A stretch of 64,000 nt of DNA from Acetobacteraceae bacterium (GTDB lineage Bacteria; Pseudomonadota; Alphaproteobacteria; Acetobacterales; Acetobacteraceae), in contig CANBXZ010000002.1 of the NCBI GenBank assembly GCA_947373495.1, forward strand, positions 1-64,000. The letters run 5' to 3'. This document shows, piece by piece, positions 1-64,000 of the stretch. A model generated the notes under the pieces. That model saw only the letters and a list, made by a program, of their open reading frames with translations, was not told where the DNA came from and ran no database searches. A program made the translations under genes and the position numbers. Each line of letters opens with the position of its first letter. Position 1 is the first letter of the stretch.

Positions 1-1400
1 GGTCCCGCTGCCGCCGATGGTGCCGCCCGGCGCGGCATCAGTGCCAGCGCGCAGGCCGCTGGCAGCAGCCACACCAGCCGCGCCTGGTAGCGGTGATGCG
101 GCCGTGACAGCGCGCCGGTGATGACGGCGTTGCAGGCCAGCGCCATGAACACGAACAGCAGCAGCGCCGCCCGCGGCCTATCCCGCGTCCGCGCTGCCTG
201 GCGCAGCACCAGCAGCGCCACCACCAGGGACAGCAGCACCACCGGCACATGCGGCCACAGGAAGGGCGCGGCGGCGTTTGGCAACAGGCCCTGGTTCTGC
301 AAGCCGGCCAGGAAGCGGGCATTCTCGGCGGCGGGAAACCCCCGCGCGATCGCCGCACGCAGTGACTCGTACCAGTCGTTCGGCAGCGTATCCCCCACCT
401 GCACCCGGCCCAGTTGCAGCAGCGTGTTGCGCAGCATGCCGGCGGCCACCCCGCCGGGATATTCGGCCAGCGTCGCGGCCACGATCTCCCGCGCGTCGGG
501 GATCGCCAGCAGGTGGCCGTTTTCGTACAGGCTGCCATCGGGCTGGCTGTGCAGCGGGCTGATGCCCCACAGGAAGGCGTCGCTGTCCATCGGCAGCCAG
601 TGCAGGTAGCCGCACAGCCGCCAATGGGCGGCGGCCGGGTCGCGGCCGCAGCGTTCGCGCAGCAGGGCGGTGGCCGGCCCATCCTCCTGCAGCCGGCCGA
701 GCAGGAAGATCGACCCGTTGGGCGCGATGGCGAACCGCCCGAAGCTGACCAGGTTGGCGCCGCCCACCAGCAGCACCGCCAGCAGTAGCGGCGCGGCCAC
801 CCGCAGCGTCGGCGCCAGGCGGCGGCTGAGCAGGCCGGTCAGCACCACCAGCGCCGCGGCCAGTGGCAGGTGGGCGAAGTGCACGCCGATGGCCAGCGTG
901 CCGCACAGCCCCACGGCCAGCGCCTCCCGCCGCGCAAGCCGGCCGAAGCCGAGCAGGAACAGGCACAGCGGCACCTGTGCCGAAAGCGCGTCCGGCATGA
1001 TGGTGGCCAGCACCCAGGGGGCGGCGGTGCCGGCGGCCAGGCCGGCGCACAGCAGCAGGTGCGCCCCGGGCGTGGCCTGGCCCCGCAGCGCGCGTTGCAC
1101 CAGCCAGAGCAGCCAGGAAGCGGCGATGCCCTGCGCCAGCATCGGCAGCCAGAGCGTCCATTGCCAATGGAAGGCATGCAGCAGCGGGCCGTAGACCAGC
1201 GCCTTGTCCCAGGGCGGCGGCACCGGGGCGGTGGTATGCTGCAGGTAGGTGAAGGTGTCGATGAAGACCAGCGGGTAGTGGTTCAGCACCGCCGGCCACA
1301 CCAGCATCAGGCCGCCCAGCAGCAACGCCGCCAGCCAGGCCCAGCGCGCCCCCGGGCTGGTTGCTGCGACCGGCCGGTTGCTGGCCAGAACCTCGGACAT
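1..1400 (-). CDS. GT-C-like polytopic membrane protein (C-terminus cut off by window edge)
   Basis: The reading frame starts at the ATG ending at 1400 (MSEVLASNRPV) and stays open to the window edge, giving 466 residues without a stop. Leu/Ala/Val-rich helices alternate with short loops, so this is a multi-pass inner-membrane protein. An early loop carries an acidic residue (FIDTFTYLQ) and the distal part carries an Arg-Tyr motif (HHRYQARLVW), both reminiscent of GT-C glycosyltransferases that use lipid-linked sugars. The gene at 12065-13528 has the same plan (GDSPAYL early, MVRYTIALHVL late). Two other minus-strand frames are open here, but they translate to Arg/Gly/Ala-rich low-complexity protein and are rejected. 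Family assignment is inferred from topology; membrane localisation is clear. Confidence 0.7.
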   Translation of the reverse strand, partial: MSEVLASNRPVAATSPGARWAWLAALLLGGLMLVWPAVLNHYPLVFIDTFTYLQHTTAPVPPPWDKALVYGPLLHAFHWQWTLWLPMLAQGIAASWLLWLVQRALRGQATPGAHLLLCAGLAAGTAAPWVLATIMPDALSAQVPLCLFLLGFGRLARREALAVGLCGTLAIGVHFAHLPLAAALVVLTGLLSRRLAPTLRVAAPLLLAVLLVGGANLVSFGRFAIAPNGSIFLLGRLQEDGPATALLRERCGRDPAAAHWRLCGYLHWLPMDSDAFLWGISPLHSQPDGSLYENGHLLAIPDAREIVAATLAEYPGGVAAGMLRNTLLQLGRVQVGDTLPNDWYESLRAAIARGFPAAENARFLAGLQNQGLLPNAAAPFLWPHVPVVLLSLVVALLVLRQAARTRDRPRAALLLFVFMALACNAVITGALSRPHHRYQARLVWLLPAACALALMPRRAAPSAAAG

Positions 1401-1549
1401 CCGCTCGACCCTGCTCTCGTTCCAGCGGCATTAGAGGGTTGCCGCCGAGGCAGGGCAACAGCCGGCATTGGCGACAGGCCGGGCTTTGCCTGCCGCCCGG
1501 CGCCGCCTATGAACAAGCTGAACCCCCGTTCTTCAGGAGCAGCCGGATC

Positions 1550-2491
1550 ATGGCCCATCACAGTTTGCGCGCTGCGCCGGAAACCGTTCGCGCCGGCTTG
1601 TTCAGCGCCGAATTCCCGGCCGTGCTGCACATCGCTTCCGGCGACACGGTGCAGGTGCAGTGCGTCAGCGGCCGGGCGCCGGTGCTGCCGCCGCCGGGCA
1701 GCGGCATGGCGGTGCCGCCGGAACTGACCGCGATCATCGCGGCCAATCCCGTCATGCGCAGCGGCCACATCCTCACCGGCCCCATCGCCATCGCCGGCGC
1801 CGAGCCCGGCGACACGCTGGAGGTGCGGATCAACGCGATCGAGCCCGGCGCCGACTGGGGCTACAACATGATCACGCCCCTGGCCGGCACGCTGCCGGAG
1901 GATTTCCACGACTTCCACCTGATGCACATTCCGGTGGACCGCGCCCGCCGCAGCTGCCGCATGCCGTGGGGCACCGAATTGCCGCTGGCGCCGTTCTTCG
2001 GCGTGATGGGCGTGGCGCCGCCGCCGGCCTTCGGGATGATCACCTCGAAGGAGCCGCGCATTCATGGCGGCAACCTGGACAACAAGGAATTGCAGGCCGG
2101 CAGCACGCTGTTCCTGCCGGTGCATGTGCCGGGCGCGAATTTCTCGGTGGGGGATGGCCATGGCGTGCAGGGCGATGGCGAGGTCTGCGTCACCGCGCTG
2201 GAGATGTGCCTGGACGGCAACCTGACCTTCATTCTGCACAAGGGCGAAAAGCTGGCCATGCCGCGGGCGGAAACGCCGACGCACTACATCTCCATGGGCA
2301 TGAACGAGGACCTGGACCAGGCGATGAAGCAGGCGCTGCGGGAGATGATCGGCTTCATCACCAGCCGCAGCAATCTCTCCCGCGAACAGGCCTATGGCTT
2401 CTGCTCCATGGCGGTGGACTTCCACGTGACCCAGAGCGTGAACGGCGAGAAGGGCGTGCACGGCATGCTGAAGAAGGGCCTGCTGTTCTGA
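1550..2491 (+). CDS. Acetamidase/formamidase family protein
   Basis: This 313-residue protein belongs to the FmdA/AmdA family, which hydrolyses short amides such as formamide or acetamide to ammonia and the acid in the cytoplasm. Supporting segments are the early SGDTVQVQC stretch, the GPIAIAGAEPGDTLEVRI segment, the GGNLDNKEL segment and the DGHGVQGDGEVC segment typical of the family's beta-rich fold. The start is the ATG at 1550, preceded by AGGAG at 1535-1539. The frame is open upstream to about 1361, but that extension overlaps the divergent gene and has no family character. It is transcribed alone, divergent from the membrane protein and convergent with the SDR gene 12 bases downstream. 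The exact amide is unknown. Confidence 0.88.
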   Translation: MAHHSLRAAPETVRAGLFSAEFPAVLHIASGDTVQVQCVSGRAPVLPPPGSGMAVPPELTAIIAANPVMRSGHILTGPIAIAGAEPGDTLEVRINAIEPGADWGYNMITPLAGTLPEDFHDFHLMHIPVDRARRSCRMPWGTELPLAPFFGVMGVAPPPAFGMITSKEPRIHGGNLDNKELQAGSTLFLPVHVPGANFSVGDGHGVQGDGEVCVTALEMCLDGNLTFILHKGEKLAMPRAETPTHYISMGMNEDLDQAMKQALREMIGFITSRSNLSREQAYGFCSMAVDFHVTQSVNGEKGVHGMLKKGLLF

Positions 2492-2503
2492 CGCCGGCCG
2501 CGC

Positions 2504-3220
2504 CTACCAGGGAATGACGGCGCCATGCTGGTCGAGGAAGCCCCCGGAGCTGGCCGTCCCCAGGGCTTCCAGCACCGCCAGCAACTCGGCCGCCGCCACC
2601 TCGGCCGGGCGTACCTCCAGCCCGGCCTTGGCGAAGGGGGCCGACAGCGCCGAGGCGACCGTGCCGGGATGCAGTGCGACGCAGATGGCCGCGGGCCGCT
2701 GCCGCGCCAGTTCGATGGCGGCGGTGTGCACCAGTTGGTTCAGCGCCGCCTTCGCCGCCCGGTAGCTGTACCAACCGCCCAGGCGATTATCGCCGATACT
2801 GCCCACCCGGGCCGAGAGCGTGGCGAAGACCGCCTTGCCCTCGCGTGGCAGCAGCGGCAGGAAATGCTTCATCAGCAAGGCCGGGCCGATGGCGTTCAGG
2901 GCAAAGGACCGCGCCATCTGCGCCGGGTCCAACTGGCGCCAGCTGCGTTCCGGCATTTGCCCCGCCGCGTGCAGCATGCCGGTGGCGTCCACCACCAGGC
3001 GCAACGGCGGCGTGCCCAAGGCGGCAGCGGCAGCGGCGGCGGCGATGCTGGCTTCGTCGGTCAGGTCCAGCGGTGGCGTGCCGGCGCGGCTGAGCGCGAC
3101 CACCTGGCTGAATCCCGGCTGTTGCCGCAACGCCTGCACCAGGGCGCCGCCGATACCCCCCGTGGCGCCCACCACCACCGCGGTGCCGCCAGCCGGGAAG
3201 CTCGCCATCGTCTTGGTCAT
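2504..3220 (-). CDS. Short-chain dehydrogenase/reductase, C-factor (CsgA)-like
   Basis: A 238-residue NAD(P)-dependent oxidoreductase of the classical SDR fold. The Rossmann glycine motif is near the N-terminus (VVVGATGGIGGAL), and the catalytic Ser (LSARVGSIG) and Tyr-x-x-x-Lys (YSYRAAKAALNQL) follow in the expected order. The GSIGDNRLGGWYSYR stretch is characteristic of the C-factor/CsgA-like subgroup. The start is placed at the ATG ending at 3220 (MTKTMASF); an alternative is the Met four codons later. The frame is open further upstream but without family sequence. Substrate is unknown. It lies downstream of, and in the same direction as, the PuuE-like and NicC-like genes with a 92-base gap, so it may be read with them. 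Confidence 0.85.
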   Translation of the reverse strand: MTKTMASFPAGGTAVVVGATGGIGGALVQALRQQPGFSQVVALSRAGTPPLDLTDEASIAAAAAAAALGTPPLRLVVDATGMLHAAGQMPERSWRQLDPAQMARSFALNAIGPALLMKHFLPLLPREGKAVFATLSARVGSIGDNRLGGWYSYRAAKAALNQLVHTAAIELARQRPAAICVALHPGTVASALSAPFAKAGLEVRPAEVAAAELLAVLEALGTASSGGFLDQHGAVIPW

Positions 3221-3312
3221 GCCAAACGGCTCATGCAGGGGGTCCTTCAACTCGGCGCAGGCCGAGAGGTGGCGGCGCCGGCCCCGATGGCAAGACCCTG
3301 CCGGCCTTGGCG

Positions 3313-4227
3313 CTACGGCGGGAAGCTGGCGTGCCAGTGCCGCGCCACGTCGATGCCGCGGCAGAACCACACCCCCTCATGGCCGCGCATGTGCGCCAGC
3401 AGCCGTTCCAGCCCCAGCACCCGGCCGGGCCGGCCGATCAGCCGGTCGTGCAGGCCGATGGAGAGCAGCCGGGGCGAACCCGCCTCGCCCTCGCGGTACA
3501 TCACGTCGAAGGCGTCGCGCAGGTATTCGAAGAAGTGGCTGGCGGTGGCAAAGCCGCTGTTCTCGTTGAAGCGATTGTCGTTGGTCTCGTAGCTGTAGGG
3601 AATGACCAGGTGCGGCCCCTGCGGCAGGCGGACCCAGTAGGGCAGTTCGTCCGCCAGGCTGTCGCGGTCGTACAGGAAGCCGCCGGCCTCGGCCAACAGG
3701 CGGCGGGTGTTGGGGCCGGGGCGGCCGGTCATCCAGCCCAGCGGGCGGCTGCCGGTCAGTTCGGTCAGGCGTTCCACCGCCAGGCGGATATGCGCGCGTT
3801 CCTCGGCTTCCGGCACCGCCATGTAGTCGATCCAGCGATAGCCATGGCTCACCACCTCATGCCCGCGGGCGACAAAGGCGCGGGCCAGGGCGGGGTGCTG
3901 TTCCAGCGCCCGCACCACGCCCAGCACGCTGACCTTGACGTCGAAGCGGTCGAACAGCTCCAGCAGCCGCCACACGCCGCGGCGGCTGCCGTATTCGAAC
4001 ACGCTTTCGGTCAAGGGCGCGCGCTGGCCCGGGTAGGCCGGCACGCCGATGTCGGTCAGCATCGCCTCGGAACCGGCATCGCCATTGGCCAGGCTGCTTT
4101 CGCCACCGCCCTCGACATTCAGGTTGAAGTTCACCGCGATGCGCGCGCCGCCGGGCCAGCGCGGGTCGGGCAGGGTTTCGCCATAGCCCACCAGGTCGCG
4201 CTGCTGCATGGGGTCGGGGCTGATCAT
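3313..4227 (-). CDS. PuuE-like allantoinase / polysaccharide deacetylase family hydrolase
   Basis: This 304-residue protein has the NodB-type deacetylase fold in its PuuE (metal-independent allantoinase) branch. The N-terminal VGYGETLPDPRWPGGARI segment and the VNFNLNVEGGGE, EYGSRRGVWRLL, GHEVVSHGYRWIDY and GWMTGRPGPNTRRLL segments are PuuE-like landmarks. PuuE proteins open the hydantoin ring of allantoin. Related proteins act on other amides or polysaccharides, so the substrate here is not proven. The start codon overlaps the stop of the upstream flavin monooxygenase by four bases (4224-4227), implying translational coupling and a joint role, perhaps in N-heterocycle breakdown. Confidence 0.85.
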   Translation of the reverse strand: MISPDPMQQRDLVGYGETLPDPRWPGGARIAVNFNLNVEGGGESSLANGDAGSEAMLTDIGVPAYPGQRAPLTESVFEYGSRRGVWRLLELFDRFDVKVSVLGVVRALEQHPALARAFVARGHEVVSHGYRWIDYMAVPEAEERAHIRLAVERLTELTGSRPLGWMTGRPGPNTRRLLAEAGGFLYDRDSLADELPYWVRLPQGPHLVIPYSYETNDNRFNENSGFATASHFFEYLRDAFDVMYREGEAGSPRLLSIGLHDRLIGRPGRVLGLERLLAHMRGHEGVWFCRGIDVARHWHASFPP

Positions 4228-5369
4228 GCCGCTGCTCCTGTGGTGGCCGGCGCCAGCGGCGCCAGGCAGGCGTCGTAGCCGAAGAACCAGTCCAGCGCCT
4301 CGGTCGGCCCGCGCATCCAGGTATTGGCCACCGAGATGCGCTGCACCTCCGCCACGCGTGGGATGCGGGTGGCGGCGTAGCTGGCGAAGGCCGCCGCGCG
4401 GTCGTCATGTTCGGCGATGCAGCGCGCCAGCACCGCCGCGTCCTCGATGGCGGAAGCCCCGCCGGCGGCCATGTAGGGCGGCACCGGGTGGCAGGCATCC
4501 CCCAGCAGCACGGCATGGCCGCCATGCCACAGGTCGTTCCTGGGCCGGTCGCAAATCGGCCAGACGGCGCAGTTGGTGGCGCCGGCCGCGATGTGCCGCA
4601 GCGCCGGCGCCGCCTGGTCGAAATCCGCCAGGAAGGCATCGCGTGGCAGCGGGCGGGAAAGGTCGTCGCCCCGCCAGCTGCCGGGTACGCTGGCCATCAC
4701 ATAGACCTCGTCGCGCCGGGCGGTCATGAAGTAGCTCAGGGCGTGGCGGTCCGGGCCCCACCACTTGGTGCAATCCTCCATCGCCGCGCCGCCCAGGCGT
4801 TCGGTGGGGAAGATCGCGCGGGTGGCCAGCCGGCCGGTGAAGCGTGGCGCCTCGGCGCCGAGCAGGATCTGCCGCAGCCGGGAATGGATGCCGTCGGCGC
4901 CGACAACGATCTCGGCCGCCACGCTGGCGCCATGGCTGAACACCACGCGGGCGGCATCGCCGCGCGGTTCCAGCGCTTCCAGCCGGTGGCCCAGTTGCAG
5001 CACGCCGGGTTCCAGCGCGCCCAGCAGCACGTCCAGCAGGTCGGCGCGATGGATGTTGAGGAAGGCGGCGCCGAAGCGGGCCTCAGCCGCGGCGTCCATG
5101 CGGCATTCGTAGCTGCGTTCGCCGGTCATCCAGTCCCGGCTGGTGAAGGCGGCGGGGCGGATGCCGGTGGCCAGCAGCGCCGGCTCCACGCCCAGCCGGC
5201 GCAGCACCTTCACCGCATTGGCGCTGAGCACGATGCCGGCGCCGATGCGCACCAGTTGCGCCGCCTGTTCATAGACGGTGGCGCGAAAGCCCTGGCGCCG
5301 CAGCAGCCCGGCCAGCACCAGCCCGCCGATACCACCACCGATGATGGCAATGCGCGTTTCGGGGTGCAT
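4224..5369 (-). CDS. FAD-dependent aromatic monooxygenase, NicC / salicylate-hydroxylase-like
   Basis: A 381-residue class A flavoprotein monooxygenase. The FAD Rossmann motif GGGIGGLVLAGLL is at residues about 11-23, the second FAD motif is VLLGDACHPVPPYMAAGG, and the segment VVGADGIHSRLR lies between. The C-terminal ANTWMRGPTEALDWFFGYDA resembles 6-hydroxynicotinate 3-monooxygenase (NicC), as does CTKWWGPDRHALSYF. The family hydroxylates, often with decarboxylation, an N-heteroaromatic or phenolic acid using NAD(P)H and oxygen. No other nicotinate-pathway gene is adjacent, so the substrate is open. HpxO-type urate hydroxylase was considered because of the PuuE-like partner, but the C-terminus fits NicC better. 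It is the first gene of a two-gene unit. Confidence 0.85.
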   Translation of the reverse strand: MHPETRIAIIGGGIGGLVLAGLLRRQGFRATVYEQAAQLVRIGAGIVLSANAVKVLRRLGVEPALLATGIRPAAFTSRDWMTGERSYECRMDAAAEARFGAAFLNIHRADLLDVLLGALEPGVLQLGHRLEALEPRGDAARVVFSHGASVAAEIVVGADGIHSRLRQILLGAEAPRFTGRLATRAIFPTERLGGAAMEDCTKWWGPDRHALSYFMTARRDEVYVMASVPGSWRGDDLSRPLPRDAFLADFDQAAPALRHIAAGATNCAVWPICDRPRNDLWHGGHAVLLGDACHPVPPYMAAGGASAIEDAAVLARCIAEHDDRAAAFASYAATRIPRVAEVQRISVANTWMRGPTEALDWFFGYDACLAPLAPATTGAAA

Positions 5370-5752
5370 CCGTGCCGCCCTAGGCCCAGGGGGCGCGCAA
5401 GGGGGCGCGCAAGAGGGCGGCCGTGCTGCCGCGCCGGCGGGTTGTCAGGTGCATGGCAAGGCGGCTCCATCATCGGGTGCAGTCACCGATGACCAGCGGC
5501 TTTCTCCCTGGCTCACGACCCCGGTTTGCCGGTGGCCGTCCTGCAGGCGCCCCGGGCCGCGGCGGCTTGCGCCGGGGCCGTCACGCTGCAGCGCCAGCTT
5601 CAGCAGGCGGCGCCCAGGCCGTCAAGCGCCGGGAGGCACCCGTGTTGCGCGCCGCCTGGCTTGGCCGAATACTGCCGCCACCGGGGCCGCCAGAGCCTGA
5701 TCGCCTGGGATGGATTCATCGCAAGGCGTACGGGTTCTCGGCAGATGAAGCG
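5370..5752. other. Intergenic region between divergent genes 4224-5369 and 5853-6602
   Basis: No convincing gene is seen. Frames open across it are Arg/Pro/Ala-rich and lack ribosome binding sites. It should hold the promoters of the divergent flavin monooxygenase and dienelactone hydrolase genes, but no clear -35/-10 pair could be picked by eye. Confidence 0.4.
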
Positions 5753-5789
5753 GGGCCGTGGGCGTTTCAGTCGGGAACGCCCACGGCCC
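5753..5789 (+). promoter_or_regulatory. Strong hairpin in the leader of the dienelactone hydrolase gene
   Basis: Positions 5753-5766 and 5776-5789 are perfect 14-base inverted repeats (GGGCCGTGGGCGTT and its complement) around a nine-base loop. There is no T-tract, so it is not a canonical terminator. It ends 63 bases before the start codon at 5853 and may act in mRNA stability, attenuation or protein binding. Confidence 0.6.
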
Positions 5790-5852
5790 GGTGGCCCGGC
5801 GCATGGCCTGGCCGGCACCCGGCCCAAGGCCCCACCGCATGGAGGAACATGG

Positions 5853-6602
5853 ATGTCGTTCTATCGGGACATGACCTGCGAGAACGTGACCCTGACGGGC
5901 CACGAAGGCACGCCGATCACCGCCTATGTCGCCAGGCCCGCCGGGCCGGGGCCGTTTCCGGGCGTGGTACTGGTGCACCACCTGCCGGGCTGGAGCGAGT
6001 TCTACATCGAGACCACGCGCCGCCTGGCGCATCATGGCTACCTCGCCATCTGTGCCAACCTGTATGAGCGTTCCGGCGAGGGCAACCCGGACGATGTGGC
6101 CGCCAAGGTCCGCGCCGAGGGCGGCATCCCCGACGCGCAGATGGTGGGCGACACCGCCGCCGCCGTGGCCTGGATGCGGGCGCAGCCGACGCATAACGGC
6201 AAGGTCGGTCTGTTCGGCTCCTGCTCCGGTGGCCGGCACGCCTTCATCTATGCCTGCCAGAAGCAGGACGTGGACGCCTGCGTGGACCTGTGGGGCGGCC
6301 GGGTGGTGATGGGCCCGGAGGAGCTGAACGCCAAGACCCCGGTGGCGCCGGTCGAGATGACCAGGGACCTGTGTTGCCCGCTGCTGGGCATTTTCGGCAA
6401 TGACGACCGCGCCCCGAGCCCGGAGCAGGTGAACCTGCATGAGGCGGCGCTGCAACAGCACGGCAAGGACTACGCGTTCCACCGCTACGATGGCGCCGGC
6501 CATGGCATTTTCTACTGGCACCGCCCGCTGTACCGGCCCGAGCAGGCGATGGATGGCTGGAGCAAGGTGTTCGCCTTCTTCGCCAAGCACCTGGCCACCT
6601 AG
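5853..6602 (+). CDS. Dienelactone hydrolase family protein
   Basis: A 249-residue alpha/beta hydrolase. The nucleophile elbow is GSCSGGRHA, with the Cys nucleophile typical of dienelactone hydrolases. The acid is in FGNDDRAPSP and the catalytic His in GAGHGIFYW. The opening GVVLVHHLPGW segment also fits. The enzyme class hydrolyses dienelactones of chloroaromatic degradation or related lactones and esters in the cytoplasm. The start at 5853 follows a strong GGAGGA at 5841-5846; an upstream extension of the frame lacks family features. The next gene (6614) is 11 bases away and probably co-transcribed. The true substrate cannot be read from sequence. Confidence 0.88.
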   Translation: MSFYRDMTCENVTLTGHEGTPITAYVARPAGPGPFPGVVLVHHLPGWSEFYIETTRRLAHHGYLAICANLYERSGEGNPDDVAAKVRAEGGIPDAQMVGDTAAAVAWMRAQPTHNGKVGLFGSCSGGRHAFIYACQKQDVDACVDLWGGRVVMGPEELNAKTPVAPVEMTRDLCCPLLGIFGNDDRAPSPEQVNLHEAALQQHGKDYAFHRYDGAGHGIFYWHRPLYRPEQAMDGWSKVFAFFAKHLAT

Positions 6603-6613
6603 GGGCGGCCGCG

Positions 6614-6934
6614 ATGTGTACCTCTATCGTCGAGATCGCGCCGGCGGAGGGCATGGCCAAGCGGGGTGATGACTGGTTCCCGCTGGCGCAGTCGGTGGTG
6701 GCCTATGACCACGCCCGCCATGCGCCGCTGGGCGATGTCATCACGCTGGACTTCCTCAATCCCGGCCTGGGCCCCACCGCCCGGGCCGGGGTTGAACTGA
6801 CGCTGGACAGCGCGAAGCACCTGCGCGCGGCGCTGGACCGGGCGATTGCCGCGGCCGAGTTCGAGGAAGCCGAGGTGCGCGGCAAAGGCGCCGTGCTCAG
6901 CCTGGTGCGCAGCGCCTGGAGCGGATGCCGGTAG
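6614..6934 (+). CDS. Small conserved protein, DUF6295-like
   Basis: A 106-residue soluble protein starting MCTSIVEIAP, with the segments YDHARHAPLGDVITLDF and LNPGLGPTARAGVELTLDS. From memory this pattern (MCT start, YDH, FxNPG.GP.AR) matches the uncharacterised family DUF6295. No catalytic motif or membrane segment is visible. It is 11 bases downstream of the dienelactone hydrolase and probably in the same transcript, which is the only functional hint. The distal sequence beyond about residue 85 looks less constrained. The stop codon is immediately followed by the intergenic element described at 6935-7055. Confidence 0.6.
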   Translation: MCTSIVEIAPAEGMAKRGDDWFPLAQSVVAYDHARHAPLGDVITLDFLNPGLGPTARAGVELTLDSAKHLRAALDRAIAAAEFEEAEVRGKGAVLSLVRSAWSGCR

Positions 6935-7055
6935 GGTTGCGTCACCGAACGGCAGCAGTGGCACGCGGCAACAAAGCAACGGAGCAGTTTCCCCGCAGCA
7001 AGGTGAGCGGAAAAGGCGCTGGAGCGTGATCGCCCGAGGGGCGCTCACGCTCCAG
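6935..7055 (-). repeat. Dispersed intergenic element, copy A
   Basis: Read on the minus strand, this stretch holds three blocks in the same order and orientation as 56416-56644 on the plus strand: CTGGAGCGTGA near 7055, a CCGCTCACCTTGCTGCGGG-like block at about 6991-7018, and CTGCCGTTCGGTGACGCA at about 6937-6955. It starts right after the stop codon of the preceding gene. Similarity was judged by eye. Confidence 0.45.
7019..7055. terminator. Long hairpin between convergent genes, probable bidirectional terminator
   Basis: Arms 7019-7034 and 7040-7055 pair at 15 of 16 positions around a five-base loop. It sits between the plus-strand gene ending at 6934 and the minus-strand gene ending at 7108. 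There is no long T-tract. It shares the GGAGCGTGA core with the hairpin at 8758-8793. Confidence 0.55.
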
Positions 7056-7107
7056 CTGTCCATCACACGGCAGATCCATGAGCCAGGGGTCCGCGCGCCC
7101 GCATCCG

Positions 7108-8142
7108 CTATTCGAAGCGGATGTTGGCGCCACGGATCACCTCGTCCCACTTGTTCAACTCGGCGCTGACCTGTTCGCCCAATTGGCGCGGGGTTGAATA
7201 CTCGATGTCGAAGCCCAGGTCGGTCAGCCGGCCGCGGGTGGCCTCCTCGCCCAGCGCGGTGCCGATGGCGGCGTGCCAGCGCGCCACAATCTCCTCCGGG
7301 GTGCCGCGTGGCAGGAAGAAGCCCAGCCACAGCGTGGCCTCGAAGCCCGGGAAGCCCAGTTCGGCCACGGTGGGCAGGCCGGGCACCGCGGCGTTGCGCC
7401 GGGTGCCGGTCAGCGCCAGCATCCGCAGCCGCCCGGCCTCGGCCAGCGCCTTGGAGCCGGGGATGGTGTCCAGCCCGACCTGGATCTCCTGCCCCGCCAC
7501 CAGCGCGTTCACCATGGGCCCGTTGCCGCGATAGGGCACGTGGCGCATGTCGATGCCGGCGGAGCGGTTGAACAACTCCGTGATCAGGTGCGGCGAGGAG
7601 CCGATGCCGGCCGAGCCGTAGAACAGCCCACCGGGCCGCGCCCGCGCCATTTCCACCAGCGCCGGCAGCGAGGTGACCGGCAGGTTGATGGGCGAGGAGA
7701 CCACATAGGGCGCGGCGACGATGAGGCTGACCGGGGCGAAATCCGTGCGGGCGTCGTAGCCGACATTGCGGTTGGCCAATTGCTGGATGACCAGGCCGGA
7801 GCCGGTGTGCAGCAGGATGGTGTGGCCATCTGCCCGGGCGCGGGCGACATGGCCGGCGCCGATCGAGCCGCCCGCCCCGGCGCGGTTTTCCACGATGACG
7901 GCCTGGCCCAATTCGCTGCCCAGCCGCGCGGCCAGAATGCGCGCCACCGGGTCCACCACGCCGCCGGGCGGGTAGGGCACCACCAACTGCACCGGGCGCG
8001 ATGGAAAGCCGCCCGCCGGTTGCTGCGCCCGGCCGGGAGCCGGCCACGCCAGCAGGCACGCCCAAGCCAGCGCCCAGGTCATTGCCCAGACCGTTGCCCA
8101 GGCCGTTGACAAGTCTGGCCGCAGCCTTTGCCGAAGATGCAT
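7108..8142 (-). CDS. Bug/TctC-family periplasmic solute-binding protein
   Basis: A 344-residue exported protein of the tripartite tricarboxylate transporter receptor (Bug) family. The N-terminus is a signal peptide (hydrophobic WATVWAMTWALAWACLLAW, cleavage near GRAQQ). The mature part shows the signature RPVQLVVPYPPGGVVDPVAR, then VENRAGAGGSIGAG and GLPTVAELGFPGFE. These proteins bind carboxylates or other small solutes in the periplasm. The start at 8142 is preceded by GGGGGAGG; a longer upstream frame is not supported. No TctA/TctB membrane partners are nearby, which is common for orphan Bug proteins. It is divergent from the cupin gene. Ligand unknown. Confidence 0.9.
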   Translation of the reverse strand: MHLRQRLRPDLSTAWATVWAMTWALAWACLLAWPAPGRAQQPAGGFPSRPVQLVVPYPPGGVVDPVARILAARLGSELGQAVIVENRAGAGGSIGAGHVARARADGHTILLHTGSGLVIQQLANRNVGYDARTDFAPVSLIVAAPYVVSSPINLPVTSLPALVEMARARPGGLFYGSAGIGSSPHLITELFNRSAGIDMRHVPYRGNGPMVNALVAGQEIQVGLDTIPGSKALAEAGRLRMLALTGTRRNAAVPGLPTVAELGFPGFEATLWLGFFLPRGTPEEIVARWHAAIGTALGEEATRGRLTDLGFDIEYSTPRQLGEQVSAELNKWDEVIRGANIRFE

Positions 8143-8327
8143 CCGTTGCCTCCCCCAAGGCGCTGTTGCGCGCCATTTTGCCGCCAGCTTGCGGATGCGC
8201 CCCTGGCCAGTCCAGGGCAATTCGGCCGCTTGGTCAGGCCGGCGCGATTGACCAAATGGCAGGGCGCGGCAAGGCTCCTGCCTCGGTGCCCTGGCCACGG
8301 GTGCTCAACATCCGGAAGGAACCCGCC

Positions 8328-8735
8328 ATGAAAGTCATTCGCGCCGCCGACAGGCCGACCAAGCCGGCCCCGGCCGCCAACTTCACCGGCACCGTGCTGC
8401 AGGATGAGGTGGTGACCGGCACGCTGCCGTCCCGGCTGCGGGCCAGCGTGGTGTCCTTCACCCCGGGCGGGCGCACCAATTGGCATACCCACCCGGTGGG
8501 GCAGACCTTGTTCTGCCTTTCCGGCATCGGCCGGGTGCAGCGCGAAGGCGAGCCGGTGCAGGCGCTGCACCCGGGCGACACGGTGGTGATCCCGCCCGGC
8601 GTGCGCCATTGGCACGGCGCCGCGCCGAACCGGCTGTTCGCCCACCTGGCGATTTCCGAGAATGGCCCGAATGGCGAGACCACCGCCTGGTTCGAGCCGG
8701 TCTCCGACGCCGACTACACCGCCGCGCCGGGCTGA
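8328..8735 (+). CDS. Cupin domain protein, bacterial (R)-mandelonitrile-lyase-like
   Basis: A 135-residue single-cupin protein. Cupin motif 1 is GGRTNWHTHPVGQTLFCLSG, supplying metal-binding His residues, and motif 2 is HPGDTVVIPPGVRHWHGA. The layout resembles small manganese cupins annotated as (R)-mandelonitrile lyase or carboxymuconolactone-decarboxylase-associated cupins. The start at 8328 is preceded by GGAAGGA at 8313-8319. It is divergent from the Bug protein gene with 185 bases between, and downstream there is a hairpin at 8758-8793. The reaction is unproven; the fold assignment is secure. Confidence 0.85.
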   Translation: MKVIRAADRPTKPAPAANFTGTVLQDEVVTGTLPSRLRASVVSFTPGGRTNWHTHPVGQTLFCLSGIGRVQREGEPVQALHPGDTVVIPPGVRHWHGAAPNRLFAHLAISENGPNGETTAWFEPVSDADYTAAPG

Positions 8736-8757
8736 AGCCAGGGCTGCCTCAGCCTGG

Positions 8758-8793
8758 AGCGTGACCGGCGCTGACTGAAGCGCCGATCACGCT
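8758..8793. terminator. Hairpin downstream of the cupin gene
   Basis: Arms 8758-8772 and 8779-8793 pair at 14 of 15 positions with a six-base loop. It lies 22 bases after the cupin stop codon and shares the GGAGCGTGA core with the hairpin at 7019-7055. No T-tract follows, so terminator function is inferred from position. Confidence 0.5.
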
Positions 8794-8911
8794 ATGGCAG
8801 CGCGGCCACCACCGCGTGCAGGAAGCCACGGCGTTCCGCCCGGAAGTCGATGCCATAGGGCGGGTCGTAAGGCGGCTGCGGCCAGCAGCCCAGCGTCACC
8901 ACCACCGTCAT
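8792..8911 (-). CDS. Possible 39-residue peptide (doubtful)
   Basis: An ATG at 8911 with GCGGAG a few bases upstream opens a 39-codon frame rich in Pro and Tyr (LGCWPQPPYDPPYGIDFRAE). The composition is more protein-like than the neighbouring Arg/Gly-rich frames, and the frame extends upstream to an ATG at 8989. I do not recognise it. It could be a remnant or chance, and its stop codon overlaps the hairpin at 8758-8793. Apart from this frame and the hairpin I see nothing in 8736-9036. Confidence 0.2.
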   Translation of the reverse strand: MTVVVTLGCWPQPPYDPPYGIDFRAERRGFLHAVVAALP

Positions 8912-9036
8912 CGCGGCTCCGCTTCCGCCCGCGTGCGGTCCGCGAAACAACGCAGCCGGCCGGGCCAGATGAGTATCGGCGACCATCACGGCCGGCCGGG
9001 CGGGCGGTCAATACGCGCCGCCCGGCCCGGTCGGGC

Positions 9037-9666
9037 TCAGAGGGTCATGATCTCGACCTTGCGGAACCGCACCACGCCGCGGTCATTGACCACGCCCTTG
9101 TCATCCTTCACCCCGGCGCCGTGCTGCAGGGCGATGCGCCCGCTGGCGTGGCGGCTGTTGCGGACGCCATCCACCGTCTTCTGGCCGTTCAGCGTCACCG
9201 AGAGGCTGTCGCCCCGGGCGGTGATCTCCAGCAGGTTCCAGCGGCCACCGGCGCGTGGCATCGGGTTGACCGCGGCGACATCGACAATGGCGCCGGTGCC
9301 ATAGGTCGGGTCGGGCCGTTCGTCCCAGATGTTCACCTCATAGCTGCTGGTGGCGGAGATGGTGGTGGGGTTGGTTGCGCGGATGAAGATGCCGCTGTTG
9401 GTGCTGGCATCCACCCAAACCTCGGCCCGCAGCTGGAAATCGCCGTAGGCGGCTTGCGTGACCAGGAAGCCATTGCCCCGGTCGGCCACGAGCATGCCGT
9501 CCTCGACCCGCCAATTGGCCTCGCCCAGCCGGTCGAAGCCGGTGAAGTCGCGGCCATTGAACAGGGCGGTCCAATTGCCGGCCTGGGCCGCGGCTGGCTG
9601 CCACCGGGCCAGCCCCGCGGTGCCGGCCAGCAGCGCCAGGCCCAGATTGAGCGATCTACGCTTCAT
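9037..9666 (-). CDS. DUF1080 (3-keto-disaccharide hydrolase fold) exported protein
   Basis: A 209-residue protein with an N-terminal signal peptide (MKRRSLNLGLALLAGTAGLA, processing near PAAAQAG) and one DUF1080 domain. The domain begins WTALFNGRDFTGFDRLGEANWRVEDG and continues with YGDFQLRAEVWVD, NSGIFIRA and the C-terminal IALQHG...VRFRKVEI strands of this concanavalin-like beta-sandwich. Family members bind or hydrolyse sugars in the periplasm or at the surface, and some cleave 3-keto-glycosides. The length is standard for a single-domain member. It is isolated, with no sugar-pathway neighbour, so the substrate is unknown. Confidence 0.9.
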   Translation of the reverse strand: MKRRSLNLGLALLAGTAGLARWQPAAAQAGNWTALFNGRDFTGFDRLGEANWRVEDGMLVADRGNGFLVTQAAYGDFQLRAEVWVDASTNSGIFIRATNPTTISATSSYEVNIWDERPDPTYGTGAIVDVAAVNPMPRAGGRWNLLEITARGDSLSVTLNGQKTVDGVRNSRHASGRIALQHGAGVKDDKGVVNDRGVVRFRKVEIMTL

Positions 9667-9838
9667 GGTGATGTCCTCCCGAGTGCACCCGCCCGTTCGC
9701 CGGGCCGGGGCAGCAGAAGGCTACCCCCGGTTCCGGCCACGGCCAAACAGCAGCGGGCGAGGGATGCATCTTGCCGGCAGTCGCCGCCCCGGAGGCTGGT
9801 TTGCCCAAGACGGCGAACGCCCAGGCCCCGCCGGTTGT

Positions 9839-10690
9839 TCAGTATTCGTCGCGCTGCTGGCCGCCGATGGCCGCGGCAACCGCGGCGATGAAGGCCCCCA
9901 CCAGCATCGACAGCGCGGTGAGGATCGCCAGCGTGGCCGCTGCCTTCCGCGCCGTCTCCGCGGCCTGCCTGGCCGCCTCGGCGGCCCGCTTCGTCGCGGC
10001 GACGGCCTCATCCACCCGCCGCTGCGCCTCGGCTTCCGGAATCCCGGCCCTGGCGGCCACCAGTTGCGCCAAGTAGCCGCGGTCGGCGGCGGGCAGGTCG
10101 CCGGTCGCCGCATGGGCCAGGATCCGGGTCGCCTCGGCCCGCGCGTCTCCGGCGGGTGCCGAGGCATCGGGCTGGCCACGGCGGAACAGCACATCGGTGG
10201 TGTCGTCCTGCATCTGGCCCGCCATTGCCGGTGCGGCCGCCTGGGCCAGGCCGGAAGCCGCCGTGGCCGTGGCCTGGACGCCGCCTCCAACCAGGGAGGA
10301 CGCCGCCGAGGCCAGCAGGCCCACCGTGACCACGGTGGCGACGCCCCAGCTCAGGAAGCCGTGTGCCGTGTCGCGGAAGAATACCTCGTGGGTATGGGTG
10401 TTGACCCATTTCGTCCGCAGCCGGCCGGTGAGGTAGCCTCCCATGCCGGAGGCGACCCACTGCGTGACCACCAGCCAGACCAGGCTCATCATCGCCAGGC
10501 TGCCGGCGGAGGGGCTGCTGTCTCGTCCGGGCGAGGCGATGGCAAAGCCAAGCCCGGCGCCGAGTTCCAGCAGGATGAAGGTGACAGCCGTGGCGGTGAC
10601 GCCGCCGGCGATGACGGCGCCCCAGGTCACGCCGGACTGGCGCGCCTCCAGGCCGGGCCCGGGCTCGGCTTCGCCAGGGCCGGGACCCAT
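9839..10690 (-). CDS. Conserved membrane protein, PhnA-like (as annotated in alphaproteobacteria)
   Basis: A 283-residue protein starting MGPGPGEAEP. Hydrophobic segments lie at about residues 20-45 (TWGAVIAGGVTATAVTFILL), 60-85, 110-140 and 255-278 (LTALSMLVGAFIAAVAAAIG). Between the third and fourth is a long soluble part with an Ala-rich helical stretch (EAAVAATKRAAEAARQAAET-like, residues about 220-250) that could form a coiled coil. Similar proteins are usually labelled PhnA-like without experimental support. A longer frame upstream of 10690 overlaps the small gene 10723-10800 and is rejected. It lies 32 bases downstream of that small membrane peptide gene and is probably co-transcribed with it. 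Function unknown. Confidence 0.75.
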   Translation of the reverse strand: MGPGPGEAEPGPGLEARQSGVTWGAVIAGGVTATAVTFILLELGAGLGFAIASPGRDSSPSAGSLAMMSLVWLVVTQWVASGMGGYLTGRLRTKWVNTHTHEVFFRDTAHGFLSWGVATVVTVGLLASAASSLVGGGVQATATAASGLAQAAAPAMAGQMQDDTTDVLFRRGQPDASAPAGDARAEATRILAHAATGDLPAADRGYLAQLVAARAGIPEAEAQRRVDEAVAATKRAAEAARQAAETARKAAATLAILTALSMLVGAFIAAVAAAIGGQQRDEY

Positions 10691-10722
10691 CGCGGATGCG
10701 GACTTCACGGCGCGATGCCCGC

Positions 10723-10800
10723 TCAACGCCAGAACAGCGCCAGCAGGATGATGATCGGCAGCGGGATGCCGAGCAGCCAGAGCAGAATTCCCCGACCCAT
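10723..10800 (-). CDS. 25-residue single-helix membrane peptide
   Basis: A very short gene: the ATG ending at 10800 is preceded on the minus strand by an excellent purine-rich ribosome binding site (AGGAGGAGG about six bases upstream). The peptide is almost entirely one transmembrane helix (core GILLWLLGIPLPIIILL, ending FWR) and stops at TGA 10723-10725. Near-identical short proteins recur in proteobacterial genomes and are often missed because of their size. It precedes the PhnA-like membrane protein in the same direction, suggesting a shared membrane role. It may assist membrane insertion or bind a partner helix, but that is speculation. Confidence 0.75.
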   Translation of the reverse strand: MGRGILLWLLGIPLPIIILLALFWR

Positions 10801-10927
10801 TGTTTCCTCCTCCTCGTCGTTGACAACGGCGGACTAACGAGGTGCAGGCGGGACGGTTGCGGGCAATGGCGGTGGTGGGCCGGCACGCCGGTGGGGCGTG
10901 GCCCCGGCGCCACAGCACCCGGTGGCT

Positions 10928-11683
10928 TCAGCCCTTGATGCCGTGGATGATGACGCGGGCGCCGCGGCGGAACTGCTCGTGGTCGGTTTCCTGGGCCGGC
11001 AGCACCCGCACCTCGGTGCAGCCAAAGCGCCGCAGCAGGTAGCGCAGCGCATTCACCGAGGGCACCAGGGCGAACTCGGCGCTGCCGCCTTCGCGCCGCT
11101 CGCTGTAGTCCTCCACCAGGCCGAAGCTGCCATGGATGTCGCGCTGCCACTGGTAGCTGCCATCCTCCACCCGGCCGCTCAGGTCATAGGGCAGCACCTG
11201 GGTTTCCAGCAGAATGTGCCGCCGGGCCAGGCGGCAGGCCAGGCGCAGCAGGCGCAGCGGGTCCTCCAGGTGGTACAGCAGGCCGTAGAGCAGGACGAAA
11301 TCCGCCGCCAGTGTCGGCTCCTGCGTGGCATCCACCTGCAGCAGGTCCATCTGGCGGTAGCCGACATTGCCGTGGCCGAGCAGCGCGGTGACCATCTCGG
11401 CGGCCAGGATGCTGCGGTCGCGCAACTCCACGCCCTGCACCCAGCTGAAATGCCGGGCCAGTTCCACGGTGAAGAAGCCTTCGTGGGAAGCAAGGTCCAA
11501 GGCGCTCATCCGGGCCGCGTCCGGGATGCGGGCGATCACCTGGCGCAGGTGGTCGCGGCGGGTGGCGTGCAGGTGGACCACCGCGGCGTCGATATCGGTT
11601 GGCGTGACCGAGCCATCCGGCAACTCGAACGCGTAGAACCACCGGCGTGCCTTCACCAGCGCAAGCAGATCCTGGTTCATCAT
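10928..11683 (-). CDS. Class I SAM-dependent methyltransferase
   Basis: A 251-residue cytoplasmic methyltransferase. Motif I, binding S-adenosylmethionine, is ALDLASHEGFFTVELARHF at residues 61-79, a variant with Ala-Ser in place of the usual second Gly. It is followed by an acidic loop (GVELRDRSI), DFVLLYGLLYHLEDPLRLL as the motif IV region, and a C-terminal R-x-L-x-R-F-G-C segment. The start is the first Met of MMNQDLL at 11683; the next codon is also Met. The LYGLLYHLEDP pattern occurs in methyltransferases of glycan and tRNA-modifying type. It is alone on its strand, next to a possible glycosyltransferase remnant, so a glycan role is conceivable but unproven. Confidence 0.82.
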   Translation of the reverse strand: MMNQDLLALVKARRWFYAFELPDGSVTPTDIDAAVVHLHATRRDHLRQVIARIPDAARMSALDLASHEGFFTVELARHFSWVQGVELRDRSILAAEMVTALLGHGNVGYRQMDLLQVDATQEPTLAADFVLLYGLLYHLEDPLRLLRLACRLARRHILLETQVLPYDLSGRVEDGSYQWQRDIHGSFGLVEDYSERREGGSAEFALVPSVNALRYLLRRFGCTEVRVLPAQETDHEQFRRGARVIIHGIKG

Positions 11684-11865
11684 CGGCCTCGGACTGTGGG
11701 CGCGAGCATACCGGGCGCATCCGGTGCGGTGAAGTGGCACCGCAGGCGTGCCGCGAGGGGCAGCGCCGACGCCGCGGCTGGCCTCACTTGATCGGGATGC
11801 AACGCCAGCGGTCGTGCGTTCGTGGGGGGCGAGGGGCGTGCATATGCTCCAGGCCTTCTAATCGC

Positions 11866-12063
11866 ATGGTCGTCCGATGCATCCGCCGAGCCTGCCATGG
11901 TCATGCCGGTGTTCAACGCAGGACGCATGGCGGCCCGCGGCCCCTGGTGATGGGCCATGCGAGGCCGCGCCGCGCCCGCGCGTCCCCGACGTTGCAAGCC
12001 GGTCGGCACCATCATCGTCAACGACAGCTTCGAGGGGAAGGCCTGGCGGCCTTGGCGTGACAG
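11866..12063 (+). pseudogene. Remnant of the N-terminus of a family-2 glycosyltransferase
   Basis: The plus strand encodes AEPAMVMPVFNAGRMAARGPW followed by a stop near 11940. This matches the opening beta-strand and loop of GT2 enzymes (VSVVMPVFNAGR). After frame changes, a RARASPTLQ piece and then GTIIVNDSFEGKAW appear at about 12004-12045, recalling the next landmark IIVVDDGSTDGT. The catalytic Asp pair, DxD and all downstream parts are missing, and intact coding resumes only with the membrane protein at 12065. I read this as a decayed 5' end, possibly from a deletion that joined it to the neighbour. The evidence is by-eye similarity over about 30 residues, so chance is possible. Confidence 0.4.
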
Positions 12064-12064
12064 C

Positions 12065-13528
12065 ATGAGCCTCACGATCCACCCAACCAGCCGGCTGCGA
12101 CGCTGGCGCATCACGCGGGTCCTGCGCGCCGTCGCATCGCTGCGGCCCGGGCCGTTCTGGCCGAGCATCCTGCTGGCTGGCCTGCTGGTCGCCCGCATGT
12201 CCCGCAAGATGCCGCTGCTGCCGGAACCCACGGGCGACAGCCCGGCCTACCTGGCCCAGGCGGCGTACCGGCCGCCGCTCTACGGTGCCGTGTTGCAGGC
12301 GTGGCAGGGCATGGTTGGTGGGCTGGAGTACCTGCCGCTGGCGCAGTTGCTGCTGCTGGGCGCGGCGCTGTGCTATTTCGGCATCGAGCTGGGCCGGCTG
12401 CTGCGCCGGTGGTGGGTGGGACCCGTCGCCATCCTGGTGACGCTGCTGCACACCGCGGTGCATGATTCGCCGACCTGGCTGCTGACCGAGGCGGTGTACC
12501 TGGCGGTCATTCTGCTGGGGCTGGCGCTGCTGTGCCGCCATGCCCGCCGCCACCATCTGGCCCTGCTGCTGGGGGCTGCCGCGTGCTTCGGCCTGGCGAC
12601 CCTGGCGCGCAGCACCGGCCTGGTCTTCGTGGTGCTGCCGCTGCTGCTGGCGCTGTTCGACCGCCGCCAGCGGCCATGGCCCGCCCTGCGGCACACCGTC
12701 GCGGCCGGGCTGGTGGTGCTGGGCGTGCTGGGTGCCGGCATGACCGCAACCTGGCACCGGCACGGCCATTTCGAGCTGGGCAGTTGGAGCGGCATCTCGC
12801 TGCTCGGCAAGGCGCTGATGCTGGCCCAACCCGAGGATGCCGCGGTGCTGCCGCCGCCGGTTGCAGCGGTGCTGCCGGTGGTGCAGCAGGAACGTCGCCT
12901 GCTGGCCGCGCAACCGGACCTGGCGGCGCGGCTGCGGGCCCAGGTGCAGGCTTCCGGAGATGTGCGCTTCGCCGCCTTCTGGGACGCGGCGGATGCCGGC
13001 TGGCCAGCCTGGCAAGCTGCCGATGACCGCGGCAAGGGCCATCTGGCGCTGGCATTGGACCGCCAGTTGATCGCGGCCCATCCCTGGGAATACCTCAACC
13101 TCTGGGCGCATGACTGGCTTTCGCTGGTGATCCACCCGGCCTACTGGCCAGCCTGGGCCACCACGGAAGCGGCGGAGCCCAATGCCTTCCCGCTGTGTGG
13201 GGCGACCGGCAATTGCTGGGCCTTGCAGCGCTTCGACCTGCCGATGAGTGGCTACCTGCCGCTGTTCGCCGTCTCGATCCTTGGCACCGCGCTGGCGCTG
13301 GCGCTGCTGGCATGGCTGACGCCCCGGGTGCTGCGGCGCCGCGCGGGCCCGGCGACGGTGCTGGCGTGGAGCCTGGCCCTGGTGGTGCACGCTTCGCTGC
13401 TCGGCAGTTCGGCGTTCGAATACGGGATGGTACGCTACACCATCGCGCTGCATGTGCTGGACCTGACCCTGCTGCTATGGCTTGCCGTGCAATATCGTGG
13501 CGGGCGCGAGGCCGGGATCGCGCGGTGA
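12065..13528 (+). CDS. GT-C-like polytopic membrane protein
   Basis: A 487-residue inner-membrane protein with roughly ten hydrophobic helices. A first extracytoplasmic loop holds acidic residues (LPEPTGDSPAYLAQAAYRPP), where GT-C enzymes carry the catalytic Asp. A large loop lies around residues 240-400, and the C-terminal helices carry SSAFEYGMVRYTIALHVL, like the E-x-x-RY pattern of PMT/ArnT relatives. It would transfer a sugar from a lipid carrier to a periplasmic acceptor if the assignment holds. The start is uncertain: ATG 12065 has only a weak ribosome binding site, and the frame is open upstream to 11957 through the glycosyltransferase remnant. The cut-off gene at 1-1400 has the same plan. 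Confidence 0.7.
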   Translation: MSLTIHPTSRLRRWRITRVLRAVASLRPGPFWPSILLAGLLVARMSRKMPLLPEPTGDSPAYLAQAAYRPPLYGAVLQAWQGMVGGLEYLPLAQLLLLGAALCYFGIELGRLLRRWWVGPVAILVTLLHTAVHDSPTWLLTEAVYLAVILLGLALLCRHARRHHLALLLGAAACFGLATLARSTGLVFVVLPLLLALFDRRQRPWPALRHTVAAGLVVLGVLGAGMTATWHRHGHFELGSWSGISLLGKALMLAQPEDAAVLPPPVAAVLPVVQQERRLLAAQPDLAARLRAQVQASGDVRFAAFWDAADAGWPAWQAADDRGKGHLALALDRQLIAAHPWEYLNLWAHDWLSLVIHPAYWPAWATTEAAEPNAFPLCGATGNCWALQRFDLPMSGYLPLFAVSILGTALALALLAWLTPRVLRRRAGPATVLAWSLALVVHASLLGSSAFEYGMVRYTIALHVLDLTLLLWLAVQYRGGREAGIAR

Positions 13529-13890
13529 CGCCATCGGCATGGGCGCCTGGCACCCCTCCCAGGCGCGCGAGCCGCTGCGCCGGAGCCCTGCGATCCGCTG
13601 GAACTGGCCCCCCGGGCTGCCGCAGGCAGGGCCGTGCCGGGGAGGGGGCATCGTGGCCATGGCTTCCCGAGCTGGAACTGATATTCTGCAACGAAATGTG
13701 CCCGTAATAACCAGGGCCGCTTCGCGCTCTTGGATAACCAGGAATAGTGCGGCCATCCAAGACGGATGAAATAAGGGGATGGATCTTATTGGGAAAAATT
13801 CATTTCACGGAATCGCGATCACTCTGATCCAAGGCAATGACGTTTTCGTGAGTTATTTGTATACGAATTAGATTGCCGCGGATACTTGGG
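13529..13890. other. AT-richer upstream region of the adhesin gene
   Basis: From about 13690 the base composition drops well below the surroundings, with runs such as ATAAGGGGATGG and TTTGTATACGAATTAG. No gene is supported; the plus frame to 13760 is a chance opening. The region probably carries regulatory DNA for the adhesin gene at 14091. Confidence 0.5.
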
Positions 13891-13894
13891 AGAA

Positions 13895-13935
13895 ATGCCC
13901 CACAAAAGGGGGGCATCCGCCGGAGCGGTGGGGCA
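13895..13935. promoter_or_regulatory. Candidate enhancer (UAS) for the sigma-54 activator
   Basis: The 8-mer TGCCCCAC at 13896-13903 is repeated in inverted orientation as GTGGGGCA at 13928-13935, with centres 32 bases apart. Within it, 13895-13901 and 13910-13916 also form an inverted repeat (ATGCCCC/GGGGCAT). It lies about 85-125 bases upstream of the -24 element, the normal distance for NtrC-type activator sites. Function is inferred. Confidence 0.4.
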
Positions 13936-14017
13936 AAGCACCCAATCCTCGGCTCGGCTCACCCATAAAGTTCCGATAACCATTTGAATTAGCTCACTTG
14001 GTTCGAATTCAACCCAC

Positions 14018-14033
14018 AGGCATGCCTGTTGCA
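14018..14033 (+). promoter_or_regulatory. Sigma-54 (-24/-12) promoter of the adhesin gene
   Basis: The sequence AGGCATGCCTGTTGCA has the invariant GG at 14019-14020 and GC at 14031-14032, separated by exactly ten bases. It matches the consensus TGGCAYG-N4-TTGCW at all but the first base. It lies 57 bases before the start codon at 14091. A sigma-54-type activator gene is the next gene downstream of the adhesin. Confidence 0.6.
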
Positions 14034-14090
14034 GCAGCCCCCCTGTAGCGACCGGGTGCGTTCCCCGGTGCTGAGGGGAACCGCGTCAAC

Positions 14091-17000
14091 ATGGCCATTT
14101 TCACCACCATCGACACCACCACCGACCTCAATGCCATCGCGCAGGCGCTGATGCCTGGCGCGGCTGGCCTGACGATCGACAGCAGCAGCCTGGTCCTGGT
14201 CAACGGGCCGGCCTCGGCCATGCTCTATGATGGCAGCCTGGGCGGGCTTGGCATCGGCAGCGGCCTGCTGCTCACCTCCGGCACCACGCCCGGCACCACC
14301 AACAGCATGTCGTATTTTGGCGTCAGCAATGAGATGGCAGGCGATGCCGACCTGACCGCCGTGGTCTCCACCGTCTTCAACACCGTCTCGCTGGACGCCA
14401 CGACGCTGACGTTCAACTTCACCGTCATCGATGCCAGCATCACCGGTATCAGCTTCAACCTGGTGTTCGGCAGCGACGAATACCCGGAATGGGTCAACCA
14501 GTTCGTCGATATCGGCATGGTGATGGTGAACGGCGTCAATGTCGCCTACTTCAACCACGACCCGCACGCCCCGCTCAGCGTCATCGGCTCCAACCTGGCG
14601 GCGGATTATTTCATCAACAACGCCAACAGCGTGCTGCCGATCGAATATGACGGCGTCAGCGCGCCGCTGACCATCTTCGCCCCGGTGCATCTGGGCCTGA
14701 ACACGCTGAAGATCGGCGTCGCTGACACCGGTGACCACATCTACGACAGTGGCCTGTTCATCTCCAACATGCAGGCCACCACCCTGCCCATCACCGGCAT
14801 GGTGCTGGACCGCGATGGCTCCAGCCTGGACGACAGCATCCAGGGCAGCGGTGCGGCCGAGGACATCCAGGGCTTCGATGGCAATGACGACCTGAAGGGC
14901 GGTGGCGGCGACGACATCTTCCAGGCCGGCATCGGCGACGACAGCCTGCAGGGTGATACCGGCAACGACTTCATGGATGGCGGCGCGGGCACCGACATCG
15001 CCATGTACACCGGCAACCTGGCCGACTATTCGGTCTGGGCCCGGCCGGATGGCAGCTACCGCATCGTGGACCTGCGCGCCGGTTCGCCCGATGGCAGCGA
15101 CACGCTGACGCAGGTGGAAAGCATCCACTTCGCCGATGCCGTGCTGGACCTGGCCACGCTGGCGGTCAGCGCGCTGGCCCCGGCCGACATGCCGCTGGCC
15201 GGTACGGTGGAACAGAGCGGCGCGGTGCTGACGGTGGATGCCTTCGCCACCCTGGCCGACCTGGCCCCGGATGCGGTGTTGACGGTGGAGGTGCCCGGCG
15301 CCCTGCCGCCTGGCGTCAGCTACGACGCCGCCAGCCACAGCTTCACGCTCGACCCCGCCAACCAGGCCTACATCAGCCTGGCGGCCGGCGAGCAGCAGGC
15401 GGTGACGGTCAGCTATGTGGTGAATGACGGCACCACGCTGACCGCCCAGGCGTTCCAGTTCCTCGTCACCGGCATCAACGATGCGCCCATCGTCACCGGC
15501 CCGGTAAGCTATGCGGTGGATGAGTTCCTCTCGCCGCTGCCCTCCGCTTCCGGCGAGGTGGAAGTCGAGATCGAGGTTGAGGTCGAGGTCGAGAAGCTCG
15601 GTGACGACGACCTCATCACCGAGGCGGCGGTGCCGAACTCGGTGAAGCTGCTCGACCATGCCGCCGACCCGGATTCGCTCGACGTGCTGGCCGTGGTGGA
15701 CCTTGCGGCGACACTGCCGGACGGCATCAGCTACATCCACAAGGACGCCGCCTACACCAACACCGGCTACTACGGCGCGCTGGTCTATCACCCGGCGGTG
15801 GACCTGCTGGTCATCAACCCCAAGGCCGCGGCCTTCGAGAGCCTGGCCCAGGGCGAGGTGCTGACCATCACGGTGGAATACGGCGTCTCCGATGGCAGCG
15901 TCACCGTGCCCACCTCGGCCATCTTCACCGTGACCGGCACCAATGATGCGCCGCAGGTCAGCGGCATCGTCACCGCCGCCACCGAGGAGGATGGTGCGGT
16001 GGTAACCGTGGACGCGCTGGCCTACGCCACCGATATCGACCACGGCGCGGTGCTGAGCGTGACCAACGCACCGGCCGGCATGGCCGAGGAAGTGAACTCG
16101 GGTGGCGGCACCGGCACGCATGGCGCCGATGACACCGCGGCCGAGGTCTTCGCCGATACCAGCTTCGACCTGACCAATCTGCCGCCGGGCGTCAGCTTCG
16201 ATGCCGCCTCCAACACCTTCAGCCTCGACCCCGCCGCCTACCAGATGCTGTCGGCGGGCGAGGTGCGCACCGTGACGGTGAACTATGGCGTCACCGATGG
16301 CATGGCGACCGTGGCGGCACAGGCGGTGTTCACCGTGGTCGGCACCAACGACGCCCCGGTGGTCTCCGGCCCGCAGTCCTTCACGCTGACCGAGGATGCG
16401 CTGGCGCAGGTCTTCAACCCGCTGGCCAACACCACGGATGTGGACGAACTGGACACGCTGAGCGTGCTGACCGGCCCGCTGCCCGCTGGCATCGAACTGG
16501 TTGGCGGCCTGGGCGAGCCGGGCGATGACGACCTGGTGGGTGGCCAGTTGCTCGGCTTCAACCCCGGTGCCGCCGCCTACCAGAGCCTGGCGGCCGGCGA
16601 AGTGACCACCGTGACCTGGGACTACGTCGTCACCGATGGCCAGGCCATGGTTGCCACCTCCACCAGCTTCACCATCACCGGCGTGAACGACGCGCCGGTC
16701 ATCGCGGTGCCGGCTGGCGCCACCATGCTGGAGGACGCCGCCGTGGTGACGGTGGACGCCCTGGCCAATGCCACGGATGTTGACCACGGCGCGGTGCTTT
16801 CGGTGGTGGGGGTGCCCGCCATCCTGCCGGACGGCATCACCTATGATGCCGCCACGCACAGCTTCAGCATCGACCCCGGCGCTGCCGTGTTCCAGCAACT
16901 GGCGGAAGGCGAGGTGGAGACCCTCAGCGTCAGCTACGGCGTCACCGATGGCATCGTCACCACGCAGACCCAGGTGAACTTCACCGTGGTGGGGGTGAAC

Positions 17001-18788
17001 GACGCGGTGACCGTGACCGGCCCCACCACCGGCACGCCGAACGAGGATGGCCAGGTGGTCAGCGTCAACGCCGCCGGCAACGCGGTGGATGTGGATGCGC
17101 ACCAGGGCGTGCAGGTGGTGGGCGTACCCGAGGCGCTGCCGCCGGGCGTGAGCTACGACGCCGCCACCCAGCGCTTCAGCCTGGACCCCAGCGATGCCGC
17201 CTACCAGCACCTGGCCCAGGGCGAGAGCCAGCAGGTGGTGGTGGAATACCAGGTGTTCGATGGCTACGTCGCGGTGCCGACCGCGGTGATCTTCACCGTC
17301 AGCGGCCGCAACGACACACCGATCGTCTCCGGCGTGGTGGATGCCGGGCCGGTGAGCGAGAATGCCGATGCGCTCGCGCTCAACCTGCTGGCCAACACCA
17401 CGGATGCCGATACCAGCAACGTGCTGGCGGTGGATGCAAAGGCGGGCGTCATCGCCAGCCTGGCCAGCGGCAGCTGGGCGGCGCCGCTGCAGTTCAGCCT
17501 GGCCGGCAACACGCTGGCCCTGGCGCCTGGCCAGTTCAACGCGTTGCGCGCCGGTGAGACGCTCGACCTCAGCTTCAGCTACGTGGTCACCGATGGCGAC
17601 AGCAGCAATGGCGCCGCCACCGCCAGCGCGCATGTCACCATCCTAGGCGCCAATGACGCGCCCATCGCCCTGGCGCTTTCAGCCAATCATGTGCTGGAAA
17701 ACAGCGCGGCCGGCGTGGTGGTCGGGCAACTCGCCGCCACCGATGCCGACCGTGGCGAGGTCTTCACCTACCAGCTGCTGAACAACCCCTCGGGCTTCTT
17801 CGCGCTGGCCGGCAACAAGCTGGTGGTGGCGGCGGGCGCCACGCTGGACTACGAAACCGCCACCAGCCACGGCGTCACGGTGCGTGTCACCGACTCTGCC
17901 GGCGCCAGCTTCGACCAGGCGTTCAGCATCGCGGTGGACAATGTGCTGGGCAAATCCATCACCGGCACCTCCAAGGCCGATGCCATGCTGGCCGGCACCA
18001 GCCTGGCCGCCACGGTCGAGAGCGACACCATGGACGGTGGCAACGGCAATGACAGCATCGACGGCCTGGGCGGCAATGACAGCCTGCTGGGCGGTGCCGG
18101 CAATGACAGCCTGGTGGGTGGCACGGGCGACGATGTCCTCGACGGTGGCAAGGATGTCGACATCCTGCTGGGGGGCGAGGGCAATGACCGCCTCGTGGTC
18201 TCCGGCACCGACAGCGGCACCGATGTGCTGAACGGCGGCGCCGGCACCGACACCCTGGTGGTGGCGGGCAAAGCGGCGGTCACCCTGGCCGGCTTCAACG
18301 CCGCCGCCTGGTCGATCGAGCTGTGGGAAGGCAATGGCGCGGGCGTGAACGGGACCGCGGCGGCCGAGACCTTCGACCTCTCGGGCATCGCGGCCTTCAC
18401 CGCCACCGGCCTCGGCTTCCTCGATGCCGGCGACGGCGCCGACACCGTCATCGGCAGCGCCTTCGCCGACGACCTGCGCGGCGGCGCCGGCAATGATGTC
18501 CTCCGCGGCGGTGCCGGCAATGATGTGCTGAAGGGCGGCGCCGGGGCCGACATCTTCGTGTTCAACCAGGGCAACGGCCAGGATATCATCGGCGACTTCG
18601 TGGCCGGCGCCGCCAATGGGCATGACGTCATCGACATCAGCACCGCGCTGTTCGCCAACTACACGGCGCTGAAGGCGGGCCTGTCGCAGGTTGGCGCCGA
18701 TGCGGTGCTGACCTCGGGCGCCGACAGCATCACCTTCAAGGCGGTTGCTGTTGCCAGCCTGGTGGCCAGCGACTTCATTTTTCACTGA
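14091..18788 (+). CDS. Giant VCBS/RTX calcium-binding adhesin, probable type I secretion substrate
   Basis: A 1565-residue surface or secreted protein. Residues 1-225 form a domain like choice-of-anchor L (LTSGTTPGTTN, FNLVFGSDEYPEW). Residues about 240-300 are calcium-binding RTX nonapeptides. From about 360 to 1190 run VCBS/cadherin-like repeats of roughly 100-150 residues, each ending in an NDAP-like tag (VTGINDAP near 459, VTGTNDAP near 614, VVGTNDAP near 750, ITGVNDAP near 862, then diverged NDAV, NDTP and NDAP copies near 966, 1070 and 1184). A cadherin-like domain covers 1190-1283, and more GGxGxD repeats lie at 1300-1360 and about 1440-1500. There is no Sec signal. The C-terminus ends in a type I-like hydrophobic tail (VASLVASDFIFH). 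The start ATG follows GAGGGG. No T1SS genes are in the window. Confidence 0.9.
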   Translation: MAIFTTIDTTTDLNAIAQALMPGAAGLTIDSSSLVLVNGPASAMLYDGSLGGLGIGSGLLLTSGTTPGTTNSMSYFGVSNEMAGDADLTAVVSTVFNTVSLDATTLTFNFTVIDASITGISFNLVFGSDEYPEWVNQFVDIGMVMVNGVNVAYFNHDPHAPLSVIGSNLAADYFINNANSVLPIEYDGVSAPLTIFAPVHLGLNTLKIGVADTGDHIYDSGLFISNMQATTLPITGMVLDRDGSSLDDSIQGSGAAEDIQGFDGNDDLKGGGGDDIFQAGIGDDSLQGDTGNDFMDGGAGTDIAMYTGNLADYSVWARPDGSYRIVDLRAGSPDGSDTLTQVESIHFADAVLDLATLAVSALAPADMPLAGTVEQSGAVLTVDAFATLADLAPDAVLTVEVPGALPPGVSYDAASHSFTLDPANQAYISLAAGEQQAVTVSYVVNDGTTLTAQAFQFLVTGINDAPIVTGPVSYAVDEFLSPLPSASGEVEVEIEVEVEVEKLGDDDLITEAAVPNSVKLLDHAADPDSLDVLAVVDLAATLPDGISYIHKDAAYTNTGYYGALVYHPAVDLLVINPKAAAFESLAQGEVLTITVEYGVSDGSVTVPTSAIFTVTGTNDAPQVSGIVTAATEEDGAVVTVDALAYATDIDHGAVLSVTNAPAGMAEEVNSGGGTGTHGADDTAAEVFADTSFDLTNLPPGVSFDAASNTFSLDPAAYQMLSAGEVRTVTVNYGVTDGMATVAAQAVFTVVGTNDAPVVSGPQSFTLTEDALAQVFNPLANTTDVDELDTLSVLTGPLPAGIELVGGLGEPGDDDLVGGQLLGFNPGAAAYQSLAAGEVTTVTWDYVVTDGQAMVATSTSFTITGVNDAPVIAVPAGATMLEDAAVVTVDALANATDVDHGAVLSVVGVPAILPDGITYDAATHSFSIDPGAAVFQQLAEGEVETLSVSYGVTDGIVTTQTQVNFTVVGVNDAVTVTGPTTGTPNEDGQVVSVNAAGNAVDVDAHQGVQVVGVPEALPPGVSYDAATQRFSLDPSDAAYQHLAQGESQQVVVEYQVFDGYVAVPTAVIFTVSGRNDTPIVSGVVDAGPVSENADALALNLLANTTDADTSNVLAVDAKAGVIASLASGSWAAPLQFSLAGNTLALAPGQFNALRAGETLDLSFSYVVTDGDSSNGAATASAHVTILGANDAPIALALSANHVLENSAAGVVVGQLAATDADRGEVFTYQLLNNPSGFFALAGNKLVVAAGATLDYETATSHGVTVRVTDSAGASFDQAFSIAVDNVLGKSITGTSKADAMLAGTSLAATVESDTMDGGNGNDSIDGLGGNDSLLGGAGNDSLVGGTGDDVLDGGKDVDILLGGEGNDRLVVSGTDSGTDVLNGGAGTDTLVVAGKAAVTLAGFNAAAWSIELWEGNGAGVNGTAAAETFDLSGIAAFTATGLGFLDAGDGADTVIGSAFADDLRGGAGNDVLRGGAGNDVLKGGAGADIFVFNQGNGQDIIGDFVAGAANGHDVIDISTALFANYTALKAGLSQVGADAVLTSGADSITFKAVAVASLVASDFIFH

Positions 18789-20238
18789 GCAGCCCAGCGG
18801 TGCCGGGCAGCCTTGGCGGGCCGCCCGGCATGTGGCCTTCCAGGCCGTGCTTGGCCATGCGGTAGCGCAGGGTATCGCGGCTGATGCCAAGGTTGCGGGC
18901 GGCACGGGTCACGTTGCCGCCCGCGCGTTCCAACGCCTGCTGAATGGTGCGGCGTTCCAGCGCCGGCAAGGTGCTGGCCTCGGCCGGCAGGGCGCCGTCC
19001 TCAGCCACGCCCGGCGCCAGATCCGCCATCCTGCCCGGCGCCTGAATGCCGGGCACCAGGTAGCCGAGTTGTCCGAGGCCGATGCGGCCATCGGGCTCGG
19101 CGGCCAATACCGCCTGTTCCATGGCGTTGCGCAGTTCACGCACATTGCCGGGCCAGTCGTGGCGCAGCAGGGCGGCCCGGGCTTCCTCGGTCAAGGCCAG
19201 GCCGGGCCGGCCGTAGCGGCGGCCCGCCGCCGCCAGGAAGCGGTCGGCCAACAGCAGCAGGTCGGTGCCACGTTCGCGCAGCGACGGCACGGTCAGCGTC
19301 ACCACCGAAAGCCGGTAATACAGGTCGGCGCGGAAGCGCCCTTCCCGGACCAATTGTTCCAGCGGCTGATGCGTGGCGGTGATGAAGCGCACATCCACCT
19401 GCTGCTCCTTCACGCTGCCCAGCCGGCGCACCGTGCGGTCTTCCAGCAGCTTCAGCAGCTTCACCTGCACCCCGGCCTCAAGGTCGCCGATCTCATCCAG
19501 GAACAGCGTGCCGCCATGCGCCGCCTCCACCAGGCCCTGGCGCCGCTCACGGGCGTCGGTGAAGGCGCCGCGTTCATGGCCGAACAACTCGCCTTCAAGC
19601 AATTGGGCCGGGAGCGCCGAGCAGTTGAGCTCAACGAAGGGCCCCTCGCGGCGCGGCCCTTCGAAGTGGACCGCCCGCGCCACCAATTGCTTGCCGGTGC
19701 CGGTTTCACCCCGCACCAGCACGCTGGGTGGCGCGCCATGTTCGATATGCCGTTCGGCCGCCAGCAGCCGGATGATCTGCTGCTTCAGCGCCAGCATGGG
19801 GCTGGAGGTGCCAAGCATCTCGGCCAGCCCATTCGTCGGTGCGGTGTCCCCGGGCAACGGTTCCGCGCTGCTGGCCGGCAGTGCATCGCCGATCAGCCGG
19901 CGCAGTTCCACCAGGGCAAGCGGCTTGCTGACGAAATCCCACGCCCCGGCCTTCATGGCTTCCACCGCGGTTTGGATGGTGCCGTGGCCGGTCAGCACGA
20001 TGACCTTGGCCCGCGCATGCTGTGCCCGGATTTCCCGCAACAGGTCCTGGCCGCTGCCATCGGGCAGCGACAGGTCGAGCAGCACCAGGTCCGGGCTGTG
20101 CGCGGCCAGCAGTGCGCGTGCCTCCCGGATGGTGGCGGCCGCGCGCAGGGCAAAGCCCTCCCGCGTCAGGAAGCGGACGATGTTCTTGGCCAGGGTGGCT
20201 TCGTCCTCCACCAGCAGGATGGTTGGCGCCGCGGTCAT
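18775..20238 (-). CDS. NtrC-family sigma-54-dependent response regulator
   Basis: A 487-residue transcription activator. The receiver domain (residues 1-120) has acidic residues in LLVEDE, phospho-acceptor D55 in LVLLDLSLPDG and Lys in SKPL. The AAA+ domain follows, with Walker A GETGTGKQ at 177-184, the sigma-54 loop as GAFTDA at 224-229 instead of GAFTGA, and Walker B GGTLFLDEIG. The C-terminus is a Fis-type helix-turn-helix (GGNVTRAARNLGISRDTLRYRM written in part; NVTRAARNLGISRDTLRYR). The start at 20238 overlaps the kinase stop by four bases, so the pair is translationally coupled. It is convergent with the adhesin gene, overlapping its end by 14 bases, which points to regulation of the sigma-54 promoter at 14018. 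Confidence 0.93.
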   Translation of the reverse strand: MTAAPTILLVEDEATLAKNIVRFLTREGFALRAAATIREARALLAAHSPDLVLLDLSLPDGSGQDLLREIRAQHARAKVIVLTGHGTIQTAVEAMKAGAWDFVSKPLALVELRRLIGDALPASSAEPLPGDTAPTNGLAEMLGTSSPMLALKQQIIRLLAAERHIEHGAPPSVLVRGETGTGKQLVARAVHFEGPRREGPFVELNCSALPAQLLEGELFGHERGAFTDARERRQGLVEAAHGGTLFLDEIGDLEAGVQVKLLKLLEDRTVRRLGSVKEQQVDVRFITATHQPLEQLVREGRFRADLYYRLSVVTLTVPSLRERGTDLLLLADRFLAAAGRRYGRPGLALTEEARAALLRHDWPGNVRELRNAMEQAVLAAEPDGRIGLGQLGYLVPGIQAPGRMADLAPGVAEDGALPAEASTLPALERRTIQQALERAGGNVTRAARNLGISRDTLRYRMAKHGLEGHMPGGPPRLPGTAGLLSEK

Positions 20239-21704
20239 GGTGCCACCGGCAGCCGGAGGGTGACCCGGGTGCCGCCTTCCGGCCGCGGCGCGATGTGGAT
20301 GGTGCCGCCGTAGCTTTCCACGATCCGGCGCGTCAGCAGCAGGCCCAGGCCGCTGCCATGCGCCTTGGTGGAAAAGAACATCGGCGGCCATTGCCCCTGG
20401 AGTTGTCCCGGCAGGCCCATGCCAGCGTCCTCGACCATCACTTCCACCATCTGTCCCGCGGCAACCAGCTGGGCCGCAACGTGCAGGTCGCCGCCCTCGG
20501 GCATGGCCTCGATGGCGTTGGCGATGAGATTGTCCAGCGCCTGGGTGAGCGGGCCGGCATTGCCCAAGACCGGGGGCAGGGCTGCCGTCTCCAGCGCCAG
20601 TCGCACCTCCCGCCGTTCCGCCAGCGGGCCGTGGCGCTTGCCTGCCTCGGCCAGCAGGGCGGCCAGGTCCACCGCCTCCGGCAGCACCGGTTCGCCGCGG
20701 GCGTGCTGCAACAGGTCGCGCACCCAGCCATCCATCCGGTCGGCTTCGCGCAGAATGTCGCCGAGGGCTTCCGGCGCGGCGCCGGGAAACTCCAGCGCCG
20801 CCAACTCCGCCGAGGAGCGTATGGAGGCGAGCGGATTGCGGATGCCATGCGCCACCGCGGAAGCGATGGCGCCAACCGCGGCCAGCGCCTCGGCTTCGCG
20901 CAACTGGGCCTGCTGGCGCAGCATGGTCCGGCGGGCGCGGGCCACGATCCAGGTCAGGGCGCCGTACAGCAGCAGGGTGCTGAGGACGGCGGCGGTCCAG
21001 ATCAACCGCACCCCGGAATCGATGGCGCGGAACAGGGCGGCAGGCAGGCGATAGATCTCCACCGCGCCGATCACCCGCCGGCGGTCCTGGTCCCAGACCG
21101 GCAGGTAGGCTTCCAGGAAGCGGCCGCCGGTGGCGTTGGCCTCCAGCGCCACATGCTCGGCCTTGGTGGTTTCGGTGGTGCGGCCGCTTTCCACCACGAT
21201 CCGGCCACGCAGCGCCCGCTCCAACTCGTCATTGCCGTCGAAGCGTCGGCCGATCAGCGTCGCATCGCTCGACCACAGGATGGTGCCGTTGGCGGCGAAG
21301 ACGTTTGCCCGCACCACGCCGGGCAACCGCGCGACATGGTTGAAGAAGGATTCCAGCGGAACGCGCGAACTTTCCTGGGCCGGATTGACGAAGTAGGTCC
21401 AGGTCTGCTCGGCACGCACGATGCTGCCAAGGAATTCGGCGCTGACCTCGGCATCGCGCTCCAGCATCTCCTGGGCGAGGAAGCGGCTGAGCAGTACCGC
21501 GGTCCCGGCGCCCGAGACCATGACGCAGGCCAGGCTGAGCAGCGTGAACCAGCGAACCAGATGATACCCCTCCGGTCGCTGCGCCTTGGCCGCCGGCCCG
21601 GGCAGCAGCCACCTCAGCAGGCGCACCAGCCGTGTTCCGGGTGCCTTCGAATCATAGGCCGCCATGAAGGGAAGGCGTGCCGACCGCTTGTCGTTCTTGG
21701 TCAT
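20235..21704 (-). CDS. Membrane sensor histidine kinase, NtrB/ZraS-like
   Basis: A 489-residue kinase partnered with the downstream NtrC-type regulator. A first transmembrane helix near residues 50-75 (WFTLLSLACVMVSGAGTAVLL), a periplasmic sensor domain to about 230, and a second helix (LIWTAAVLSTLLLYGALTWI) precede the catalytic core. The H-box is AVAHGIRNPLASIRSSAEL with His near residue 283. The ATPase boxes are NLIANAIEAMP, VEDAGMGLP and FFSTKAHGSGLGL. It would phosphorylate D55 of the regulator in response to an envelope signal. The start at 21704 gives an N-terminal cytoplasmic stretch; Met at 21665 is an alternative. Signal unknown. Confidence 0.92.
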   Translation of the reverse strand: MTKNDKRSARLPFMAAYDSKAPGTRLVRLLRWLLPGPAAKAQRPEGYHLVRWFTLLSLACVMVSGAGTAVLLSRFLAQEMLERDAEVSAEFLGSIVRAEQTWTYFVNPAQESSRVPLESFFNHVARLPGVVRANVFAANGTILWSSDATLIGRRFDGNDELERALRGRIVVESGRTTETTKAEHVALEANATGGRFLEAYLPVWDQDRRRVIGAVEIYRLPAALFRAIDSGVRLIWTAAVLSTLLLYGALTWIVARARRTMLRQQAQLREAEALAAVGAIASAVAHGIRNPLASIRSSAELAALEFPGAAPEALGDILREADRMDGWVRDLLQHARGEPVLPEAVDLAALLAEAGKRHGPLAERREVRLALETAALPPVLGNAGPLTQALDNLIANAIEAMPEGGDLHVAAQLVAAGQMVEVMVEDAGMGLPGQLQGQWPPMFFSTKAHGSGLGLLLTRRIVESYGGTIHIAPRPEGGTRVTLRLPVAP

Positions 21705-21872
21705 TGCCGTTGGTGGTGCTGGTCGTTTTGATCAACGCGATCATGCCGCACAACTGGCATTGTTTTGATGAACAAGTCTATCTGTTGTGTGGACCGGCCG
21801 TGCCTCGGCATGCACCTGCCGTGGTGCTGCCGGCGATGGAACGACCCTGGACAGGAAGACCCGGGGCCGGAA

Positions 21873-21904
21873 GGCCGGGGTCGCAAGGCCGGGGTCGCAA
21901 GGCC
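21873..21904. repeat. Two tandem copies of a 14-base GC-rich unit
   Basis: The unit GGCCGGGGTCGCAA occurs at 21873-21886 and 21887-21900 and is followed by a partial GGCC. It lies between the divergent kinase promoter side and the hflX stop codon, in a 245-base gap that otherwise shows no gene. Confidence 0.6.
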
Positions 21905-21950
21905 TGGCCGTCTCCTGCCAAGCTGTTCGGCGGCCGCGCCTGCGCCGGCG

Positions 21951-23303
21951 CTACCGTGCGGCCAGGCTGCGCTGCAACCGCGCGATGGCGCCGGGCAGGC
22001 CGCGCACCTTCAGCACCCGGCCGTTCTCGTTGTAATCCTCGGACAGCACCCGCGCGCTCTCATACACCTCGCCGATCAACCCCTGCTTGGCGTAGGGCAG
22101 TACCAGCACATCCTCCACCATCGCCGCCTCGAAGAAGGCGATGATGGTGTCCCGCAGGGCGCTCACATCCGCGGGCGCATGGGCGGAAAGCAGGATCGCA
22201 TCCGGGTGCTTGGCCAGCAGCGCGGCACGGCCGGCGGCGTCCACCCGGTCCAGCTTGTTCAGCACCAGGCGAGAGGGCACCGCATCCGCGCCGATCTCCC
22301 GCAGCACGCTGCGGCTGACCTCCAACTGCGCCTCATAGGTTGGGTCCGAGGCGTCGACCACGTACAGCAGCAACGAGGCTTCCAGCGCCTCCGCCAGGGT
22401 GGAGCGGAACGAGGCCACCAGGTCGTGCGGCAATTGCTTGATGAAGCCAACGGTGTCCGAAACCAGCACCCGCGGCCGGGTTTCCGGTTGCAGGATGCGC
22501 ACGGTGGTGTCCAGCGTGGCGAAGAGCTTGTCCTCCACCAGCACCTGGCTGCCGGTCAGCGCCCGCATCAGGGAGGATTTGCCCGCATTGGTGTAGCCCA
22601 CCAGCGCCACCCGCAACTGGTCGCGCCGGGCGGAGCGGCGGTTGTCGCTGTCGCGCTGTACCGCTTCCAACTGGTCCTTCAACTCGGCCAGGCGGTCGCG
22701 GATCTTGCGGCGGTCGAGGTCCAGCGTGCTTTCGCCGGCGCCCGGCCCCTGCTGCCGGCCGCCGCCACCCGAGGATTCGCGCAGCCGCGGCGCCACGTAT
22801 TTCAGCCGCGCCATCTCCACCTGAAGCTTGGCTTCGCGGGTATTGGCGTGGCGGTGGAAGATCTCGACAATCACGCCGGTGCGGTCCAGCACCTCGGCGC
22901 CGGTGGCGCGTTCCAGGTTGCGGATCTGGCTGGGCGAGAGTTCGTGGTCGACAATGACGAATTCGGGCCGCCGGGCCGTATCGGCTGCCGCAGGCATGGC
23001 GGGCGCCGCCTCGGCCGCCCCCTCGAAGCGCTGCCGCGCCTTGGACTTCGGCGGCGGTGCCATGGTGCCGACCTGGCCGGTACCGCCGGTGAGCGCGGCC
23101 AGTTCCGCCAGCTTGCCGCTGCCCAGCAGCGCGCCGGCGCCGGTGCCCTCGCGCCGCTGCGACACGCTGCCCACCACCTCATAGCCCAGCGTCTTCACCA
23201 GGCGGCCCAACTCCTCAAGGCTGGCGGCATGGGCGACGTCGTCCACCTCCGGCGTCTGGATGCCGACAAGGACAGCGAGGGGAATGGGCGGCTTGGTTTC
23301 CAT
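21951..23303 (-). CDS. hflX: Ribosome-associated GTPase HflX
   Basis: A 450-residue Obg/HflX-superfamily GTPase that binds ribosomes and can split stalled or stress-damaged ones. The N-terminal HflX domain includes GTGAGALLGSGKL and EFVIVDHELSPSQIRNLE. The linker has a coiled coil (DRRKIRDRLAELKDQLEAVQ). The G domain shows G1 GYTNAGKSS, G3 DTVGFI and G4 NKLD. An Ala/Pro-rich insertion lies around residues 85-125. The start at 23303 is preceded by CGAGGAT; a much longer frame upstream is unsupported. Unlike the common arrangement, no hfq gene precedes it here. The next gene upstream is a catabolic operon in the same direction after a 409-base gap, so it probably has its own promoter. Confidence 0.93.
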   Translation of the reverse strand: METKPPIPLAVLVGIQTPEVDDVAHAASLEELGRLVKTLGYEVVGSVSQRREGTGAGALLGSGKLAELAALTGGTGQVGTMAPPPKSKARQRFEGAAEAAPAMPAAADTARRPEFVIVDHELSPSQIRNLERATGAEVLDRTGVIVEIFHRHANTREAKLQVEMARLKYVAPRLRESSGGGGRQQGPGAGESTLDLDRRKIRDRLAELKDQLEAVQRDSDNRRSARRDQLRVALVGYTNAGKSSLMRALTGSQVLVEDKLFATLDTTVRILQPETRPRVLVSDTVGFIKQLPHDLVASFRSTLAEALEASLLLYVVDASDPTYEAQLEVSRSVLREIGADAVPSRLVLNKLDRVDAAGRAALLAKHPDAILLSAHAPADVSALRDTIIAFFEAAMVEDVLVLPYAKQGLIGEVYESARVLSEDYNENGRVLKVRGLPGAIARLQRSLAAR

Positions 23304-23712
23304 GGCGGTATCCTCGTGTCCTGGTGCCGAAGTCCTGCGGCCTTCGAGCCAGGCCACCAACCCTTGTTTTACAGCGGCTTGCTTGTTCGCGGCGTTCGTC
23401 CGGAACCGAACGCACCGCGCGGGCGGCACACTAGCATGGATTGCGGCCGGGCCTGGAATCCGGCAACCCTGGCGGACACCGCCCAGGGCAGCCCTGCCGC
23501 AGCAGGTCGTACAGCGCAGCCCGAGCCGAAGCACTGCCGTCGCCATGCCGGGCTGGCCCGGTTGAACGAACGCGCCTGCCGGTACCTGCACTCGGCTGCG
23601 CCAATGTGGCGGGGGATGCGCGCGTGCCTGCCGCGCCCGGCAGCCTGAACCGATGAACGTGTTTCAGGGCGGCGGACGGTGACATGGCCGACGATGCCCG
23701 CAGGGCAATGCC
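23304..23712. other. Intergenic region upstream of hflX
   Basis: This 409-base stretch between hflX and the isochorismatase-family gene contains no frame with a ribosome binding site or recognisable protein. In particular, there is no hfq. It should hold the terminator of the importer operon and the hflX promoter, neither of which is obvious by eye. Confidence 0.5.
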
Positions 23713-24372
23713 CTACAGGCTGGCGATGGTGGCTTCCACTGTCGCCACGTCCAGCACATCCGCGTATTTCACTGCCATGTCGTAGAGGTTGGCGAAGTGT
23801 GGCGCCTCATGCCGGTCGGAGCAGCATTGTTCCGGCACGATCATGCGGAAGCCGCAGGACAACCCTTCCACCACCGTGGCGCGCACGCAGCCGGAAGTGC
23901 TGCCACCCGTCACCACCACGGTATCCACGCCATGGAAGGTCAGCAGCGAACGCAGATGCGTCTCGAAGAAGGCCGAGGCCATGCGCTTGTTGAACACGAT
24001 GTCAGTGGCGGCGCGTTCGACCCGCGGGTCCAACTCGGCCTTGGGCGAGCCGACCTTGGTGTTCTGCAGGCTGTCGGGCGTATTGGTGCGGGTGCCCCAG
24101 ACACCGCAATCCTCGCCCGAGGGCAGGTAGGCGACATAGGTCCACACCACCGGCAGCGACCTGGCGCGGAACACGCGCGCCAGGCGGTTGATGTACTCGA
24201 TCTGGCGGGGATCGGTCTCATAGGCCGTGGGGTAGATGGCCGGCTGGGTGTAGCCGCACTGCACATCCACGTTCACCAGCGCCGCGCGCCGGCCGAAGCC
24301 GAAGCGCGGCCGCGCTGGCGCCGCCTTCAACTCCGCCCAGAGCTGCCGCGCGGTCTTGCCTTCCTCGATCAT
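23713..24372 (-). CDS. Isochorismatase-fold amidohydrolase (N-carbamoylsarcosine amidase-like)
   Basis: A 219-residue cysteine hydrolase. The catalytic triad is visible as Asp in ALVNVDVQCGY, Lys in VFNKRMASAF and nucleophile Cys in GGSTSGCVRATVVEGL. The segment MIVPEQCCSDRHEAPHFANLYDM resembles N-carbamoylsarcosine amidohydrolases. The family hydrolyses carbamoyl or amide bonds. It is the last gene of a run that starts with a RutA-like monooxygenase and includes an ABC importer, the position where RutB (ureidoacrylate amidohydrolase) acts in pyrimidine breakdown. Overall similarity to E. coli RutB looks low, so it is a functional analogue at most. It is seven bases downstream of the binding-protein gene. 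Confidence 0.87.
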   Translation of the reverse strand: MIEEGKTARQLWAELKAAPARPRFGFGRRAALVNVDVQCGYTQPAIYPTAYETDPRQIEYINRLARVFRARSLPVVWTYVAYLPSGEDCGVWGTRTNTPDSLQNTKVGSPKAELDPRVERAATDIVFNKRMASAFFETHLRSLLTFHGVDTVVVTGGSTSGCVRATVVEGLSCGFRMIVPEQCCSDRHEAPHFANLYDMAVKYADVLDVATVEATIASL

Positions 24373-24379
24373 GCTTGCC

Positions 24380-25528
24380 TCATGCGGCCAGGAACTCGTT
24401 CCATTTCTCGGTCACGTATTCCATGTTCCGCGGCCGGGTGTTCCAGACATAGACCCGTTGCGCGCGGTCTTCCAGCGACCCGCCGTCGCGACCCTCGCCA
24501 CCATAGACCTGGCGCACCAATTCGGGCGGCAGATACTTCTCATAGGTGGCGACGCTGGAGAAATAGCCGATCTCGGTCTGCCGTGCGCCGGGGTAGCCTT
24601 CCATCCAGTAGTTCAGCCATTCATAGGCGGCGTCCAGGTTGCGGCAGGTGTGGCTGATGGCGTAGCCGTTGCACCAGGCGCGATAGCCTTCCTTCGCCAC
24701 GGCATAGCGCACCGGAATGCCCTTGCCGGCCACCTCCACCACCACCGGCCACCAGGCATCGGCGATCCAGACCTCCTCGGCGGCCATCAGGTTCACCAAC
24801 TCGCCATAACTGCGCCACAGCGCGCGGAAATGGCCTTCCTTCTTCTTTTCCTTCAGGAAGGCGACGACGGTATCGACCTGCTTTTCGGTCAGGTTGGTCG
24901 GGTCCTCGGCGTCCAGCAGGCCCAGCGCCTTCATGCCCAGCGCCGCGTCCAGCATGCCGAGCCAGTCGATGCCATAGAGCGCGACCTTGCCGCGCCAGCG
25001 CGGATTGAACAGTTCGCCCCAGGAGACGGTGTTGTTCTCGGCGCCGATGTACTTGGTGTTGTAGCCGATGCTGTCCATCTGGAAGAACATCGGCGCCAGG
25101 TTCACCTGGGTGCGCGCGGCATCGGCGTACATGGTCATGCCCGGGTTCGCGCCGAAGCCGAGCGGTGAGCTTGGCGTGGCACGACCCTCGCGCAGCAATG
25201 GGTGCAGCTTGTCCCAGTTCTGCAGCCGTTTCGTGTCGATCGGCTGGATCAGGTTCTCGCTCTTCGCATAGGCGCTGAACGGGGAATCCGTGGTGATGAG
25301 GTCGACCGGCGCGGTGCGGATGCGGTCCACCCGCGCCTGGGTGCTCGGGTTCACCCAGGGCCGCGGGGTGATGCCGCTGCGGGTGGCGAATTCCCGCAGG
25401 ATCGCCTCGCGCATGTCATAGCTGGCGCCAGCCAGGTTCAGCGTGCGGGCCTGTGCCATGGCCGGCGGCAGGCACAGCGCGGGCGCCGCCAATCCAAGGC
25501 CCAACGCGGTACGGCGACTGATGTCCAT
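24380..25528 (-). CDS. ABC transporter periplasmic binding protein, spermidine/putrescine (PotD) type
   Basis: A 382-residue exported protein. The N-terminus MDISRRTALGLGLAAPALCL is a signal with a twin-arginine-like SRRTALG motif, cleaved near AMAQA. The mature protein has the PotD-like hinge layout, with LNLAGASYDMREAILREF at the start and later SWGELFNPRWRGKVAL and AYEWLNYWMEGYPGARQ. It captures the ligand in the periplasm and delivers it to the two permeases encoded next. The start at 25528 follows GGAGAG; the longer frame is rejected. Given the RutA-like gene in the operon, the ligand may be an N-heterocycle or ureido compound rather than a polyamine. That is inference. Confidence 0.88.
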   Translation of the reverse strand: MDISRRTALGLGLAAPALCLPPAMAQARTLNLAGASYDMREAILREFATRSGITPRPWVNPSTQARVDRIRTAPVDLITTDSPFSAYAKSENLIQPIDTKRLQNWDKLHPLLREGRATPSSPLGFGANPGMTMYADAARTQVNLAPMFFQMDSIGYNTKYIGAENNTVSWGELFNPRWRGKVALYGIDWLGMLDAALGMKALGLLDAEDPTNLTEKQVDTVVAFLKEKKKEGHFRALWRSYGELVNLMAAEEVWIADAWWPVVVEVAGKGIPVRYAVAKEGYRAWCNGYAISHTCRNLDAAYEWLNYWMEGYPGARQTEIGYFSSVATYEKYLPPELVRQVYGGEGRDGGSLEDRAQRVYVWNTRPRNMEYVTEKWNEFLAA

Positions 25529-25548
25529 GTAGGTCTCTCCGTTCGGGT

Positions 25549-26370
25549 TCAGCGGGCGGCGGCGCGGCGGCGAGACAGCCACAGCACGGTGGTGGTCAGC
25601 AGGATGACGAGCAGCGAGGTCAGCGTGGTGGCGGTACCGATGGCGTAGAGTTCCGGCGTCAACTGCTGGTCCAACTGGGCCAGCACGGCCAGCGGCAGGG
25701 TGTTGTCCGGGCCGGTGGTGAACATGCTGCGGGCGAACTCGTCATAGGACAGCGAAAAGCCGAACAGCGCCGCGCCGATGACGCCCGGCAGCACGATGGG
25801 CAGCGTGATGCGACGGAAGGCGACGAACCGATTGGCGCCCAGCGTCAGCGCCGCTTCCTCCAGCTTCACGTCGAAGCGGTTGAACACGGCGAGCATGGTC
25901 AGGAAGCCGAAGGGCAGCGTCCAGCTGACATGCACGATGAAGGCGGTGGTGTTCCAGGCCGGCTCCATGCCCAGCAGCCGCGCCAGCAGCGCGAAGCCAA
26001 AGCCAACCAGCAGCCCCGGCGCCATCAGCCCCAGCAGCAGCAGGAAGAAGAAGGCGTTGTGGCCGGCGAAGCGCGCCCGCATGGCCTGCGCGCTGGCCAC
26101 CGACAGCACGCAGGTAACGCCGGAACAGGCCAATGCCAGCAGGAAGCTGCGCCACAGCGGCGGCTTGAAATCCCCGATGAAGGAAGCCGCCCACAATTCG
26201 CGGTACCAATGCAGCGACACGCCGTTCATCGGAAAGGTGGTGCCGCCGGTGGGGCCGGAGAAGGACAGCACCGCCAGCGTGAGGATCGGCAGCCATTGGT
26301 ACAGCAGGAAGCCGATGGTCAGCGTGCCCAGCGCCCAGGTCACCAGTCGTTGGCGCGTCTTCCAGTGCAT
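25549..26370 (-). CDS. ABC transporter permease, PotC-type
   Basis: A 273-residue inner-membrane permease with six predicted helices. The EAA loop contacting the ATPase is EEAALTLGANRFVAFRRITLP in the second half (shown here as EAALTLGANRFVAFRRITL). The N-terminus MHWKTRQRLVTWALG leads into the first helix. It pairs with the PotB-type permease, whose gene ends five bases upstream of this start. The start at 26370 is chosen because the long frame upstream runs through the other permease gene in a different frame. It would form half of the translocation channel of the importer. Confidence 0.9.
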   Translation of the reverse strand: MHWKTRQRLVTWALGTLTIGFLLYQWLPILTLAVLSFSGPTGGTTFPMNGVSLHWYRELWAASFIGDFKPPLWRSFLLALACSGVTCVLSVASAQAMRARFAGHNAFFFLLLLGLMAPGLLVGFGFALLARLLGMEPAWNTTAFIVHVSWTLPFGFLTMLAVFNRFDVKLEEAALTLGANRFVAFRRITLPIVLPGVIGAALFGFSLSYDEFARSMFTTGPDNTLPLAVLAQLDQQLTPELYAIGTATTLTSLLVILLTTTVLWLSRRRAAAR

Positions 26371-26375
26371 CCGGC

Positions 26376-27239
26376 TCAGGCCCCCAGCCGGCGGATATCG
26401 ACGACGCGCAACGCCGCGGCCACCCCGGCCAGCATGCACAGCATCAGCAGCACCGCAACCACGGCGGCGGCGCGGATCTGGCTGCCCTCGTAGAAGTTCA
26501 GTACCAGGTTGGCCAGCAACGCGATCTTGTTGCCGCCGATGGTCGCCACCGTGGCGAAGTCCGCCATGACGTTCAGGAAGACCAGCACCTGGCCGATGAC
26601 CACGCCGGGCAGTGTCAGCGGGAACACCACGCGCCAGAATACCACCAGCGGCGGTGCCTTCAGCGTCATCGCCGCTTCGCGCAGCGCCGGCGGGATCTGC
26701 GCCAGCATGTACATCACCGGCCCGCTGGCCATCAGCGTGTACAGCGAAAGCTGCGCCATGGAGATGCCGGTGCGCGAATAGAGGAAGACCTCCACGGGCT
26801 GGTCCGCCAACCCCAGCCACAGCAGCGCCTGATTGATGACGCCATTGACGCCGAGGAACGGCACCCAGGCGATGGCGCGGATCAGGGCGCTGGTCCAGAA
26901 CGGGATGATGAAGGCCAGCAGCAGCGCGGTGCGCCAACGCGGGTTGCGCAGCTTCATGCTGAGGAAGTAGGCGATGCAGTAGCCGAGCACGCCGCACAGC
27001 AGCATCAGCAGGGCCGCCTGCTTCAGGCTGTCCAGCACCAGTTGCAGATAGGTGGCGTTGGACAGGAAGCGTTCGTAGTTCTGCGTGGTCAGCGGGCTGG
27101 CGGTGGAAAAGGCGCGACCGCCCCAGAACGAAACCCACAGGATGAGCAGGGTCGGTGCCACCACCGCCGTCAGCATCCAGGCCGCCGCCGGCAAGGCCAG
27201 CAGATAGGCGCGGGGCGAACGGAGTGGAATGGTGCTCAT
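26376..27239 (-). CDS. ABC transporter permease, PotB-type
   Basis: A 287-residue permease with a first helix at residues about 12-40 (LLALPAAAWMLTAVVAPTLL), a periplasmic loop (TQNYERFLSNATYLQL), and further helices. The EAA-type loop is ALREAAMTLKAPPLVVFWRV. It would form a heterodimeric channel with the downstream permease in the inner membrane. Its ATG overlaps the end of the ATPase gene by four bases (27236-27239), showing tight operon organisation. Substrate as for the binding protein. Confidence 0.9.
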   Translation of the reverse strand: MSTIPLRSPRAYLLALPAAAWMLTAVVAPTLLILWVSFWGGRAFSTASPLTTQNYERFLSNATYLQLVLDSLKQAALLMLLCGVLGYCIAYFLSMKLRNPRWRTALLLAFIIPFWTSALIRAIAWVPFLGVNGVINQALLWLGLADQPVEVFLYSRTGISMAQLSLYTLMASGPVMYMLAQIPPALREAAMTLKAPPLVVFWRVVFPLTLPGVVIGQVLVFLNVMADFATVATIGGNKIALLANLVLNFYEGSQIRAAAVVAVLLMLCMLAGVAAALRVVDIRRLGA

Positions 27240-28294
27240 GCGTGCAGTACCGCGTCGGCCGCGCGCCAGCCCAGCACGGTCTCCTCGCCGACGCCGATCG
27301 TCGCCGGCTCGGCGCCGAACTGGTCCAGCTTCAGCAGCGCGCCATCCGGCCCCTGCAGGATGTAGCGACGGATGGAGCCGAAATACTCCACCGTCAGGCA
27401 GCGTGCCGCCAGGCGATTCGGCCAGTCCGCCGGCGGGTTGAAACGCAGCAGTTCAGCGCGGATGGAGAAGGAAGCCTCGGCGCCCTCGGCCGGTGGCGGG
27501 CCGCCCGCCGGCAACAGGTAGGCGCCGACGCGCGCATGGCCGGCGCCGGCTGCCGTGTAGCGCCCGCGGAACACGTTGTTGCCCTGCACGAAGCCGGCGA
27601 CGAACGGCGTGCGCGGGCGCTGCAGGATTTCCTGCGGCGTGCCCTGCTGCTCGATCCTCGCGTGGTTCATCACCACCACCAGGTCGCCCAGCGAGAACGC
27701 CTCGTTCTGGTCATGCGTGACCCAGATGAAGGAGATGCCGGACCGGCGCTGCACCTGCTTCAACTCCAGCATCACCGTCTCGCGCAGGCTGTAGTCCAGT
27801 GCGCCGATCGGCTCGTCCAGCAGCAGGATGCGCGGTTCGGTGATCATGGCGCGGGCCAGCGCCACGCGTTGGCGTTGGCCGCCGGAAAGGCTGGCGGGGC
27901 GCCGCTCCGCCAGGCCGCCGATCTCGAAGGCCGCCAGCACCTCGGCCACGCGCTTGCGGATTTCCGCCTTCGGCCGCTTCAGCATCTCCAATCCGAAGCC
28001 GACCTGCCTGGCGATGCTCATGTGCGGGAACAGTGCGAAGTCCTGGAACATCATGGCGATGTCGCGTTGCCAGGGCGGGTCGTGCGTCACCTGGCGCCCG
28101 CCGATCAGGATTTCGCCGTCATCCGGCTCCTCCAGCCCGGCGATGCAGCGCAGCGTGGTGGTCTTGCCACAGCCGGAAGGTCCCAGCAGGCAAACGAACT
28201 GGCCCTGGCCGACCTGCAGCGACACATCATCGACAGCGGTGAACCCGCCGTAGCGCTTGCGCAGGGAGCGGATTTCCAGGTCCAACTGCGCCAT
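27236..28294 (-). CDS. ABC transporter ATP-binding protein, PotA-type with TOBE domain
   Basis: A 352-residue importer ATPase. Walker A is LLGPSGCGKTTTLRC, the Q-loop MMFQDFALFPHMS, the signature SLSGGQRQRVALARAM, Walker B ILLLDEPIGALD and the switch His WVTHDQNEAFSLGD. The C-terminal 110 residues form the TOBE-like regulatory beta domain usual in PotA/MalK-type proteins. It energises the two permeases encoded downstream. The upstream RutA-like gene ends three bases before the start at 28294, so the oxidative enzyme and importer share a transcript. Confidence 0.94.
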   Translation of the reverse strand: MAQLDLEIRSLRKRYGGFTAVDDVSLQVGQGQFVCLLGPSGCGKTTTLRCIAGLEEPDDGEILIGGRQVTHDPPWQRDIAMMFQDFALFPHMSIARQVGFGLEMLKRPKAEIRKRVAEVLAAFEIGGLAERRPASLSGGQRQRVALARAMITEPRILLLDEPIGALDYSLRETVMLELKQVQRRSGISFIWVTHDQNEAFSLGDLVVVMNHARIEQQGTPQEILQRPRTPFVAGFVQGNNVFRGRYTAAGAGHARVGAYLLPAGGPPPAEGAEASFSIRAELLRFNPPADWPNRLAARCLTVEYFGSIRRYILQGPDGALLKLDQFGAEPATIGVGEETVLGWRAADAVLHA

Positions 28295-28297
28295 GCG

Positions 28298-29368
<1,071 letters not shown>

Positions 29369-29747
29369 CGCTGTGGCCTCCTGCCAAGCAACCGACCATG
29401 ATGCTGCGTTGCGGCAAAGGCGCGGTAAACAACGGAGATCAGGCGAATTTGGCCTTTTGCAGAGGATATCGACCGACGCATAAGCAACTGCATCGGAAAA
29501 TGCTTACCGTCTGCACAATGTAACTTGAAGCCTCCTGGGTAGAGCGGCAACCAACGCAAGGTTCCAACGAGCGACAGCACCTCGACCCGGCTGCGCTGAT
29601 CCGCGGCCTGCCGCCCGGTCACCCTGGCCGCGGGCCGGCAGCAGGCCGGCTTGGACCCGCATGGCCCAGGGCCGGGTCCTGTCGCTACACTCACCGGCAC
29701 GAAACGGGAGTTCTGACACTCCCGGCAAAATCCAAGGGAACGACCAG
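29369..29747. promoter_or_regulatory. Divergent control region between two luciferase-like monooxygenase genes
   Basis: The first 150 bases are AT-richer than the surroundings. An inverted repeat, TAAGCA at 29481-29486 and TGCTTA at 29501-29506 with centres 20 bases apart, has the spacing of a dimeric repressor operator. Both divergent transcription units must start here. No -35/-10 pair was assigned with confidence. Confidence 0.45.
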
Positions 29748-30605
29748 ATGCTGAAGATCGGCGCCGTCATGTTCTTCACCACCGACTCCATGCAGCCCAC
29801 CGAACTCGGCACGGTGCTGGAGGAGCATGGCTTTGAATCCCTCTGGGTGCCCGAGCACACCCATATCCCTTCCTCCCGCAAAACCCCCTATCCCGCTGGT
29901 GGGCCGTTGATCCGGCCCTACTACGACATCATGGACCCCTTCCTGGCGCTGACCGCGGCGGCTGCGGTGACCACGCGGCTGAAGCTCGGCACCGGCATCG
30001 CGCTGGTCACGCAGCGCGACCCGATCGTCACGGCCAAGATGATCTCCACCATCGACCAACTCTCGAAGGGGCGCTTTCTCTTTGGCGTCGGCAATGGTTG
30101 GAACCAGGACGAGATCGAAAACCACGGCACCGACTTTGCGTCCCGCCACAAGCTGGCGCGTGAGCGCGTTGAGGCGATGAAGGCGATCTGGACGCAGGAG
30201 GAGCCGGAGTATCATGGCGAGTTCGTCAACTTCGACCCGATGAAGCAGTGGCCGAAGCCGCACCAGGTGCCGCATCCGCCGATCATCGTCGGCGGTGCCT
30301 TCCCTTATGGCGCCCAACGCGCCATCCGCTACGGCAATGGCTGGATCCCGCTGGCCGCGCGATTGGACCAGGGTGGCGTCGGCACGCTGGTCGGCAAGTT
30401 CCGCCAGATGGCGACCGAGGCGGGACGCGACCCGGCAAGCCTGCCCATCACCGTCTTCCGGGCGCCGGCGGAACTCGACCGGCTGGAATATTGCCGGGAG
30501 ATCGGCATCGACCGCGTTACCTTCAGCCTGCCGGCCGAACGGCGCGACGTGCTGATGCCGATCATCGACCGCTGGGCCGAACTCAAGCATCGCCTGGGGG
30601 GCTGA
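29748..30605 (+). CDS. Luciferase-like monooxygenase, F420-dependent TIGR03619-type
   Basis: A 285-residue TIM-barrel flavin or F420 oxidoreductase. Recognisable segments are GFESLWVPEHTHIPSSRKTP near the N-terminus, TRLKLGTGIALVTQRDPI, STIDQLSKGRFLFGVGNGW and HPPIIVGGAFPYGAQRAIRY. These match the TIGR03619 group. Members oxidise diverse organic substrates using FMNH2 or F420H2; which cofactor this organism uses is unknown. The start at 29748 follows AAGGGA; an upstream Met at 29661 lacks a ribosome binding site. The gene is divergent from the RutA-like operon, and the hairpin at 30621-30640 follows its stop codon. Confidence 0.88.
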   Translation: MLKIGAVMFFTTDSMQPTELGTVLEEHGFESLWVPEHTHIPSSRKTPYPAGGPLIRPYYDIMDPFLALTAAAAVTTRLKLGTGIALVTQRDPIVTAKMISTIDQLSKGRFLFGVGNGWNQDEIENHGTDFASRHKLARERVEAMKAIWTQEEPEYHGEFVNFDPMKQWPKPHQVPHPPIIVGGAFPYGAQRAIRYGNGWIPLAARLDQGGVGTLVGKFRQMATEAGRDPASLPITVFRAPAELDRLEYCREIGIDRVTFSLPAERRDVLMPIIDRWAELKHRLGG

Positions 30606-30620
30606 TGTGGCATGCGGTTG

Positions 30621-30640
30621 CCCCGCCGCGTTCGGCGGGG
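30621..30640 (+). terminator. GC-rich hairpin after the monooxygenase gene
   Basis: CCCCGCCG at 30621-30628 pairs perfectly with CGGCGGGG at 30633-30640 around CGTT. It lies 15 bases after the stop codon. There is no T-tract, so it may be a Rho-assisted or mRNA-stabilising hairpin. Confidence 0.5.
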
Positions 30641-30741
30641 GGTGAGCGCGGCCTTCGCACGCCGGCCGGCCGGCGAACGCAGCCGGCTTCTTCCCCGGTC
30701 AAAACAAGGAGATGGCTGCGGGCAGCAGCCGAACTTCATTA

Positions 30742-30769
30742 TTGACTCGGCGTCTTTCGCCGTTAGCAT
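30742..30769 (+). promoter_or_regulatory. Possible sigma-70-type promoter of the Liv importer operon
   Basis: TTGACT at 30742-30747 and TAGCAT at 30764-30769 are separated by 16 bases in an AT-richer stretch, 48 bases upstream of the binding-protein start at 30817. Assigned by eye only. Confidence 0.4.
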
Positions 30770-30816
30770 CGACGACAACAAGACTTCAGAAAAACATAAA
30801 AATGGGGAGCGCCACG

Positions 30817-32001
30817 ATGGTCAAGCGTCGCCAAATTCTATCTGGGTCTGCTGTCGGCATTGCCTCCCTGGCCTCGGGGTTGGCCTCTCCCGCCCTGGCG
30901 GCGAATGATCCGATCAAGATCGGCTATCTGCCCGCGCTGACCGGCCCCAGCTCCTCCACCGGCATCGGCATTACCCGTGGCACCGAACTCGCGGTCGCCG
31001 AGATCAACGCCGGCGGCGGCATCAATGGCCGGCCGATCGAACTGATCATTCGTGACACCCAGAGCGACCCGACCAAGGCGGTGAACGCCGTGGCGGAACT
31101 GACGCAGCGCCAGCGGGCAAGCATCATCTGGGGGCCGCTGAACTCGGGCGAGGCCCTGGCCGCCACGCCGCTGATCGCGCGCAACAACGTCCCCATGCTG
31201 CACCCCTGCTGGGTGGATGAGCTGATCGACGTGAAGAAATACCCGATGTCGTTCCGCAACGCCCCGACCAATACCCAGGTGGGCGGCGGCGCCAATCACT
31301 ACGTGATGGACGTGCTGAAGCTGAAGAAGGTGGCGGTCATCAGCGACACCACCGGCTACGGCACCGCCTCGGTCAACACCTATGTGCCGATGCTGCGCGC
31401 CAAGGGCGCCGAGGTGGTGTATTCCAACCATGTGGATGCCGCGAACCCCGACCTGCGGCCCGAATTGATGCGCATGCAGGCCGCGGGCGCCGAGGTCATC
31501 ATGCCCTGGAGCGTGAATGCCGGCTTCCTCTCGCGCATCCTGAACACCCGCGGCGCCATGGGCTGGGACGTGCCGGTGGTGGGGCAGACCACGCTGGGTT
31601 CCGGCCAGACCCGGGCGCTGCTGGAAAAGCCGGAGTTCTGGAACAAGGTCTATTCCAACAACTTCCGCAACTGCTGCTACGTCGACGGCCGGCTGCCGGC
31701 CAGCGCGGCCGACTATGTGGAGCGGCTGAAGCGCGCCAGGATCCAGTTTGGTGACACGCTGCTGTGGTGGGTGGCCAATGGCTGGGACGGCATGCACATC
31801 ATGGCCGAGGCGCTGAAGGTCGCCGGCACGCGGGCGCAGGACGTGGTGGCCTATTGGCAGCAGGTCAGCCGCCGGCCGGGCGTCTATGGCACCATCACCT
31901 GGAACGCCGAACAGCATAACGGCTTCCTCGACGACGAGGTGGTGATGTGCGAGGTCAACTCGCTGCGCGATGGCGCCTTCAACCTGGCGCCTGGCTACTA
32001 G
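30817..32001 (+). CDS. Liv-type ABC transporter substrate-binding protein
   Basis: A 394-residue periplasmic binding protein of the branched-chain amino acid/amide family. The signal peptide starts MVKRRQILSGSAVG, with a twin-arginine-like KRRQIL, and is cleaved near ALAAND. The mature N-terminus PIKIGYLPALTGPSS and GGGINGRPIELIIRDTQSDP are typical of LivJ-like proteins. The start at 30817 follows GGGGAG at 30804-30809; an in-frame Met at 30802 is possible. It is the first gene of the importer operon and is separated from the permease by a perfect palindrome (31989-32010) that could raise its expression over the membrane components. Ligand unknown. Confidence 0.92.
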   Translation: MVKRRQILSGSAVGIASLASGLASPALAANDPIKIGYLPALTGPSSSTGIGITRGTELAVAEINAGGGINGRPIELIIRDTQSDPTKAVNAVAELTQRQRASIIWGPLNSGEALAATPLIARNNVPMLHPCWVDELIDVKKYPMSFRNAPTNTQVGGGANHYVMDVLKLKKVAVISDTTGYGTASVNTYVPMLRAKGAEVVYSNHVDAANPDLRPELMRMQAAGAEVIMPWSVNAGFLSRILNTRGAMGWDVPVVGQTTLGSGQTRALLEKPEFWNKVYSNNFRNCCYVDGRLPASAADYVERLKRARIQFGDTLLWWVANGWDGMHIMAEALKVAGTRAQDVVAYWQQVSRRPGVYGTITWNAEQHNGFLDDEVVMCEVNSLRDGAFNLAPGY

Positions 32002-32010
32002 TAGCCAGGC
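31989..32010 (+). promoter_or_regulatory. Perfect 22-base palindrome between binding protein and permease genes
   Basis: Positions 31989-32010 are fully self-complementary, with arms GCCTGGCTACT and AGTAGCCAGGC. The palindrome spans the binding-protein stop codon and reaches to within one base of the LivH start codon at 32012, so a hairpin in mRNA would cover the permease ribosome binding region. Confidence 0.65.
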
Positions 32011-32011
32011 A

Positions 32012-32869
32012 ATGCTGGAATCGATCGTCTCCTACGGCCTCGCGGTCGGGGCCGTCTACGCGCTCATCGGCATTACCTACAACGTCATGTACTCGGCCTC
32101 GCGGGTATTCAGCTTTACTGCTGGCATGCTGGGCATGCTGGGCGGCGTGCTGGGGGCGGTGTTCATCTCCCGCATGGGGATGAACGCCGCGCTGGCCTTG
32201 GTGCTGGTGCTGGCCTGCGGCGCCGTGCTGGGCATGGTGACCGAGGTGGTGACGGTGCGCCCGGTGCTGAAGAGCATCGAGCAGCATCTCTATGTGCTCT
32301 CCACCCTGGCCTTCGCGCTGATGGTACAGCAGGTCACGGCGATTGAGTTCGGCACCGAGGCACAACCTTTCCCGGTGCTGGTCCCGCTTGAAGCCGGGCT
32401 GCCGGGCCAGAAATTCTGGCTGCCCCTGCTGGCCTGCGCGGTCACCATCCTGGGGCTGGAGTTGCTCTACCGCCGCACGCTGATCGGCCGCGCCTTCCTG
32501 GCCATTGCCGAGGACAGCTACGCCGCCCGCGCGCTGGGCCTGCCGGAAACCCGGCTGCGCCTGGCCTGCTATGCCATCGCCGGGGTCATCGGCGCGCTGG
32601 CCGGCTTCACCGGGGCGCAGATGCTGCTGGCCTATTTCGGCAACCAGGCCATCCTGAACTTCTACGGCTTCGTGCCGGTGGCGCTGGGCGGCATGGGCTC
32701 CAACCGCGGTGCGGTGGTGGGTGGGCTGGCGCTGGGGCTGTTCCAGCAGGCCGCCGCCGTGCTGTTCGGGGGCCTGCATGCCGCCATCGCGGTCTTCGTG
32801 GTGTTCATCGTGGTGCTGCTGCTGCGCCCCGAAGGTCTGGCCGGCGCCATGACGGGGCGACGGGTATGA
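32012..32869 (+). CDS. Liv-type ABC permease (LivH-like)
   Basis: A 285-residue membrane protein of the LivH family with about eight helices. Landmarks are YGLAVGAVYALIGITYNVMY at the N-terminus, RRTLIGRAFLAIAEDSYAARALG as the conserved cytoplasmic loop (IGRAFLAIAEDSYAARALG), and GFVPVALGGMGSNRGAVVGG. It forms half of the importer channel. The start at 32012 lies directly after the palindrome; no clear Shine-Dalgarno is seen beyond CCAGGC, so translation may depend on the hairpin state or on coupling. Its stop overlaps the next start by four bases. Confidence 0.9.
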   Translation: MLESIVSYGLAVGAVYALIGITYNVMYSASRVFSFTAGMLGMLGGVLGAVFISRMGMNAALALVLVLACGAVLGMVTEVVTVRPVLKSIEQHLYVLSTLAFALMVQQVTAIEFGTEAQPFPVLVPLEAGLPGQKFWLPLLACAVTILGLELLYRRTLIGRAFLAIAEDSYAARALGLPETRLRLACYAIAGVIGALAGFTGAQMLLAYFGNQAILNFYGFVPVALGGMGSNRGAVVGGLALGLFQQAAAVLFGGLHAAIAVFVVFIVVLLLRPEGLAGAMTGRRV

Positions 32870-34638
32870 ACGGCGTGGCCTGGTTGCCGCCCAGGCTGGC
32901 GGGCAGCATGCCCTGGCTGGCACTCGGCCTGGTGGCGCTGCTGCTGCCGCTGTTCGACGACGCCTATATCGGGGTGATCGCACAGCGCGCCTTCATCTAT
33001 TGGATCCTGAGCGCCGGGCTGAACCTGCTGGTCGGCTTCGCCGGGCAGATCGCCATCGGCTGGGTGCCGATGCTGACCTTGGGCGCCTATACCACCGCCG
33101 TGCTCACCGCCGGCACCGTCACCGAACCCTGGAATCCCTACCTGGCGCTGGCTGCCGGTGGTGTGGTGGGGGCGGTGTTCGGGGTGATCGTCGGCCTGCC
33201 GGCGCTGCGCTTGCGCACCTTCTACTTCGCCATGACCACGCTTGGCTTCGCCACCATCACCACCCAGGTGGCGCTGGCCTGGAAGAGCGTGACCGGCGGC
33301 GGCGTGGGCACGCCCGGGCCGGTGTTTCCCTGGCCGTTCGAGCCGGGCTGGGGCTTCTACTACCTCTGCTTCCTGCTGGCGGCGCTGGCCACCTGGATGA
33401 CCGCCAATATCGGCGCCAGTCGCTATGGCCGGGCGCTGATCGCGCTGCGCGACGCCGAGGTGGCGGCCGAAGCCTCGGGCATCGCCAAGCCTCGGCTGCT
33501 GGTGCTGATCTTCCTGCTGGCCGGGGCCCTGGGCGGTGTGGCCGGCGGGCTGTTTGCCTCGCTGCAATCCTACATCACGCCGGATGCCTTCACCTTCGAG
33601 ATGTCGGTGCTGTTCTTCATCGCCATTCTCATCGGCGGGCGCGGTTCCATCCTGGGGCCGGTGCTGGGCACCATCATCCTGACGGCGCTGCCGGAATTCG
33701 CCGCGCCGCTGGTGCAGTGGTCCACCTTCCTCTACGCCGCGCTGCTGCTGCTGATCGTGCTGCTGATCCCGGGCGGCCTTGCCGCGCTGCTGGACTTCAG
33801 CAACCGGCGCCCGCTGGCCAAGCACCGCGAGATCCTGCCACGGCCGGGCCTGCTGCGGGAGGTGCTCGGCCGGTCGCCGACCGCTCAACACCTCGAACTG
33901 CGCGGGATTGCGCTGCATTTCGGCGGCGTGCGCGCCATCGACGGCCTCGACCTCGACATCAAGGGCGGCGAGGTGCACGGGCTGATCGGCCCCAATGGCA
34001 GCGGCAAGACCACCACGCTGAACGTCATCTCGGGCTATTACCGGCCCACCGCCGGCGCGCTCAGCCTGGATGGCGCCATCCTGGCCACCGAGGCGCCGCC
34101 CCGCCGGGCCGCGCATCGCATCGCCCGCACCTTCCAGACGCCACGCCTCATCGGAGACGTCTCGGTGCTGGCAAACGTGATGATCGGCGGGACCCTGGAT
34201 GGCCGTGCCAGCTTCGTCGAGGCACTGCTGACCCTGCCGCGACACCGCCAGGACGAGGTGGCGCTGCGCCGGGCCGCCCGGCAGGCATTGGCGGCGGTTG
34301 GGCTGGAGGCGCTGGCCGAGGTGCGTGCCGACCGGCTGCAGCACAGCGAACTCCGCTTCATGGAGATTGCGCGTGCGTTGATGCTGCACCCGGCCTTCCT
34401 GCTGCTGGACGAACCCGCGGCCGGGCTCTCGGCCGAGGAAATTCGCCGGCTCGGCGCGCTCATCAAGGCGATAAGCCGGGAAGGCGTGGCGGTACTGCTG
34501 GTGGAACACCATGCCGACCTCATCTTCGACATCTGCGACCGGGTGACCGTGCTCAATCTCGGCAAGGTTCTCGCCGCCGGCACCCCGGCCGAAATCCGTT
34601 CGCACAGGGAGGTGGTCAGTGCTTACCTCGGCGCCTGA
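32866..34638 (+). CDS. Fused Liv-type permease-ATPase (LivM-LivG)
   Basis: A 590-residue protein joining two subunits that are normally separate. Residues 1-310 are a LivM-like permease (LNLLVGFAGQIAIGWVPM, LRLRTFYFAMTTLGFATIT, FIAILIGGRGSILGPVLGT). After a linker (DFSNRRPLAKHREILPR), residues 345-590 form a LivG-like ATPase with Walker A GPNGSGKTT near 375 and Walker B LLLDEPAAGLS near 511. The ABC signature is degenerate: LQHSELRFMEIARA near 491 in place of LSxGxxR. This ATPase must pair with LivF, encoded next. Such LivMG fusions exist in some alphaproteobacteria. ATG overlaps the LivH stop. Confidence 0.92.
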   Translation: MNGVAWLPPRLAGSMPWLALGLVALLLPLFDDAYIGVIAQRAFIYWILSAGLNLLVGFAGQIAIGWVPMLTLGAYTTAVLTAGTVTEPWNPYLALAAGGVVGAVFGVIVGLPALRLRTFYFAMTTLGFATITTQVALAWKSVTGGGVGTPGPVFPWPFEPGWGFYYLCFLLAALATWMTANIGASRYGRALIALRDAEVAAEASGIAKPRLLVLIFLLAGALGGVAGGLFASLQSYITPDAFTFEMSVLFFIAILIGGRGSILGPVLGTIILTALPEFAAPLVQWSTFLYAALLLLIVLLIPGGLAALLDFSNRRPLAKHREILPRPGLLREVLGRSPTAQHLELRGIALHFGGVRAIDGLDLDIKGGEVHGLIGPNGSGKTTTLNVISGYYRPTAGALSLDGAILATEAPPRRAAHRIARTFQTPRLIGDVSVLANVMIGGTLDGRASFVEALLTLPRHRQDEVALRRAARQALAAVGLEALAEVRADRLQHSELRFMEIARALMLHPAFLLLDEPAAGLSAEEIRRLGALIKAISREGVAVLLVEHHADLIFDICDRVTVLNLGKVLAAGTPAEIRSHREVVSAYLGA

Positions 34639-35395
34639 TTCCGCCCCGCTGCTGCACCTGCAAGGCGTCTCGGCCGGCTATGGCCGGATCGGCGTGCTGG
34701 AAGGCATCGACCTCACCATCCGCAAGGGCGAGATCGTCGCGCTGCTGGGCCCCAACGGCGCCGGCAAGAGCACATTGTTGAAGGCGATTTCCGGCCTGCT
34801 GCCGCGCAGTGGCCGGCTCAGCTTCGGGGGCGTCGACATCTCCACCGCCGGCCCGCGTGAAACCGTGCGGCTGGGCCTGGTGCATGTGGTGGAAGGCCAC
34901 CGCGTCTTCACCCAGCAGAGCGTGCACGACAACCTGCTGCTGGCCGGCTACGGCCTGCCGCGCGGCGAGATTTCGGCCCGGGTGGAGGAGGCGCTGGGCT
35001 TCTTCCCGGAAATCGCCGCCAAGCGGGCCGACCGTGCCGCAACCCTTTCGGGCGGGCAGCAGCAGATGCTCGCCGTGGCGCAGGGGCTGGTGCGCCGGCC
35101 GCGCCTGTTGATGCTCGACGAACCCTCGGCCGGATTGTCGCCGGTGCTGGTGGACCGCGTGCTGGCCGCCGCCGCGCAACTGCGCGATGCCGGAACCGCG
35201 GTGCTGCTGGTGGAGCAACTGATCGAGAAGGCCCTGGCGCTGGCCGACCGGGTCTATGCCCTCGCGCGGGGCTCGATCGTGCTTGAGGCGAGGGCCGACG
35301 AAGCCGGCCTTGCCCAGCGTCTTGAGCAGGCCTACTTCGGCCAGGGTGCCCATGCGCCGTTGTCGCCCGATGGCGGGTCTCCCGCGCAGCGTTGA
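34619..35395 (+). CDS. Liv-type ABC ATPase (LivF-like)
   Basis: A 258-residue ATPase with Walker [41 protein letters not shown] as the LivF-type Q-loop region (VVEGHRVF), signature [19 protein letters not shown], Walker [14 protein letters not shown] and switch region [11 protein letters not shown], where the usual His is Gln-Leu-like as in many LivF proteins. It uses a GTG start overlapping the previous gene by 20 bases, with GGGAGG at 34608-34613 as ribosome binding site. With an intact signature it likely compensates for the degenerate motif of the fused LivG domain. It is the last gene of the operon. Confidence 0.92.
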
Positions 35396-35400
35396 CCGCC

Positions 35401-35445
35401 AGGGGGCGGGCCCGGCGGCAGACCAAGGGGGGCGGGCCCGGTGGC
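35401..35445. repeat. Two near-identical GC-rich 19-mers
   Basis: The segment at 35401-35419 recurs at 35427-35445 with two changes (core GGGGCGGGCCCGG in both). It lies just after the importer operon in a 215-base gap with no gene. Confidence 0.5.
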
Positions 35446-35610
35446 CAGGTGCCGGTTCGCCGACCGTGCAGCAGGGTTGGCCCGGCCGGTCGTCGGCGGC
35501 CCCGCGCCACGCCTGCTGCAACCAATCTTAAGTCATTCCGCGGCACATTTGCGTGGTGCCGATGCGGCGGCCTTCCGGTGAGGTCGTAGGCAGGACAGGG
35601 TAATCCAGGC

Positions 35611-37899
35611 TTGAGCGAGACCAGCGGATCAGCGGCGAACGGCTTCGGTCAGCGTCAGGCGCGGCGTACCGCATCGTGGCAACGTGCCTGGCTGATCCTC
35701 GCGCACCTGACCTTGGCGGTGCTGGTCAGCCTTATGGCCACGCTGCTGGTCGTGCATCTCAAAGCCCGCGTCATCGAGGAATCCAGCCGCGAGATGCAGG
35801 GGCTGGCAGTGGTACTGGCCGACCAGGCCGAGCGAGCCTTCGAGGCGGTCGAGTTGATCCAGAGTGCCATGCTGGAACGCATGCAGGGCGCCGGCTTGCG
35901 AACGGCCGACGACTTCCGCCGCCTGATGACCGGTGCCGATGTCCATGCCGACCTTGTCAGCCGCACCCGCAGCCTGCCGCAGCTGGACGCGATCACCGCC
36001 ATCGCCGACGACGGGACCCTGATCAATTTCTCCCGCTACTGGCCGATCCCGGCGGTGAATGTTGCCGACCGGGACTACTTCAAGGTCCTGCGTGACGACC
36101 CGGATCGGGAAAGCTTCATCGGCCGGCCGGTGCTCAATCGAGGGGACGGAACCTGGACCATCTACATCGCCAGGCGGGTCACTGGGCCCGAGGGCGAATT
36201 CCTTGGGTTGATTCTGGGCGCTGTTCAGTTGGCGTATTTCGAACGGCTGTATCAGAAGGTGGCGCCGCCCCGCGACAGTGCCATTTCCCTGTTTCGCCGC
36301 GATGCCGTGCTGCTGGCGCGCTACCCCCATGTCGCGCCGCAGATCGGCCAGTCCTTTCAGCAAGGCGAGCTCTTTCGCCTGCTGGCGTCAGGTGAAAACA
36401 GCGGCGTCGTTCGCCAGGTCAGTCAGGCCGACGGCCGGGAAAGGCTGATCGCCGGCCATACGCTGGTGCGCTACGCGATGGTCGTGACGGCTTCCGCCGG
36501 CGTTTCCGCCATCCTGGCCGATTGGCGGCGCCAGGCTGCGATGCTGATTGTCGCGGCATTGATCGTCGACCTGGTCATCGCGGCGATCTGCCTGCTGATG
36601 CTGCGCCGGCAGCGCAGCCAGCAGCGCCTGGCCGAAGCGCAGGCGGAAGCGCGCCGGGCGGCCGAGGCCGCGAACCAGGCCAAGTCCGACTTCCTGGCCA
36701 ACATGAGTCACGAAATTCGAACGCCCCTGAACGGCGTGCTGGGCATGATCGATGTCCTGCACGACACCGGCCTCGACCCGCGGCAGCAGGCCATGTGCGA
36801 CATCATCGTCAAGTCCGGTGATGCCTTGCTGCGGGTGGTCAATGACATCCTCGACTACTCCAAGCTGGAAGCGCGGCATATCGTGTTGGAGGAGATGGTC
36901 TGCGACGTCGCGGCCCTGGTTGAGGACGTCACGGGGTTGTTGCGCCAGGGGGCCACCGTGAAGGGCCTGGCGCTTCACGTCGTGTGTGCCACGGCGCCGC
37001 CCATGGTGCTGGTGGACACCATGCGGCTACGGCAGATCCTGCTGAACCTGATCTCCAACGCCATCAAGTTCTCGGCCCAGGGCAGCATCCATGTCACGCT
37101 CGACAGCGTTTCAATGCCTGAACAACGGGTCGCCATCAGCATAGCCGTGCGTGATCAGGGAATCGGCATTGCCCCTGAAGCCCTGGGCCAATTGTTCAGC
37201 CGGTTCACGCAGGCGGATGTGTCCTCGACGCGACGCTTTGGCGGTACCGGGTTGGGCCTGGCGATCAGCCGCGAATTGGCCCGCCTGATGGGTGGCGATA
37301 TCCTGGCGACCAGTCGGCTCGGCGAAGGCAGCGAGTTCACCTTGCGGCTGCAACTGCAGGCAACCGCCAGGCCTGTCTTGGCAAGGCCAGCGCAGGGCGT
37401 CCTCACCGAGGCGCCGCATCGCAGGATCAGCATCCTCGTCGCCGAGGATGACGAGATCAATCGCCTGGTCATCCAGAGCTTCCTGCAGGTGGATCGTCAT
37501 CATGTGACCTTCGCGCAGGACGGTGGCGAAGCGGTGACCTTGGCCCAGGGGACGCGCTTCGATGTCATTCTGATGGATGTCATGATGCCGGTCATGGATG
37601 GCCCGACCGCAACCGGCCTGATCCGGCTCCACGAGGCGGGGAGATGGCACACGCCCATCGTGGCGCTCACCGCGAATGCCATGGTCGGTGACCGCGAACG
37701 CTATTTGGCAACCGGGATGGATGGCTATGTGAGCAAGCCGATCAATCGCCTGGAACTTTACGAGACGATCGAGAAATTGCTGGGGCAGCGGCTGTTTGTA
37801 ACGACGCTGCAATCAGCGCCGCCGCCCGCGCCACCTGACGACGCCGAAGCGGACATCAGTGCGGAGGTCGACGCGCTTTTGTCCCAGTTGAAGGACTGA
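35611..37899 (+). CDS. Hybrid sensor histidine kinase with PDC/Cache sensor and receiver domain
   Basis: A 762-residue membrane kinase. One helix near residues 28-50 and another near 305-332 flank a periplasmic PDC (double Cache-like) domain with [21 protein letters not shown] and [15 protein letters not shown]. The HisKA motif [18 protein letters not shown] is near 365. ATPase boxes are [20 protein letters not shown] and [18 protein letters not shown]-terminal receiver begins [14 protein letters not shown] near 608, with the phospho-acceptor in [14 protein letters not shown] near residue 656. The start is TTG at 35611. It is not obviously paired with an output regulator here; its closeness to the Liv operon and glycan genes gives no firm target. 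Confidence 0.92.
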
Positions 37900-37911
37900 C
37901 CCGGCGCCACG

Positions 37912-38856
37912 TCACGGCAGCAGACCTGTTTCGAACTTCCCGGCCGTGGTGCCATGCGCAACGGGCAAGGGCGGCAGCGCCTGCCGGACCAAGGCGCCGA
38001 GTTCCACCATCTGGGCCTGCAACTGCGCGACGCTGGCCCGCAGCTCGGCCAGGCCGGGTGTCTCCGTCGCGGCCGGGGCAGGCGCTGCTCCGGCCGCCAC
38101 CGGCATCGCCTCGGCGGCCACCACCTCATGACGGCTGGCGACGATGGTGAACAGGCTGAGCGGCCCCGCGGCTGATTGCTGCGTGTGGATGCTCTGGCGG
38201 AAGTGGCGGAAGCCCATCACCCGGAGGAATTCCACGAACAGGTCGGGGCTGAAGTGCCACCAGGTGTGCCAGTTCTGGTTTTCGGCGGTGGGCAGCAGGT
38301 GGCAGGCACGCAGCCCGTCCAGCGCCGGGTTGTACATGTCGGTGATGATGAGGGTGTTGGCGCGGCGGGCGCATTGTTCAACGATGCGCAGCGGGCTGTG
38401 GCAATGCAGCAGCACGCAGGCCAGCACCGCGACGTCGAACTGGCCGAGTTCGGCAGGAATGTCGTAGGCGCTGGCATAGGCCAGGCGGGCCCGCAGCCGC
38501 AGCGTCGCGTGGGTGAACCAGAAGGAATTCCGCAGCCGCTGCATGGTGCCGACCCGGTCCTGCATGATCGGCGCCAGCGTCTCGGCCGGGTAGGGCACGT
38601 AGTCCCAGCCGGCCTCGGGCGGCATTTCCAGCGCCAGCACCGCGGCGCCGCGGTGCTCCATTTCCGCGGTCAGGAAGCCGCTGGCCGGGCCAACCTCCAG
38701 CACGGAGCGACCACGGAAATCGAACTGGCCGAGGTATTCGTCCACCTTGCCCCGCAGGTCCCACTCGCCACCCACCCGGCCATGCCCGGGCAGGTCCATC
38801 ACGTGGTAGAAATGGCAATCCTCGGGCGCGATTCCGGTTTGTGGCTGGGCGTACAT
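37912..38856 (-). CDS. SAM-dependent methyltransferase with C-terminal helical tail
   Basis: A 314-residue methyltransferase starting MYAQPQTGIAP. The SAM motif SVLEVGPASGFLTAEME is at residues about 52-68, followed by FDVAVLACVLLHCHSPLRIVEQ and ANTLIITDMYNPAL. Residues 270-310 form an Ala/Leu-rich helix (LAELRASVAQLQAQMVELG) likely to be a coiled coil for oligomerisation. A longer start at 38910 lacks a ribosome binding site. It is divergent from the methyltransferase-glycosyltransferase fusion gene and convergent with the hybrid kinase gene. The glycan-locus position suggests sugar or lipid-carrier methylation; the acceptor is unknown. Confidence 0.85.
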   Translation of the reverse strand: MYAQPQTGIAPEDCHFYHVMDLPGHGRVGGEWDLRGKVDEYLGQFDFRGRSVLEVGPASGFLTAEMEHRGAAVLALEMPPEAGWDYVPYPAETLAPIMQDRVGTMQRLRNSFWFTHATLRLRARLAYASAYDIPAELGQFDVAVLACVLLHCHSPLRIVEQCARRANTLIITDMYNPALDGLRACHLLPTAENQNWHTWWHFSPDLFVEFLRVMGFRHFRQSIHTQQSAAGPLSLFTIVASRHEVVAAEAMPVAAGAAPAPAATETPGLAELRASVAQLQAQMVELGALVRQALPPLPVAHGTTAGKFETGLLP

Positions 38857-39060
38857 CTGGCGGCTCCGGCAGCACTGGTGCCAAGGCGGGAAAGCGGGTG
38901 CCTGCATCATCCGACGCAGGGTCCAAGGCCCTTAGCCGCTGCCGGGGTGGTCGTCTATCCATGCCGTCTGGCGGCGTGTAGAAGCGGCCGCGCCAGGGTT
39001 TCGGTGCTCGCCGCCGCCGGCGAGCCCATCGTGCCGGCCAGGCGACGCGGGAGAGTGTGG

Positions 39061-42000
39061 GTGGGTGAAATTTTCAACCGGGCCTTGCCCGCGAAGCCCT
39101 TGGCCTGGACCGGTGAGCGGCTGACGCAGGACGCCGGCATGCAGGTGGAACTGGAGCATCTGCATCGCTACTTCCTGGCGCGCGAGGTGGCCCGCGGGCT
39201 GGACGTTCTCGATGTTGCCGCCGGAGAGGGCTATGGCAGCGCCTTCCTGGCGCAGACCGCGCGTTCGGTGGTGGGGGTCGACTGCGACGCCGCCAGCGTG
39301 GCCCATGCCAGCGCGGCCTATGGTGCCGCCAACCTGCGGTTCCTCTCCGGCGATGCACGACGGTTGCCGCTGCCGGATGCGGCCTTCGACCTGGTCGTCT
39401 CGTTCGAGACGCTGGAGCATTTCGGCGAACACGATGCCTTCCTGGCGGAAGTGCGTCGCGTGCTGCGCCCGGGCGGCCGGCTGCTGCTGAGCACGCCGGA
39501 GCGCGACACCTATTCCCCGGCCGACACCGCGGCAAACCCCTATCATGTGCGGGAATTGTCCCGCGTGGAGTTCGGCGCGCTGCTGCGCCGCCACTTTGCC
39601 CATGTCGCGGTGCTCGGGCAGCGGCCGATGCTGGGTTCCGCCATTTTTCCCGAGGAGCCGGCCCAGGCCGCCGGCCTGCTGACCTTCGAACAGCGCGGTC
39701 CGGCACGGTTCGAGGCTTCGGCCGGCCTGCCGCGCGCGGTCTACCTGCTGGCACTGGCATCGGACCACGACCTGGCCGCCTTGCCCGGCAGCCTTTATGT
39801 GCAGACCGGCCAGGTGGAAGCCACGGTGCAGGCCGAGGCCGCCAGGCTGGCCGGGGCGGAACAGGCCGAACGCGCGGCACTTGAGCAGGACCTGCAGGGA
39901 TTGCGCGCCACCATGGCGGTGCTGCGCAACAGCCTGAACACAGCCGGGGCCGGGCGCGCCCAGCTGGAAGCGGACAAGGCCGCGGCGCTTGCCAGCCTGG
40001 CCCAGGCGGAGGCCAGGCTGCGGGCTACCGAGGCCGGGCTGGCCCAGGCGGAGGCCGCGCTGCGCGCTTCCCAGGCCCGGCTGGCCGAGGCCGCGGCCGC
40101 CCTGCACGGCAGCCAGGCGATGCAGCGGTCGATGCAGGCCGAGCTGCAGGACACCCGGTCCCGCCTGGCCAAGGCGGAAGCCTATGGTCATCACGTCCAG
40201 CAGGAATACGCCAAGGGCGTCGCCGCCCTGGCCAGCGGCGCCAGCTATGCGCGGCGGGTGGAACAGGAACTGGCGGTGCAGCGTGGCCGGGCCGACCACG
40301 CGGCGCCATTGTTGCAGGCGCTGCTGCTTTCCCGCAGTTGGCAGGCAACGCTGCCATTGCGGCAATTGGCCACCGCCTATCCCGTGGCGCGGCGGACGCT
40401 GCGCCTGGCTGGCGCCATGCTGCCCTGGGTGCGCAATCCGCCGGCCACGGCGCCCGATGCCACGCGGGTGGCACGCGCGTCGTCCGGGCGTGGGCGTGCC
40501 GAGCCGGACGCCGAGCCGGATGCCAAGGCGGCGCTGACCCAGGCGTTGCGGGACGAGCTGTCGCGCTTTCTGCAAACCGGGGAGCGGCTGGTGTTCCCGG
40601 TGGTGGCCGCGCCGGCGGTTTCGGTGCTGGTGGTGCTGTACAATCAGGCCCATCTCACCCTGCGTTGCCTGCAGGTGCTGCGGGCGCAGCAGCAACAGGG
40701 CGTGGCGCTGGAAGTGGTGCTGGTGGACAACGCCTCCACCGATGCCACCAGCCAGGTGCTGGAACGGCTGGACGGCGTGCGGGTCATCCGCAACCAGGCC
40801 AATCTGGGCTTTCTGCGCGGCACCAACCAGGCGGCTGCGGCGGCAGGTGGCCGCAACCTGCTGCTGCTGAACAGCGACGCCTTTCCCCGCCCCGGCGCCC
40901 TGGCTGCCGCCCTGGCGACGTTGGAGGCGGGGCCCCGGATCGGGGCAGTGGGGGCGCGGTTGGTCCTGCCCTCGGGCCTGTTGCAGGAAGCCGGCAGCAT
41001 CGTCTGGGCCGATGGCAGCACCCAGGGCTATGGCCGCGGCCTGCCGCCGGAGGCCGGCGCGGTGATGTTCCGGCGCGAGGTGGATTATTGCTCGGGCGCC
41101 TTCCTGCTGACCCCGCGGGCGGTGTGGCAGCGGCTGGGCGGCCTGGATGACGCCTATGCCCCCGCCTACTATGAGGAAACCGACTATTGCCTGCGCCTGC
41201 GGGAGGCCGGCCTGCGGGTGGTGTATGACCCCGCGGTGGCGGTGGACCATTATGAGTTCGGCAGCGAGGCGAAGCAGGGTGACGCGCTGGAGGCGATGCA
41301 GCGCAATGGCCGCCGCTTCCGCGAACGCCATGCCGCCACGCTGCTGCGGGACCACCTGCCGCCCGGGCCACACAACCTGCTGCGGGCGCGGGACGCCGCC
41401 GGCAGCCGGGGCCGCAAGCTGCTGGTGATCGACGACCTGCTGCCGTTGCAGGTGAACGGGGCCGGCCTGCCGCGCGCCCGCGCCATGGTGGCCGGCGCGG
41501 TGGCGGCGGGCTGGTCGGTCACGCATTATCCGCTGCACCAGCCGGAGGTGGACTGGGACCGGTTGCGGCGCGAATTGCCGGCGACGGTGGAGGTCATCGA
41601 CCATCACGGCCTGCCCGGGCTGGGGCAATTCCTGGCGGAGCGGGCGGGCTACTTCGACGTGGTGCTGGTCAGCCGGCCGCACAACATCACGGCGCTGTGG
41701 CAGGCGCTGGCCGGTCGGCCGGAACTGCTGGGCCAGGCCCGGGTGATCTACGATGCCGAGGCGATCTACGCCGCGCGGGAGGTGGCCCAGGCGGCGCTGG
41801 CCGGCCGGCCCTTCGCCCCGGCCGAGGCCGAGCGCATGGTGGCCGAGGAAATCCGCCGCTGCACCGCCGGCGTGCATGTGGTCACCTGCGTGACCGAGGC
41901 GGAATCCGCCCTGTTCCGCCGCCACATGGCACCGGAACAGTCGCTTTACCGGCTGGCGCATGCCGCCGGGGCGGCGGTGGCCGCGCCGGGGCATGCGCCG

Positions 42001-43485
42001 CGCCGGGGCTTCCTGTTCATCGGCCGCCTGCTGGAACGGGAGGCGCCGAATTGGCGGGGACTGAGCTGGTTCATCCGCGAATGCTGGCCACTGGTGCGCC
42101 AGGCGCTGCCCGGCGCCGAGCTGACGGTGGTGGGGCAGTTGCACCCGGACCATGCGGCGCTGGCGGTGCCGGGCGTGCGGCTGCTGGGGCCGGTGGAGAA
42201 CCTGCAACCCCTGTACGATGCCGCGCGCGTCTTCCTGGCGCCGGTACAATTCGCCGCCGGGGTGCCGATCAAGATCGTCGAGGCCACCGCGGCCGGGCTG
42301 CCGACCGTCTGCACCACCCTGATGGCGCGGCAACTGGGTTGGCAGGACGCCGATGCGCTGGCCGTGGCGGATGAGGCCGCTGCCCTGGCCACCCAGGCCG
42401 TGGCGCTGCATGAGGATGCCGCGGCGTGGCAGGCCATGCTCGGCCGCGCCCAGGCGCTGCTGCGGCGCGACTTCGACCCGGAAGCGTTCCAGGCCAACCT
42501 GGCGGCGGCGCTGGAAGGGCGGGCCGCCCCGGTGGAAGCAACGGCGCAGTCCCATCGGCTGGCCCGGGTGGAAGCGGTGTGGGGCAAGGCGCCGCCCACC
42601 GACGAAGCCGCCCAGTGGGCTGCCTACCCAACCTCGCATCCGGTGGTGCGGGGCGAGATGAATCGCCGCGCCACCGGCCAGCCCGACCAGGACGGATTCG
42701 GGGCGCTGCGCGAGCTGCTGCTGCGCCAGGGCCAGCGCCTGCCGCTGGCCCGCGCGGCGTCCTTGTGCTGCGGCACCGGCGGGCTGGAACGCCGGCTGCT
42801 GGCGGAAGGGCTGCTGGCCCATTGCATCGGCTACGACCTGGCCCATGGCGCGCTGGAACTGGCGCGCGCGGCGGCGCAGGCGGCTGGCCAGGCGGCGGCG
42901 CTGGAGTATCGCCAATGCGACCTGGAGGCGACCGGGCTGGGCGAGCAGGGGCTGGACCTGGTGCTGGGCTACCAGGGGGTGCACCACCTCAGCCGGCTGG
43001 AATTCGTCTTTGACAACGTCCATGCCGCCCTGCGGCCCGGCGGTATTTTCCACCTGCAGGAGTTCGTCGGGCCGGACCGCTTCCAATGGACCGACCGCCA
43101 GGTGGCGGAGATGACCGCCTGGCTGCGCAGCGTGCCGGAACGCTACCGTCGCACCCCGGAAGGCCAAGTGAAGGCAGCGGCCGGCCGGGCCAGCCTGGCG
43201 GAAATGCTGGCGCACGACCCGACCGAGGCCGCCCGTTCCTCGATGATCGAACCCCTGTTGGCGGAACGCTTCGAGATCCTGGAACGCCGGCCACTGGGGG
43301 GCACGCTGGCGATGATGGCGCTGGCCGGCATCGCCCATAACTTCAACCCCGCGGTCGCCGAGGATGTGGCGCATCTGGAACGCCTGCTGCACCGGGAGGC
43401 CGAGCTGATGGCCACCGGCGAACTTGGCAGCGACTTCGTCATGATCACGGCGCGCAGGCGGGGCCAGTTGATGGCGGACAGCTAG
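39061..43485 (+). CDS. Multi-domain glycan enzyme: methyltransferase, coiled coil, GT2, GT4, methyltransferase
   Basis: A 1474-residue cytoplasmic protein. Residues 30-235 form a methyltransferase (DVLDVAAGEGYGSAF at 48-62, SFETLEHFGEHD). Residues about 257-415 are an Ala/Glu-rich coiled coil. Residues 515-770 are a GT2 glycosyltransferase (VSVLVVLYNQ near 520, VLVDNASTDATS, LLLNSDAFP, CSGAFLLTPRAVW, EETDYCLRLREAG). Residues 787-1155 form a GT4 domain (LFIGRLLEREAPNWRGL near 983, KIVEATAAGLPTVCT). Residues 1165-1474 are a second methyltransferase (SLCCGTGGLERRLL near 1232). The start chosen is GTG 39061 with GGGAGA at 39049-39054; the frame is open far upstream without domain content. It probably adds and methylates two successive sugars on one acceptor. 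Confidence 0.9.
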   Translation: MGEIFNRALPAKPLAWTGERLTQDAGMQVELEHLHRYFLAREVARGLDVLDVAAGEGYGSAFLAQTARSVVGVDCDAASVAHASAAYGAANLRFLSGDARRLPLPDAAFDLVVSFETLEHFGEHDAFLAEVRRVLRPGGRLLLSTPERDTYSPADTAANPYHVRELSRVEFGALLRRHFAHVAVLGQRPMLGSAIFPEEPAQAAGLLTFEQRGPARFEASAGLPRAVYLLALASDHDLAALPGSLYVQTGQVEATVQAEAARLAGAEQAERAALEQDLQGLRATMAVLRNSLNTAGAGRAQLEADKAAALASLAQAEARLRATEAGLAQAEAALRASQARLAEAAAALHGSQAMQRSMQAELQDTRSRLAKAEAYGHHVQQEYAKGVAALASGASYARRVEQELAVQRGRADHAAPLLQALLLSRSWQATLPLRQLATAYPVARRTLRLAGAMLPWVRNPPATAPDATRVARASSGRGRAEPDAEPDAKAALTQALRDELSRFLQTGERLVFPVVAAPAVSVLVVLYNQAHLTLRCLQVLRAQQQQGVALEVVLVDNASTDATSQVLERLDGVRVIRNQANLGFLRGTNQAAAAAGGRNLLLLNSDAFPRPGALAAALATLEAGPRIGAVGARLVLPSGLLQEAGSIVWADGSTQGYGRGLPPEAGAVMFRREVDYCSGAFLLTPRAVWQRLGGLDDAYAPAYYEETDYCLRLREAGLRVVYDPAVAVDHYEFGSEAKQGDALEAMQRNGRRFRERHAATLLRDHLPPGPHNLLRARDAAGSRGRKLLVIDDLLPLQVNGAGLPRARAMVAGAVAAGWSVTHYPLHQPEVDWDRLRRELPATVEVIDHHGLPGLGQFLAERAGYFDVVLVSRPHNITALWQALAGRPELLGQARVIYDAEAIYAAREVAQAALAGRPFAPAEAERMVAEEIRRCTAGVHVVTCVTEAESALFRRHMAPEQSLYRLAHAAGAAVAAPGHAPRRGFLFIGRLLEREAPNWRGLSWFIRECWPLVRQALPGAELTVVGQLHPDHAALAVPGVRLLGPVENLQPLYDAARVFLAPVQFAAGVPIKIVEATAAGLPTVCTTLMARQLGWQDADALAVADEAAALATQAVALHEDAAAWQAMLGRAQALLRRDFDPEAFQANLAAALEGRAAPVEATAQSHRLARVEAVWGKAPPTDEAAQWAAYPTSHPVVRGEMNRRATGQPDQDGFGALRELLLRQGQRLPLARAASLCCGTGGLERRLLAEGLLAHCIGYDLAHGALELARAAAQAAGQAAALEYRQCDLEATGLGEQGLDLVLGYQGVHHLSRLEFVFDNVHAALRPGGIFHLQEFVGPDRFQWTDRQVAEMTAWLRSVPERYRRTPEGQVKAAAGRASLAEMLAHDPTEAARSSMIEPLLAERFEILERRPLGGTLAMMALAGIAHNFNPAVAEDVAHLERLLHREAELMATGELGSDFVMITARRRGQLMADS

Positions 43486-43561
43486 CCGCCGCCATGCACG
43501 TCGTGGTCCGACAATCCTCGGCGATGGCGGCCGACCTCGGCATGCCAGGGCGGCTGCGTTC

Positions 43562-44947
43562 GTGAGCTTCGCCTCGATCGGCTTCCTGGTCTGGTTCCTG
43601 CCGCTGGTGCTGCTGGCGCAGTGGCTGCTGCCCTGGCGCAACGCCACGCTGTTGCTGGCCAGCCTGGCATTCTACGCCTGGGGCGACCCGGCGCACCTGC
43701 CCGTGTTGCTGTTCTACATCGTCCTGAACTGGGGGCTGGGGCGGCTGCTGGGGCGCCAGCCGGGATGCCGCCGGCTGTTGCTGCTGGGCCTGGGGCTGAA
43801 CCTGCTGCCATTGTTCTGGTTCAAGTATGCCGGTTTCCTGGCCGGCCTGGTTGGCTTCGCCGTGGTGCCGCCGCAACTGCCGCTGGGGGTTTCCTTCTTC
43901 GCCTTCCAGGGTATCTCCTACCTGGTGGACATCCATCGCGGCCTGGTTCTGCCGCAGCGCCGGCTATGGGTGTTCGCGCTGTACAAGGCGCTGTTCCCGC
44001 TGCTCATCGCCGGGCCGATCCTGCGCTACCGCGACATCGAGGGGCGGCTGGAACGGCGGCGCACCAGCCTGCTGCGCTGGCGCCATGGCATGACCCTGTT
44101 CGTGTTGGGGCTGGGGCAGAAGGTGCTGCTGGCCAATACCCTCGCGGTGCCGGCCGACCAGATCTTCGCCCTGCCAGCGGCGCAGCTGGGCCTGGCCACG
44201 GCCTGGTTGGGTGTTGTCTGCTATCATCTGCAATTGCTGTTCGACTTCTCCGGCTATTCGACCATGGCGATCGGCATCGGCCATATGCTGGGCCTGCGCT
44301 TCCCGGCCAATTTCGACCGGCCCTACCTGGCCCAGTCGGTGACCGAGTTCTGGCGTCGCTGGCACATGACGCTTTCGGCCTGGTTCCGCGACTATGTCTA
44401 CATCCCGCTGGGAGGCAACCGGCACGGCGCCTGGCGCACCGCTGGCAACCTGTTGCTGGTCTACATCCTGTGCGGGCTCTGGCATGGCGCTGCCTGGACG
44501 TTCCTGCTGTGGGGCATGTTCCAGGGGGCGCTGATGCTGCTGGAACGCCTCGGCTTCGGGGCGGTGCTGGCCCGGGCCTGGCGGCCGCTGCGCCACCTCT
44601 ACCTGCTGTTGTCGCTGCTGGTGGGGTGGGGGCTGTTCCGCAGCGAATCCCTGGCAACCACCTGGAGCATGTGGAGCGCCATGGCCGGCCTGAACCAGGG
44701 TGCGGCCGAACCGGCGCCGCTGGGCGCCTTCCTGTCGGCACCGGTGATGACGGCGCTGCTGGTTGGCGCGCTGCTGGCTACCCAGCGCCTGCCGCGCGGG
44801 CCGGGTTGGGTGAGCGGCAAGGCTGGCGGTGCGCTGCTGCTGTGGCGCGACGCGGGCGCCTATGCCGCGGTGCTGCTGGTCTTTGTCGCCTCGCTGGCCC
44901 GGGTGGCGAGCGGTACCCACAACCCCTTCATCTACTGGCGCTTCTGA
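43562..44947 (+). CDS. MBOAT-family O-acyltransferase (AlgI-like)
   Basis: A 461-residue polytopic membrane protein of the MBOAT family. It starts at GTG (VSFASIGFLVWFLPLV), then shows LASLAFYAWGDP, LPLGVSFFAFQGISYLVDIHRG, DFSGYSTMAIGIGHMLGLRFP, the conserved VTEFWRRWHMTLSAWFRDYVY stretch (read FWRRWHMTLSAWFRDYVYIP), and the active-site His in CGLWHGAAWTFLLWG. AlgI-like proteins pass acetyl groups across the inner membrane for O-acetylation of a polysaccharide in the periplasm. The next gene, overlapping by one base, encodes the AlgX/AlgJ-like partner. Its position behind the glycosyltransferase fusion ties it to the same glycan. Confidence 0.92.
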   Translation: MSFASIGFLVWFLPLVLLAQWLLPWRNATLLLASLAFYAWGDPAHLPVLLFYIVLNWGLGRLLGRQPGCRRLLLLGLGLNLLPLFWFKYAGFLAGLVGFAVVPPQLPLGVSFFAFQGISYLVDIHRGLVLPQRRLWVFALYKALFPLLIAGPILRYRDIEGRLERRRTSLLRWRHGMTLFVLGLGQKVLLANTLAVPADQIFALPAAQLGLATAWLGVVCYHLQLLFDFSGYSTMAIGIGHMLGLRFPANFDRPYLAQSVTEFWRRWHMTLSAWFRDYVYIPLGGNRHGAWRTAGNLLLVYILCGLWHGAAWTFLLWGMFQGALMLLERLGFGAVLARAWRPLRHLYLLLSLLVGWGLFRSESLATTWSMWSAMAGLNQGAAEPAPLGAFLSAPVMTALLVGALLATQRLPRGPGWVSGKAGGALLLWRDAGAYAAVLLVFVASLARVASGTHNPFIYWRF

Positions 44948-46131
44948 TGCCACCGCGCCGCGATGCCAGCCGAGCGCGCCGCTGGCTGCAAGCCGGCTTC
45001 GTCGGCGTGCTGGCCCTGCTGGCGCTGCTGCCGCTGCTGGCGCAGCTGGCTGGCTTCAATGGCTGGCGTGCCGGGGAAAACCGGGCCCAGGCGCCGATGC
45101 CGGCCGTGCCGCGGGATGCTGCGGGCCTGCGGGCCTGGCCGCGCGTGGCGGATGCCGCCGTGAACGACCGCTTCGGCCTGCGCACGCAACTGGTTTCGCT
45201 GCATGACCAGGCCTTGTTCCGCCTGTTCGGCGCCTTCGCCGTGCCCCAGGTACTGGCCGGGCCAGGGGGGCGCCTGTTCGTCTCCAGCGACGGGGCCAAG
45301 TCGCTGATCCGGTACGCCTGCGGGCGAGGCCTGCCGGTCGAAACCGTGCCGGATCTGGCGGGGCAGGTCGAAGCCCTGTTCCGCGGCCTGCAACAGCGGG
45401 TGCCGCGCGCCGACCTGTTGCTGGCGCCCAGCGCCCCGGTGCTCTATCCGGCCGAGCTACCTGCCTGGCTGCGGCGTGACTGTGCGGCGGGCACGCCGAT
45501 CGCACGCCAGGTGATGGACCGACTGCCGGCCGAATGGCGCGAGCGGTCCTTCTTTCCCGTCGCGCCGCTGGTGGCCCCTGGCCTGCCCGGCCCCGCCATT
45601 CCGCGCCGCTTCATGCACTGGGATGGCGTCGGGGCAGGGCGCGCCGTCGCCGCCTGGGCCGAGGAGAGGCGTCACCTGCAACGCCGGCTGGAGGTGCCGG
45701 CGGCCTGGCAGTGGCGCCCCTCCGACCTCAGCGGCTTCTTTCCCGGCCTGCGCCTGGGGTCGATGGCGCTGGAGCCGGCGGCGGAGGTGCCGGGGGTGGA
45801 ACCATGCCTTGGCTGGCCCTGCTTCCCCGGCTTCGCCGACATCGCCAGCGTGCTGGTGGATGTGCGCCGGTTTCGCGCCGCCCAGCCCGGTGCCGGCCGC
45901 TTGCTCGTATTGTCGGATTCCTTCGGCGCCGCGGCTGCGCCCTGGCTGGCGCGCTACTACGGCGAGGTTTGGCAGTTCACGCTGAACCATGCCGAGCAGC
46001 TCTCGCCGGGGCAACGCAGCCGGCTCGCGCAGGCGCTGCTGGAGGGATATCGTCCGGACCAGGTGCTGGTGTTGATGATGGACGCCTCGATGACCCTCAC
46101 CTTGCCGCGGCTGCTCGGCCTGCTGGAATGA
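44947..46131 (+). CDS. AlgX/AlgJ-like SGNH O-acetyltransferase
   Basis: A 394-residue periplasmic protein held by an N-terminal signal anchor (WLQAGFVGVLALLALLPLLA). The region AVNDRFGLRTQLVSLHDQALFRLFG is the start of the AlgX/AlgJ acetyltransferase domain. The SGNH catalytic Ser is in LLVLSDSFGAAAAPWLARYYGEVW. The usual Asp-His pair of the AlgJ family would be expected near FFPVAPL...RFMHWDGVGA, where an MHWDG segment (HWD) is present. It would accept acetyl groups from the MBOAT protein and place them on a polymer. ATG 44947 overlaps the MBOAT stop (TGATG). Confidence 0.85.
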   Translation: MPPRRDASRARRWLQAGFVGVLALLALLPLLAQLAGFNGWRAGENRAQAPMPAVPRDAAGLRAWPRVADAAVNDRFGLRTQLVSLHDQALFRLFGAFAVPQVLAGPGGRLFVSSDGAKSLIRYACGRGLPVETVPDLAGQVEALFRGLQQRVPRADLLLAPSAPVLYPAELPAWLRRDCAAGTPIARQVMDRLPAEWRERSFFPVAPLVAPGLPGPAIPRRFMHWDGVGAGRAVAAWAEERRHLQRRLEVPAAWQWRPSDLSGFFPGLRLGSMALEPAAEVPGVEPCLGWPCFPGFADIASVLVDVRRFRAAQPGAGRLLVLSDSFGAAAAPWLARYYGEVWQFTLNHAEQLSPGQRSRLAQALLEGYRPDQVLVLMMDASMTLTLPRLLGLLE

Positions 46132-46339
46132 CGCGGACACTGGCAGGCAGGACGGAGAACGGGCGACGCACCCGCTGCCGTGCTGCCGCGGGAAGTCCGG
46201 CCAAGGTCCCTGGCACTGCCAGCGGCATGGCATTATTCTTCCACGGGCTTCGCCATTTCCTCAGCCGCGCATGAATTGCAGCCATGAAACACGCCCGTCG
46301 ATCGGAATGCCAAGCGCGGGGTGGGCGCATCCACGCGAC

Positions 46340-46723
46340 ATGAAGACCCAGGCGGCGCGGGCTGTTCGGCATTTGGCTGATGGCCATCCAGGGCTGGCGC
46401 TGGTTGCCGCCGGCATGGCGAGGGCACGGGCCGAACGGCTGTCCTATGCCTATCGGGTTGACCGGCTGTGGCCGACACGCGTGCTGCGGCTGTCGCTGTA
46501 TGTGGCGATCCGGCTGGGGGCGCGCCTGCCCGTCTGGGCCAACATGGCGGCCTGGAACGCACACCGGCTGCCGATGCTGCACAGGCCGCTCAGCGTTGCC
46601 TACCGGCGCAGCCTGCGCCCCTACCCCGCCCAGCCGCCACAAGGTGTCGATCATGCTGGCCCCGCCCAGCGCCGCATCCAACGCCGGCTTGAACGGTTGC
46701 GCCTGACCGCAGGCCTGGGCTGA
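46340..46723 (+). CDS. Uncharacterised 127-residue protein of the glycan locus
   Basis: A basic, Arg/Leu-rich protein starting MKTQAARAVRHLADGHPG. It has amphipathic helices and one mildly hydrophobic stretch (VLRLSLYVAIRLGARLPVWANM). I do not recognise a family. A further start upstream is open to 46271. Its stop codon overlaps the ATG of the double GT4 gene (TGATG at 46721-46725), so translation of the two is likely coupled, and this is the best evidence that it is a real gene. It may be a small accessory or membrane-associating partner of the glycosyltransferase. The 208 bases before it show no gene. Confidence 0.5.
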   Translation: MKTQAARAVRHLADGHPGLALVAAGMARARAERLSYAYRVDRLWPTRVLRLSLYVAIRLGARLPVWANMAAWNAHRLPMLHRPLSVAYRRSLRPYPAQPPQGVDHAGPAQRRIQRRLERLRLTAGLG

Positions 46724-49641
46724 TGCATGTCGTGCTGGACCTGCAGGTGGTGCAGGACGAGGCGGTGAGCCTCGACGTCGCCTTGCGGGCGCTGGACCTG
46801 GCGCTGGTGCTGGCCGAGGCACCGTGTGGCCACCGGGTCACCGCCCTGCTGAACGGAACCAGGCCGGCCGGGCTGCATGCCCTGCAACAGAAGCTGCGGC
46901 GGGTCCTGCCGCCGCACGCCATCGTGCTGTGGCACGCCCCGGCCACGCCGGCCCCGGGCCCCGGGACGCTGGCAGCGGCAGCCCTGGTCCGGGCGGCGGC
47001 CGTGGTCGCGCTGGCGCCCGACCTCCTGCTGCTCGGCAGCGCCGATTCCGGGATCACCGCCTGGCCCACCGCCTGGCCCTCTCCTGTCACGCTTGCCATG
47101 GCGGACCTGTTCGAGCCACCCGAAGCGAGCGGCAAGGCGCCCTGGGAGGTGCTGGTGGGGCGCATCGCGGGGGCACCCGCACGCAGGGCCGCGCCGGCCA
47201 GGCGGCTGAGGCTGGCGCATCTGGGCCCCTTGCCGCCGCAGCCGACAGGTGTTGCCGACGCGACCGCCTCCGTGTTGCCGGCGCTGTGCCGGTACTACGA
47301 CATCACGCTGTTCGTGCCCGAACCGGACCAGGTGGCGGCGCCATTGCGCGCCGCCTTCCCGGTGCGGCCCACCACTGCCTTTGCGCGCCTGGCGAGCGGC
47401 TTCGACCGCATCCTTTACCAGTTGGGCAATTCGCCGTTCCACCACGACCCGGCCATGCTGCTTGTCGACCACCCGGGCGTGGTGCTGCTGCACGACACGA
47501 TGCTGGGCGACCTGACGGCCCATCTTGCCGGCGCCGAACTGGGCGCGGCGTTGTTCGCGGCCGAGGGCTGGCCCGCCTACCTCTGCCTGGCCGAACACGG
47601 ATTGCAGGCGGCCATCCGCGCCCATGGCTGCCTGGCGCCGCTGTTGCGCGAGCAAATGGGCGCCATCGTCCACTCGACCTTCGGCGTTGCACAGGTTCAT
47701 GCCGCCGGCGATGTGCCGGTTTGGCAGGCACCGCTGCCGCTGCTCTATGGCGCCCCCGGGCAGCCCGCCCTGCTGCCGCGCCGCGCGGCGCGAACGGCGC
47801 TCGGCATTGCCGCCGACGAGATGCTTGTGGTGTGCTTCGGCGCGGTCACGCCGGCCAAATGTCCTGGCCTGCTGGTGGAGGGCTTCGAGCGCGCATTCGC
47901 TGCCACCGGCAGGGCACGCCTGGTCTTCGTCGGCGCCTTGCTCGACGGCAGCGCGCCTGACTCCACCAGGGCAAGGGTGGGCGTGACCGGGCGGGTCACC
48001 CCTGAGGCCTGGCGGCACTGGCTGGCGGCCGCGGATATCGCGGTGCAACTTCGCCGCAACTCGCGTGGCGAAACCTCCGGTGCTGTCATGGATGCCATGG
48101 CGGCGGGCCTGCCGACCATCGCCAACGCCCATGGCGCCATGGCGGAACTGCCGCCCGACGCGGTTCTGCTGCTGGCCGATATCCCGACGCCGGACGAGTT
48201 GGCGCAGGCGCTGCGGGTGTTGGCCGAGGATGCCGGATTGCGCCATCGGCTCGGCGAGGCCGGGCGGCGGCATGTGACCACGGCCCATGCGTCCGAGGCG
48301 GCGGCCGCTGGCTATGCGGCGGCGATCGAGGCGGCCTACGCGCTGCCATCCGGTCGGGTCGCCGCCGACATGCTGCTGAAGGCTCTCGCGCCCTCTCGGC
48401 TGCCGGCCGACCTGCTGGCGCAGGCTGTCGCGGCAACCATGCCGATGCACGGCATTCGGCGCCTGCTCATCGATGTCAGCATCGTCGCCAGGCAGGATAT
48501 CGGCACCGGCATCCAGCGGGTCACGCGCGAAATCGCCCGCCGCCTGCTGTCCGGGCGGGTGCCCGGCTGGCGGGTGGAAGCGCTGCGCGGCGATAGGCGC
48601 GCGTTGCTGCTCGCGCGTGAATGGGTGGCCGGGCTGCTGCGCGTGCCATGCCCGGCGCCCGATGACCTGGCCGAGGCCGGGGCCGGCGATCGCATCCTGC
48701 TGCTGGATTTTCCGGGCATGATCGAGGGCGATGACATGCTGGCATTGCGGCAGGCGCAGGCTCGCGGCGCCGAGTTGGTCCTGGTCCTCTACGACCTGCT
48801 GCCGATATTGCACCCCGAATGGTTCCCGCCCCTCAGTGCCACCGTCACCGCCGCATATCAGCGGGCGTTGCTGGGCTGCGTGGACCAGGTGATCTGCATC
48901 TCCCGCAGCGTGGCGCTGGAACTGCACGCTGCCCTCGCCTCCGGCGAGGTGCAGCGCGCCCGGGCGCTGGAGATCGGCTGGTTTCACCTGGGGTCGGATT
49001 TCCGCTCCGATGTCGCCGGCGCGGCCCCGGCCGAGGCGGTGCGTGTCGCCCTCGCCGCCATGGCGCGGATGCCCAGCCTGCTCATGGTTGGCACTGTCGA
49101 ACCGCGCAAGGGCCATGCCCAGGCGCTGGCGGCCTGCGAGCGGCTGTGGGCCGCTGGGCTGGATGCCGCCCTTGTCGTCGCCGGCAACCAGGGCTGGATG
49201 ACCGAGGCGGTATGCGACCACCTGGCATCGCACCCGGAGGCCGGGCGGCGCCTGCACTGGCTCCGCCATCCCAGCGACAGCGACCTGGCGGCGCTGTACC
49301 AGGCATCGACCGGCCTGCTCGCTGCTTCCCTGGGCGAAGGCTTCGGCCTGCCGCTGGTGGAAGCCGCACGCATCGGCAAGCCGATCCTCGCCCGCGATAT
49401 CCCGGTGTTTCGCGAAGTCACCGCAGGGCAGGCCTGTTGGTTCGCGGGCGAGGATGCCGCCTCGCTCGCCGCCGCGATCGGCGATTTTTTCCTGGCGGGC
49501 CGGGCGGGGACACTGCCGGGCTCCCAGGCCAGGCGCATCCTCAACTGGGACGAGAGCGCGGCACAGCTGTTCGACCAGGTGATGGTCGCGCCGTGGCCGC
49601 TACGCTGGGCGCCGGCGGCCGCTTCCGGGCCGCCCGGATGA
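46723..49641 (+). CDS. Large glycosyltransferase with two GT4 domains
   Basis: A 972-residue cytoplasmic protein. Residues 1-160 start MHVVLDLQVVQDEAV and look like a small extra domain of unknown role. Residues 165-560 are a first GT4-like domain (CFGAVTPAKCPGLLVEGF near 370, VMDAMAAGLPTIANAHGA near 457). Residues 580-965 are a second GT4 domain opening with IVARQDIGTGIQRVTREIAR, a typical N-terminal motif of rhamnosyl/mannosyl GT4 enzymes, then GTVEPRKGHAQAL near 789 and the nucleotide-sugar motif SLGEGFGLPLVEAARIGKP near 868. Two successive glycosyl transfers are implied. It abuts the convergent FkbM gene without a gap. Confidence 0.9.
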   Translation: MHVVLDLQVVQDEAVSLDVALRALDLALVLAEAPCGHRVTALLNGTRPAGLHALQQKLRRVLPPHAIVLWHAPATPAPGPGTLAAAALVRAAAVVALAPDLLLLGSADSGITAWPTAWPSPVTLAMADLFEPPEASGKAPWEVLVGRIAGAPARRAAPARRLRLAHLGPLPPQPTGVADATASVLPALCRYYDITLFVPEPDQVAAPLRAAFPVRPTTAFARLASGFDRILYQLGNSPFHHDPAMLLVDHPGVVLLHDTMLGDLTAHLAGAELGAALFAAEGWPAYLCLAEHGLQAAIRAHGCLAPLLREQMGAIVHSTFGVAQVHAAGDVPVWQAPLPLLYGAPGQPALLPRRAARTALGIAADEMLVVCFGAVTPAKCPGLLVEGFERAFAATGRARLVFVGALLDGSAPDSTRARVGVTGRVTPEAWRHWLAAADIAVQLRRNSRGETSGAVMDAMAAGLPTIANAHGAMAELPPDAVLLLADIPTPDELAQALRVLAEDAGLRHRLGEAGRRHVTTAHASEAAAAGYAAAIEAAYALPSGRVAADMLLKALAPSRLPADLLAQAVAATMPMHGIRRLLIDVSIVARQDIGTGIQRVTREIARRLLSGRVPGWRVEALRGDRRALLLAREWVAGLLRVPCPAPDDLAEAGAGDRILLLDFPGMIEGDDMLALRQAQARGAELVLVLYDLLPILHPEWFPPLSATVTAAYQRALLGCVDQVICISRSVALELHAALASGEVQRARALEIGWFHLGSDFRSDVAGAAPAEAVRVALAAMARMPSLLMVGTVEPRKGHAQALAACERLWAAGLDAALVVAGNQGWMTEAVCDHLASHPEAGRRLHWLRHPSDSDLAALYQASTGLLAASLGEGFGLPLVEAARIGKPILARDIPVFREVTAGQACWFAGEDAASLAAAIGDFFLAGRAGTLPGSQARRILNWDESAAQLFDQVMVAPWPLRWAPAAASGPPG

Positions 49642-51480
49642 TCAGGCGGCGGCCGGGCCGAGCAGGTGCCGCGCCAGGCTGGGCTTGCGATAGATCACCG
49701 CGGCGACCAGGGCCTGCGCGGCGCGGGTAGCGGTATCCGCGGCACGACGAAAGAACACCGCCTCGGCCCACAGCAGCCGGTCGGCGGCCGGAGCATCGCC
49801 CGTGGCGGGGTAGTGGTATCGCGCCGGGTGCAGCAGGTCGACCAAGTCGAAACCCTGGCCTGCAAGCAGGTCGTGGATTGCAGGAAACAGCGGCTGGCCG
49901 ACATAGATCGGCGCGAACGCGACCTCGCAATGCACCACCGCGGTGCGGGCCAGCGTGGCGCCGCCATTCCGCAGCGCCATCGCCTCGCTGCCTTGGATAT
50001 CGAGCTTCAGGAAATCAACCGCGGCCGCCGGCACGACATCGTCCAGCCGGTGTGTCTGCACTGTCTCGGTGCGCAGGGTCCGCAGGGTCTGCAGATGATT
50101 GAAGGCGGCATTGTGCGCCAGGTTCAGCGGAAAGAGCGAGGAGGTGGCGTCGTCGTTGTTGATATGCAGCACGTGCCGCCCGCCATCGGCGATCGCGTAG
50201 GGCAGCAGGGTCAGGCCGTCCTGCGCCTCCGCGGCCCGGCGTTCGGCGATGCGCCGTTCCAGCGGGTCGAAGCCGATGATGTCGAGCGGCGTCAGTTGGG
50301 CCAGCGCATCATAGACATGCGCCTCGGAGGCCAGCATCTGCGCGCCGATATCGACGATGCGCGGCCGGCGGCCCAGCCGCAGCAATGCCTGCCGCACCAA
50401 GGCCGGGTCTGCCTGCACCGGCGCCGGCGCCGCGCCGAGATGGCCGCGGGCTTCCGGGCTGGCCAGGATGTCCAGGGCCACCCGCAGCGCCCCGTCGGGG
50501 GCATGCAGATGCGCCAGCCAGCCGGCCATCCCCTCCGGCTCCGGCTCACGCCCAAGGCAGGCGAGGTACAGCGCCCGCACGAAGCTCTCCGGCGCGATCG
50601 GTGGCGTGGGGTCCGGCGCCGCCTCGCGCACGGCCCGGCCGCGCTGCAGCCGGCCCAGCACATGGCCGGGGGCGGACAGGAACCGCTGGGCCAGGGTTGG
50701 CGGCGGCGCGCGGGAAGCGCCCAGCCGTGCCTCCAGCGATCGCGCCAGGGCCTCGGCGGCGGCGATACGCCGCTCGGCCTCGGCGTCGTGCCGGCGGAAG
50801 TTGTCGAACACGTTGGGCGGGGTGGCGAAGCTGGCCGCACGGTCGCTGCTTTCCTCCCGCAGGAACCAGGCGTTCAGCCCGTCGAACAGAACCGGCCGGT
50901 AGCCGGCCGCCAGCATCAGCGCATGCCAGGGGCCATCGCTGCGTTCGGTGCTCTGCGGCCTGGTCGCCTCGATCAGCACGACTTCAGGGCGATGGCGCCG
51001 CCAGTCGGCGCCGCGAATCACAGCCTCCTCGGCCCCCTCGACGTCGATCTTCAGGAAATGGATGTGTCGGCCGGGCAGATGCGCGTCCAATACCTCGGCC
51101 AGCGGCAGCACCTCCACCTCGATGTCGGCGGCGCGCAATTCCGCCTGGTTGGGGATGCGGGGCACGTGCTCATGCATCAGCGTGCTGGCCTGCAGCACCT
51201 GGGCCGCGTCGCGATACACCCGCAGCACCTGCTGGCCGCGTGCCGCCCCGAGGGCCAGGTTCAGGTTGATGTCGCGCGGCCGGGCCTGCGCCAGGCGCGC
51301 GAAGACCGGGCTCGGCTCGATGTTGATGCCCTGCCACCCCAGATCGTAGAAGGCCTTGGTGACGGATTCGGCGACCGGGTCCCAGGCACCGGCATCGACA
51401 TAGGTGCCGTGGCGGATGTCGGCGAACACCCGGCGCAGGATCACATCCTCGAAATTCTGCGCGTAGCTGACAAACGTCAT
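49642..51480 (-). CDS. FkbM-DUF4214-FkbM double methyltransferase
   Basis: A 612-residue protein with two FkbM-type methyltransferase domains. The first (residues 1-215) opens FVSYAQNFEDVILRRVF and has TYVDAGAWDPVAESVTKAF and HFLKIDVEGAEEAVI. A short coiled segment (EAERRIAAAEALARSLEARL) leads to a DUF4214-like module at about 298-342 (FVRALYLACLGREPEPEGM, then ILASPEAR). The second FkbM domain (372-560) has IVDIGAQMLASEAHVYDAL and DFLKLDIQGSEAMAL. FkbM enzymes O-methylate sugar hydroxyls. DUF4214 is usually found in secreted calcium-binding or surface proteins, so its presence between two methyltransferases is unusual. The start at 51480 is the first Met of the FkbM motif. Confidence 0.88.
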   Translation of the reverse strand: MTFVSYAQNFEDVILRRVFADIRHGTYVDAGAWDPVAESVTKAFYDLGWQGINIEPSPVFARLAQARPRDINLNLALGAARGQQVLRVYRDAAQVLQASTLMHEHVPRIPNQAELRAADIEVEVLPLAEVLDAHLPGRHIHFLKIDVEGAEEAVIRGADWRRHRPEVVLIEATRPQSTERSDGPWHALMLAAGYRPVLFDGLNAWFLREESSDRAASFATPPNVFDNFRRHDAEAERRIAAAEALARSLEARLGASRAPPPTLAQRFLSAPGHVLGRLQRGRAVREAAPDPTPPIAPESFVRALYLACLGREPEPEGMAGWLAHLHAPDGALRVALDILASPEARGHLGAAPAPVQADPALVRQALLRLGRRPRIVDIGAQMLASEAHVYDALAQLTPLDIIGFDPLERRIAERRAAEAQDGLTLLPYAIADGGRHVLHINNDDATSSLFPLNLAHNAAFNHLQTLRTLRTETVQTHRLDDVVPAAAVDFLKLDIQGSEAMALRNGGATLARTAVVHCEVAFAPIYVGQPLFPAIHDLLAGQGFDLVDLLHPARYHYPATGDAPAADRLLWAEAVFFRRAADTATRAAQALVAAVIYRKPSLARHLLGPAAA

Positions 51481-51532
51481 GCGGCGATGCGCCGCGGATG
51501 GCCGGCAGGACTGCGCATCGCTCGGGACATGC

Positions 51533-52825
51533 TCATGCACGCACACGCTGGGCGCCCTGAAACCAGAAGGCCTGTTCCGCGACCAGCCGCAGATAGCATG
51601 CTCCTCCCTCCAGCGCCTGGGCCTCGAACCGCCAGTCCAGCACCGCCTCGCCACCCGGCGGTACCGCGTGGGGGAGCGGGCACCGATTGGCAGCCTCCGC
51701 CTGGTCGGTCGCGGTGGCGTGCCGGGTCAGCGCCAGGGTGACACCTTGGCGCAAGGGCGGCACATGCGCGGGCCACAGCGTGCGGCCGCTGTTGCGCAGC
51801 CGAACCCGTACCACAAGCCCGCCCTGGTCCCAGGCGGCCGCAACAATGGTCATCTCGGCCGCGGTCTGCCCGGGGTCTGCCGCCGCCGGCCGCAGGCCTC
51901 CCGCCATGGGGCGCCGCGCCAGCAGCACATGGGCCGCGCTGGCCGGCGTGCTGGCCACCTGATGCAGTTCCATATGCGCCTGTGCCTCCGCGAACATCCC
52001 GTTCACCCCAAGATGAAACTGGATATCCTCAAAGCCGGCAGCTTGCAGTACGTGCCGCAGATAAGGCCGCGTGAAGGGGCTCTCCAGCGTGCCGTAGCGG
52101 GCCATCTCGGCGTCCAGGCCGCGCTCCAGTTGCCCATCGCCCGGGGTCCAACTGCCTTCGCCGCTGACCGAAAGACAGCCGCCCGGCTTCAGCAGCGCGA
52201 ACACCTTGCCCATGGCGGCGCGCTCGTCGATGACATGGTGCAGGGCCTCGTGGAACATCACGGCATCCACCTGGGCAAGATACGCCGTCAGGTCGGCTTC
52301 CTCGAACGTGGCGGTGATGCAGGTGGCCGTATCCGTCGCCACCCCGCTCATGGCCTCGAACCCCTGCAGCCGCCGCCGCGCCAGGTCGTTCATCACCTCG
52401 CTCGGGTCGAGCGCCACCACGCGATAGCCGAGGCCCACCAGGATCTGTGTCACCCATCCCGGGCCGGAGCCGACATCCATGACCAGCGCGCCCGGTGGAA
52501 GCCGCATGGCCTGGACGGCGTTGAGGATCGCGTACATGCCGTGGAAGAAATGCGGATGCCCCTCGGTCGGGTCATACGGCTTGCGACGCATCCAGCCGAA
52601 GCCCTCGCTGTCGGCCAGGGCCTGCGGATACCGCTCGGCTGCGGAACGCAAGGCGGCGAAGTCCTGGCCCGCCGCCGGCACATAGCGCTTCGGGCCGGTG
52701 AAATCGGCTGGGTCAGCAGGTGCTGGTGGCCGGGGCGCCACGGTTCCGCCGGTTCGAGGCGGCAGCAGCCCGAACCTGCACGACAGCCAGGCGGGCAATG
52801 ACCGCCGCATGCGTTCAACGCTCAT
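51533..52825 (-). CDS. SAM-dependent methyltransferase with C-terminal beta domain
   Basis: A 430-residue protein. The methyltransferase core has VMDVGSGPGWVTQILVGLG at residues about 115-133, VDAVMFHEALHHVIDERAA and LKPGGCLSVSGEGSW. Residues 335-430 are separate: AEMTIVAAAWDQGG followed by VRVRLRNSGRTLWPA and LDWRFEAQALEGG read like an immunoglobulin-like beta-sandwich often fused to glycan-processing proteins (compare the Wzt C-terminal fold). The start at 52825 has AAGGAT upstream; the longer frame is compositionally non-coding. It is in the same direction as, and 52 bases before, the FkbM gene, so the two are probably co-transcribed. Confidence 0.82.
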   Translation of the reverse strand: MSVERMRRSLPAWLSCRFGLLPPRTGGTVAPRPPAPADPADFTGPKRYVPAAGQDFAALRSAAERYPQALADSEGFGWMRRKPYDPTEGHPHFFHGMYAILNAVQAMRLPPGALVMDVGSGPGWVTQILVGLGYRVVALDPSEVMNDLARRRLQGFEAMSGVATDTATCITATFEEADLTAYLAQVDAVMFHEALHHVIDERAAMGKVFALLKPGGCLSVSGEGSWTPGDGQLERGLDAEMARYGTLESPFTRPYLRHVLQAAGFEDIQFHLGVNGMFAEAQAHMELHQVASTPASAAHVLLARRPMAGGLRPAAADPGQTAAEMTIVAAAWDQGGLVVRVRLRNSGRTLWPAHVPPLRQGVTLALTRHATATDQAEAANRCPLPHAVPPGGEAVLDWRFEAQALEGGACYLRLVAEQAFWFQGAQRVRA

Positions 52826-53155
52826 CGACCGGATCCTTGCCGCCGCGACAGCCCCTGCACCTTCGTCATGCGGCGTTCTCCGTGCTGGACGGGTGCCGCG
52901 GCGACCGCGGCGCCCGCCCGTATTCCTGCGGGAGGATGCAGCCGGACGGCCGGAAAGGACACCCTGGACGGGGTGTTGCGACGGTATCGCAAGGGCGAAG
53001 GGCCATCGGGGAACGGGGCCCGAGGCTGTCGCGCCACGGCCGCGCCCAAGGTGCAGGCGTTCCGCGGGCTTTCCCGGCTCGTGGGCAGGATGCGGGAAAG
53101 GACCTGGCGGCGGGCCTGGAATGTCCAGCCACATGAGTTGGCAGGACTACATATG
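52826..53155. other. Intergenic region before the tRNA gene
   Basis: About 330 bases with no supported gene. Frames entering it from both sides lack ribosome binding sites. It should contain the promoter of the methyltransferase pair on the minus strand. Confidence 0.4.
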
Positions 53156-53245
<90 letters not shown>

Positions 53246-53354
53246 GCGGCGGGGCCGGAGCGCGGTATAGGGTCGGCTGTCGGCTTGTGCAACGCTCTCC
53301 ATGCAAGGGGACGGCAATCTTTGGCGGATCGCCGGGTTAGGCCGCGTCTCGCCG

Positions 53355-53384
53355 TTGACTCCACCGCCAACCCCTGGCTATAAG
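53355..53384 (+). promoter_or_regulatory. Sigma-70-type promoter of rplU-rpmA
   Basis: TTGACT at 53355-53360 and TATAAG at 53379-53384 are separated by 18 bases, a good housekeeping promoter. It gives an mRNA leader of about 110 bases before rplU. Confidence 0.65.
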
Positions 53385-53505
53385 CCGCCCCTCCCGGAAG
53401 CGCCTCTGCGCTGCCGGCGGTCGTTCGCGGCCGATCAATCAAACAACGCCTGGGGCGGCTGTCGTCCTGGCACCTAACTCTGGCGCGACCAGTCGGGACC
53501 GCACG

Positions 53506-53823
53506 ATGACCTTCGCAGTGATCCGCACCGGCGGAAAGCAGTACCGAGTGACCCCGAACGCCGTGGTGACGGTGGAAAAGCTGGAAGCCGAAGCCGGCGG
53601 GACCATCACCTTCAATGAGGTGTTGGCCATTGGCACGGATGGCAACCTGACGCTGGGCTCGCCCACCGTGGCCGGCGCTCGTGTGGTTGCCACCGTCCTG
53701 GAACAGACCCGGGGCGACAAGGTGATTATCCTGAAGAAGCGCCGCCGCAAGAACAGCCGGCGCAAGCAGGGCCACCGCCAGCACATGACCGTGCTGCGCA
53801 TCGCCGAAATCGCGGCGGCCTGA
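53506..53823 (+). CDS. rplU: 50S ribosomal protein L21
   Basis: A 105-residue ribosomal protein that binds 23S rRNA in the large subunit. The sequence starts [15 protein letters not shown], the universal L21 opening ([13 protein letters not shown]). It contains [19 protein letters not shown] and ends in the [14 protein letters not shown] segment typical of the family. Length is standard. It is followed 14 bases later by rpmA, the conserved L21-L27 operon, with obgE after the terminator. The long leader may carry autoregulatory structure, but none is recognised. Confidence 0.98.
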
Positions 53824-53837
53824 GGAGGAACTGATCC

Positions 53838-55248
<1,411 letters not shown>

Positions 55249-55288
55249 AGCCACCGCCGCCCGGCGGCGCATTTCAGGGCGGCGCGCT

Positions 55289-56353
55289 TCAGGCCGCCGC
55301 GGCCCGGCGCGGTGCGGCGGGCGCAGTCGTGGCCGGCGCTTGCTCGATGGCGGCTTCCTCCAGCGGCGGCGCCACGGCTGGCGGCCTGGCACGCGGGGTG
55401 GCGAAGCCGGCCTGGCCACGCAGCCCCGCGGCAATCTCTCCCATCGTGGTCCAGGCCACATCGTCGCCGTAGCGGTCCTCGATGTCGTGGAACAGCCGGT
55501 CCAGGTAGTTCATGTAGAGCCGATCCACCCCGTCGAAATGGGTGTGGCCGGGCACCTGCTTGGTGATGTGCGCCTTGACCGAGAGGATGCCACCGGCGTC
55601 CAGGATCTCGAAGGCGCGTTCGGCCGGGGAGGTGGCCTGGAAGTTGGTGGGGAAGTGCAGCAGCCCTTCCGCGGTGCGCTGCGGAAAGACCAGGCTGCTG
55701 CCCTGCAGGCCGAAGCCCTCGGCGGTAATGGCATCGCCAGCAACCCGGGTACGCAGGTCGCGGCCCGAGGTGACCCATTCCACCCCAAGCGCGGCGCAGG
55801 CGGCCCGCAGCGCCGGGGGCAGGTTCCAGCCCGGTGGTTGCAGGCCGCGCGAAAACACCAGGCCGGCATCCTCGAAGATGGTGATCGCCTCGCGCATCAT
55901 CGCGGTGCAGGTGGCGACATCCTGCTGCTGGAACTCCACCGCGATGCGTCGGCCGGGGTGGATGTGATGCAACCCGTGCAGGCCGATCTCGGTGCGGGGC
56001 AGGGCGTTGAGAAAGCTGACGAAGCTGCTGTGCCGGCGCAGGTCCATGCTGCCCTTGGGCAGGATCGGCGCCAGGTAGCAGCGGTCCCGCAGCCAGGGAA
56101 TGTGCCGCAGCGGGCTGGTCGGCACCGGCGTTACCTCGCGCCAGTCGGGGGTGACGAACAGCGTCATGCGCAGCCGTGGGTGGCGCGTCAGCAGCCAGAG
56201 CAGCCGGCCCAGCGCGCCCTTTTCCAGGTCGCCGCCGGCTTCGAACGGGGCGTTGCGGCGGCCGGGAAAGACGTCGTCCACCGTCAGCACCACCGCCGGC
56301 CGTGGGCGCGGCAGGAAGTTGCGGATGGGGGAATTGCTGCCGTTGTCTGCCAT
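55289..56353 (-). CDS. Polysaccharide-deacetylase-family protein (DUF2334-like)
   Basis: A 354-residue protein with a NodB-like fold. The metal-binding Asp pair is in AVVLTVDDVFPGR, the His motif in TEIGLHGLHHIHPGRR, and the later Arg/His region in VKAHITKQVPGHTHFDGVD. Such enzymes remove acetyl groups from N-acetylhexosamines or act on related amides. The C-terminus (about residues 315-354) is an Ala/Pro-rich tail probably disordered. There is no signal peptide, so it is predicted cytoplasmic. It is convergent with obgE and stands alone. Substrate unknown; a role in surface glycan maturation is possible but not shown. Confidence 0.8.
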   Translation of the reverse strand: MADNGSNSPIRNFLPRPRPAVVLTVDDVFPGRRNAPFEAGGDLEKGALGRLLWLLTRHPRLRMTLFVTPDWREVTPVPTSPLRHIPWLRDRCYLAPILPKGSMDLRRHSSFVSFLNALPRTEIGLHGLHHIHPGRRIAVEFQQQDVATCTAMMREAITIFEDAGLVFSRGLQPPGWNLPPALRAACAALGVEWVTSGRDLRTRVAGDAITAEGFGLQGSSLVFPQRTAEGLLHFPTNFQATSPAERAFEILDAGGILSVKAHITKQVPGHTHFDGVDRLYMNYLDRLFHDIEDRYGDDVAWTTMGEIAAGLRGQAGFATPRARPPAVAPPLEEAAIEQAPATTAPAAPRRAAAA

Positions 56354-56415
56354 GCTGAACCGGGAATGCTGGGGTTGCCGCAGTATCCCGGTTGAGGGTT
56401 AACGCCCGCTTGCTC

Positions 56416-56644
56416 CTGGACCGTGATCGCCGCCGCCAGCGGCGCCGGCCAGGCTGTGGCTTGTTGATTGGCCGCGTGGTCCCACCGGCTGATGCCAGGG
56501 CCTGATCCGTGCAGGCGGAAGCGCCGGAGCGATGAAGCAGTCCCCTACACGCAGGCGAGGGCATTTCCCGCTCACGTTGCTTCGCGGGCAGGGCACTGGC
56601 TGGTTGTTCAAGCGCGCAGATCCTGCCGTCCGGTGACGCAGCCC
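56416..56644 (+). repeat. Dispersed intergenic element, copy B
   Basis: The blocks CTGGACCGTGATCGCC (56416-56431), TTTCCCGCTCACGTTGC with GCGGG (about 56563-56588) and CTGCCGTCCGGTGACGCAG (56623-56641) match, in order and orientation, the minus strand of 6935-7055. The first and second blocks are farther apart here. No gene is seen in the 305-base gap 56354-56658. Confidence 0.45.
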
Positions 56645-56658
56645 TGCCGGCATTTGCC

Positions 56659-57096
56659 CTAGCGCTTCACCTGCATGGCGAAGACCGCGCTGGCCCGGGC
56701 CACATGCTTGCCATCGGCCAGCATGCTGCCTTCGGTGAAGCACAGGTTGCGGCCCATGCGGGTCACCTTGGCCTGCATTTCCAGCCAGCAGCCTTCCATC
56801 GGCGGGCCGATATAGTCCACCGTCATGCTCACCGTGGCCAGGCGGGCGCGTTCCAGTCCGGCCTTCTCCCGCGCCACCGAAACCGCATGCACCAGGCCCA
56901 GGTCGGCCAGCGTGGCGACGAAGCCGCCATGCGCCGCGCCCATGCTGTTGATGTGGCGGTGTTCCACCCGAATGCCCAGCGCGGTGTAGTCCGCCGCGCG
57001 ATGCGACCAGAACGGCCCGAGCGTGACGGCATAGGGGCCGCCATGGGTGGCGGGCACGAAGCCGGCGGGAATATCGGCGGGCAGGGGGTGGTCCAT
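56659..57096 (-). CDS. PaaI-type hotdog-fold thioesterase
   Basis: A 145-residue hotdog protein. The start MDHPLPADIPAGFVP leads into FWSHRAADYTALGIRVEHRHINSMGAAHGG (read HINSMGAAHGGFVATLADLG), where HGG and the acidic residue in the following helix form the PaaI-type active site. VSMTVDYIGPP and LCFTEGSMLADGKHVARAS complete the fold. It hydrolyses acyl-CoA thioesters, often aromatic. The Met at 57108 is an alternative start; the longer frame overlaps the divergent deacetylase gene. The gene stands between the intergenic element and the two deacetylase genes on the other strand. Confidence 0.87.
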   Translation of the reverse strand: MDHPLPADIPAGFVPATHGGPYAVTLGPFWSHRAADYTALGIRVEHRHINSMGAAHGGFVATLADLGLVHAVSVAREKAGLERARLATVSMTVDYIGPPMEGCWLEMQAKVTRMGRNLCFTEGSMLADGKHVARASAVFAMQVKR

Positions 57097-57214
57097 GGCG
57101 GGCGGCATCCGGTGGTTTCGCCGGCACCCTTGCCCCGACACCGGCCGCAGGTCCAGGGGGTTGCGGCGCGTCCGGGTTGCGGCATCATCCAGCCAGGGAT
57201 TGAGGAGACCGGCC

Positions 57215-58099
57215 ATGGACCCCGCAGCGCTGGATGCCGAACTGGCTGAACTGCGCCACGCCGCGCAGCACACCGCCGCCCATTACGAGACGATTCCTGA
57301 CCTGGCCTGGCCGGCAGGCGTGCGGGTGGCGGTGAACTTCACGCTGGACTTCGACGCCATGCTGCTGCGCCGGCTGAAGAATGAGCCGCCGATGCAGTTG
57401 GCCAAGGGCGAATTCGGCGGCCGCGTGGGCATTTGGCGCGCGGTGGAACTGTTCAGCCGGCTGGGGGTGAAGGCCACCATCTTCACCGTGGGCCGGATTT
57501 GCGAACTTTACCCCGACGCGCTGCGCCACGTGCTGGAGCAGGGCCACGAGATCGCCGACCACATGTGGGAACACCATGTGCCGAAGGACCCGGCCATGGA
57601 GGACGACCACTTCATGAAGACCATCGCCGCGTTCCGCGACACGCTGAACCACCGCTGCGTCGGCAGCCGCAGCCGGCATTCCAACCGGCTGCTGGCGCGG
57701 GAAGGCTACCTGTACAACTCGCACGGCTCGGCCGCGCATGGGCCGCATTATACCCATGACGGCGCCGGCAATGCGGTGCTGAACCTGCCCTTCCACTACG
57801 CCATCGACGACGCGATGTTCTATTCCGCCAACTGGCAGGGCTCGGAGCTGATGGCCAACCGCTTCAGCGACACCGACCGGGTGGAGGAGATCTGGTGGCA
57901 GGGCTTCCTGCAGCAGTACCGGGCGGGTGGCTACCTGAACGTGTGCCTGCACCCCTTCGTCAGCGGCCGGGCGCAACGCATCGACATGCTGGAACGCCTG
58001 GTGCACCGCATGCAGGCCATGCCCGGCGTGTGGCTGCCGACCTGTGCCGATGTGGCCCGCCACGTCACCACCACGCGCCCGCCGCTGGCCGGCCGGTAA
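57215..58099 (+). CDS. Polysaccharide deacetylase family protein (PgdA/PuuE-like), first of a pair
   Basis: A 294-residue NodB-fold protein. Asp-rich strand VRVAVNFTLDFDAMLLRRL, GIWRAVELFSRLGVKATIFT, the His motif HEIADHMWEHHVPKDPAM and the distal LNVCLHPFVSGRAQRIDML follow the usual order. The FGGRVGIWRAVELF pattern resembles the H. pylori PgdA/PuuE-type cyclic-imide-hydrolase branch rather than classical chitin deacetylases. The start at 57215 follows TGAGGAGA at 57201-57208. It is 12 bases upstream of a second deacetylase gene, so both are in one transcript. Substrate may be an imide, hydantoin or acetylated sugar. Confidence 0.86.
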   Translation: MDPAALDAELAELRHAAQHTAAHYETIPDLAWPAGVRVAVNFTLDFDAMLLRRLKNEPPMQLAKGEFGGRVGIWRAVELFSRLGVKATIFTVGRICELYPDALRHVLEQGHEIADHMWEHHVPKDPAMEDDHFMKTIAAFRDTLNHRCVGSRSRHSNRLLAREGYLYNSHGSAAHGPHYTHDGAGNAVLNLPFHYAIDDAMFYSANWQGSELMANRFSDTDRVEEIWWQGFLQQYRAGGYLNVCLHPFVSGRAQRIDMLERLVHRMQAMPGVWLPTCADVARHVTTTRPPLAGR

Positions 58100-58111
58100 G
58101 GGAACGCCGCC

Positions 58112-59050
58112 ATGCCGTGGAAGCAGAATTACACCATCTCCGACGAAACCAGCCTGGCCGACAGCGCGCTGCGCTGGCCGGGCGGCAGGCAGTGCTGCGT
58201 CAGCATCACCGTGGACCTGTCCCAGGCCAGCGGCCCGGCCGGCATCACGTCCGCGGACCTCAAGGTCTCCTGGGCCTATTTCGGCCTGCATGAGGGGCTG
58301 GACCTGCTGCTGGCGACGCTGAAGCAGTATGGCCTGCGCGCCACCTTCGCCGTGCCGGCGGCCATTGCCGCCATCATGCCGGAGCGGATTCGCGCCATCC
58401 AGGCCGCGGGGCATGAGATTGCCGCCGAGGGGCTGAAGCACGAGGACACCTCCGGGATGTCCCGCGCCGAGGAAAAGGCGCGGATGGACCGCGCCGTGGC
58501 GGTGCTGACCGAGGTGACCGGCAAGCGCCCGGAAGGCTGGTACTGCCTGCCGCGCCAGCGCGACGACTTCGCCGTGGGCACCATCGGCCCCAACACCGTG
58601 GACCTGCTGCGCGAGGCCGGCTTCAGCTACCTGGGCAATGGCCTGGCCGATGACATCCCGCATTACTGGGTGACGGACTTCGACCAGCGCCAGTCCCTGC
58701 TGACCATGCCGTACTACTACCATTACGATGACCAGTGGTTCTGCATGTTCCCGCTGGAAGGCACCGGGCTGGAACACCCGGACATGATGTTCCGCAACTG
58801 GGCGGCCGAGTTCCGTGCCCAGTACCGTCGCGGCCGGCAATTCCACATGACGCTGCATCCGCAGCATGTCGGCTGGTGCAGCCGCCTGGCGATGCTGGAA
58901 CAATTCTGTCAGCTGATGCAGGAACACCCCGGCCTGTGGAACCCGACCAACGCCGAGTTGGCGGCGCATTGGCGGGCGCATTATCCGGCGGAAACCCACC
59001 TGCATTTGAAGCCCAGCGTATGGCGGGACCACCCCGGCAGCCTCAGCTGA
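58112..59050 (+). CDS. Polysaccharide deacetylase family protein, second of a pair
   Basis: A 312-residue NodB-fold protein. Landmarks are CVSITVDLSQASGPAG as the Asp-bearing strand, LLLATLKQYGLRATFAVP, HEIAAEGLKHEDTSGMS in place of the usual His-x3-His motif, and FHMTLHPQHVGWCSRLAML near the C-terminus. Compared with its neighbour, the metal ligands look altered (one Asp in the first motif), so its activity may differ or be metal-independent as in PuuE. It is co-transcribed with the preceding gene. A hairpin at 59047-59076 starts within its stop codon region and probably ends the transcript. Confidence 0.84.
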   Translation: MPWKQNYTISDETSLADSALRWPGGRQCCVSITVDLSQASGPAGITSADLKVSWAYFGLHEGLDLLLATLKQYGLRATFAVPAAIAAIMPERIRAIQAAGHEIAAEGLKHEDTSGMSRAEEKARMDRAVAVLTEVTGKRPEGWYCLPRQRDDFAVGTIGPNTVDLLREAGFSYLGNGLADDIPHYWVTDFDQRQSLLTMPYYYHYDDQWFCMFPLEGTGLEHPDMMFRNWAAEFRAQYRRGRQFHMTLHPQHVGWCSRLAMLEQFCQLMQEHPGLWNPTNAELAAHWRAHYPAETHLHLKPSVWRDHPGSLS

Positions 59051-59076
59051 TTCTGCTGCATCGCAGCATGAATCAG
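59047..59076 (+). terminator. Hairpin at the end of the deacetylase pair
   Basis: CTGATTCTGCTGC at 59047-59059 pairs with 59063-59076 around ATC, with one bulged T, giving 13 pairs. It includes the stop codon. No T-tract follows. It separates the deacetylase pair from the oxidoreductase operon. Confidence 0.5.
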
Positions 59077-59098
59077 GGCGCGTTGCAGCGCGGCCCGG

Positions 59099-59118
59099 GT
59101 TGCGGCAATCTGCGCAAC
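59099..59118 (+). promoter_or_regulatory. Hairpin in the leader of the 2-oxoacid oxidoreductase operon
   Basis: GTTGCG at 59099-59104 pairs with CGCAAC at 59113-59118 around an eight-base loop. It lies 84 bases before the TTG start at 59202. Role unknown. Confidence 0.35.
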
Positions 59119-59201
59119 GCGGAGCCGCGTGCGCCGAGCCACGTCCACAGCCTAACCAATGCAGGCCGCTTCAAAGTGCGGCCTCACCCGGAGGGAGCCT
59201 C

Positions 59202-61001
59202 TTGAAGCCGACCGATCTCAGCTCGCCCTCCTACTTCCACAAGGTGGTGGACTGCCAGTGGGCCTGCCCGGCGCATACGCCGGTACCTGAATACATCCGG
59301 CTGATCTCTGCCGGGCGCTACACCGACGCCTATATGGTGAACTGGGAATCCAACGTCTTCCCGGGCATCCTCGGCCGCACCTGCGACCGCCCCTGCGAGC
59401 CGGCCTGCCGGCGCGGGCGGGTGGAGGATGAGCCGGTGGCGATCTGCCGGCTCAAGCGCGTGGCCGCCGACAACAAGGACGACGTGCTGGCGCGGCTGAC
59501 GCCGATTCCGGCACAGAAGAACGGCAAGCGCGTGGCGCTGATTGGCGCCGGGCCGTCCAGCCTGACCGTGGCGCGCGACCTGGCGCCGCTGGGCTACGAC
59601 GTGCATGTGTTCGACGCCGAGGCCAAGGGCGGCGGCTTCATGTGGAGCCAGATTCCGCGCTTCCGCCTGCCGGAAAGCGTGATCGACGAGGAAGTCGGCT
59701 ACATCACCAACCGCGGCGGCGTGACCACGCACTACAACACCCGCATCGACAGCCTGAAGGGCCTGCTGGCCGAGGGGTATGACGCGGTGTTCGTGGGCTG
59801 CGGCGCCCCGCGCGGGCGCGAGCTGGATGTGCCGGGCGCCCAGGAGGCCGCGGCCAATATCCACCTGGGCATCGACTGGTTGGCCAGCGTTTCCTTCGAA
59901 CACACCACCAGCATCGGCAAGCGCGTCATCGTGCTGGGTGGCGGCAACACCGCGATGGATTGCTGCCGCAGCGCCCGCCGCCTGGGTGGCGAGCAGGTCA
60001 GCGTGGTGGTGCGTTCCGGCTTCGAGGAAATGAAGGCGAGCCCGTGGGAGAAGGAGGACGCGATGCATGAAGGCATCCCGATCCTGAACTTCCTGGTGCC
60101 GAAGCAGGTGCTGCACACCGCGGGCCGGCTGACCGGCATGGTGTTCGAGAAGGTGAAGGCGGAATACGACGACAAAGGCCGGCGCAAGCTGGTGCCGAGC
60201 GGCGAGCCGGATGTCACCATCGAATGCGACGACGTGCTGGTGGCGATCGGCCAGGAAAACGCCTTCCCCTGGATCGAGCGCGACATCGGCCTGGAATTCG
60301 ACCGCTGGGGCCTGCCCAAGCTGAACGAGACCACGCTGCAGAGCACGGTGCCGAACGTGTTCTTCGGCGGTGACGCCGCCTTCGGCCCGAAGAACATCAT
60401 CTGGGCGGTGGCGCATGGCCACGAAGCCGCGGTGAGCATCGACAAGTTCTGCCAGGGCCAGGACGTGACGGAGCGCCCCGACCCGCTGGTGAAGATGGCT
60501 TCCCAGAAAATGGGTATCCATGAATGGAGCTACGACAACGACGTCTCGATCGACCTGCGCTTCAAGGTGCCGCATGCCGACCCGAGCGAAAGCCTGCGCA
60601 GCATCAAGGCCGAGGTTGAGCTTGGCTACGACCGCGAGCTGGCGTTCAAGGAAGCGCAGCGCTGCCTGAACTGCGACGTGCAGACGGTGTTCGCCGCCAA
60701 CCTGTGCATCGAATGCGACGGCTGCGTCGACATCTGCCCGACCGACAGCATCACCTTCACCCCGAATGAGGAAGAGGATGCGCTGCGCACGGCATTGAAG
60801 GCACCGGCGATCAACAAGCACCAGGCCCTGTACGTGGCCGATGGGCTGAAGACGGGCCGGGTGATGGTGAAGGACGAAGACGTCTGCCTGCATTGCGGGC
60901 TGTGCGCCGAGCGTTGCCCGACAGGGGCCTGGGACATGCAGAAATTCTTCCTCGAAACCGCCAAGACCACGAACGGGGCGCAAGCATGCCTCAGCCGCTG
61001 A
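59202..61001 (+). CDS. GltD-like FAD/NAD(P) and Fe-S electron-transfer subunit of a 2-oxoacid oxidoreductase
   Basis: A 599-residue flavoprotein. The N-terminal Cys-rich domain (DCQWACPAHTPVPEYIRLI, RTCDRPCEPACRRG) resembles the Fe-S domain of GltD and dihydropyrimidine dehydrogenase. The FAD motif is VALIGAGPSSLTVARDL and the NAD(P) motif VIVLGGGNTAMDCCRSARRL. The C-terminus has two [4Fe-4S] motifs, CIECDGCVDICPTD and CLHCGLCAERCPTGA. It would move electrons between NAD(P)H and the Fe-S chain of the TPP enzyme encoded by the next two genes. The TTG start at 59202 follows a very strong GGAGGGAG at 59190-59197. It overlaps the next gene by 16 bases. Confidence 0.9.
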   Translation: MKPTDLSSPSYFHKVVDCQWACPAHTPVPEYIRLISAGRYTDAYMVNWESNVFPGILGRTCDRPCEPACRRGRVEDEPVAICRLKRVAADNKDDVLARLTPIPAQKNGKRVALIGAGPSSLTVARDLAPLGYDVHVFDAEAKGGGFMWSQIPRFRLPESVIDEEVGYITNRGGVTTHYNTRIDSLKGLLAEGYDAVFVGCGAPRGRELDVPGAQEAAANIHLGIDWLASVSFEHTTSIGKRVIVLGGGNTAMDCCRSARRLGGEQVSVVVRSGFEEMKASPWEKEDAMHEGIPILNFLVPKQVLHTAGRLTGMVFEKVKAEYDDKGRRKLVPSGEPDVTIECDDVLVAIGQENAFPWIERDIGLEFDRWGLPKLNETTLQSTVPNVFFGGDAAFGPKNIIWAVAHGHEAAVSIDKFCQGQDVTERPDPLVKMASQKMGIHEWSYDNDVSIDLRFKVPHADPSESLRSIKAEVELGYDRELAFKEAQRCLNCDVQTVFAANLCIECDGCVDICPTDSITFTPNEEEDALRTALKAPAINKHQALYVADGLKTGRVMVKDEDVCLHCGLCAERCPTGAWDMQKFFLETAKTTNGAQACLSR

Positions 61002-62821
61002 GCGCGACGAACGACTTCGTCGTCAAGTTCGCCAACGTCAACGGCTCGGGTTCGGCATCCGCCAACCAGCTGTTCGCGAAATCCATCCTGCGCATGGGCA
61101 TTCCCATTGCCTCGCGCAACATCTTCCCCAGCAACATCCAGGGCCTGCCGACCTGGTTCGAGGTGCGGGTCAGCGGGGAAGGTCACCTCGGCCGGCGCGG
61201 TGGCGTCGACATGATGGTGGCGATGAACCCGCAGACCTGGGACCGCGATGTCGCCGAGATCGATGTCGGCGGCTACCTGTTCTACGATTCGACCAAGCCG
61301 ATGCCGAAGTCGAAGTTCCGCGACGACATCACCGTCATCGGCGTGCCGCTGACGGAGTTGGTGAACGCGGCCTATTCGGTGGCGCGCGAACGCCAGCTGT
61401 TCAAGAACATCATCTATCTCGGGGCGCTGTCGGCGTTGCTGAGCATCGACCCGGCGGTGATCGAGCAGTTGCTGGCCGAGCAGTACAAGGGCAAGGAAAA
61501 GCTGGCGAAGTCGAACCAGGAGGCGTTCCACATGGGGCGCAACTGGGCGGCGACCAACCTGCCGCCGATCGGCCTGAAGCTGGAAAAGGCCGACAAGGTC
61601 GGCAACCGCATCTACATCGAAGGCAATGCCGCGGCTGGCCTGGGCGCGGTGTATGGCGGTGCCACGGTCTGCGCCTGGTATCCCATCACGCCCAGCACCA
61701 GCCTGGCGGAAGGCTTCGAGAAATACGCCAAGCGCTTCCGTACCAACAAGGATGGCACCAAGAACTACGCCATCGTGCAGGCGGAAGACGAGTTGGCCAG
61801 CATCGGCATCGTCATCGGTGCCGGCTGGAACGGCGCCCGTGCCTTCACCGCAACCTCCGGCCCCGGCATTTCGTTGATGCAGGAGTTCGTCGGCCTCAGC
61901 TACTTCGCCGAAGTGCCGGCGGTGATCTTCGACGTGCAGCGCGCCGGGCCTTCCACCGGCATGCCGACGCGTACCCAGCAGAGCGACGTGATCAGCGCCG
62001 CCTATGCCAGCCACGGCGACACCAAGCACCTGGTGCTGTTCCCCGAAGACCCGCGCGAGTGCTTCGAGTTCGGCGCCGCCGCCTTCGATATCGCCGACCG
62101 CTTCCAGAGCACGGTCTTCGTGCTGCTCGACCTTGATATCGGCATGAATGACTGGCTGTGCGAACCCTTTGCCTGGGACGACAGCAAGCGCATGGACCGC
62201 GGCAAGGTGATGACCGCGGAAATGCTGGAAGCCGGCCGCGAGTTCGGCCGCTACCTGGATGTGGATGGCGATGGCGTGCCGTTCCGCACCTATCCCGGTA
62301 CGCACCCGAGCAAGGGCGCCTTCTTCACCCGCGGCACCAGCCGCGACCGCTACGCCAAGTACAGCGAAAGCGGCGCGGTGTACGTGGACAACATGGAACG
62401 CCTGCTGCGGAAGTTCGAAACCGCGAAGGAATACGTGCCGCACCCGGTGGAGAAGAAGGCCAGTCGCACCACGCCCTATGGCGTGATCTACTATGGCAGC
62501 TCCTCGGCCGCGATGCAGGAAGCCCTGGTGGCCTTGCAGGCCGATGGCGTCCAGTTGGACGCCATGCGGGTGCGCGCCTTCCCGTTCCACAACGACATCC
62601 AGCGTTTCATCGATGAACACGACACGGTGTTCGTCGTGGAGCAGAACCGCGACGCGCAGCTGCGCACGCTGCTGATGAACGAATGCAACACCGACCCGGC
62701 CAAGCTGGTGGCGGTGCTGCATTTCGACGGCACGCCGATCACCGCGCGGTTCATCCGCGAAGCCATTGGCCGCAAGGCCAGTTCCGTCGAAGTTGTCCCG
62801 CTGCGGAAGGCCACCCCATGA
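60986..62821 (+). CDS. 2-oxoacid:acceptor oxidoreductase, fused gamma-alpha subunit (KorA-like)
   Basis: A 611-residue protein. Residues 15-190 are the gamma domain (VNGSGSASANQLFAKSILRM, GEGHLGRRGGVDMMVAMN). Residues 205-600 form the alpha (pyrimidine-binding and domain II) part with NAAAGLGAVYGGATVCAWYP, ITPSTSLAEGFEKYA, TATSGPGISLMQEFVGLSYF and PSTGMPTRTQQSD. The reaction class is CoA-dependent oxidative decarboxylation of a 2-oxoacid such as 2-oxoglutarate, or its reverse. The C-terminal domain ends FIREAIGRKASS. It is flanked by four- and 16-base overlaps with its partners, so all three products are made together. The exact oxoacid is not determined. Confidence 0.92.
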   Translation: MPQPLSATNDFVVKFANVNGSGSASANQLFAKSILRMGIPIASRNIFPSNIQGLPTWFEVRVSGEGHLGRRGGVDMMVAMNPQTWDRDVAEIDVGGYLFYDSTKPMPKSKFRDDITVIGVPLTELVNAAYSVARERQLFKNIIYLGALSALLSIDPAVIEQLLAEQYKGKEKLAKSNQEAFHMGRNWAATNLPPIGLKLEKADKVGNRIYIEGNAAAGLGAVYGGATVCAWYPITPSTSLAEGFEKYAKRFRTNKDGTKNYAIVQAEDELASIGIVIGAGWNGARAFTATSGPGISLMQEFVGLSYFAEVPAVIFDVQRAGPSTGMPTRTQQSDVISAAYASHGDTKHLVLFPEDPRECFEFGAAAFDIADRFQSTVFVLLDLDIGMNDWLCEPFAWDDSKRMDRGKVMTAEMLEAGREFGRYLDVDGDGVPFRTYPGTHPSKGAFFTRGTSRDRYAKYSESGAVYVDNMERLLRKFETAKEYVPHPVEKKASRTTPYGVIYYGSSSAAMQEALVALQADGVQLDAMRVRAFPFHNDIQRFIDEHDTVFVVEQNRDAQLRTLLMNECNTDPAKLVAVLHFDGTPITARFIREAIGRKASSVEVVPLRKATP

Positions 62822-63870
62822 GCTACCTGAAGCCTGCCCTCAAGCACCCCGGCCTGCCGAAGAACAAGCTCGGCTTCACTCGGCGCGACTATGAAGGCTC
62901 CATCAGCACGCTGTGCGCCGGTTGCGGGCACGACAGCATCAGCGCCAGCATCATCCAGTCGGTCTGGGAACTGGGCATCGAGCCGCATCGCGTGGCCAAG
63001 GTGTCCGGTATCGGCTGTTCGTCGAAGACGCCGGATTATTTCCTCAGCGCCTCGCACGGCTTCAACTCGGTGCATGGCCGCATGCCCAGTGTGCTGACCG
63101 GCGCCAACCTGGCGAACCGGGAGCTGATCTACCTCGGCGTTTCCGGGGATGGCGACAGCGCCAGCATCGGCATCGGCCAGTTCGCGCACCTGATGCGGCG
63201 CGGCGTTAACATGACCTACATCGTCGAGAACAACGGCGTGTATGGCCTCACCAAGGGCCAGTTCAGCGCGACGTCGGACAAGGGCAGCAAGGCCAAGAAG
63301 GGCGCCATCAACACCGATGAGCCGATCGACCTGGTGGCGATGGCGCTGCAACTGGGCGCCACCTATGTCGGCCGCAGCTTCTCGGGTGACAAGACGCAGC
63401 TGGTGCCGCTGATCATGGGCGCGCTGAGCCATCAGGGCGTGGCGCTGATCGACTGCATCAGCCCCTGCGTTGCCTTCAACAACCATGAGGGTTCGACGAA
63501 AAGCTACGACTACGTGCGTGAGCACAATGAGTCGGTGAACAAGCTGGACGTCATCCTTGGCCGTGCGCCGATCACCGCCGAATACGCCCCGGGCGAGGTG
63601 ACGGAAGTGGCCCAGCACGATGGTTCTGTGCTGCGCCTGCGCAAGCTGCACGAGGATTACGACCCGACCGACCGCGTGGCGGCGATGAACTACCTGGCCC
63701 GCCACAAGGCGATGGGCGAGATCGTCACCGGCCTGCTGTTCGTGGACCCGGACCCCGAGGACCTGCACGCCAGCCTCGGCACGGTGGCGACGCCGTTGAA
63801 CCAGCTGAATGACGATGTGCTGGTGCCCGGCGCCGCGGCGCTGGAAAAGCTCAACGCCGCGCTGCGTTGA
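62818..63870 (+). CDS. 2-oxoacid:acceptor oxidoreductase beta subunit (KorB-like, TPP-binding)
   Basis: A 350-residue thiamine-diphosphate subunit. An early CAGCGHDSISASIIQSVWEL segment and GIGCSSKTPDYFL carry Cys residues that may bind the [4Fe-4S] cluster. The TPP motif runs GVSGDGDSASIGIGQFAH to VENNGVYGLTKGQ. GVALIDCISPCVAFNNHEG follows. With KorA and the flavoprotein it completes an oxoacid oxidoreductase whose electrons can pass to NAD(P). The start at 62818 overlaps the KorA stop (ATGA). Downstream, the convergent Bug gene ends 15 bases away. Confidence 0.93.
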   Translation: MSYLKPALKHPGLPKNKLGFTRRDYEGSISTLCAGCGHDSISASIIQSVWELGIEPHRVAKVSGIGCSSKTPDYFLSASHGFNSVHGRMPSVLTGANLANRELIYLGVSGDGDSASIGIGQFAHLMRRGVNMTYIVENNGVYGLTKGQFSATSDKGSKAKKGAINTDEPIDLVAMALQLGATYVGRSFSGDKTQLVPLIMGALSHQGVALIDCISPCVAFNNHEGSTKSYDYVREHNESVNKLDVILGRAPITAEYAPGEVTEVAQHDGSVLRLRKLHEDYDPTDRVAAMNYLARHKAMGEIVTGLLFVDPDPEDLHASLGTVATPLNQLNDDVLVPGAAALEKLNAALR

Positions 63871-63885
63871 GCCGCCGCTCCGGCA

Positions 63886-64000
63886 TCAATCGAGTTTGAT
63901 GCCGGAGACTTCCACCAGGTCTTTCCACACCGCGTCCTGGCGGCGGATGAAATCGGTGAGGGCGGCGGGGCTCTCATCGGTGATGGCGCTGAAGCCCAAC
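63886..64000 (-). CDS. C-terminal end of a Bug/TctC-like binding protein (cut by window edge)
   Basis: The minus strand reads LGFSAITDESPAALTDFIRR, then QDAVWKDLVEVSGIKLD and a TGA stop at 63886-63888. The ITDESPAALTDFIRR-to-VSGIKLD ending is characteristic of Bug/TctC periplasmic receptor proteins. Only 37 residues are in the window, so signal peptide and ligand cannot be judged. It is convergent with the korB-like gene. Confidence 0.7.
   Translation of the reverse strand, partial: LGFSAITDESPAALTDFIRRQDAVWKDLVEVSGIKLD

Follow-up and report, generated by a model that had tools for sequence, protein, structure and literature searches.

We found that the window, a 64,000-nucleotide stretch of DNA from an Acetobacteraceae bacterium, encodes a real, conserved and rare five-module protein, in which a methyltransferase (MT1), a predicted coiled coil, a GT2 and a GT4 glycosyltransferase and a second methyltransferase (MT2) follow one another in a single chain (Table 1). 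Judged by its anatomy, this build resembles the single-chain glycan polymerase-terminators WsaE and Klebsiella pneumoniae O7 ORF6 more closely than the two-protein WbdA/WbdD system. What is new with respect to the single-chain polymerase-terminators described is the fusion of a second methyltransferase to the polymerase end.

The gene (39061-43485, forward strand) is an uninterrupted frame of 1474 codons, and one G+C codon-position phase was held over 39001-43500. The same gene was chosen by a codon-usage gene caller, with a start that was off by only a few bases. We also considered an antisense ORF of 1571 codons (38932-43647, reverse strand) as a real gene; given the single codon phase and the choice of the gene caller, it is non-coding and a by-product of high G+C. 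That a frame or assembly error joined separate genes has a negligible probability, as the codon phase is the same throughout, two independent five-module orthologues (loci L021 and L022) refute such an artefact, and nothing was found in its favor. The first-pass annotation had named a frame error, or separate genes elsewhere, as grounds for abandoning the megaenzyme; instead, both orthologues carry the fusion, though MT2 is a separate gene beside the core in two other loci (L048 and L065).

Table 1. Position of the five-module gene, its modules and its neighbors in the window.
Feature	Coordinates	Strand	Basis or remark
Five-module megaenzyme gene	39061..43485	+	1474 aa, GTG start; Pfam, codon phase, gene caller, orthologues L021/L022
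MT1, class I SAM methyltransferase, residues 1-200	39061..39660	+	Pfam, structural matches
Predicted continuous helix/coiled coil, residues 250-424	39808..40332	+	AlphaFold2, periodicity
SRSWQATLPLR motif, end of coil	40330..40362	+	Common to relatives with N-terminal modifiers
GT2 (GT-A) module, residues 513-760	40597..41340	+	Pfam, conserved motifs, structure comparison
GT4 (GT-B) module, residues 770-1160	41368..42540	+	Pfam, structure comparison
MT2, second class I SAM methyltransferase, residues 1180-1474	42598..43482	+	Pfam, phmmer, AlphaFold2
Divergent methyltransferase gene	37912..38910	-	Orthologue (69%) at same place in L021
MBOAT O-acyltransferase	43562..44947	+	Orthologue (76%) directly 3' of megaenzyme in L021
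MBOAT partner	44947..46131	+	N-terminal hydrophobic segment, NDRFGLR and LSDSFG motifs; orthologue (68%) at same place in L021
Protein with two GT4-type domains, 972 aa	46723..49641	+	Pfam
FkbM-type methyltransferase protein with DUF4214	49642..51654	-	Start uncertain
Methyltransferase gene	51533..53134	-	Start uncertain

The module order proposed in the first-pass annotation was borne out by Pfam, phmmer and AlphaFold2, and the domain-by-domain profile search and structure prediction suggested there recovered all five modules and confirmed their general folds. Pfam detected two separate class I methyltransferase domains (Methyltransf_11 in two stretches; best stretch, residues 50-142), a GT2 domain (residues 521-635, E 9e-20) and a GT4-type Glyco_trans_1_4 domain (residues 983-1119, E 2e-21), and phmmer located MT2 at residues ~1230-1343. 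MT1 carries the N-terminal motif TGER...EH.HRY and motif I as VLDVAAGEGYG; its structural matches had Z scores of ~17-18 and included, among many tied rows, CgnL (7pd7; Z 17.6, rmsd 2.6, 165 aligned). The GT2 module, which keeps the NSD and YYEETDY motifs, matched a GT-A fold with a Z score of ~24 to GalNAc-T2, and residues 784-1155 (model 285-655) matched a GT-B fold, with TarM as best hit (Z 29.5, rmsd 3.3, 338 aligned). Two glycosyltransferases of different folds, as claimed earlier, are thus predicted by structure comparison. These Foldseek and VIA-align lists convey general folds only (class I methyltransferase, GT-A and GT-B), with many tied rows and with donor and acceptor not readable from them; the absence of WbdD and WsaF from the lists carries no weight.

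AlphaFold2, run on 51 sequences, predicted GT2, GT4 and MT2 as mostly well-folded modules with a mean pLDDT of 87. The N-terminal model, built on an alignment of six sequences, showed the MT1 fold followed by a single predicted helix of ~175 residues (residues 250-424), with a pLDDT of ~75-86 in its mid-part and a length of ~26 nm if straight. Its hydrophobic period was best at 3.52, with a modest heptad signal that was reached by 48 of 1000 shuffles. Neither Pfam nor AlphaFold2 revealed a kinase domain in the megaenzyme, and the gap between MT1 and the helix comprises only ~50 residues.

We searched 84,980 species genomes for orthologues. Another Acetobacteraceae metagenome-assembled genome (L021) has the complete five-module arrangement, with 73% identity in the best segment (query 1-1467) and a start codon that aligns with the GTG of the window gene; Belnapia sp. 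F-4-1 holds a second orthologue with the same arrangement (L022). Because these two carry the five modules, the sequence comparison establishes the fusion as real and conserved. Between the window and L021, dN/dS was 0.10 for MT1, 0.34 for the coil, 0.30 for GT2, 0.27 for GT4 and 0.17 for MT2, values that indicate purifying selection on each module; constraint is weakest in the linker that follows the coil (0.52). Among 100 sampled family genomes, MT2 was present in three (E <= 1e-30), and only the window's own genome had a frame long enough for the whole chain. Belnapia sp. F-4-1 contains two copies of the locus (L022 and L024), which are 97.4% identical over 4.1 kb. The L024 frame stops short of MT2, whose region is spread across other frames; the five-module form can therefore lose its last module.

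With GT2 and GT4 side by side in a single polypeptide and with the conserved motifs, the window protein belongs to a widespread GT2-GT4 core cassette, of which the fetched loci contained 75 proteins. A modifying enzyme precedes the core in 24 of them: 5 have an MT1-type N-terminus, 17 a Methyltransf_24-type and 2 a sulfotransferase-like one that scored below the Pfam cut-off. Three other cores begin with a PIG-L deacetylase, and some end C-terminally in MT2 or RgpF. Most forms with an N-terminal methyltransferase or sulfotransferase-like domain have, ahead of GT2, a spacer that lacks helix breakers as well as an S-x-SWR-x-T-x-PLR motif. Measured coil lengths differ widely (166, 184, 190, 88 and 128 residues; range 88-190). 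Homologues of both Wzm and Wzt lay in the same stretch in 11 of the 24 modifier-bearing loci versus 4 of the 51 other cores (Fisher p = 3e-4, a value overstated by close relatedness of some loci; flank lengths also differ). In locus L025, wzm and wzt are directly followed by a gene for a four-module MT1-coil-GT2-GT4 protein.

A rival reading is that the enzymes of one pathway were joined merely to favor co-expression or channelling, in which case their order would carry no meaning. We consider this improbable. Modules are indeed swapped freely among relatives, where the N-terminal slot is taken by Methyltransf_11, Methyltransf_24, a sulfotransferase-like domain, PIG-L or GT2 and the C-terminal one by MT2 or RgpF; in L048 and L065, MT2 is a gene of its own adjoining one for a Methyltransf_24-coil-GT2-GT4-RgpF protein, and the L024 copy lacks an intact MT2 frame. 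Yet a modifier placed N-terminally, ahead of spacer and glycosyltransferases, in almost a third of the cores (24/75) is not random, and purifying selection acts on every module.

Characterized systems provide a framework for this layout. In these, a coiled coil places the terminator at its distal end and the polymerase at the opposite one (PMC11231755), and it can determine how long the chain becomes (PMC11231755, PMC3482155). The window protein shares the single-chain version, that is, an N-terminal enzyme of terminating type, a helical spacer and two glycosyltransferases in one polypeptide. WsaE, the S-layer glycan polymerase/terminator of Geobacillus stearothermophilus, likewise joins an N-terminal methyltransferase, implicated in a 2-O-methyl cap, to two rhamnosyltransferases, and the gene order wzm-wzt-wsaE is reported (PMC2943079). 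Compared by description, WsaE thus matches the window protein in domain order and L025 in following wzm-wzt, whereas no second methyltransferase is described in WsaE and the window gene is unlinked to wzm-wzt. Klebsiella O7 ORF6, a methyltransferase-kinase terminator with polymerase glycosyltransferases, also combines an N-terminal methyltransferase, a central coiled coil and two C-terminal glycosyltransferase modules (PMC11231755); CgnL, its closest methyltransferase structure as reported there, is among the top (tied) matches of MT1. However, a kinase and a carbohydrate-binding domain separate methyltransferase and coil in O7 ORF6, and both glycosyltransferases are GT2 modules, whereas the window protein has ~50 residues at this gap, GT2 followed by GT4, and a C-terminal second methyltransferase. 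WbbB of Klebsiella O12 unites polymerase, terminator and coiled coil in one chain as well, but its terminator is a Kdo glycosyltransferase instead of a methyltransferase (PMC11231755).

The first-pass annotation had likened the protein to WbdA/WbdD while calling it differently built. The difference holds, but the nearest precedents are the single-chain WsaE (PMC2943079) and O7 ORF6 (PMC11231755), WbdA and WbdD being separate proteins. In Escherichia coli O9a, a coiled coil similarly holds the methyl-capping enzyme apart from the polymerase, though with a kinase and two or more mannosyltransferase modules divided between two proteins (PMC3482155). We rejected a WbdD-type terminator for the window protein: no kinase precedes the coil, and WbdD was not among the PDB sequence hits.

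By analogy with WsaE and O7 ORF6, we tentatively favor, with a confidence just short of even, a single-chain glycan polymerase-terminator with an extra methyltransferase, in which capping is combined with a molecular ruler. The GT2 and GT4 modules, in polymerase position by anatomy, would form two different linkages on a lipid-linked chain at the cytoplasmic face of the membrane. MT2 would be best placed to methylate sugars during chain synthesis, because it is fused directly after GT4. MT1, in terminator position at the far end of the predicted helix, would O-methylate the non-reducing end, so that growth would stop when the lengthening chain comes within reach of MT1. We infer this division of roles between MT1 and MT2, as we would any sugar identity. 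After export, the neighboring MBOAT protein and its probable partner might O-acetylate the chain in the periplasm; the partner is probably AlgJ/AlgX-like to judge from its motifs, and Pfam and PDB sequence searches gave no match for it. Several observations speak for this polymerase-terminator: the recurrent layout of modifying enzyme, helical spacer, S.SWR.T.PLR motif, GT2 and GT4, often beside wzm-wzt; the preservation of five modules in one frame in three genomes under purifying selection; the gene order of L025, which matches wzm-wzt-wsaE (PMC2943079); and the distal position, away from the polymerase, that terminating enzymes take on the coiled coil of characterized systems (PMC11231755).

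Against it count the export genes and the coil. The 64 kb window contains no wzm-wzt pair, and neither do the L021 and L022 stretches; the carbohydrate-binding domain Wzt_C (PF14524) had no match in the window's genome (G000, 85% complete) or in the L021 and L022 genomes. The best Wzm-like pair detected in the window's genome lies on a different contig, and its Wzt is short. In these three five-module genomes, capping-coupled export is therefore hypothetical. The coil varies in length among relatives, and its heptad signal is modest. The earlier proposal of a spacer between capping and polymerizing enzymes thus gains support at the family level, where modifier-coil-GT2-GT4 proteins often occur beside wzm-wzt, but not for the window gene, which has no neighboring exporter and no detectable Wzt_C in its genome.

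The unlinked exporter, the many methyltransferases and the variable coil length leave room for a decorator that does not polymerize. In such an oligosaccharide assembly line, GT2 and GT4 would add one defined sugar each, MT1 and MT2 would methylate one each, and the helix would only dimerize the protein or keep its modules together, with no control of length. We regard this as a serious rival, quite possible if somewhat doubtful. The roughly six methyltransferase domains, the MBOAT protein and the further GT4 domains at the locus fit a short, heavily decorated glycan, and with several more methyltransferases at hand both MT1 and MT2 could be plain decorators; the unconserved coil length and the missing exporter and Wzt_C point in the same direction. 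In turn, the association of N-terminal modifier, spacer and GT2-GT4 with wzm-wzt in relatives, and the match of the layout to known polymerase-terminators (PMC11231755, PMC2943079), argue against an assembly line and for the polymerase-terminator.

A bolder version of the polymerase-terminator, which we think rather unlikely, would have MT2 methylate within the chain at the polymerase end and MT1, held by the ruler at its far end, cap the terminus. One polypeptide would then govern how a surface glycan is synthesized, in what pattern it is methylated and how long it grows, in organisms that export this glycan without a terminus-reading Wzt domain. If the polymerase-terminator reading holds, the building, patterning and capping of surface glycans would be open to study in one polypeptide. 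The wider family, in which N-terminal methyltransferase or sulfotransferase-like caps are swapped onto a common GT2-GT4 core with differing spacer lengths, offers a natural series in which to test the coiled-coil ruler idea outside the O antigens of enterobacteria.

Around the gene, ~six methyltransferase domains, one MBOAT and four glycosyltransferase domains are crowded into 15 kb (37912-53134), a gene content that suggests a heavily methylated and acetylated glycan. The neighboring divergent methyltransferase has an additional methyltransferase domain fused to it in L021 (7729-9819, reverse strand); the window copy has none. Farther upstream in the window, a protein of 1565 residues that has cadherin-like domains as well as RTX calcium-binding repeats (14091-18788, forward strand) is probably a secreted adhesin. 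Finally, in Verrucomicrobia and Kiritimatiellota, proteins encoded directly 3' of wzm-wzt (L060, 8516-11947; L066, 12465-15911) combine a sulfotransferase-like domain, a helical spacer and GT2-GT4, with a sulfate cap possibly replacing the methyl group.
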